Source of the DNA: Candidatus Peribacteria bacterium
GTDB lineage: Bacteria; Patescibacteriota; Gracilibacteria; UBA1369; 2-02-FULL-48-14
Length of the DNA: 32,025 bases
NCBI GenBank assembly: GCA_943354505.1
Contig: CALRCE010000012.1
Location: forward strand, 1-32,025
Direction of reading: 5' to 3'
The notes beneath the pieces were generated by a model. The model had not been told where the DNA came from. It did no database searches and saw only the letters and a program-made list of their open reading frames with translations. The stretch's first letter is position 1. The number at the start of each line of letters is the position of its first letter. The position numbers and the translations under genes are program-made. Shown piece by piece: positions 1-32,025 of the stretch.

Positions 1-1
1 A

Positions 2-283
2 AAAGTACACCTCATCATGGATGAGATTGGCCTCAACTGGTCGAGACTCGAAAAAGACTTCGCCCCTTTAAACAAGCAAGAAACCGAAGAAGTGTTTTCT
101 CAATGGGTTTCTAGAATGGGGAAGGAAGGCAGCAGCAACTACATGTCTGTTGAAACTCAAAAAGAATTCGTTGGACAAAAAACACGAGAGAAATACGGCC
201 TTGCAACCCTAGAACCGCTCAAGCCCGAAATCCTTCAAGGCTACCTAGTGCCCAAAACAATAGAAACACCACAACAAAAATAA
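2..283 (+). CDS. Hypothetical small protein, 5' end outside window
   Basis: The reading frame is open from base 2, with five codons before the first ATG at 17, so the gene probably starts outside the window. If it starts at ATG 17 it is 88 residues. The protein is charged and mostly helical in character, with no signal peptide, membrane segment or motif I recognise. Its stop at 281-283 is three bases before the ATG of the next gene, so it is probably co-transcribed with the coiled-coil, VirB6-like and 1237-residue proteins downstream. No Shine-Dalgarno sequence precedes ATG 17. Function unknown. Confidence 0.6.
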   Translation, partial: KVHLIMDEIGLNWSRLEKDFAPLNKQETEEVFSQWVSRMGKEGSSNYMSVETQKEFVGQKTREKYGLATLEPLKPEILQGYLVPKTIETPQQK

Positions 284-286
284 ACC

Positions 287-1540
287 ATGTTACTCACCGA
301 AACACTCAATCAATGGAAAGGTCTACTCGAACGCGAAATGCGTGGGGAAAGACTGAACCTCGAACCCGGCTATGCGGAGGCGTATGCAGAGTGGAAAAAA
401 ACAAAAGAAGAAGTTTTGCCAAAACTCTCTGCTGAAGAACGAGTTCAGCTGTTCTCAGACGATCTCGCCGACATGGCTCAAAAGAAAATGGAGCAACTCA
501 TCTCAAAAAAGTGGATGGGTGGAGAACAAAAACAAACCCTCAAATCCGCAGCACAACATGGAGACCTCTGTTTGGTGAGCATGGACGACGGGAAGCATTT
601 CGACAAAGCGCTTACTTTAGAAGAACTTCAAAAATTGGATCCTCTTCAACTTCGATTCTTGTCACCCACCCTACAAAGTGTCACGAACAAACCCGAACAA
701 CTGAAAGAAGAGCAGAACTTGCTGCACGTTTCCAAGAACTTAAGAGCCAACCACTGTCTTGTGGAACGCGGTTACGTTGAAAATCACACCGTGCATGTGG
801 ACGTGGTGCATCAAAAATCAGATGCTTCCGAAGTCGAAGTGGATTTGCGAAGCCCATCGACTATTTGGAACTACGTCTTTACGAAGAAAGACGGTTCAAA
901 AGAAAACGTGCAAGAAACTCAATTGCCAGAAAAGTTTGGAGTCATCGCACCCGATATTTCACCGGACTTGATCACACCCTTGAACTCCATTTATTTGATG
1001 GGCAAGAAGAAAGAAGCCAACACGGAACAAGCAAACGCTGCCATGAAAGCAGCGGCCGCCAGTTACAGCACAGTGCTGGCCATGGATCAAATGCAAGCCG
1101 CCCAATTCAGGAACAAGGAAGCGCAAATTTTGGCTTTAAGTCAGAACGGAGCCACTTCACCCACTCAAAACCCAGATTTGAAACGCGCCGTTGCACAAGA
1201 ATTGGTCTTCAACAAAGTACAAAACCTCACAGCAGCCGCCAATCGATTCACTACCAATGTCATCGAGTCCAAAGCGGCAATGGTGGCGAAATTTGCCGAA
1301 CAACAACAAAAGATGCAAGACCAAAAACAACGCTACGCCCAAGCCGTTCAAGCTCAGGCCATCGCTCAAAAACAAATGTGGGACAAACAACAGGAACAAA
1401 AGAAAAAACAAAAAGAAGCCTTCGCTTCCGCACAAAAAGTCAGAAAAGTAGCCGCTGCCGTAGGGTCCGCCGTAACAGGTGGAGCCATCGGTGGATTTGG
1501 ATTTGTAGGTTTTTGGATCGCTCACCTCAACGCAAATTAA
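287..1540 (+). CDS. Coiled-coil protein with C-terminal hydrophobic segment
   Basis: A 417-residue protein I do not recognise. The N-terminal 240 residues are mixed and soluble-looking. About residues 245-385 are Ala/Gln/Lys-rich with long helical, probably coiled-coil, character (repeated Ala-Gln and Lys-Gln runs). Residues about 388-412 form a Gly/Ala/Phe-rich hydrophobic stretch that could anchor the C-terminus in the membrane. There is no N-terminal signal peptide, so most of the chain would be cytoplasmic. It starts three bases after the preceding stop, and its own stop is one base before the VirB6-like gene, which suggests translational coupling. A membrane-associated scaffold for that neighbour is conceivable but is inference from position only. 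Confidence 0.75.
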   Translation: MLLTETLNQWKGLLEREMRGERLNLEPGYAEAYAEWKKTKEEVLPKLSAEERVQLFSDDLADMAQKKMEQLISKKWMGGEQKQTLKSAAQHGDLCLVSMDDGKHFDKALTLEELQKLDPLQLRFLSPTLQSVTNKPEQLKEEQNLLHVSKNLRANHCLVERGYVENHTVHVDVVHQKSDASEVEVDLRSPSTIWNYVFTKKDGSKENVQETQLPEKFGVIAPDISPDLITPLNSIYLMGKKKEANTEQANAAMKAAAASYSTVLAMDQMQAAQFRNKEAQILALSQNGATSPTQNPDLKRAVAQELVFNKVQNLTAAANRFTTNVIESKAAMVAKFAEQQQKMQDQKQRYAQAVQAQAIAQKQMWDKQQEQKKKQKEAFASAQKVRKVAAAVGSAVTGGAIGGFGFVGFWIAHLNAN

Positions 1541-1541
1541 T

Positions 1542-3752
1542 ATGACTAAAACTTTGAAAAAAATCGGGAACTGGATGTGGAACTATAAAAAATTATTGAC
1601 CATATTTGTAGTCACATTTGCGGTAACCTTCGTGCATCCTGAGTTGGCTCACGCCGCAGAAGAAAGCGACACCGTGAAATCCATGGCCGAACTCGCCAAC
1701 TTAGTCGTGAAATTCTTGAACACACTCTTGTGGCCTCTCCTCATTATCATTGGGGACCTGCTCGACGTGGACATGATCACCGGCCCTGGAATGGAAGAAC
1801 GCCTCATCGCCATTTGGGTGGAGATGCGAAACCTCGTGAACATCGCCATTGCCCTCGTACTGGTGGTCGTGGCTTTCTACAATGTCCTCGGTTTAGGAGG
1901 AGGGGAAGGAGAACTCGCCATCAAAACCGCGCTGCCAAAAATCGTTTTGGGACTCATTCTGGTGAACTTCACCTACGTGGGAGGAAAAGTGATTTTGGAC
2001 GTGGCCAATGTAGGTACGACCATTGCTTTTGCTCTGCCCCAAATCATGGAACAAAGCTCAGACAGCCAGTTCCAGGTGGACGATCAATTGGACAGTTTTA
2101 AAGAAGCAGTGTGCTACCCAGCCGTCACCAAATTGAACAATGGTACCAAAGACGACGAATCCGACGACTGTGAATACCAAAGTTACTACACCAAAACCAA
2201 TGCTCCCATTCAAACCAAGCTCTTCTGTGAGTTGATTGAAACAGGCACTGAAGCCACCACTACCGAAGCTCCAACAACGTGTTCGGCCGTAGAAAAAAGA
2301 GACCCAGGTAAAGATGAGTATGGTGGGATTCGTGAATCGTTAGAATCGCTTTACTTAAAAGACCTCAATAAAAACAACATCGCCATTGTGATGGCCGTGA
2401 ACATGGGTTCCTTAGGTAGCTTAGAACTCTTCAAAGCCGGTGCGGTGGAGAACTTCACCGACCTCACGGTGAACAGCATTTTTGCGCTGGTGATGTACGC
2501 CGTGTTTGCTGTTTCATACATCGTTCTCGCCGCGGTCCTCGTGGTTCGCCTCGTAGTCTTGTGGCTTGCTCTCGCCCTTTCACCCATTGCGGTGCTCACC
2601 TACGTGGTGCCTCAAATCAAAGAATGGTTGGGGGGAGGAGGAGACTTCGCACAAAAAGTCATCAAACACCTCGTGGCGCCCATCATCATTGGGCTCACCC
2701 TCAGCATGGGCTTCATGCTCATGGATGGATGGAGTGTGATTTCCAAAGACTCAATCAGTGTCTACTCCGACACCAAAGTCAGCGACGTGATCAGCAGTGA
2801 ATTCCTCGTATCAGGAATCGACGACTTACCAAAACTCATCTTAGCCATCGCCAGCGTGGTCGTGATTTGGATGGGAGTCTTTGCCGCCGCCAGCGACACC
2901 TATGCCGCTGGAATCACCGACAAAGTCAAAGACTTTGGAGGCACAGTCAAAGATGCGCTCTTCAACGCACCAATGCTCATGCCTATGCTCCCCATCAGTG
3001 TGAGTGGAGAAGACAAAGAAGGAATGTCACCCATGGCCCTCAAGACTTTGCTCACCGGTGCAGTGGGTCAATTCGCCAGTGGAAACTTGCTGCCCAGTGA
3101 GTTGAAACGCCTCAGCGAAGCCGACAGTCCTTTGGTGCAGTTTGCTTTAGGGAACGGTGGAGAAAGAGAGAATCCAATGAAAGCCAAGACGAAGGTGGAA
3201 GAAATGCTGGGTGAATTGAAGGATGGCGATGACATAAGCAGCACTAAAGCTCGTGAATTGGCCGGCTATCTAGCCAGCACCATCATGGGAGGTACGATGG
3301 ACAAAAAGGACAAGGATGATATGTCCAAAGCATTGATTGCACTAAAAAATAACCCAACCGCCCCAGGTAGAGAGGATCTTCAGCGCATTATAAATACCTA
3401 TGCTGAAAAGAAAGGTGAGGATGGCAAAGTCTACGGAGCACAAGGTCTAAACTTCAATCCTTCTGATTTGAGGGAATTAGGAACTCTTCAGATCAAACCA
3501 ACAGAGGAATCCGATAAACCTAAGGAGGAAAAGCCTAAGGACGGAGAAAAGCCAGCAGGAGACAAACCCAAAGGTGATGCACCAGCCGCAGACAAACCAG
3601 CAGATCCACCAAAGGCGGATAAACCGGTAGACAAACCAGAACCACCTGCACCTCCGGCTCCGCCTGCACCACCAGAACCACAAGCACCGGCTCCAGCAGA
3701 AAAACCAGCACCCCCTGAAGCCCCAGTAAAACCAGAGCCAGAATCTAAATAA
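1542..3752 (+). CDS. VirB6/TrbL-like polytopic membrane protein with proline-rich tail
   Basis: A 736-residue membrane protein. Residues 1-39 form a signal peptide ending in AHA before AEE. Hydrophobic segments follow at about 55-75, 95-120 and 128-165. An extracytoplasmic loop at about 175-265 carries several cysteines. A second membrane cluster at about 285-470 contains an Arg followed by a long hydrophobic run into an SPIAVLTY turn, typical of VirB6/TrbL channel proteins of type IV secretion systems. After about residue 500 the chain is soluble and ends in a disordered Lys/Pro/Ala tail (about 650-736, PEPPAPPAPPAPP-type). It lies in a tight cluster with the coiled-coil protein upstream. 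VirB4 or other T4SS components are not visible here, so the family call rests on topology and the SPxA motif. Other multi-spanning secretion proteins are possible. Confidence 0.55.
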   Translation: MTKTLKKIGNWMWNYKKLLTIFVVTFAVTFVHPELAHAAEESDTVKSMAELANLVVKFLNTLLWPLLIIIGDLLDVDMITGPGMEERLIAIWVEMRNLVNIAIALVLVVVAFYNVLGLGGGEGELAIKTALPKIVLGLILVNFTYVGGKVILDVANVGTTIAFALPQIMEQSSDSQFQVDDQLDSFKEAVCYPAVTKLNNGTKDDESDDCEYQSYYTKTNAPIQTKLFCELIETGTEATTTEAPTTCSAVEKRDPGKDEYGGIRESLESLYLKDLNKNNIAIVMAVNMGSLGSLELFKAGAVENFTDLTVNSIFALVMYAVFAVSYIVLAAVLVVRLVVLWLALALSPIAVLTYVVPQIKEWLGGGGDFAQKVIKHLVAPIIIGLTLSMGFMLMDGWSVISKDSISVYSDTKVSDVISSEFLVSGIDDLPKLILAIASVVVIWMGVFAAASDTYAAGITDKVKDFGGTVKDALFNAPMLMPMLPISVSGEDKEGMSPMALKTLLTGAVGQFASGNLLPSELKRLSEADSPLVQFALGNGGERENPMKAKTKVEEMLGELKDGDDISSTKARELAGYLASTIMGGTMDKKDKDDMSKALIALKNNPTAPGREDLQRIINTYAEKKGEDGKVYGAQGLNFNPSDLRELGTLQIKPTEESDKPKEEKPKDGEKPAGDKPKGDAPAADKPADPPKADKPVDKPEPPAPPAPPAPPEPQAPAPAEKPAPPEAPVKPEPESK

Positions 3753-3764
3753 TAAAACCAAAAC

Positions 3765-3793
3765 TTTACAAAAATAAACAATGATGGTACAGT
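3765..3793 (+). promoter_or_regulatory. Possible promoter upstream of the 1237-residue gene
   Basis: TTTACA (3765-3770) and TACAGT (3788-3793) are 17 bp apart, a fair sigma70-type match. The -10 box overlaps the 5' strand of the outer stem of the structured region that follows. A transcript from here would begin near 3800 and lack that stem, whereas read-through from the VirB6-like gene would include it. Sequence match only. Confidence 0.3.
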
Positions 3794-3914
3794 CACCCTC
3801 CCACGAAAGTGGATCCATGGACGGTGATTGCGAGGCGAGAGTCTGCTCAGTACGCACAAAGTGCGCAACTAGAAAACTGAGCTACTCCCACCTCTCGCTC
3901 GAGAGGGCACCATC
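3783..3914 (+). ncRNA. Structured leader RNA candidate (nested multi-helix element)
   Basis: The gap between the VirB6-like gene and the next gene folds into nested helices. The outer stem is GATGGT 3783-3788 with ACCATC 3909-3914. Arm 1 pairs AGTCACC 3791-3797 with GGTGATT 3823-3829 and encloses a CCAC-GAAA-GTGG hairpin (3801-3812). Arm 2 pairs 3831-3841 with 3892-3901 (one bulge) and encloses GCTCAG/CTGAGC (3845-3850, 3877-3882) and a CGCAC-AAA-GTGCG hairpin (3853-3865). The 3' strand of arm 2 can instead form its own hairpin, CCTCTC-GCTC-GAGAGG (3891-3906), so two exclusive folds exist, as in a riboregulator. I recognise no known RNA family. The pairing is symmetric, so strand is inferred from gene direction. 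Confidence 0.4.
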
Positions 3915-3926
3915 ACCACAAAAGCC

Positions 3927-6900
3927 ATGATCCGACTCCGCCATCCATATCGGGACTTCCAAAAAAACCTCTTCCTCGGGGAAGAAATGGTTTTGCATAT
4001 GGCCGATACACCAGATAGCGACGACGGTGACGACACAGAACCACCCGCAGCTTCCGGCGGAGGTGCCGGCGGTGCAGGAAACCCTCCAACAGCACCCGCT
4101 GGACCCGAAGAGCCGATTTTCGAAGCACCAAAGGATGGAGCGCAAGCGAGTACAGGCACCGCCAAACCTAAATTCCAACCAAAAAAGAAGCCTTTGACGA
4201 AAAAGGATTTGGAAGAACAATTTGAGGATGAACAAGAATTGGCCGCCGCAAAAGCCAAGGGCACAGGAGAAGAGAAACAAGTGGTAAAAAATATATACGA
4301 AAAGGGTGCTGAGAAAGGTCTTTATAGAAATTTAAAAAACGTAGTAAAAGACTCACCCGAATTGGATGCAAATGAAGAATTTGAAACCCACTGGATCAGT
4401 AAGTTAGGGGACTACAACGGAATCCAAAACCAAATCGACAGTCTAGTAGAAAAGAAGAAAGTTTTGTCGGATCCAAAGTTTATAAAAGACAGCCCTAATT
4501 TCCAGGCTGAATTCAAAAAAACTTACCAAGAGTTGTTGGCCACCATGGATCAAGGTGGGCTAGAAATCAGTCCGGAAACTCGTAAGTTGTTCAGTGAACA
4601 AGCCAAGGGTCTTGCTTTAGAACACGCAAAAGTGGATGGAGAGGATCAAGATCTAAAGGATCCAACTGACCCTAGAGGAAAACGATTAGTCCTTGAAAAA
4701 GGACCCGTCATCAAAGCCATTGATGATGTGCTTAAAGTTCTCATGGAAAAACGACGAAAACAGTTTTTGGAATTGATGGACTACATGCTCGACAACTTAA
4801 AACGTCGCATCATCTTCTTGATTGAAAGGTGGCAGGTGGACCCTCCAAAAGGCTACGAAGACGTTCAAGAAGAATGGATCGAATACTGTGTTGAACTTTT
4901 AGAGACTTTAGATAAAACCGATTTTAAAGGCATCGATCTAAGCAAACCCGACTTTCCAGAAATGGATAAACATTTCGGGTTGGCCAAGGATTGGTGGTAT
5001 TCCGTTGCACTTTTTGAAGACACCTACAAAGATTTTCACAATGCAGGGAAAGAAGAGGTCTCAAGAGATACTCTCCAAGCACAATTCAGAGACCTTGAGA
5101 AAAATGCTCAAGAGAAACTAACGGAAGAGAAAGTCCATCAGTACCAAGAGAGGCTCGATGCAGTGACGAGTGAGATCGACAAATTGATTCCTGAATTGGA
5201 AGCAAAACTCAAAGACAAGTCTCTCGACAAATCGGAAAGGGAAATGCGAGTAAGTGAAATTTTCTCCATGAAAAAAACGAAGGAGACTCTTTTGGAGAAG
5301 AGAGACATTAAAAAACTGGTCAACGACACACTCTACAGTGAAGACGTTCTAACGACTTTTGAACGATCAGGACAAAAGATTGATATTAAAAAAGGTTTGA
5401 AGCATCAATTGGCTTTCTTCGATTCAGCTCCGCTGGATTCTCAAGAACGCCGTCTCTTGTTGCGTTCCATGAACGATGGAATGAAAGAGATGAAAACTCA
5501 GTTCGAAAACATCGAAGTGGAGTCCAATGTTCAATTCGTCTCGTCTCTCGAAAATCTAAGACTCTACCGTCAGAACCTAACCAAAATAGAAGGACCAGTC
5601 AGCAACGAAGTCATTTGGATCAATCCTTTTGAAGCCTGGGGTCACGTGTGGCATTCGGTCACCACCACTATTAAGGGGAACGTAGAAACAGAAGCCAAAC
5701 GTGGCGCCGGTTACCTGCAAAAGCAAGGGACCAAGTGGATGGAGAAAGTGCCTAATCCGACCAACAACCAGGTCATCAAATCCTTCAAAGAATTCTCTGC
5801 AAACGGAGAACAAGAAGCCGAACACGCCGAACATGGACGTGTGGGTGACATTCAAAAAGGGTACGAAGGTTTCAACACGGAACATCTTTACCACCTTGCC
5901 AAAGAAACAAACGATCGTTGGGAATTCAAAGCCTGTTTGAACTTGCTTGCAGATCGTGGACGTATCAACTGGTACGACGACTGGATTTATTCTCAACTCA
6001 ACAAGTGGCAAAAAACCGTCAAGCTTCCGACCGATCCGAACTGGCACCGAACTTACATCACGGCGTCTGAGGACATGCTGCGTCAGGCCTTTGTTTATAT
6101 CTACCGTGTCACAGATGACTTTAAGAACCTAAAAAACAAAAACACAGGTTCTTGGGAATCCAAGAAAGGAGAATTTAAAAAAGGATGTGGACTCTTAGCG
6201 GCAGAAAAAGATGGATTGAAGAGAGAGGCAGATAAACTGATCGATAAATATAAAGAAGATCACAAAAATCATGTGCATTTCTCAAAAGCAGATCCCATCA
6301 AATATGAGGCCATCATTGAATATGCGATTGAACAAGGAAAGATGCAGGGAGAAGATCGTATGTACTACATCAACCAAGGGATTGCAGAAGGCTTCTTGCC
6401 CTTCGACCGAGGAGTCGAACTCACCAAACTCAACAACACCTATCCTCCAGTCGATCGTTACGATGCGCCCACTGCCCGTGGTCAACGTCCTAGTATCTTT
6501 GACGTGAAAGAATGGGCCTGTCACGACAAAGTCACGAATATTTACGATGTGTTTGAAACACTCAGTGACAATGCAGCAGCCAATCAGCGTGCCAACAAAA
6601 CTATTTCTCAAGGACAAAACAGAGTGGATCATGACGACGCTCCAATGCTCGCAGGTCACATCGATGCAGAAACCTTGCAGCGTATTTTGAGCGCCAACGG
6701 ACAAGGAGGATATGGGTTGCCAGCCACCGGTCTACAGAGTTTGGTGGTGGGACACGAACTGTGGCTCGATATGTACGCTCATCGCTTCAAAGACAAGAAA
6801 AAAGAATTCAACGATGCCCAGCTCAGCCGTTTCGTGACGATGTTCATGCGTTTCGATGGGATCACGAGTCGCCAAATGTACGCCAATCAAACAACATTCT

Positions 6901-7640
6901 GGCGTTTGGATGACAGTGTGGCCAAAAGTGAAGAGCCTCGTGCAGTTGGTGCCTATACGAATCTGTTCGGTCACGAGAACTCGAGACCATCGAATAAAAT
7001 CAACGACTACATCGGTTCAGTAAAGGGTTATTTGGAAATCTTAGATTTTGATCCCAACTTTGCTTTAATCAAAAAACTCAATAATAAAGAACTCAAATCC
7101 CCCGATAAGATCCGCTCATTCATTGTAGGCTTCAAGAACGAACATGGAGACGAAGCAGCCAAGAAAATTTTTGGAGAACCTCCAATCGATAACATTGATA
7201 AACTCTATGAAGTGGCCGTACCTGCCTATGTAAACTACATCACAGAAAAGCATTCGAGTCGTATACAAAAAATGGTCTCTAAAATCAACAACGACCATAA
7301 GAAGGTTTGGGATGCTCAAGATGTAGCACGAAAAAAAGCCGAACACGATGGACGAAAACCATCCGACAGCGAAACCTCTTTGACCTATCGTTTGCAACAA
7401 GTGGCAAATAAGCAAAATGCAATTCGCCAACAAGCTTACGGTCAAGCTCAAGGTAAAAAGGACGATGGACATGGTCATCACGGAGATGATCACGGGCATG
7501 AAGAAGCAGGCCATGGAGGCGCAGCTCACCATCGTCAACAAGCCTACGACGACGAAGACAAAGAGGAGGCAGCACAACGCAGAAACGGAAGATGGTCCTT
7601 CAGTCGAAGAGACCACCGATCTTCAAGAGCCACCTACTAA
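3927..7640 (+). CDS. Large protein of unknown function, acidic N-terminus, His-rich C-terminus
   Basis: A 1237-residue soluble protein with no signal peptide or clear membrane span; I do not recognise it. About residues 25-80 are disordered, acidic and rich in Pro/Gly/Ala. Residues 90-550 are highly charged and helical with probable coiled coils. Residues 550-1130 are more globular and Trp/Tyr-rich. The end (about 1180-1237) is His/Gly/Asp-rich, then Arg/Ser-rich, and may bind metal or nucleic acid. The longest reading is given. ATG 3987 or 3999 may be the true start, because 3927-3985 still contains hairpin-forming sequence (CTTCC-TCGG-GGAAG) and the protein from 3999 begins with a typical acidic disordered leader. 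It follows the VirB6-like gene and overlaps thrS tail to tail by four bases. It may be a cytoplasmic partner of the membrane protein, by position only. Confidence 0.75.
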   Translation: MIRLRHPYRDFQKNLFLGEEMVLHMADTPDSDDGDDTEPPAASGGGAGGAGNPPTAPAGPEEPIFEAPKDGAQASTGTAKPKFQPKKKPLTKKDLEEQFEDEQELAAAKAKGTGEEKQVVKNIYEKGAEKGLYRNLKNVVKDSPELDANEEFETHWISKLGDYNGIQNQIDSLVEKKKVLSDPKFIKDSPNFQAEFKKTYQELLATMDQGGLEISPETRKLFSEQAKGLALEHAKVDGEDQDLKDPTDPRGKRLVLEKGPVIKAIDDVLKVLMEKRRKQFLELMDYMLDNLKRRIIFLIERWQVDPPKGYEDVQEEWIEYCVELLETLDKTDFKGIDLSKPDFPEMDKHFGLAKDWWYSVALFEDTYKDFHNAGKEEVSRDTLQAQFRDLEKNAQEKLTEEKVHQYQERLDAVTSEIDKLIPELEAKLKDKSLDKSEREMRVSEIFSMKKTKETLLEKRDIKKLVNDTLYSEDVLTTFERSGQKIDIKKGLKHQLAFFDSAPLDSQERRLLLRSMNDGMKEMKTQFENIEVESNVQFVSSLENLRLYRQNLTKIEGPVSNEVIWINPFEAWGHVWHSVTTTIKGNVETEAKRGAGYLQKQGTKWMEKVPNPTNNQVIKSFKEFSANGEQEAEHAEHGRVGDIQKGYEGFNTEHLYHLAKETNDRWEFKACLNLLADRGRINWYDDWIYSQLNKWQKTVKLPTDPNWHRTYITASEDMLRQAFVYIYRVTDDFKNLKNKNTGSWESKKGEFKKGCGLLAAEKDGLKREADKLIDKYKEDHKNHVHFSKADPIKYEAIIEYAIEQGKMQGEDRMYYINQGIAEGFLPFDRGVELTKLNNTYPPVDRYDAPTARGQRPSIFDVKEWACHDKVTNIYDVFETLSDNAAANQRANKTISQGQNRVDHDDAPMLAGHIDAETLQRILSANGQGGYGLPATGLQSLVVGHELWLDMYAHRFKDKKKEFNDAQLSRFVTMFMRFDGITSRQMYANQTTFWRLDDSVAKSEEPRAVGAYTNLFGHENSRPSNKINDYIGSVKGYLEILDFDPNFALIKKLNNKELKSPDKIRSFIVGFKNEHGDEAAKKIFGEPPIDNIDKLYEVAVPAYVNYITEKHSSRIQKMVSKINNDHKKVWDAQDVARKKAEHDGRKPSDSETSLTYRLQQVANKQNAIRQQAYGQAQGKKDDGHGHHGDDHGHEEAGHGGAAHHRQQAYDDEDKEEAAQRRNGRWSFSRRDHRSSRATY

Positions 7641-9448
7641 GCCGCAGCAGCCTCAGGAGGCAGTCTTCGTTCCAGGACTTCTTGGGCCACCATGGGTCCG
7701 AAGTCGGCGAGCGCAAAGACGTCTTGTTTTTTGCTATGGTAGTTGCGGGCTGAAACGGTTTTTTCACCCATTTCTTTTTCGCCGACTACAAGCATCCAAG
7801 GAATCTTTTTAGCCTCGGCATTGCGGATTTTTTTGCCCAAACTTTCGGAGCTGTCGTCGATGCTCACTCGCAAATTCTTGGCACGCAATGCTTCAGCCAC
7901 TTCGTTGGCATACTCCATGAATTTATCGGACACCGGCAAGACAGAAACTTGCACCGGCGCAAGCCAAGTGGGGAAGGCTCCGGCAAAGTGCTCGATCAAG
8001 AATCCGATCAAACGTTCGTGCGTTGAAAGGGGTGCGCGATGCACACAGAGCGGCGTCTTGTCCTTGCCATCGCTGTCCACATAAGTCAGATCAAAACGCT
8101 TGGGCACCGCAAAGTCGAGTTGGTTCGTGGCTAAAGTGAATTCGCGTCCAATCGCTGAGAAAATTTCCACATCGATCTTGGGTCCATAGAACGCCGCCTC
8201 GCCGGGAACTTCCACAAAATTCACACCCGATTTCACCATCACTTTGCGAACTTTTTCTTCCATTTCTAGCCAGAGTTCCGGCTCGTTCACATATTTTTTA
8301 CCCAGGCCTTCTTTGTCGTGCAGCGAAAGCCGCATGATGTACTTTTCGATGCCGAAAATGTCGAAGTATTTTTTGTAGATTTCAAGCACATTCAGGAACT
8401 CACTTTCAAATTGTTCGGGCGTGCAATAAATGTGGGCATCATTCATGCACATGCTGCGCACGCGCATCAATCCAAACAAAGATCCGCTGTCTTCAAAACG
8501 ATAACAGTGTCCGTATTCCGCAAGACGCAAAGGCAGTTCGCGGTAAGAACGTTTTTTGTTCGCGTAAATCAAATGATGATGCGGACAGTTCATCGGCTTC
8601 AAATAGTATTCTTCGTTGTCGAGTTTCATCGGTGGGAACATCGAATCGGCATAGTAAGGAAGGTGTCCCGATTTGTGATACAAAGTTCCCTTCGTGATGT
8701 GCGGCGTGCGCACGCGAACGTAGCTGTTGTCGAACTCCACTTGCTTGGCGAGTTTTTCGATTTCTTCCACCAGCACCGCACCATTGGGCAGCCACAAAGG
8801 CAGACCCGCTCCCACTTCTTCGGAAATCATGAAGATTTCAAGTTCCTTTCCAAGTTTTCGGTGGTCTCGTTTCTCCGCTTCCACGAGCATAGCAAGATGA
8901 GCGTCGAGCTCTTCTTGCGTGTCGAAACACAGTCCATAAATGCGTTGCAATTGAGGATTTTTTTCGTTCCCACGCCAATACGCAGCTGCAATTTTATTGA
9001 GCTTGAAGGCGCCGATTCCTTTCGTGCTTTCCAAATGTCCTCCACGGCACAAGTCGATGAATTTGGTTTCACCCGCTTTGTTTACGTTTTTATAAAACGT
9101 GATCACCTGTCCCGCTTCCGCAAACTCGGTGGCCAGTTCCACTTTGAAAGGCTGCTCGGCTTTTTTTAAAAATTCAATCACACGTTCAGGCTCTTCTTCC
9201 ATGCGCTCAAAACTTTGAGCCTCCGCAATGATGGCCTTCATTTTTCCTTCTAAAATCTCCAAATCTTCTGGCACCAAAGCGCGGGGAAGTTGAAAATCAT
9301 AATAAAATCCAAAATCAATCACGGGTCCCACTCCGAGTTTAGCTTCGGGAAACATGTCCAGCACCGCTTGCGCCAAAACGTGCGCCGCCGAGTGTCGAAC
9401 CGCGTACAAAGGGTCTTTCAGTTTTTCTTCGAGAAGTTCTTTTTGCAT
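7637..9448 (-). CDS. thrS: Threonyl-tRNA synthetase lacking the TGS domain
   Basis: Charges tRNA-Thr with threonine in the cytoplasm. The 603-residue protein starts directly in the editing domain: His19 and His23 (HSAAH) and a downstream CRGGH form its metal-like site. The class II catalytic core follows, with the zinc-ligand Cys in PMNCPHH, motif 2 around YRFEDSGSLFGLMRVRS and NDAHIYC, and motif 3 in APLSTHERLIGFLIEH. The C-terminal 100 residues are the anticodon-binding domain. The usual N-terminal TGS domain (about 60 residues) is absent; bacterial enzymes are typically near 640 residues. The start is supported by a consensus promoter 48 bp upstream. Motif 2 (RSMCMNDAHIYC) departs from the common RGFTQDDAHIFC. 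The C-terminal codons overlap the stop of the opposing 1237-residue gene. Confidence 0.97.
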   Translation of the reverse strand: MQKELLEEKLKDPLYAVRHSAAHVLAQAVLDMFPEAKLGVGPVIDFGFYYDFQLPRALVPEDLEILEGKMKAIIAEAQSFERMEEEPERVIEFLKKAEQPFKVELATEFAEAGQVITFYKNVNKAGETKFIDLCRGGHLESTKGIGAFKLNKIAAAYWRGNEKNPQLQRIYGLCFDTQEELDAHLAMLVEAEKRDHRKLGKELEIFMISEEVGAGLPLWLPNGAVLVEEIEKLAKQVEFDNSYVRVRTPHITKGTLYHKSGHLPYYADSMFPPMKLDNEEYYLKPMNCPHHHLIYANKKRSYRELPLRLAEYGHCYRFEDSGSLFGLMRVRSMCMNDAHIYCTPEQFESEFLNVLEIYKKYFDIFGIEKYIMRLSLHDKEGLGKKYVNEPELWLEMEEKVRKVMVKSGVNFVEVPGEAAFYGPKIDVEIFSAIGREFTLATNQLDFAVPKRFDLTYVDSDGKDKTPLCVHRAPLSTHERLIGFLIEHFAGAFPTWLAPVQVSVLPVSDKFMEYANEVAEALRAKNLRVSIDDSSESLGKKIRNAEAKKIPWMLVVGEKEMGEKTVSARNYHSKKQDVFALADFGPMVAQEVLERRLPPEAAAA

Positions 9449-9495
9449 GATGCAGTGGGGGAAAAGGGGCCTGCAGACAAACGCAGGTGATTAAA

Positions 9496-9524
9496 CTTAT
9501 AGAGAATACAAAAAAACCTGTCAA
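9496..9524 (-). promoter_or_regulatory. Sigma70-type promoter of thrS
   Basis: On the minus strand, a perfect -35 TTGACA (9524-9519) is followed after exactly 17 bp by TATAAG (9501-9496). Transcription would start near 9489, leaving a leader of about 40 nt before the thrS ATG at 9448. I see no T-box or other long leader element in it. Confidence 0.75.
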
Positions 9525-9556
9525 CGGGGGTGTACTCATTAGAGGTGACCGCCAGG

Positions 9557-10291
9557 CTAGCCCGCGATGGAAATCCCACCGTCCACAAGAAAGGTTTGAC
9601 CCGTCACAAAGCTGGATCGATCGCTGCACAGGAACAAAATCACTTCAGCAATCTCTTCAGGTTCAGCGATACGGCCCAAAAGAGAACTTTTAGCTTTTTT
9701 GACTTGTTCTTTGCTCCACGTCTTGCTCATGTCCGTGCGCGTGAAACCTGGTGATACGGCATTCACACAAACTTCAGGGGCAAACTCCTTGGCCAAAACA
9801 CAGGTCAGATTGATGATGGCAGCCTTTGAAGCGGAGTAAGGAGCCCGTCCAGAAGTCACTCCATAAGCTCGGATGGAAGAAATGTTGACCACGCGTCCGC
9901 CCCCTTGCTTTTTCATGGTGGGGAGCAGAGCTTTGCACACGTTCGCTGTGCCCATCACGTTCACTTTATACACATCCAGCCAATCTTTTTCAGTGGCCTC
10001 CATCGTAGAGTGCGCATTGGTGATGCCCGCACAATTCACCAAGGCATCGATCCGCTTGTGTTTTTTCAGAAGAATTTTCATCTCTTTTTCCACAGCTTTT
10101 GCATTGGAAACGTCGAAAATAGTCAGATCCGCTTCCAGCTCTTTCGCCAGCATTTTAAGCTCACGACTCATCTTGCTGCCGTGCAAAATCACCGTGGCCC
10201 CGTAGCCCTTGGCTAGTTGAGCGGTCGCAGCTCCGATCCCTCGTGAGGAACCCGTGATGAAAAGTGTTTTTCCTTCTAAAAAAGTGCGCAT
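9557..10291 (-). CDS. Short-chain dehydrogenase/reductase, FabG-like
   Basis: A 244-residue NAD(P)-dependent oxidoreductase of the classical SDR family. The Rossmann cofactor motif TGSSRGIG is at residues 13-20, NCAG (in place of the usual NNAG) near 87-90, and the catalytic tetrad Asn111, Ser139, Tyr152, Lys156 (YSASK) is complete. The C-terminus FVTGQTFLVDGG is typical of FabG-type enzymes. A longer reading from 10357 would add 22 residues that do not belong to the fold and overlap the upstream gene, so ATG 10291 is used. A -10-like TATACT (10303-10298) lies six bases before this ATG, so the transcript may be leaderless. The cyclase-family gene is 14 bp upstream, suggesting an operon. The substrate, whether 3-oxoacyl-ACP or another carbonyl, cannot be told. 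Confidence 0.93.
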   Translation of the reverse strand: MRTFLEGKTLFITGSSRGIGAATAQLAKGYGATVILHGSKMSRELKMLAKELEADLTIFDVSNAKAVEKEMKILLKKHKRIDALVNCAGITNAHSTMEATEKDWLDVYKVNVMGTANVCKALLPTMKKQGGGRVVNISSIRAYGVTSGRAPYSASKAAIINLTCVLAKEFAPEVCVNAVSPGFTRTDMSKTWSKEQVKKAKSSLLGRIAEPEEIAEVILFLCSDRSSFVTGQTFLVDGGISIAG

Positions 10292-10305
10292 GCACCAAGT
10301 ATAAT

Positions 10306-10920
10306 CTAAGCGAGCAGCTTTGCAATGACGCGAGCTGGAGCACTGTCCGCGTCCCATTTAGCAGGCAGGGCAGTGAGCTCAAAGTCTTTGCCATCGAGTG
10401 CACTCAAATTCACGAGATTTTCAAGAATCAGAATTTCTTTTTGCAGCAAAACACGATGCACGGTGTAAGGCTCTCGATCAGGGCTTGGGCTGTCTAGGCC
10501 GATTATTTTAACCTGCAAATCCACCAGTTTTTCAGCCAAGGCTTCGGTCAAGACAGGAAAAGCTCCATAATAGTCTTCAGTGCCAAACTGTTCTTCCCAA
10601 GCGGTCCAAAAAAGCACAATGTCGCCAGCCTGCAAATTCTTGCCCACCAGCAAATCCATATCTAAACTTTTTCTCCCGCGCGCATCGATGAGTTGCCCAC
10701 GCCCCACGAAACGATCCAGTGGCAGCTCACACAACTTCCGCCCCTCTTTGATCATATGCATGGGGCCATCCATGTGAGTGCCCACATGCATGCTGCCTTG
10801 GAATTCATGATTCACGCACTGGTGTTCGTCAAAATGCACGCTCTCCAAAAGCCGTGGAGGAGTGTCCCCAGGGTAAACGGGCATGCCGTGAGTGGTGAGA
10901 CGAGTGAGATCAATGAGCAT
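10306..10920 (-). CDS. Cyclase-family metal-dependent hydrolase (kynurenine formamidase-like)
   Basis: A 204-residue protein of the Cyclase (PF04199) family. The metal-binding signature HVGTHMDGPMH gives His45, His49, Asp51 and His55, and the family start (LIDLTRLTTHGMPVYPGD) is clear. Family members hydrolyse N-formylkynurenine, isatin and related amides or lactones with a divalent metal. The full length is close to the roughly 205-215 residues of KynB. No kynurenine pathway genes are nearby, so the true substrate is open. It sits 14 bp upstream of the SDR gene in the same direction, so the pair may act on one small-molecule pathway. No Shine-Dalgarno sequence precedes the ATG. Confidence 0.88.
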   Translation of the reverse strand: MLIDLTRLTTHGMPVYPGDTPPRLLESVHFDEHQCVNHEFQGSMHVGTHMDGPMHMIKEGRKLCELPLDRFVGRGQLIDARGRKSLDMDLLVGKNLQAGDIVLFWTAWEEQFGTEDYYGAFPVLTEALAEKLVDLQVKIIGLDSPSPDREPYTVHRVLLQKEILILENLVNLSALDGKDFELTALPAKWDADSAPARVIAKLLA

Positions 10921-10987
10921 GAGAATCGCTTAGTTCATCCCGATGATAACAATGGACTTCGAATCAAGCTAGCGGTAAGATGATGAA

Positions 10988-11002
10988 GACGAGTCGCTCG
11001 GG
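10988..11002. repeat. 15-bp direct repeat, copy 1
   Basis: The sequence GACGAGTCGCTCGGG lies between the cyclase gene and the intrinsic terminator and recurs exactly at 11091-11105 inside the tRNA-like element. Its core CGAG-TCG-CTCG is a small triloop palindrome, so it may be a REP-like dispersed element. Confidence 0.6.
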
Positions 11003-11013
11003 ACAGACTACGC

Positions 11014-11041
11014 AAAAGGCCCACCATTGGTGAGGCCTTTT
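11014..11041. terminator. Bidirectional intrinsic terminator
   Basis: AAAAGGCC (11014-11021) pairs with GGCCTTTT (11034-11041), continued by CACC-ATT-GGTG inside with one unpaired base. The flanking A and T runs allow termination on both strands. On the minus strand it begins about 10 nt after the CCA end of the tRNA-like element, the usual place for a tRNA or tmRNA terminator. Confidence 0.7.
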
Positions 11042-11051
11042 GTTTGTTCGG

Positions 11052-11123
11052 TGGTGGAGGTAAGGGGAATCGAACCCCTCCCGAGCAGGTGACGAGTCGC
11101 TCGGGGTCGCCAGAACTACCCCC
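11052..11123 (-). other. tRNA-like element: acceptor stem, T arm and encoded CCA, no normal anticodon arm
   Basis: Read on the minus strand, the 72 nt begin with GGGGGTA, which pairs (one G-U) with TACCTCC near the 3' end. These are followed by discriminator A and CCA. A perfect T arm, AGGGG-TTCGATT-CCCCT, precedes the 3' acceptor strand. The 37 nt between acceptor and T arm do not form a D arm or a 5+7+5 anticodon arm. They instead hold a GC-rich hairpin CCCGAGC/GCTCGGG and one copy of a 15-bp repeat. It could be a tRNA remnant, a tRNA invaded by a palindrome, an integration scar, or a tRNA mimic. A full tmRNA does not fit in the space before recF. Confidence 0.45.
11091..11105. repeat. 15-bp direct repeat, copy 2
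   Basis: Exact second copy of the repeat at 10988-11002, placed in the middle of the tRNA-like element, where it supplies the 5' strand of the atypical hairpin. Confidence 0.6.
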
Positions 11124-11165
11124 TCGTCATCCATCGAACACCAATACGGTAGACTACTGACCTTA

Positions 11166-11234
11166 CAGAAATCCTGAAATTTTTCTGACAAACCGCAGGT
11201 TTGTGCAGAGGGCACCATCGCAGATGGTCGAGCC
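11166..11234. repeat. Cluster of three short hairpins upstream of recF
   Basis: Three inverted repeats follow one another: CAGAAA/TTTCTG (11166-11187), ACAAACC-GCA-GGTTTGT (11188-11204) and ACCATC-GCA-GATGGT (11214-11228, extended by GGC/GCC). The last two share the same GCA triloop. The 13-mer AGAGGGCACCATC (11207-11219) is also found exactly at 3902-3914 in the structured leader. Outside these hairpins the 10921-11320 gap holds only the terminator, the tRNA-like element and the recF promoter. Confidence 0.55.
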
Positions 11235-11252
11235 ATTCACCTTAAATTTTTC

Positions 11253-11280
11253 TTACAAAGCGTAAAAAATCCGCTACACT
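11253..11280 (+). promoter_or_regulatory. Putative recF promoter
   Basis: TTACAA (11253-11258) and TACACT (11275-11280) are separated by 16 bp in an A/T-rich stretch. The predicted start leaves a leader of about 34 nt before the recF ATG at 11321. No Shine-Dalgarno sequence is seen in that leader. Confidence 0.5.
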
Positions 11281-11320
11281 AAGGCAAACTTGTGTAAAAG
11301 TCCGCCACCCAAGCCCACCC

Positions 11321-12394
11321 ATGAAGCTCAATTGGATCAAACTCGAAGGATTTCGCAACTACCACGACTTGGAGTTGACCTTACAAACACCCATCACCGC
11401 CCTCGTTGGCCTCAACGCCCAAGGCAAAACCAATCTTTTAGAGAGCATTGCCTTTCTCGCCCTTGGCAAATCCTTTCGTGCCTCACGGAGCCTGGAAACC
11501 TTGCATTGGGAACGTCCGCACGGACGCATTCGAGGCCGTATCGAAGAAGATGGAAAAGAAGTGGAACTGGAAGTGTTCATGCAACGTGAACCCGAATCCA
11601 AAAAAGTGAAAAAAGCTGAAAAAGTCACCACACCCAAAAACTTTTTAGGGAGTTTACGCGTCGTTTTATTCACCCCCGACGACCTCGATCTCGTCACGGG
11701 CAGCCCCACTTTACGGCGCCAATTCTTGGATAGGCTACTCTTGCAACTCAACGGCGGTTACGTCGAAGCCTTCAGTCAATACCAACGCATCCTCGATCAA
11801 CGCAACGCCCTCTTGAAACGCATCCAACACGGGCAAGCTCAAACCTGGGAACTCCACCTGTGGGACGCGCGACTGTGTGAAGAAGCCCAGCGCATTTGGG
11901 AGCGACGCCTCACGTTCATGGAGGCACTCAAAGGTCCCATCGCCAAAGACTACCAAGGCATTTCGGGCACCGAAGAAGTGCTCAGCTTCAACTACCAAAA
12001 TCATCAAGCTCGTTTTGAAGAAAAGCTCACGGCTGCACGCGACCACGATCTTCGCACCGGCTCCACGTCCGTAGGCCCTCATCGCGACGACTTCGTCCTC
12101 TTTTTGGACGGACGTCCTCTGCACGAATCAGGTTCTCGCGGGGAGTGTCGCAGCGCCGTGCTCGCACTAAAAATCGCCGAACTGAGGTACATGGAAGAGA
12201 AATCCGGTGAAAAACCCATTTTGCTCCTGGACGACGTGTTTTCGGAACTGGACGCCCTGCGCCAAGAAAAACTCGGTGGACTCCTGCAAAATTACCAAAC
12301 CATCCTCACCACAACAGGTTTAGAACACGTAGCAAAACTCAAGAACGCCACGATTTACGAGGTGAAAGAAGGAGGGCTCACGCTCAGACGCTAG
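11321..12394 (+). CDS. recF: DNA replication and repair protein RecF
   Basis: A 357-residue SMC/ABC-like ATPase that loads RecA with RecO and RecR at single-strand gaps. Walker A is GLNAQGKT at residues 30-37 and is followed by NLLESI. The ABC signature region is SGSRGECRSAVLALKIAE, and Walker B is ILLLDDVFSELD with the conserved Asp-Glu arrangement of the family. A short Lys-rich insert (about residues 93-105) lies in the lid region. Length is normal for the family. It is not next to dnaA, dnaN or gyrB, where recF often lies, but sits before the PrsW gene and has its own promoter and terminator. Confidence 0.96.
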   Translation: MKLNWIKLEGFRNYHDLELTLQTPITALVGLNAQGKTNLLESIAFLALGKSFRASRSLETLHWERPHGRIRGRIEEDGKEVELEVFMQREPESKKVKKAEKVTTPKNFLGSLRVVLFTPDDLDLVTGSPTLRRQFLDRLLLQLNGGYVEAFSQYQRILDQRNALLKRIQHGQAQTWELHLWDARLCEEAQRIWERRLTFMEALKGPIAKDYQGISGTEEVLSFNYQNHQARFEEKLTAARDHDLRTGSTSVGPHRDDFVLFLDGRPLHESGSRGECRSAVLALKIAELRYMEEKSGEKPILLLDDVFSELDALRQEKLGGLLQNYQTILTTTGLEHVAKLKNATIYEVKEGGLTLRR

Positions 12395-12409
12395 AGTTTC
12401 GACACCAAA

Positions 12410-12432
12410 CCCCTTCTGTAAGGGGCTTTTTT
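12410..12432 (+). terminator. Intrinsic terminator after recF
   Basis: CCCCTT (12410-12415) pairs with AAGGGG (12420-12425) across a CTGT loop, followed by C and six Ts. It starts 15 bp after the recF stop, and the -10 box of the next gene begins right behind it. Confidence 0.85.
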
Positions 12433-12433
12433 A

Positions 12434-12442
12434 TGCTATAAT
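12434..12442 (+). promoter_or_regulatory. Extended -10 promoter of the PrsW gene
   Basis: TGC-TATAAT is a perfect extended -10 element directly after the recF terminator. The -35 position falls in the terminator hairpin and has no good match, so the TGn extension would carry recognition. The leader to ATG 12464 is about 14 nt. Confidence 0.65.
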
Positions 12443-12463
12443 TAAGGGATTTTTATAAATCTC

Positions 12464-13354
12464 ATGCAAGTTGTCCTCTCCATCCTGCTCGCCTGCGTTC
12501 CAGCTTTCATCTGGGGAGTGATTTTTTACAAGAAAGACCCCATCTATAGGCCAAAAGCCCTCCAGACCTTTCTTTTAGGGATGTGTTCCGTGGCCCCCAT
12601 CCTGCTTTACAAGTGGAGTTGGGCTTACCTCCCTCAGGTCAACATTTTCAACTACACAGACAACTTCAAGACCGATCTTTTCGCCTTCACCGACCACCTT
12701 TATTTGCCGATAGGTAGCCTCTTTGCCTTCATGTTCGTGGGAGTGATTGAGGAATACATGAAGAACCTTGTGGTGCGCAAAGCCGACAAAGGCTTTTTTA
12801 GAAACATCGACGACGCGATCGAATTCTCCATCATGTCCGCCCTCGGTTTTGCCTTCGTCGAAAACATTCTCTACTTCTACTACATTTGGGAGTACCAAGG
12901 GGTGGAAGTGCTGCTCGTCTCCTTTGTATTCCGCGCACTTTTTTCCACCTTTGCCCACATCCTGTTCTCGGGCATTTACGGCTATTTCTATGGTATGGCC
13001 TACTTCGCCGACCCACTATGGTCCGAAGAGCAGCGTAAAAAGCGCAGCCCGGTGATCAACCTCTTTCACACGGTGTTTCACTTCAAACGCAACCGCATTT
13101 TTGCCACCGAAAAGCTCAGCGAGGGTCTTTGCATCGCTGTTTGTCTGCACGGTCTTTTCAACATTTTGCTCGAGATGAACCTCACCTTCTTCATGGTGCC
13201 CTTTCTCGTGCTCGGTTACAGCTACCTCGACCATCTTTTCAAACAAAAGGAAAACCTCAAAGCTTACGGTTGCATTGTGGGCGAAAACCGCAGCGACTAC
13301 CTGCACCAATGGACTTGGAGCAAGAAGTCCGAAGTTAAAGCAGCGGCCCGTTGA
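12464..13354 (+). CDS. PrsW-family intramembrane metalloprotease
   Basis: A 296-residue polytopic membrane protein of the PrsW family (CAAX-protease/ABI clan). All family motifs are present: EEYMK (Glu96, Glu97, Lys100), GFAFVENILY (Glu133, Asn134), FRALFSTFAH (Arg157, His165) and HGLFN (His229, Asn233). These place Glu and His metal ligands inside the membrane. About seven to eight hydrophobic segments are visible. In Bacillus, PrsW cleaves anti-sigma factor RsiW; no anti-sigma gene is in the window, so the substrate is unknown. A strong extended -10 lies just upstream. The basic C-terminal tail (KKSEVKAAAR) is cytoplasmic by charge. Confidence 0.92.
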   Translation: MQVVLSILLACVPAFIWGVIFYKKDPIYRPKALQTFLLGMCSVAPILLYKWSWAYLPQVNIFNYTDNFKTDLFAFTDHLYLPIGSLFAFMFVGVIEEYMKNLVVRKADKGFFRNIDDAIEFSIMSALGFAFVENILYFYYIWEYQGVEVLLVSFVFRALFSTFAHILFSGIYGYFYGMAYFADPLWSEEQRKKRSPVINLFHTVFHFKRNRIFATEKLSEGLCIAVCLHGLFNILLEMNLTFFMVPFLVLGYSYLDHLFKQKENLKAYGCIVGENRSDYLHQWTWSKKSEVKAAAR

Positions 13355-13382
13355 TTGACTGTTGTCTTAGAAAGCGTATAAA
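13355..13382 (+). promoter_or_regulatory. Putative promoter of the proline dehydrogenase gene
   Basis: TTGACT (13355-13360) and TATAAA (13377-13382) are 16 bp apart. The -10 box runs into the first possible ATG (13382), so a transcript from it would begin downstream of that codon. This favours ATG 13409 as the start. Confidence 0.55.
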
Positions 13383-13408
13383 TGAGGCTTTTAAAGATAG
13401 CATCAAGC

Positions 13409-14335
13409 ATGGCTTTGAACACAGCCAAAAGGCAGGGAGAGGAAAAGGATGCCTACCGAAAGTTTTCAGACGCCACTCGCGAGGCAGCGATTCAGTTGAA
13501 GGCCGCTCAAAGGGCTGAGCGAATCCTCTCAAGTAAGGGAGAGCTCGTCATTTCGCATCCAAGGGATTGGATTCAACAGGAGTGGACTCAGATCGCAGTG
13601 CCCGCCAATGGATTCCGTCCAGAGGATAAAGAGTTGGATGAGACAGACCCATTCAGGCAGGCCGTATCGGACGCCGTCGTTCAACTGTTAGGAGGCGCAC
13701 GTTTTTTTGAAAGCCCCGGCCCCGGGATGCCAAAGACCTCGTTGGAAGCAAGCCGAAGCAATGCCATGGTGGAAGCCATTGCAACCGATGTGAGAGCTAA
13801 GGTTGAAGAAGTTGAAGCCGCACAACCCATCCGTTTTGCTTGGGAAGATTTTATGAATGGGGTCATGGGCCCGGTCATGAACTTAAAAGGATACAAGGGC
13901 GATAGAACTGAAACAGGAATAGATGGAGAAACGGGGGATGAGAAGTCAAACCCCCTCTGGCGCGCCATCAAACTCTTTGTTCAACACGGCACGGGCGCTC
14001 TTTTTGAAGAAATTGAAAGAGAAGAACAAAGCCGTGGGGCTGAAGAAGACTCCACCGAAAACCGGCTCTTGGATTCAACAATCGTGGATGGGCTTCTGCA
14101 CTTTTTCTCCGCACCCTTTGTGGCGGGTGAAACCATTGATAAAGCCTTTGAAAATAAATTTTTAAGGGCTTTAATCGAAGAAGGAATCGAAATCACCGTG
14201 GCCCACGAAGTAGAATCCACCTTCGATACGGATGAGGCTAAGACCAATTACGAGGACTTCTTCAAATGCATGCGCCACTTAGCGACTGAAGAGGGGGGGG
14301 TCCTGACGAACCTCTTAAAAAGTACATGTCTATGA
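13409..14335 (+). pseudogene. Proline dehydrogenase, N-terminal part (frameshifted at a G8 run)
   Basis: The first reading frame of a broken proline dehydrogenase (PRODH) gene. About 230 N-terminal residues have no family I know and are charged and helical. From about 14118 the frame matches the start of the PRODH barrel: FVAGETIDKAF, then LIEEGIEITVAHEVEST and a helix ending ATEEGG. The frame then enters a run of eight Gs (14293-14300), drifts out of the family pattern and stops at 14333-14335. A -1 shift at the G run continues smoothly into the next frame. ATG 13382 is also possible but overlaps the -10 box of the promoter. This is either a real mutation, phase variation, or a homopolymer error. 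Whole fused length would be about 600 residues. Confidence 0.7.
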
Positions 14336-15198
14336 AGCTCTCTGCTTTAGGCTTCTTCCCGGAAGACCCCGAAGTGAGTGGCACGCTTCCTGAACCGTGT
14401 TACGACCAATTGAAGGAAAAAATGGCCACCTTGGTGGACGAAGCCATAGAGAAAGGAGTCTTCATTCGCATCGACATGGAATACTTCATTCACAAAGATG
14501 CCACCCTTCGTCTTTTCAAAGAATTGTTAGAAGAAAAACCCAAGAGAGCGGAGCATTTAGGGATGGTCTTCCAAGCGTACTTAAAAGACAGTCTTCAAGA
14601 CGCGCGTGAAATGGTGAAGTGGGCCAACACGTTCAAAACGCAGCATGGTTTCCGTGTTTCCTTGCGCGTGGTGAAAGGGGCCAACATCGCAAAAGACGCC
14701 GAGCATGCAAGACAGGGTCTGCACGCCAGCTTAACAGACCCAGCTACGACCTGGCATGGCCACCCTCGAGACGCCATGGACGCAACAGGGGCCGACCGTT
14801 GGGCACCTGGAATCACTCCGGTGGCCAAAGATCTAGAGACCACTCAAGAACAATTCATTGAAATTATCAAACTCTTTGAACAAAACACAAACTGTCTAGA
14901 CGTGGCGTACGGCACCATGAATCCGGACACCATCGCTCACATCATGCAAACGTGGTTGAGCAACGGAGAAGATTTAGAGGAACGACAGATCCAAACCCTA
15001 TTTGGCATGTACAATTCGCTCTCCCTCGCACTCAAAACCTTTGTCAGCCACCGTCGCTACGTGCCCTACGGCCTCCTCGGGAAGATCATCGGTTACATGA
15101 GGCGCCGTTTCATCGAACTGCAAAGATCTCAGGGTGGGAAACAAATGATGAAAGTTCGTCACAACGATACGGAACCTGGAGTTCATCCCCTGAATTGA
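14326..15198 (+). pseudogene. Proline dehydrogenase, C-terminal catalytic part
   Basis: Continuation of the PRODH gene in the -1 frame. PRODH oxidises proline to pyrroline-5-carboxylate with FAD and passes electrons to quinone. Family landmarks in order: YMSMKLSALG with the conserved Lys (from 14323), GVFIRIDMEYF (about 14458-14490), VFQAYL (about 14568), LRVVKGANI (about 14662), LFGM (about 15000) and HRRYVPYG near 15050, with the paired Arg that bind the proline carboxylate. The Tyr codon of the first landmark lies before ATG 14326, so this frame alone lacks the first strand of the barrel and would not be functional. The usual ATHN segment reads AYGTMN. No pyrroline-5-carboxylate dehydrogenase is in the window. 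The calling of PRODH is by motif pattern. Confidence 0.7.
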
Positions 15199-15222
15199 CT
15201 CTTCCTTAGAAATCCCTAGAAT
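15195..15222 (+). promoter_or_regulatory. Putative efp promoter
   Basis: TTGACT (15195-15200) and TAGAAT (15217-15222) are 16 bp apart. The -35 overlaps the stop codon of the proline dehydrogenase gene. It has the same -35 and spacing as the promoter at 13355. The leader to ATG 15247 is about 17 nt with no Shine-Dalgarno sequence. Confidence 0.55.
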
Positions 15223-15246
15223 AGCGAGGACTTCATTATTTTTCAT

Positions 15247-15813
15247 ATGGCTCAATCCATCACCGATCTTAAAGTGGGAAGCGTCGTGAACATCGACAAT
15301 GCTCCTTATCAAATTTTGACCAACTCCTTCATGCGCACCGCTCAACGTAAGCCGGTGATGCGCACCAAGATGCGAAACCTCATTAACGGAAGCGTGATGG
15401 AAAAGACCTTCATCGCCGGAGAAAGCTTCGAAATGGCCGATGTCGCTCGCAAGAACGTGCAATACCTCTACAAAGACATGACCGACGCTTACTTCATGGA
15501 TCTGGACAACTTCGAACAATTCACCTTCACCCTCGAAGCCCTCGGAGACATGGTGGGTTACTTGCAAGATGGAAAGGAAATGACCGCACTTTTGTACAAC
15601 GAAAAACCCATTTCCATTCAATTGCCTCCCAAAGTCGTGCTGAAAGTGGTGGAAACCACTCCTGGCGTTCGTGGAGACCGTGCTCAAGCCGGCAGTAAGC
15701 CCGCTAAAATGGAAACCGGCGTCATGATCAACGTGCCTCTCTTCGTCGAAGAAGGGGAACTGATCCGCATCAACACCGAAACCGGTGAATACGTGGAACG
15801 CGCAAACGACTAA
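15247..15813 (+). CDS. efp: Translation elongation factor P with atypical tip loop
   Basis: A 188-residue EF-P with three beta-barrel domains. It relieves ribosome stalling at polyproline stretches by entering between the P and E sites. The N-terminal domain, the central TFTLEALGDMVGYL region and the C-terminal domain with the EF-P signature around TTPGVRGDRAQAGSKPA are intact. The domain I tip, KPGKG in E. coli with modified Lys34, is RTAQRKP here. Gln33 aligns with Lys34 and is followed by Arg34 and Lys35, so the known Lys modification (EpmAB) is unlikely at that position. The proline-rich VirB6-like tail and other proline runs in this window are plausible clients. A terminator follows. Confidence 0.96.
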   Translation: MAQSITDLKVGSVVNIDNAPYQILTNSFMRTAQRKPVMRTKMRNLINGSVMEKTFIAGESFEMADVARKNVQYLYKDMTDAYFMDLDNFEQFTFTLEALGDMVGYLQDGKEMTALLYNEKPISIQLPPKVVLKVVETTPGVRGDRAQAGSKPAKMETGVMINVPLFVEEGELIRINTETGEYVERAND

Positions 15814-15831
15814 TAAATAAGGTTTCGACCC

Positions 15832-15860
15832 TTGCAAAAACTGAATTCAGGTGCTAGCAT
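15832..15860 (+). promoter_or_regulatory. Possible uvrA promoter inside the efp terminator region
   Basis: TTGCAA (15832-15837) and TAGCAT (15855-15860) are 17 bp apart. The -10 falls in the loop of the efp terminator hairpin, so the start of uvrA transcription would be in its 3' arm. Sequence match only. Confidence 0.3.
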
Positions 15861-15879
15861 TCCACGCACCTGAATTTTT
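15844..15879 (+). terminator. Intrinsic terminator after efp
   Basis: A perfect 11-bp stem, AATTCAGGTGC (15844-15854) with GCACCTGAATT (15866-15876), is followed by more Ts. It lies about 30 bp after the efp stop and separates efp from uvrA. Confidence 0.85.
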
Positions 15880-15899
15880 AGTTTTAACCTGATTTCTGA

Positions 15900-18791
15900 A
15901 TGCAAGCCACCAAGATCATCGTGAAGGGAGCGCGAATGCACAATCTGAAGAACATCGACGTCGAGATTCCGCGCGACAAGCTCACCGTGATCACCGGTCT
16001 TTCGGGTTCAGGAAAATCCACCCTCGCCTTCGACACCATTTATGCCGAAGGGCAGCGTCGTTACGTGGAATCCCTCAGCACCTACGCCCGCCAATTTTTA
16101 GGCGTGATGGACAAGCCAGACGTGGAATCTATCGAAGGACTTTCTCCCGCCATTTCCATTGACCAAAAAACCGCGCCTCGCAATCCTCGTTCCACCGTGG
16201 GAACGGTGACCGAAATCTACGATTACCTTCGTCTTTTGTTTGCGCGTGTGGGAGTTCCTCACTGCCCAAAATGCGACAAGCCCATCGTGCGCCAAACCGC
16301 CAGTCAAATCACCGATCACATCTTGGCCATGGATGAAGGACGTCGTGTTTTGCTCCTGGCTCCTGTGGTGAACGGCAAAAAAGGAGAACACGATGCTGTC
16401 TTAGAAAAGATCAAAAAAGAAGGATTTGTGCGTGTGCGTGTCGACGGAGAAGTGCACACGGTGAACGAGTTGCCCACTTTGGATAAAAATAAATCCCACA
16501 CCATTGAAATCGTCGTCGACCGTTTGGTGGTGAAGCGACTCGAAAACGAAAAGAAAAAACTTCCGAACGGCGACACCTACGAGCTGCCCAATCCCGAGCG
16601 CACGCGCATTGCCGATTCCATTGAAACCACTTTGCGCCATGGGGAAGGAGTGATGATGATTCTAGACAACGAAACCGGACAAACTCAAAAGTTCTCCGAA
16701 AACTTTTCTTGTGAAGATCATCCTGAGGTCTGTCTCACCGAAATCGAACCTCGCAACTTCTCGTTCAACAGCCCTCACGGAGCCTGTGAAGCCTGCCATG
16801 GCCTCGGAACCAAACTCGAAATCGACTCTGAACTGGTGCTCCCCAACAAAAAACTCAGCCTTTCCGAAGGAGCCATTCTGCCTTGGGCTCAAACGGCTTC
16901 CCATCTTTCTTGGTACACCGCTATTTTGGAAGCGGTTTCAGCGCGTCACAAATTTTCACTCGATGTGGCGGTGGAAAAACTCACTCCCAAACAGATTGAA
17001 ATCGTGCTGTATGGAACGGGTGAAGAACGCTACGACGTCAAAGTGAGTTCCAACGATGGATTTTCAAAAGGGGAATTTCAAACCAAATTCGAAGGAGTGA
17101 TCCCGAACTTGGAGCGCCGCTTTTTAGAGACCGATTCCGAGTACGTACGAGGAAAAATCGAACAGTACATGCGCATCCTTTTGTGCCCGGAATGCAAAGG
17201 CCAACGCCTCAAACCCGAGATGCTCGCAATTCGCATTGAAGAAAAGTCCATCGCCGACACCACCTCTCTTTCTATTTCAGAAGCTCACCTTTTCTTTGCG
17301 AATTTGCACCTCAGCGAAATGCATAAAAAGATCGCCGAGCCCATCCTTAAAGAAGTCGCTTCTCGCCTCAAATTTTTGGATCACGTGGGCGTTTCTTACC
17401 TCACTTTAGACCGCGCCGCCAACACCCTGTCGGGGGGAGAAGCCCAGCGCATCCGTCTTGCCACTCAAATCGGATCCCACCTGGTGGGAGTGCTCTACGT
17501 ACTCGATGAACCTTCGATTGGACTCCACCAAAACGACAACGAAAAACTCATTCAAACCCTGATGACGCTGCGCGACATCGGCAACACCGTGATCGTGGTG
17601 GAACACGACGTGGACACCATGCTTTCCGCCGACTACATCTTGGACATCGGTCCTGGGGCAGGAAAGCACGGAGGGCAAGTCATCGCCTCGGGGACTCCCA
17701 AAGAAATCATGGCCAACGCCAAATCGGTGACTGGGCAATACCTATCTGGAAAAAAAGAAATCCCCATGCCCAAACACCGCCGCAAAGGGAACGGCAAGAA
17801 ACTCGAAGTGCTCGGCGCCACCGAACACAATTTGCGCGACGTAGACGCCGAACTGCCACTCGGCACCTTCATCTGTATCACGGGAGTGTCCGGATCTGGA
17901 AAATCGACTTTGATCAACGAAATCTTGGTCAAAAAAGTGACCTCTGTGATCAACCGCAGCAAGGCCATTGCCGGTGCCCACCGTGAAATCCGTGGCATCG
18001 AACATTTGGACAAAATCATCAACATCGATCAGTCTCCCATCGGACGCACCCCACGTTCCAACCCAGCCACCTACACCGGAGTCTTCACCGACATCCGTGA
18101 ACTCTTCGCCCAAACCTCCGAAGCCCGTCTTCGGGGTTACAAGGCGGGTCGTTTCTCCTTCAATGTGAAAGGAGGGCGCTGTGAAGCCTGCGAAGGGGAT
18201 GGAGTGAAGCGCATCGAAATGCACTTCCTGCCCGATGTGTACGTGCCTTGTGAGGTGTGTAAGGGGCTCCGCTACAATAGAGAAGCCTTGGAAGTGACTT
18301 ACCGCGGCAAAAACATCGCCGACGTGCTCGACATGACCCTGGACGAAGCCCTCGAGTTCTTCGACGCCATTCCTTCGATTAAGAACAAACTCGAAACCCT
18401 TTCTAAAGTGGGATTGGGCTATGTGCACCTCGGTCAATCTGCCACCACTCTTTCAGGAGGAGAGGCTCAACGCATCAAGCTCGCCACCGAACTGTCTCGT
18501 CGTTCCACGGGCAAAACGCTCTATATCTTGGACGAGCCCACCACGGGACTTCACTTTGACGACGTCCGTCGCCTGGTGGAAGTGTTGCAACAACTGGTGG
18601 AAGCCGGCAACACCGTGATCGTGATCGAACACAACCTCGACCTCATCAAATGCGCCGACCACCTCATCGACATGGGCCCCGACGGAGGCAGCGGAGGAGG
18701 GCTTGTCGTAGCCAAAGGCACTCCCGAAGAAGTTGCCAAAAAAGCCGACGTCTCCTACACCGGAAAATGGCTCAAAAAGATGGGGATTTAG
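15900..18791 (+). CDS. uvrA: Excinuclease ABC subunit UvrA
   Basis: A 963-residue damage sensor of nucleotide excision repair, acting as a dimer with UvrB. It carries two ABC ATPase modules. Module 1 has Walker A GLSGSGKS at residues 33-40, the CPKC zinc site, a CPECKG zinc module, signature [13 protein letters not shown] and Walker [14 protein letters not shown]. Module 2 has [13 protein letters not shown], the CEACEGDG...CEVCKG zinc site, signature [15 protein letters not shown] and Walker [13 protein letters not shown]. Length is normal for the family and no lesion is seen. The stop overlaps the end of the opposing 149-residue gene. uvrB and uvrC are not in the window. Confidence 0.98.
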
Positions 18792-19237
18792 TCTAAATAA
18801 GTGATTTGCATTCGCAAACGACTTTCCAAACTGTTTCTAAAGCGATCCAAATCCTTGATGTTTAAGTGCATCAAGTTCCAGTGTAAACGAGTTCCTCGAG
18901 GCACCCAGAGCGTGAAAGTGAGTGCACCGTTTGTACAAGAGGTTCTCAGCCCCGCACAGACTCCATTCTCAGGGTTTGCGTTCTTCAGTTCTTCAACTCC
19001 CTCTTTTACTAAATAAATGAGTTGGGGAAGGTCCAGAGGGCAGCCTCGAAAATGATTGTTCTCTCCCTCTGCAGCTAAATTTGCAGCGATTGCCCGTTCT
19101 ACAGCGGTGGAGAAAGCATCAACTTCTTCTGTGGGAGCTTGATCTTGTAAACCTTCTGCCTCCAATAAACGCTCCCACATTCTTGGGTCTTTAGAAGTGG
19201 GATCAAACCAAGCAGGTAAGAGTTTTTCTGTAGCCAT
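18788..19237 (-). CDS. Hypothetical protein, likely leaderless transcript
   Basis: A 149-residue soluble protein I do not recognise. It begins [13 protein letters not shown], with an acidic helical N-terminal half, a segment with three cysteines in the middle (two in CAGLRTSC), and a basic/hydrophobic C-terminus with [13 protein letters not shown] and [11 protein letters not shown]. There is no signal peptide or membrane span. A reading from 19261 would add eight residues, but a perfect TATAAT (19250-19245) lies inside that extension. The distance to ATG 19237 is seven bases, so the transcript would begin at the ATG itself. The gene ends tail to tail against uvrA and its 5' side faces the AT-rich spacer. 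Confidence 0.6.
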
Positions 19238-19244
19238 TATTAGT

Positions 19245-19250
19245 ATTATA
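19245..19250 (-). promoter_or_regulatory. -10 box giving a leaderless mRNA
   Basis: A perfect TATAAT on the minus strand lies seven bases before ATG 19237. Sigma70 promoters start about seven bases after the -10, which puts the first transcribed base at the A of the start codon. Confidence 0.55.
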
Positions 19251-19261
19251 AAATATTTCAT

Positions 19262-19460
19262 ATATTAAGCAACAAAACTGAAGATAAAGTTTAATAAAAT
19301 ATAATCAAATTAAGAAATATTAAATAAAAAATGATAAAATAAGAAAAATAATTACAAAATAAGATAAAACATAAAAATATTCTATAAAACAGATCAAAAT
19401 AAAGAAAAATTAGATTAAATTACTAAAAATTACAAATACCATTGCAAAGTAAATTCAAGC
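19262..19460. other. AT-rich spacer with phased A-tracts
   Basis: About 200 bp with hardly any G or C, and A-rich on the plus strand, unlike the balanced composition around it. Short AAAAT-type tracts recur near 19296, 19316, 19336, 19356, 19374 and 19396, i.e. about every 20 bp. Two near-identical units start at 19336 (AAAATAAGAAAAATA) and 19356 (AAAATAAGATAAAA). This would make curved DNA and could bind a nucleoid protein or the HTH protein encoded next to it. I saw no consensus DnaA boxes and no gene in it. Confidence 0.5.
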
Positions 19461-19468
19461 ACTATAAA
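19442..19468 (+). promoter_or_regulatory. Possible promoter of the HTH gene
   Basis: TTGCAA (19442-19447) and TATAAA (19463-19468) are 15 bp apart, a slightly short spacing. The leader to ATG 19494 is about 20 nt. Confidence 0.35.
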
Positions 19469-19493
19469 GTTGTGCCAAGTTAAACAAAATTTA

Positions 19494-19664
19494 ATGGTCT
19501 CTCGGCTATTCACTCCCGAAGAAGTCGCCGAGGTTCTACGACTTCATCACCTCACTGTTCTGAAATTCATCAAACAGAAGAAAATCAGAAGCATCAAGTT
19601 TGGCCGAGTCTACAGAATCCGCGAAGAAGACATCGAAGACTTCCTCCAAAAACAAACACAGTAA
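19494..19664 (+). CDS. Excisionase/MerR-type helix-turn-helix DNA-binding protein
   Basis: A 56-residue protein that is almost entirely one winged HTH domain of the excisionase (HTH_17) type. LFTPEEVAEVLRLHHLTVLKFIKQKKI gives the helix-turn-helix, and SIKFGRVYRIREEDIEDFL gives the wing and closing helix. Members bind DNA as small regulators or directionality factors. ATG 19494 is chosen because the domain starts there; ATG 19470 lies directly after the -10 box and adds eight residues outside the domain. No integrase or phage gene is nearby, so a role as a regulator of the local genes is as likely as excision. The AT-rich spacer directly upstream is a candidate target. Confidence 0.85.
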   Translation: MVSRLFTPEEVAEVLRLHHLTVLKFIKQKKIRSIKFGRVYRIREEDIEDFLQKQTQ

Positions 19665-19750
19665 CACGGCACCAACAGGCGCCGCTATCTCGCTCCCGTC
19701 CGTTCGCCAAGTGCCCCCACACTTCATTCATCCTCCCTCACACGCCTTCC

Positions 19751-19924
19751 ATGCTGTTCAATTGCTTCTCTTGCGGCAAACTCATCTCACTCAAAAAGGA
19801 ACTTTGTCCTTATTGCATGGTGGACTTGAACGCCGCTCGGGAGTCGGTAGAGGTCGAAGTGAAAGGCAAAAAGCCCGTGGCAATCAAGAAAAAATACACC
19901 TTCTTCTCTCTGCTCTCTCGTTAG
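19751..19924 (+). CDS. 57-residue zinc-ribbon protein
   Basis: A small ORF beginning MLFNCFSCGKLISLKK. Two CxxC knuckles (Cys5, Cys8 and Cys19, Cys22) form a compact zinc ribbon. It is followed by a Val/Glu/Lys-rich tail and a basic end (KKKYTFFSLLSR). Such proteins often bind nucleic acid or act as adaptor modules. It lies 86 bp after the HTH gene on the same strand and may be expressed with it. That 86-bp gap is C-rich and holds nothing I recognise. No Shine-Dalgarno sequence is seen. Longer overlapping frames here lack any pattern. Real coding is inferred from the zinc knuckles. Confidence 0.65.
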   Translation: MLFNCFSCGKLISLKKELCPYCMVDLNAARESVEVEVKGKKPVAIKKKYTFFSLLSR

Positions 19925-19939
19925 GTTTCACTTTCGTGC

Positions 19940-20983
19940 TTATTTACATTGTTTGTCCGAAACTTTGGCCGAGTTCGCAGCAATACTGGGGAGATCTTTG
20001 GTGTTCACCTCTTCTAAGATCGTATTGAGTTCCACCATGATGCTTTGCAAGTTGGTGGATTGGATGGAACCTCCTGCTCCGTAGAGCTTGGAATACATCG
20101 AAAGTCGTTCGACACTGTGCTTTTCTAAATCATAAGTTTCCATGCTGGCATTCAAGGTTTGTAAGGCTTGATCAATGGAAATGGAGCCGCCGGTGCTGCC
20201 CACATCCGAAACCGTTTTAGGATCCTCGATCTCTGTTTTTCGTCTTTCTTCCTCACCCTTCAAATATTCCCAGGCATCTTTGAGGCTGTTGCCGAGATCG
20301 GTCATATTTTTTTTGGTGTCACCCAAGTCGGGGGTCACAATCTCTTTAAAAGATTTTCCATCATCCACCTCAACACTGAAGTCGAGGTCTTTAATGTCCT
20401 GCACAAAATCCGTCCAAGTGGTGGTGAGTTCTGCCCAAGGTCCTTCCTCACAGTCACGATAATCTGCAATACGGTCGTCGTATTTGGCGCTCCAACTGTC
20501 AAAATAACTACTGAACGTGTCTTTATCCACGCGATCTTCTTCATCCACGAAGATCTTCTTCATCGAAGCTTTGAGCGTTGCCAATTTTTGATCTTTCAAA
20601 GATTCCAAAACTTCAGCATCCACTTCATTGATCACACCTTGCTCTTGAAGATGACGCACAAAATACATCTCCATGAGGATGCGTTCGTAGTCTTTTTTCA
20701 AACTAGCGGTGGATCCACACGCAGAGGCAGTGGTTCGAAGGTTGTCTCGAACGCTGTCCAACTCATCGTCCAGTGCCATGATGTCGTAGAGCTGACAGTA
20801 ACCCAAGCTAAAGATGTCCTTAACACTTTCACTGCGAGAATTCTCCGAACGAACATTGAGAATAAAGGGATAATAGTCCTCATCCAGACAGGTGAAGCCG
20901 TCCGCTTGAACCGGGCTAAAAAAGAAGGGGAGTGCCAGTCCGATGAAAAATAAAACGAAGAGGAAAGAAAGTTTTAGCTTCAT
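19940..20983 (-). CDS. Secreted helical protein ending in Cys-Lys (fifth gene of surface operon)
   Basis: A 347-residue exported protein I do not recognise. The signal peptide spans residues 1-27 and ends VQA before DGFTC. The mature part is acidic and mainly helical with few cysteines: one right after cleavage (CLDEDYY), others near residues 53 and 88, one in the middle (DCEEGPW), and the penultimate residue (DKQCK end). The start overlaps the stop of the 628-residue gene by four bases (ATGA), so it is translationally coupled and last in the operon. It has no lipobox or LPxTG motif. The role is probably extracytoplasmic, perhaps as a partner of the giant SLH protein; this is inference from the operon. 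Confidence 0.8.
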   Translation of the reverse strand: MKLKLSFLFVLFFIGLALPFFFSPVQADGFTCLDEDYYPFILNVRSENSRSESVKDIFSLGYCQLYDIMALDDELDSVRDNLRTTASACGSTASLKKDYERILMEMYFVRHLQEQGVINEVDAEVLESLKDQKLATLKASMKKIFVDEEDRVDKDTFSSYFDSWSAKYDDRIADYRDCEEGPWAELTTTWTDFVQDIKDLDFSVEVDDGKSFKEIVTPDLGDTKKNMTDLGNSLKDAWEYLKGEEERRKTEIEDPKTVSDVGSTGGSISIDQALQTLNASMETYDLEKHSVERLSMYSKLYGAGGSIQSTNLQSIMVELNTILEEVNTKDLPSIAANSAKVSDKQCK

Positions 20984-22866
20984 TTGCAGTAATCTTTTTT
21001 AAGTAGTGTAGCGAGAGGGGCGGAGTCTTGCACGTAGGTTTTCTTCAAACCAGCCTGAATGTTCCGGAAGATGAGTAACATATTGTAGAGTTCGCCCGCG
21101 GCTTGTTCATACAAGGTATTCCCATCCCCAATGGCCGATTCGAACTTCATTTTTAAGTAGGCTTCATCCACTTGAGCTTGTATGGTGTTAGCCGCCGCCA
21201 CACAAGAATCCTGAGCCGTATCAATGGTCACGGGTGTGTCGGCTGCTTCATACAAATTGACGATACTTTCACACTCAAGATCCGCCATGGTTTTATCGAA
21301 TTGCGTGCTTGAAGAGTTAGGAATCGCCCCAATTGAAAACAGAGTGTGCTCCAAGACTTCAATTTGAGCGGCAGGTGTATCGTCAATGTCGTCCCCTGGA
21401 TCCAACTCAATCGGCATGGCAATCGTGTAAATATTCAAATCCAAATTAATACCAGAACCAGCCTCTTTGCACGTGGAATCTTCGAACCAATTTTGGGAAG
21501 GTTTACTGGCCACCAAACTTTTATCCAAGGTTTGTCCCATGCGCTTATTGATATAAGTCAAATGGCAGAGCACGCAGTTGTCGGTTTCTGAGATGCCGCT
21601 GTTCACCACAGGATCATCGGTGTCGCTCACCAGTTCCACGGTGATGCAAAAGATATCACTACAGGGCAGAGAACGCGTCCAATCCCCTTGCTGGCCACTC
21701 AACTCGGTGATGAAGCCATCCAAAGCTTGAAGGCCTTGATCCACTTGATCTTGAGGACTTTCGTCGGGGTCGGAGGAATCGTCGTCATCGTCATCGCCTG
21801 ATTCCTGGCCAGGGTTAGAGTTGTTTTCAAGACTAGGATAAATGATCGTGGACTCAGGCAAATCCAATTGAGTTTCACTGGTATCGGTCGCATAAAAATC
21901 ATCTAGAGCAGTATGCAAAGCTTCATCGTCCAGACACGTATAAGGGCTCACGGTGTCTGAACTCAGTTCAACCACTGGCTCTTCTAAAGCAGGCGCAGCA
22001 TCCACTGTCGAGTCTTGTTGGCCCGGGAGTTCTGAGGCGAAGTCTTGCTCAGAGGCCAAAGAAACATCCCCGCCAGCACTGCGATCGGGGTAGGTGATGT
22101 TGGTACCAAACAAGACTTGGTGAGCAAGATCCAAGTCGTGCAAGATGTCGATATTGGCTGAATCACTCAAGTCATTATTGAAGAACATTTCATCCGCAAT
22201 AGATTCATACGCAAGTTTTCGATATTCGCGTTGAAGTTCCACTTCATTTTGGTAAAGCTCCACAAGATAAGTGTATTCGTCGAGTACCTTTGTTTGAGTA
22301 ACCGAAGATAAGGTGTCTTCTTTAGTCAAAACGTCTCCTTCAACGTATTCGGTGTAGTACCAATCATAAAAACCTCCGAGGGTGTCTCCAAAATCATTTG
22401 AACTGGTGAAATCTGCATACTCTTGATCCTGAGCTGCAATTTTTTCTTCCTGGGTGTCCAAATAATTTGGATCACTCGCCACGGCACTCGCCACCGATTG
22501 CATTTTTTCAATGATGGGCTGGAGACTGCCTTCTTCCACAATCTCACGCAATTCATCCTCGGTGTAGTCGCGTTTTTTCTTTTCTTTGAGGCGATTTTGA
22601 AGCTCTTCAATGGCCGCATCCGAAGGGCCTTTCGTGACATTTTGGAACATGAACAAATAGAGGTTTTGGAAAGCGCCATCGGTATTGGACGCAAGACTGT
22701 TGAGTTCTTTCGGGTCCTTCGTGTCCGTTTCTTCCACTTCTGCGACGTTAAATATTTCACTCAACAAATCTTCAGAGCTACTCACCGCAAACACCACATG
22801 CCCGAGCTGAAGTCCAAGGACTCCACTCGCAATCACCCCGATGCTGAGCAGTAAAAGTTTTTTCAT
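20980..22866 (-). CDS. Secreted Cys-containing acidic protein ending in Cys-Lys (fourth gene of surface operon)
   Basis: A 628-residue exported protein. The signal peptide runs MKKLLLLSIG to VFA at residue 25. The N-terminal third is helical. An acidic, disordered linker with six Asp in a row lies near 21780-21800. The following part holds cysteine pairs (PCSDIFC, DNCVLCH) and a helical C-terminus ending KKDYCK. ATG 22866 is chosen over 22872 because it gives the four-base ATGA overlap used by the other genes of this operon and starts the signal peptide correctly. The Cys-rich middle resembles extracytoplasmic disulfide-bonded proteins; I cannot assign a family. It may be the main component among the four small exported proteins, as it is the longest. 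Confidence 0.8.
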   Translation of the reverse strand: MKKLLLLSIGVIASGVLGLQLGHVVFAVSSSEDLLSEIFNVAEVEETDTKDPKELNSLASNTDGAFQNLYLFMFQNVTKGPSDAAIEELQNRLKEKKKRDYTEDELREIVEEGSLQPIIEKMQSVASAVASDPNYLDTQEEKIAAQDQEYADFTSSNDFGDTLGGFYDWYYTEYVEGDVLTKEDTLSSVTQTKVLDEYTYLVELYQNEVELQREYRKLAYESIADEMFFNNDLSDSANIDILHDLDLAHQVLFGTNITYPDRSAGGDVSLASEQDFASELPGQQDSTVDAAPALEEPVVELSSDTVSPYTCLDDEALHTALDDFYATDTSETQLDLPESTIIYPSLENNSNPGQESGDDDDDDSSDPDESPQDQVDQGLQALDGFITELSGQQGDWTRSLPCSDIFCITVELVSDTDDPVVNSGISETDNCVLCHLTYINKRMGQTLDKSLVASKPSQNWFEDSTCKEAGSGINLDLNIYTIAMPIELDPGDDIDDTPAAQIEVLEHTLFSIGAIPNSSSTQFDKTMADLECESIVNLYEAADTPVTIDTAQDSCVAAANTIQAQVDEAYLKMKFESAIGDGNTLYEQAAGELYNMLLIFRNIQAGLKKTYVQDSAPLATLLKKDYCK

Positions 22867-23549
22867 TTGCATTGAGCCGTACTGGCTCCGTTAAATTTAC
22901 CCGGGTAACCTTCGATCACATCGCGAACGCCAGCCAAACTGTCGCGGAAACCCTCCAAGTTGGCTCTAAAATCAGTGAGTTCCACATGCAAAGGCCAAAC
23001 GATTTGGATTTGGTTGTAAACCGCTAAAGTGAGATCCAAGGCATCTTCAGCATTTTCCATTTGTTCTTCCACAACCAAGGCTTGTTGGTTCGCAAACTGC
23101 ACGGCCGTATCCAAGGTGTCAGGGCGACTTGGATCCTCCTGGTCTTCGGCAAACTCACTGTTTTCCACGGCATTTTCCAGTTCCTCCAAGGTGTCTTTTC
23201 GTTCGAGTAAGGCGGTTTCAAAAGCCAATAACCTTGTATTCAAAACCACCGCCAAACAATAGGTGGAGAGGTTGCTTCCTTTCTCACAATCCGCGTCCGA
23301 AGCCGGGTAAAGCACATTAGGCTCAGTTGAAGCGAGTAGACGTTCGATGTAATCGTTGGTCGTGTCATTCATGTCTTTATGAAAAGCTAAAATCATCGCA
23401 TCTAAAGTGTCTATTCCACTGTAAGTCTTGTAGTAATCTTCACTCAAGGTGGACGCTTGAAAACCCCCGCCGTCAAAACGTGGCATCAGAAAACCAAGCA
23501 CAAAGGCGAGAAGGAAGAAGCGTCCGTATTCGATAAAAAAGTTTTTCAT
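22863..23549 (-). CDS. Secreted helical protein ending in Cys-Lys (third gene of surface operon)
   Basis: A 228-residue exported protein. The N-terminal hydrophobic segment (about residues 10-24) is a signal peptide with possible cleavage after FQA, or an uncleaved anchor. The mature chain is helical with a long Glu/Leu-rich stretch and two cysteines in the DCEKGSNLSTYC region. The end, DFRANLEGFRDSL...YPGKFNGASTAQCK, resembles the end of the 195-residue neighbour (EFVDGLKAMNEDL...FPGQF), which suggests paralogy. The start overlaps the upstream stop by four bases. Unknown function; an extracytoplasmic structural role is inferred from its operon. Confidence 0.8.
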   Translation of the reverse strand: MKNFFIEYGRFFLLAFVLGFLMPRFDGGGFQASTLSEDYYKTYSGIDTLDAMILAFHKDMNDTTNDYIERLLASTEPNVLYPASDADCEKGSNLSTYCLAVVLNTRLLAFETALLERKDTLEELENAVENSEFAEDQEDPSRPDTLDTAVQFANQQALVVEEQMENAEDALDLTLAVYNQIQIVWPLHVELTDFRANLEGFRDSLAGVRDVIEGYPGKFNGASTAQCK

Positions 23550-24133
23550 TTAGACAAACATTCGTGAGCGTAACAAGGTAAAGCATTGGACATTTCGGTG
23601 AACTGCCCGGGGAAAGTGCTCTGGAACAAAAGCGACATGTCTTTGAGGTCCTCGTTCATCGCTTTGAGTCCATCCACAAACTCAAAAGTCGTTTTGGAAG
23701 TAGTGGAGCCGGCAAGAAACTGGGTGAGAATATTGCGAGAATATTCAATGATCCCATCCCGCACTTTGCGGCACGAAGAGAGTTCGGTGTTGGCAAAAGA
23801 GACCGTTCCGTTGTAACCGCTCACCTCTGCATAAATATTGTAAAATTTGCGAATGGTATCCTCCACATAGCGATAGAAAAGCAAGGCGTTTTCAAACTGC
23901 TCACTCGTCGGGGTATCCACTTTTGTATATTGATCAATAAAGGACTTGTACTCATCAAGCAGCGCGAGGCTGCCTTGCGCAAGGCTGTAGGCGCATTTGT
24001 TATCGGCTTCCGCTTCAGTCGCCGTTTCTGTGGAAGTACTCTCATCCGCTCGCACACCCACGAAACTTCCTACAAAGAAAAGAAGCAGCAGGGCAACTTG
24101 GAAAAATTGTTTTTGAGTGAATTTTTTAATCAT
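23546..24133 (-). CDS. Secreted helical protein with C-terminal cysteines (second gene of surface operon)
   Basis: A 195-residue exported protein. The signal peptide ends VRA before DESTST, followed by a Thr/Glu-rich linker and a helical body with cysteines near residues 47 and 120. The C-terminus holds two cysteines close together (PCYAHECLSK). Its last 50 residues resemble those of the 228-residue protein: an acidic/aromatic start, Leu spacing, then FPGQF. It overlaps the giant SLH protein gene by ATGA and is therefore coupled to it. No family recognised. Confidence 0.8.
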   Translation of the reverse strand: MIKKFTQKQFFQVALLLLFFVGSFVGVRADESTSTETATEAEADNKCAYSLAQGSLALLDEYKSFIDQYTKVDTPTSEQFENALLFYRYVEDTIRKFYNIYAEVSGYNGTVSFANTELSSCRKVRDGIIEYSRNILTQFLAGSTTSKTTFEFVDGLKAMNEDLKDMSLLFQSTFPGQFTEMSNALPCYAHECLSK

Positions 24134-27100
24134 GGCGCGGTGGGGTCAGAAACAGTAATGGAGTTACTCACTCCGAAGATTTCGCCCAGTTCATTCTGGA
24201 TTATAGCAAACACAGAGTCTCCCGGTCTAAGTTCCGCTTCGTAATCCACTTGTGAAAGACAAGGACAAGTGGTGCAGGCTTCGCGAACCGCATAAATTCC
24301 AGGGGAAACACCCGCCAAGGAACCGTCATCAAAGTCATCGGTGGAGTCCAGAGGGCTGGTGCCGCGACCCACCTCGGTTCCATCGTCAATGCCTCCGGCA
24401 TCCGTGTCTGGGTTGTAAGGATCGCTGCCGTACAAGGTTTCTTCATCGTAGTTGATGAGTCCGTCGCCATCGCTGTCCAAATCAAAACAATTGTAGGCTT
24501 GGAGCACGCGCACCGACATTTCTACAAATTCGTAACGAGTCATCACGTGATTGGGATCGGCCGCTTCGTCCGCCGTCAGAATGTAGTTGGTGGTCCCAGC
24601 CGTGGTCTCAGCAGTCATATAAGGGCTCAAATCTTGAGCAATATCGATGTAGGGCTCGTACCAAGCTCCAGTGGTGGTAACCTCCGGCAAAGTAATGATG
24701 CCTTGTTGATTGAGCGCCTCCAAAACAATCTTGGTGGCCTCCGCACGAGTGATGGAGTTACTAGGCTTGAAAGGAGCCAAACCAGCAGCATCGGTCTCAC
24801 CCAAATAACCCGTGATCAGTCCCGAAAGTTGAGACTCCTTGGTGTAAGCGTAGAACCACAGCGAAGTCGTCAAAATATCATTGAAAACAGTGGGGAGCAG
24901 ATAAGCTTCGTCTCGTGGAACGATACAAAGGATGCTCAAGATGATCTTGGTGAACTCCGCACGATTGATGTTGTCGTCGGGCTTGAAGTACTGTTTGCCG
25001 TCGATTTCGTAACCTTCCAAAACGCCGCGTTCCACCAACTCTGAAATCTTGGAGTAGAGGGCATCGTCGGAACTCAAATCTTCAAAATAAAGGTGAGTGT
25101 CTGCCGCGAGGGAAGCGTGATCGTCTCCGATCAAACTAGAAGCAGGCAAGCCCAAGTCGTCTGTGGTTTCAATGAAGATCTCGTCAGAACTTCCAGGCCA
25201 AATTTCCATTTCTAAGGATCCTTCGTCGTAAACTTCTAAGATCAGATTTTCCTCCAGTGAACTGGCCTCGCGTCTCACCACCGTGTAGCGGTCATCAAAC
25301 ACCGTGATATTGCCGCTGTTGCTCAGCATGAAGTCCAAGTTGCCAAGGTCGTCGTGAGCGGTCACGGAACTCAGTCCAAAGTCATAACCGTTGGGATCAG
25401 AGACGCTGTAAACCGTCACACGATTGAAGGAGGAGAGATCGTATTCAGAAAGAGGAGCTCCCAAACGTGTGATGGGTAAACTGGAGTCGGTGACGAAGAT
25501 GAAACTACCCAGCACAATGCCGGTGAGTTTTTCATACACCGCCAAATGAGAAGGCCAATCCGCATCGGCGGTCAGAACGGTCACGTCATAATCGTCGTCC
25601 AGCACCATCACTTGTTTGGTGGAGGAATCAAATTCTGCAATCGCGGTTCCGTCCGTGTTGTAGACGGCGATCAAGTCAGAATCGTCCATGGCGAGCACAA
25701 TGTTGCCCTCTTCATCCGTGGTGTAGTCGCCCAATTCTTGCCAAGCGCCATCGCGTTCACGTACCAAAGTGAAGGGTAGGGCAGGGCTGAGAGGATCCGT
25801 GGTGCCCGTGACTTCGGTCGGAGTGGCCGAGGCCAATTGAAGATCCGGAACGTAAATGTTCACATTGATGATGCGACTGGCGGTGTTGCCGGCTGAGTCC
25901 ACGATGTAAACCGTCACAACTTTTGGATCGGTGTTGTCGTAAGGGCCAATCACCGTGCTGAGACCGATGCTTTCTTCGTCGTTGTCAAAAATTCCATCCA
26001 AGTCCGCATCCACACTCGCGTCCAAATCCCAGTAGGCATCGATGATTTCACTGTTGCTATCAAAGGATTGTTCCGCAGACAACTCCATGGTGGAGAAAAT
26101 CGCCAAGTCCACCACGCCGTCACCATCCTCATCTTCTCCGCCATCCACGACCACCACGGGCTCAGAATCGTCGCCACAAATTTGAGGATTGAGCAGAATG
26201 TTGTCCGAAAGCGTTCCAATCGTGCCATCGTCGTAGAGCGCTTTACCAACAGTGTAATACGCTCCATTTTCAAGTTCCACTTGAGCAGAAGGACTGTCAG
26301 CGCTGAGCAGTCTATCCATCACAAAGAATTCTTCTTTATCCAAGTCCAGCACAGCACCTTCGGAAGTGGTCAAAGTCGCCGTGGCGGTGCTGCCTTCCAA
26401 GTCCACCATTTCTTCAGGCAAAATCATCATCCCTTCGCTCAGAGTTTGTTCTTCCACCACATCCTCTTCGTCGATCATATAAGCACTTCCACTGTCCACT
26501 CGAATGGTGCGGTCGGAGGCCCCGCCAAAGGTGGCCACCGTGTAAGCGGGAAGGGTCAAGGTCGCCGAGCCTTCTTCGTAAGTCAATTCCAAAACAGTGG
26601 GGCTGAGCGTCTGAAGCACAACACCCGCAGAAGTTTCGAGTTCACCATTCTCTTGAATCAAAGTTCTTTGCCCAGCGTTCTTGAGCGTGACCTTTCCACT
26701 CACCGCTGTGGCCACCAAACGACTCGTCGCCAAGTCGGGGAGAGTGGCATCCCCCTCGGTACTCGTTGTAGCAGCCTCCACTTCTGAGTCCTCCCACGCA
26801 ACACTTTCTTCCTCCGCAAGCAAAAGCAGGCGTTTGATATTTTCATCGGGTTCGGCTTGTTGAGCGTCCAAAGAATCGTACATAAAGAACTCATAGCCCG
26901 TCGCTGACCCTTCGCTTGTTTGTGAAGCGTCAAAAGAGAAGCTGGTTTCTTGGTAATTGTTGGTGCCTTCTTTGAAGTTGTGCATGGAGCCCACCGAAGG
27001 AGCTTCCTCCGCCAGAGCCACCTCGCTCGGATCGGTGCTCACGTATTCCAAAGTGGGACTTTCGGTGTAGTTTTCTTTGATGTAAACATCTCCACCCAAA

Positions 27101-30100
27101 GAGTAAACCACATCCTTGTCGCCATCACTGTCCATGTCCATGAAGAGGATGTGTGTGAGCTTGTCGGCCTCAGCGGCGTAAGCGGTGAGACGTGTGCTGA
27201 CTCCCGCATCGGAGTTGTAAACATAAAGACCCGTGTTGAAGGCTTTATTGGATTCACCCAAGTTGAGCCCTTCCAATTCTGGGGCCCCACTGGAAGAGGC
27301 GAGGTCCACTTCTTCATCCGAAGAAGGAGTGAGAAGCGCGTCCAAGTTCCACTCACTGGCGGTGCTGTAACCATCATCGCTGGTATTGCCCGCTACTTGG
27401 AAGGCAGACGCGGTTTGCCCGCCTGCTAAAGTCTGGAAGAACTCATCGTCGTCCATGGCGAGCAAACGGGTATTTTCGGCGTCCAAATCTTCAACATAAC
27501 TGATCAAAGAAGACTTGAGCCCCAGCACGCCCACGAGCGGCGTGTCTTGAATGCTGGCCAGGAATGCTTGGTCCATCGGACCTTCTTTTAGTATTTCATC
27601 GTAGCGATGGAGCAAAGGATCATCCAAAGCCAACAAGCGTTGACCAGCAGTCAGTTGCACTTCTTCAGGAAGCGTGGAAGACCAATCGTTCACTTGAGTT
27701 TGCAGCGTATCCATGATGCCTTTGAGGGCCATCAAATTCTCGGCCACCATGGGGTCTTTACCATACAGTTGAGCCACTTCCACGGCAGGGTGAACATAAG
27801 AACTTTCTCCTGTATCCACAGTGCCCTCTCCACCTGCATCCACTCCCTCACTGCTGTCTGCACTCGCATCCACCTCTGCCTCGGCCTCGATGCTGGTTTC
27901 TTCTGCAGCCGTGGTCAAAATATTCTGAATATCTTGAGCCAATTCTTCCAAGGGGTCATTGATGGACTTAGCCACATCTTGGCTGAGTTCTTCGCTTTGA
28001 TCCCCTAAGTTTTTGAAGAGGTCATAAAGGGGAGTGAAGTCCGCCGTCAAATTGAGGTAGGTGTTGATCTCCACCCGTTTCAAGAAATCCAAACTGAACG
28101 AAGGCCAGTTCACCGTGACGGCCAAGTCAAACGGCAACATGATGCCTCCTGGGCGTTCCGTGATCTCCTCAATACGTGACTTCAGCTGGCTTTCAGGCGT
28201 TGGAATAAATCCCGATCGAATGATACAGATGAGTTTGAGCACACTGCTGGCAATTTGCAAAGCCGCCTTCAAGGTGGGATCCAATTCAGGAATAGAAGGA
28301 GGGGGGGGCAGCGAAGGCAACTGAGGCAAGGTCAGGGCAGGAAGCTGCGGCAGTTCAAGATCAAAATTGAACTCCGGCAGCGTGGGGATATCGATATCCA
28401 AGTCCAGATCCACATTCAAATCAAATTTTGCAGAAGGGAAGACCAGGCGCGGCAGCTTAGGAATGTTGATGCGCTCTGGAATAAACTGAAGGTCCGGCCA
28501 AAGAATATCCACGCCCGCCTGAATGTGAGATACATCGATCACGATGTCCGGCAATTTTGGCATCTCGATCACAGGGAACTCCGGCATGAACGCAAAGAGG
28601 CTGAACAAGAGTTGCAAACCGCTGAAGCGCTGATTGGTACATTTATCACAGGAATCCATGAGATCCGCAGAGATGTCGATGAGGATTTGCCAGCCATCCA
28701 CAATCTTTCGGAGGTCCACCACAAACTGAGCCCAGGCCTCAATGCGCTGAAGATTTTCGCTGATGTATCCCGCCGTGTAATCCAAAATGGCATCCAAGTA
28801 ACAAATGATGATTCTGGCATAATCCGCACCCAGCGTTCGTATCTCTAAAATCTGTTCGGGAATCTCTCCATAACTTTCTAAAACAGCCATATTCGTCTCC
28901 ACGGCCGCAATCGCCTCATCGATCACTCCCACGAACTCGTTGTAGACTTCCTTTTCAGCATCCGAAACGATCTCTCCGCCCTGTTCACGCAAATCGAACT
29001 GATCCTTAAAGGCTTGGAAGTCCGTTTTGGTGTCCACCACCCAGGCCTGCATATCGGCTTGAAAGATTTCAATTTCTTCCTTGGTCAGCCAAGGATAATG
29101 GATGTCGACTTTCTCCGTTTTAATATCAATGAGCGGCAAAGAGTTGGCCATGTTCAGCCATTTTTCAAGATTCAAAATACCACTCGTCATTTTTTCGACT
29201 TTGCTGTCTTGATCCAAATCCACCGCGTTGCCACTTTGACTGTCCTTGGCCTTTTGACTGAGTCCGGTGAACTCGGTGGTGAAGCTCTTGGGATCCGGGT
29301 AAATAAAAGTGATGTCGGGCAAATCCAACATTTTAAAGAACTCATGCTTCTGCGCTTTCCACCATTCTGTGAAAATGGACGGGAAGCCGGGAATATCGAT
29401 GTTCGTGCTCAGCGAAACCGGCGGTTTATACGAATCAAAAGAAGAACTGCCAAGTCCACTGTCTGCGGGCTCAGCCATCGTGTCCGTGGCTCCACCCACA
29501 TTGATGGCCACCGTGCCATTCTCTTCCACAAAATCACTGGCCTTGGAGAGCGAGTCCGCGATGAAGCCGTTGATGGCGTCACAAATGCCCAGGGCTTGCA
29601 GAATAGGAATATTGAAGGCGTAACACTGCCCAACGGCATAAGGAGCCACACACACGGCAAGCGCCAAACCTAAGGTGGTGGTGTAAGCCATGTAGAGGCG
29701 GAAAACGCTGGTGGCTTGGCAGGCTGCGGCGGTGCACACATAACTGGGATTGGGCATGATCCCAAACACAGGAGTTCCCACATCAAAACCCACCACGGTA
29801 CCAAACATAGGTTCGTGATAATTCCCTGTTGCAAGAAAAGCGATGCTGCCGGGCAAAGCCAAACAGCCTCCATTGCACGTGAACATCGCCACCACTTCTT
29901 CCACCTTGTCGGTGAGGCCAGAGATTTCGTCGTCCAAAACAGAAACTTCTGCATCGATTTCAAGCGTCGCATCCTCACTCAACACCACATCGTCTTCATC
30001 AGGATCCAAATCCAAAGACGGATCTAAAATCAAATCAGACCCGGCATTAAAGCTATCGATGGTGTTGTAGAGCCCATCGTTGTCGTCGTCGTTGTCGCTG

Positions 30101-32025
30101 CTGAACATTTCCTGACTGGAATAGTATCCATCCGGTTCTTCGATCCAGTCGCCATTTTCATCTTGAGTTCCATCCGTGGCGCCCATGATTTCGGCAAAAG
30201 CATCGTAACCACTCGTTGGAACGGGAATGCCCAAGTCAGGGTCCATGTCCGCCACAAAATCAGGGATGCCGTCTTCGTCCAAATCCTCAAAAGGGCTGCT
30301 CTCGGTGGTGTCGTATTCTTCGGCATAAGCGCTGTCGTCAGGGGAGTAGGTCTTGAGCTCGTAGTTCACGTGTTCCACCGTTTCCGCCCCCAGGCCCGAG
30401 CCAAAAAGACCCTCGGCAAGCGTCTCGGTGTAGGTTCCGTCCGAGTAATAAACTTGCAGCTCACCGGTGTTGTTGCCTTCTAGAGAAACCCCAATGTCGG
30501 GGTGACTGTCGTCGGTGTAATCCGTGAACAAATCATCGCCCACCATCAAAGAAAGAGAGGGCAGGTTTTGAACCTCTGCCGTGTAAGTGAAGCTGACTTC
30601 TGCTCCACTGGCCAAATCGAAAGGCCCATAAATAAAGGGATGGGTGTCGTCTCCCACTTCCAAAATGGCAGAAGTGGTGTCGACTTGGCTGCAGTCGGTG
30701 CACGTGAAACTGTCTTCGTTGAAACTGAAGTAACCGTCCACCGTGTCCGAGAGGTAAACACTGTTCAAAGTGGTGCTCGCGATGTTTTCAACGCTAACCG
30801 TGTAGGTGAGTGCATCTCCAATGGAAGCCCCGCCACCATTCCCGTCCGAAACCGATTTATGAACGGAAAATACATCCTCAAATTCATCGGAATCTCCCGC
30901 CTCAAACGCGGTCTCTGTTTTTTTACTCAAGCTGCCGGCATCACTTCCATCGGTGGAAACGCTAAAGCTGGTCGCCGCCGTGACAGCACTCACAAAGTCA
31001 TCGAGCGTAGAATTGCCCCCTCCGACGGCTGCCCCCACAATCGGTAAAGAAAGAGAGCCGGAACTCAGCCCGCTGTAATGCAAAGCCACTTGAGCGGCGA
31101 GCTCCACGGTGGAGTCGGTTTCCAAACCGTAATCTTTGATTTCATCCACAATGCTCAGCTCTCCTGCACTGTTCCAAACCGTGTAAAGCACCATATTCTC
31201 ATCCGACAAAACCAAATCGTCGTAGCCGTCCCCATTGAGGTCGGTGACTTCAATTTGATCGGGCTGTGAGGTGATGTCGGTCAAGCTGAGGTTTTTTGCC
31301 GTGAAGCCACCCCCAATGTTGTCGTATTCATACAAACACATTTCGTCCGCGTAACACGACTCTTCAGTGGCAATCAAAAGATCAGTGAGTCCGTCGGCGT
31401 TGAAGTCCCCTTTGTCGATGGAACGGATTCCATTTTCCACCTTGATCAAAGTCCCGCGGGTCTTCAGTCGAGTGGCGGAATCGTAATTTTGCAAAACATC
31501 GATGTGGCCATCTTCGTACGCCACGAGCACATCCATCTGGTCGTCCCCATTGTAGTCGATGTCGATCAATTCCAAGATTTCGTCTTGCGAAGCGGAAACC
31601 AAAGTCCCCACATCTTCGGTGTAACCCAAGTCGTTGATTTCATTCGCCGTTTGAAGCTTCACCGTGGGATCGCCCAAAAGAATTCCAACTTCAGAAGCAT
31701 AAAAAAGGTTCGAAGCTCCCGCGGTGTTGCCCGCGCTGAAGAGCAGAATGTTCTTGTTTTCCTTCTCCCAACCCACCGTTCCTTCGTTTTCGGCTTGATC
31801 CAAAGAAGTGTAGCCCATGGATGGCTGCATTTCTTTAGACAGTTCTTGCGTGGGATCCACCAAGGCCAAACCTTGAGGAGCCAAAGAACTGTTGCCAGTG
31901 GAAACCGGTTCAAAAGAATGTTCGCTGTCGGGAGTGGGTTTGATGTAAACACCCGCATCCAAACTCGCCCAATTCGAAAGATCGAAGGCGCTGTCCAGCA
32001 AGGTCACATCCGCGGTCCAGGTGGA
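24130..32025 (-). CDS. Giant SLH-anchored surface protein with FG-GAP-like repeats, 5' end outside window
   Basis: The frame is open to the window edge (six codons before a GTG at 32007), so the N-terminus is missing; 2631 residues are visible. Order from the N-side: FG-GAP/VCBS-like DxNxDGxxD repeats (about 31590-31200), a DUF11-like domain (about 30880-30530), Asp-rich Ca-binding repeats (30300-29950), a Cys-containing hydrophobic region (29900-29550), helical stretches, a Leu-Pro repeat region (28580-28290), a second FG-GAP-like repeat near 27130, a FecR-like beta region (26750-26200), a PKD-like region (26100-25850), three SLH modules (about 25110-24500) and thrombospondin-type DxDxDG repeats, then CTTCPC near the end. 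SLH modules bind secondary cell-wall polymers, so it should coat the cell. It heads an operon of four exported proteins. Adhesion or S-layer function is likely; the ligand is unknown. Confidence 0.85.
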   Translation of the reverse strand, partial: STWTADVTLLDSAFDLSNWASLDAGVYIKPTPDSEHSFEPVSTGNSSLAPQGLALVDPTQELSKEMQPSMGYTSLDQAENEGTVGWEKENKNILLFSAGNTAGASNLFYASEVGILLGDPTVKLQTANEINDLGYTEDVGTLVSASQDEILELIDIDYNGDDQMDVLVAYEDGHIDVLQNYDSATRLKTRGTLIKVENGIRSIDKGDFNADGLTDLLIATEESCYADEMCLYEYDNIGGGFTAKNLSLTDITSQPDQIEVTDLNGDGYDDLVLSDENMVLYTVWNSAGELSIVDEIKDYGLETDSTVELAAQVALHYSGLSSGSLSLPIVGAAVGGGNSTLDDFVSAVTAATSFSVSTDGSDAGSLSKKTETAFEAGDSDEFEDVFSVHKSVSDGNGGGASIGDALTYTVSVENIASTTLNSVYLSDTVDGYFSFNEDSFTCTDCSQVDTTSAILEVGDDTHPFIYGPFDLASGAEVSFTYTAEVQNLPSLSLMVGDDLFTDYTDDSHPDIGVSLEGNNTGELQVYYSDGTYTETLAEGLFGSGLGAETVEHVNYELKTYSPDDSAYAEEYDTTESSPFEDLDEDGIPDFVADMDPDLGIPVPTSGYDAFAEIMGATDGTQDENGDWIEEPDGYYSSQEMFSSDNDDDNDGLYNTIDSFNAGSDLILDPSLDLDPDEDDVVLSEDATLEIDAEVSVLDDEISGLTDKVEEVVAMFTCNGGCLALPGSIAFLATGNYHEPMFGTVVGFDVGTPVFGIMPNPSYVCTAAACQATSVFRLYMAYTTTLGLALAVCVAPYAVGQCYAFNIPILQALGICDAINGFIADSLSKASDFVEENGTVAINVGGATDTMAEPADSGLGSSSFDSYKPPVSLSTNIDIPGFPSIFTEWWKAQKHEFFKMLDLPDITFIYPDPKSFTTEFTGLSQKAKDSQSGNAVDLDQDSKVEKMTSGILNLEKWLNMANSLPLIDIKTEKVDIHYPWLTKEEIEIFQADMQAWVVDTKTDFQAFKDQFDLREQGGEIVSDAEKEVYNEFVGVIDEAIAAVETNMAVLESYGEIPEQILEIRTLGADYARIIICYLDAILDYTAGYISENLQRIEAWAQFVVDLRKIVDGWQILIDISADLMDSCDKCTNQRFSGLQLLFSLFAFMPEFPVIEMPKLPDIVIDVSHIQAGVDILWPDLQFIPERINIPKLPRLVFPSAKFDLNVDLDLDIDIPTLPEFNFDLELPQLPALTLPQLPSLPPPPSIPELDPTLKAALQIASSVLKLICIIRSGFIPTPESQLKSRIEEITERPGGIMLPFDLAVTVNWPSFSLDFLKRVEINTYLNLTADFTPLYDLFKNLGDQSEELSQDVAKSINDPLEELAQDIQNILTTAAEETSIEAEAEVDASADSSEGVDAGGEGTVDTGESSYVHPAVEVAQLYGKDPMVAENLMALKGIMDTLQTQVNDWSSTLPEEVQLTAGQRLLALDDPLLHRYDEILKEGPMDQAFLASIQDTPLVGVLGLKSSLISYVEDLDAENTRLLAMDDDEFFQTLAGGQTASAFQVAGNTSDDGYSTASEWNLDALLTPSSDEEVDLASSSGAPELEGLNLGESNKAFNTGLYVYNSDAGVSTRLTAYAAEADKLTHILFMDMDSDGDKDVVYSLGGDVYIKENYTESPTLEYVSTDPSEVALAEEAPSVGSMHNFKEGTNNYQETSFSFDASQTSEGSATGYEFFMYDSLDAQQAEPDENIKRLLLLAEEESVAWEDSEVEAATTSTEGDATLPDLATSRLVATAVSGKVTLKNAGQRTLIQENGELETSAGVVLQTLSPTVLELTYEEGSATLTLPAYTVATFGGASDRTIRVDSGSAYMIDEEDVVEEQTLSEGMMILPEEMVDLEGSTATATLTTSEGAVLDLDKEEFFVMDRLLSADSPSAQVELENGAYYTVGKALYDDGTIGTLSDNILLNPQICGDDSEPVVVVDGGEDEDGDGVVDLAIFSTMELSAEQSFDSNSEIIDAYWDLDASVDADLDGIFDNDEESIGLSTVIGPYDNTDPKVVTVYIVDSAGNTASRIINVNIYVPDLQLASATPTEVTGTTDPLSPALPFTLVRERDGAWQELGDYTTDEEGNIVLAMDDSDLIAVYNTDGTAIAEFDSSTKQVMVLDDDYDVTVLTADADWPSHLAVYEKLTGIVLGSFIFVTDSSLPITRLGAPLSEYDLSSFNRVTVYSVSDPNGYDFGLSSVTAHDDLGNLDFMLSNSGNITVFDDRYTVVRREASSLEENLILEVYDEGSLEMEIWPGSSDEIFIETTDDLGLPASSLIGDDHASLAADTHLYFEDLSSDDALYSKISELVERGVLEGYEIDGKQYFKPDDNINRAEFTKIILSILCIVPRDEAYLLPTVFNDILTTSLWFYAYTKESQLSGLITGYLGETDAAGLAPFKPSNSITRAEATKIVLEALNQQGIITLPEVTTTGAWYEPYIDIAQDLSPYMTAETTAGTTNYILTADEAADPNHVMTRYEFVEMSVRVLQAYNCFDLDSDGDGLINYDEETLYGSDPYNPDTDAGGIDDGTEVGRGTSPLDSTDDFDDGSLAGVSPGIYAVREACTTCPCLSQVDYEAELRPGDSVFAIIQNELGEIFGVSNSITVSDPTAP

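Follow-up and report, generated by a model that had tools for sequence, protein, structure and literature searches.

Why does a stretch of DNA from a Candidatus Peribacteria bacterium spell the parts of one enzyme in two reading frames? The stretch, here called the window, spans contig 12 from end to end (32,025 nucleotides) of a metagenome-assembled genome (MAG) of 1.16 Mb that is 97.7% complete and comprises 43 contigs. Flanked by prsW (12464-13354) and efp (15247-15813) are two overlapping open reading frames (ORFs), 13382-14335 and 14290-15198, whose frames differ by -1. An earlier note on this DNA proposed that they are a proline dehydrogenase (PRODH) gene split at a run of eight Gs (G8). 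Is this one gene, and where does its frame change? If it is one gene, was it broken by mutation, was the run miscounted, does the run work as a switch or a recoding site, or do the halves function as two proteins?

A single enzyme gene across two frames

The two frames together encode one PRODH, interrupted at the G8 run. Frame 0 extends on the plus strand, as do all features of the gene, from an ATG at 13409 to a TGA ending at 14335, with a second in-frame ATG at 13382; based on the ORF, the alignment with orthologs, and codon usage up to the run, 13409-14335 carries an N-terminal extension and barrel strand 1. Based on the ORF and on Pfam and PutA alignments, the -1 frame (14290-15198) carries strands 2 to 8 with the conserved Lys, Asp, Arg, Tyr, and Arg-Arg positions. 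The joined protein, a concatenation of both frames made for searches only, matches PF01619 (Pro_dh) with 117.6 bits (E value, 9.5e-34) against a curated Pfam cut-off of 27 bits, and the best stretch, residues 253 to 436, spans the joint at about residue 296. The C-terminal ORF alone scores 113.1 bits (2.3e-32), such that by score both it and the joined protein belong to the family; joining the frames strengthens the match over the C-terminal part alone, and the N-terminal frame by itself matches no Pfam family significantly. PutA alignments start about 60 residues before the joint. The earlier note fares well here: all the motifs that it quoted lie in the frames to which it assigned them, shifting by -1 at the run gives EEGGGPDEPLKKYMSMKLSALG, and the two comparisons that it proposed, with PF01619 and with orthologs, show the family match running across the joint and both halves aligning with the same unsplit orthologs, such that neither outcome that would have refuted the note occurred.

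The position of the frame change can be bounded without homology. Stops at 14287-14289 in the -1 frame and at 14333-14335 in frame 0 restrict the change to 43 nt, 14290-14332, a segment that includes the run (14293-14300). A codon usage model trained on 187 long ORFs from other contigs of the genome scores a change at 14303 best, and points within 14291-14324 score almost as well; most blocks up to the run have positive scores in frame 0, and most blocks beyond it have them in the -1 frame. Thus, the claim that frame 0 loses the PRODH pattern at the run is borne out to within about 10 nt by a measure that uses no homology. The downstream frame is fully open, and its coding quality equals that of the upstream frame, with no hint of long decay. 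The run alone is not unusual, given that the window holds two G8 runs where shuffles predict 0.93.

Uninterrupted orthologs and the type of enzyme

Two genomes of the same class carry the full-length protein, N-terminal extension included, as a single ORF of 647 or 659 amino acids (aa), with 34% and 28% identity to both halves. The first of these, from Candidatus Peregrinibacteria SI054_bin37 (JABIJZ010000008.1), the nearest named relative of the gene, aligns end to end over the same extension and PRODH barrel (34% identity); in contrast to the gene studied here, its 647-aa ORF is uninterrupted and has no G/C run of 5 or more. Neither ortholog has a G run at the joint. The joint falls in a length-variable loop between barrel strands 1 and 2 that is 6 residues longer here than in either ortholog. 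Because both orthologs are distant, tests of conservation at the G8 site are weak.

K310, D356, R420, Y551, R566, and R567 are invariant across the three orthologs, and the PutA alignments cover these positions, which in PutA are those of the catalytic site. The scores for bifunctional PutA (NF008869, 61.2 bits) and Thermus-type ProDH (NF045947, 60.2 bits) fall below the respective cut-offs of 747 and 500, and the protein ends after the PRODH part. As far as sequence comparison can tell, the gene is best explained as a monofunctional PRODH whose N terminus is extended by some 230 residues. It shares the barrel motifs VKG, IDME, QAYLKD, YxPYG, and RR with PF01619 proteins such as Geobacter PutA (4nm9) and Thermus ProDH (2ekg) but differs from them in having no aldehyde dehydrogenase domain, in its extension of ~230 residues with no Pfam match, and in being split between two frames. 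An AlphaFold2 model of an ortholog, built from a four-row alignment, is of low confidence (mean pLDDT, 50); the Foldseek matches listed for it are all PutA/PRODH and carry little weight given their low TM-scores.

A slippage indel as the favored explanation

What, then, put the frame change there? With moderate confidence, we favor a single, ordinary, recent slippage indel in the G tract that broke the gene and left the enzyme off as assembled. In this model, polymerase slippage within the variable loop between strands 1 and 2 would have altered the length of the tract and so shifted the frame of roughly 290 codons at the 3' end. The predicted product is truncated at about 308 residues and would lack most of the active-site barrel; in the population or strain that was sequenced, the gene of this uncultured, reduced-genome, Peregrinibacteria-like bacterium would thus be switched off. 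The mutation looks recent, since the downstream part is still open and has normal codon usage. This same lack of decay counts against a mutation, in that it would also be expected from a consensus error or from productive frameshifting.

The case resembles the singleton frameshifted genes of the GeneTack survey (PMC3711429) in showing one homology-validated transition in a single genome and no conserved recoding signal; that survey used complete genomes, whereas ours is a MAG. Of the four causes offered in the earlier note, a slippage mutation is the one we favor, a consensus error is possible, and programmed frameshifting has found no specific support. As it stands, the locus is a matter of annotation: a pair of predicted ORFs, of which one has no recognizable domain, is a single broken PRODH gene. 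Homopolymer frameshifts are common, and only a tract length that varies within the population or a protein that spans the joint would turn this one into a notable example of switching in a candidate phylum. Our literature search found nothing on PRODH in Peregrinibacteria or on phase variation at homopolymers in the candidate phyla radiation, and its one Patescibacteria match was off topic.

Is the G run miscounted?

The main rival to a slippage mutation is a consensus error: the assembly of the metagenome would show the G run at a wrong length, and the organism itself would carry an intact gene. We regard this as somewhat unlikely. An open downstream frame with normal codon usage is what such an error would leave behind. 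Databases are known to record G tracts incorrectly (PMC9187656), and sequencing errors often account for singletons that BLAST supports (PMC3711429). How good, then, is this assembly at the level of single bases? A comparison with a genome of the same genus covered about 707 kb here and about 806 kb there. Among 262 matched genes, there were four apparent frameshifts in this MAG and none in the reverse direction. Two of the four lie at N10 scaffold gaps, one sits in sequence that we take to be ribosomal RNA rather than a gene, and one is an extension upstream of a start codon and thus outside the gene. With each candidate otherwise explained, genome-wide indel errors were rejected. The finding of no other unexplained frameshift in the genes compared argues that the assembly is good at the base level, which lowers the odds of an error here but does not remove them. 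The N10 gaps also suggest a short-read assembly, and such assemblies usually count 8-base runs well.

Other long runs point the same way, with one exception. Away from gaps, coding sequence keeps its frame across G/C runs of 7 or more, including the other G8 of the window, at 28301 in an ORF of 2625 aa. The sole exception, which favors a miscount, is a C10 in lysS, the longest G/C run seen in the MAG, located in a garbled stretch beside an N10 gap. This C10 interrupts the lysyl-tRNA synthetase gene (contig 9, 25794-25838; L041, about 1995-2040), and the interruption is probably an assembly fault.

A switch, a recoding site, or a split enzyme?

If the tract length is real, could the tract do something useful? 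We consider it unlikely that, in this Patescibacteria lineage, the G8 tract either switches a metabolic enzyme on and off reversibly or allows it to be made through -1 slippage. Taking first phase variation, in which the run would change length reversibly in the population and turn the enzyme on and off, we judge it quite unlikely. In its favor, the G8 tract lies within a coding gene whose downstream frame is otherwise intact, and switches based on G-tract slippage exist (PMC9187656). Nonetheless, the tract is missing from both orthologs, eight Gs make a short tract, G8 runs arise by chance in the window, and PRODH, as a metabolic enzyme, is not a typical surface target.

Could -1 ribosomal frameshifting or transcriptional slippage instead yield the full-length enzyme from the sequence as assembled? 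Frame 0 reads GAG GGG GGG GTC at the run and contains the slippery heptamer G_GGG_GGG (14293-14299) in the correct frame. A slip by -1 would allow perfect re-pairing and leads exactly into the conserved frame. However, the downstream RNA folds no better than its shuffles (z scores of 0.18, -0.80, 0.95, and 0.76), and a stimulatory RNA structure was therefore rejected. Moreover, both orthologs, albeit distant, are single-frame genes without a slippery tract, and there is no obvious reason for two products. Based on these observations, we hold productive frameshifting to be improbable.

It is highly improbable that the halves are separate subunits that reassemble into a barrel, coupled in translation through an ATGA overlap of the frame 0 stop with an ATG of the downstream frame (14332-14335) and with a further in-frame ATG at 14326, given that no Shine-Dalgarno-like sequence lies at the usual distance (few genes in the window have one), that these ATG codons encode residues inside the conserved KxMSxK stretch of strand 2, and that the orthologs are unsplit and have V or C at the residue in question.

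A rare gene and its setting

Returning to the slippage mutation that we favor, what would the loss of this gene mean to the cell? The genome has a second PRODH, short and intact, on contig 31 (L001, 1462-2271); no aldehyde dehydrogenase (PF00171) was detected anywhere in the genome, and a match to P5C reductase is below its cut-off. Given the second PRODH and the absence of an aldehyde dehydrogenase, losing the copy studied here may cost little. The gene was found in only 3 of 353 genomes of the class. Across the phylum, our search returned only partial matches in ordinary shorter ORFs of 276 to 401 aa; homologs were absent from the viral contigs searched, and plasmids gave only distant PutA/PRODH. 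Its absence from the same-genus genome suggests that this rare accessory gene is dispensable in the genus.

In that same-genus genome, efp directly follows prsW, and no remnant of PRODH was seen. PRODH has been either gained here or lost there. A putative PRODH promoter (TTGACT..TATAA, 13357-13381) was recognized by eye in a three-way alignment of this region, the efp upstream region here, and that of the same-genus genome; it resembles the promoter-like site of efp at 15195-15222 and was not picked up by a consensus scan. If functional, it would place the transcript start near 13388 and thereby favor the ATG at 13409, with which the starts and N termini of the orthologs also align. Where the same-genus genome has one promoter-like sequence between prsW and efp, PRODH here sits between two similar ones, and these promoter-like repeats (ATTGACT..TA.AA, 13352-13382 and 15192-15222) suggest that the gene was inserted next to, or deleted between, short flanking repeats.

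A misbinned contig was considered and rejected, in that thrS, SMC-like ATPase, prsW, efp, and uvrA follow one another as they do in the same-genus genome, with 69 to 87% identity. Between efp and uvrA, other ORFs take up about 2.4 kb in that genome (L040, 13200-15500) versus <100 bases here, a difference in content that marks the efp neighborhood as a variable spot. No Rfam elements were found. Elsewhere in the window, three large ORFs (417, 736, and 1237 aa) at 287-7640 have no Pfam matches and keep their order in the same-genus genome at about 27 to 50% identity. On the minus strand, 24130-32007 holds the 2625-aa ORF, which has FG-GAP and SLH matches and whose frame runs unbroken over its own G8.
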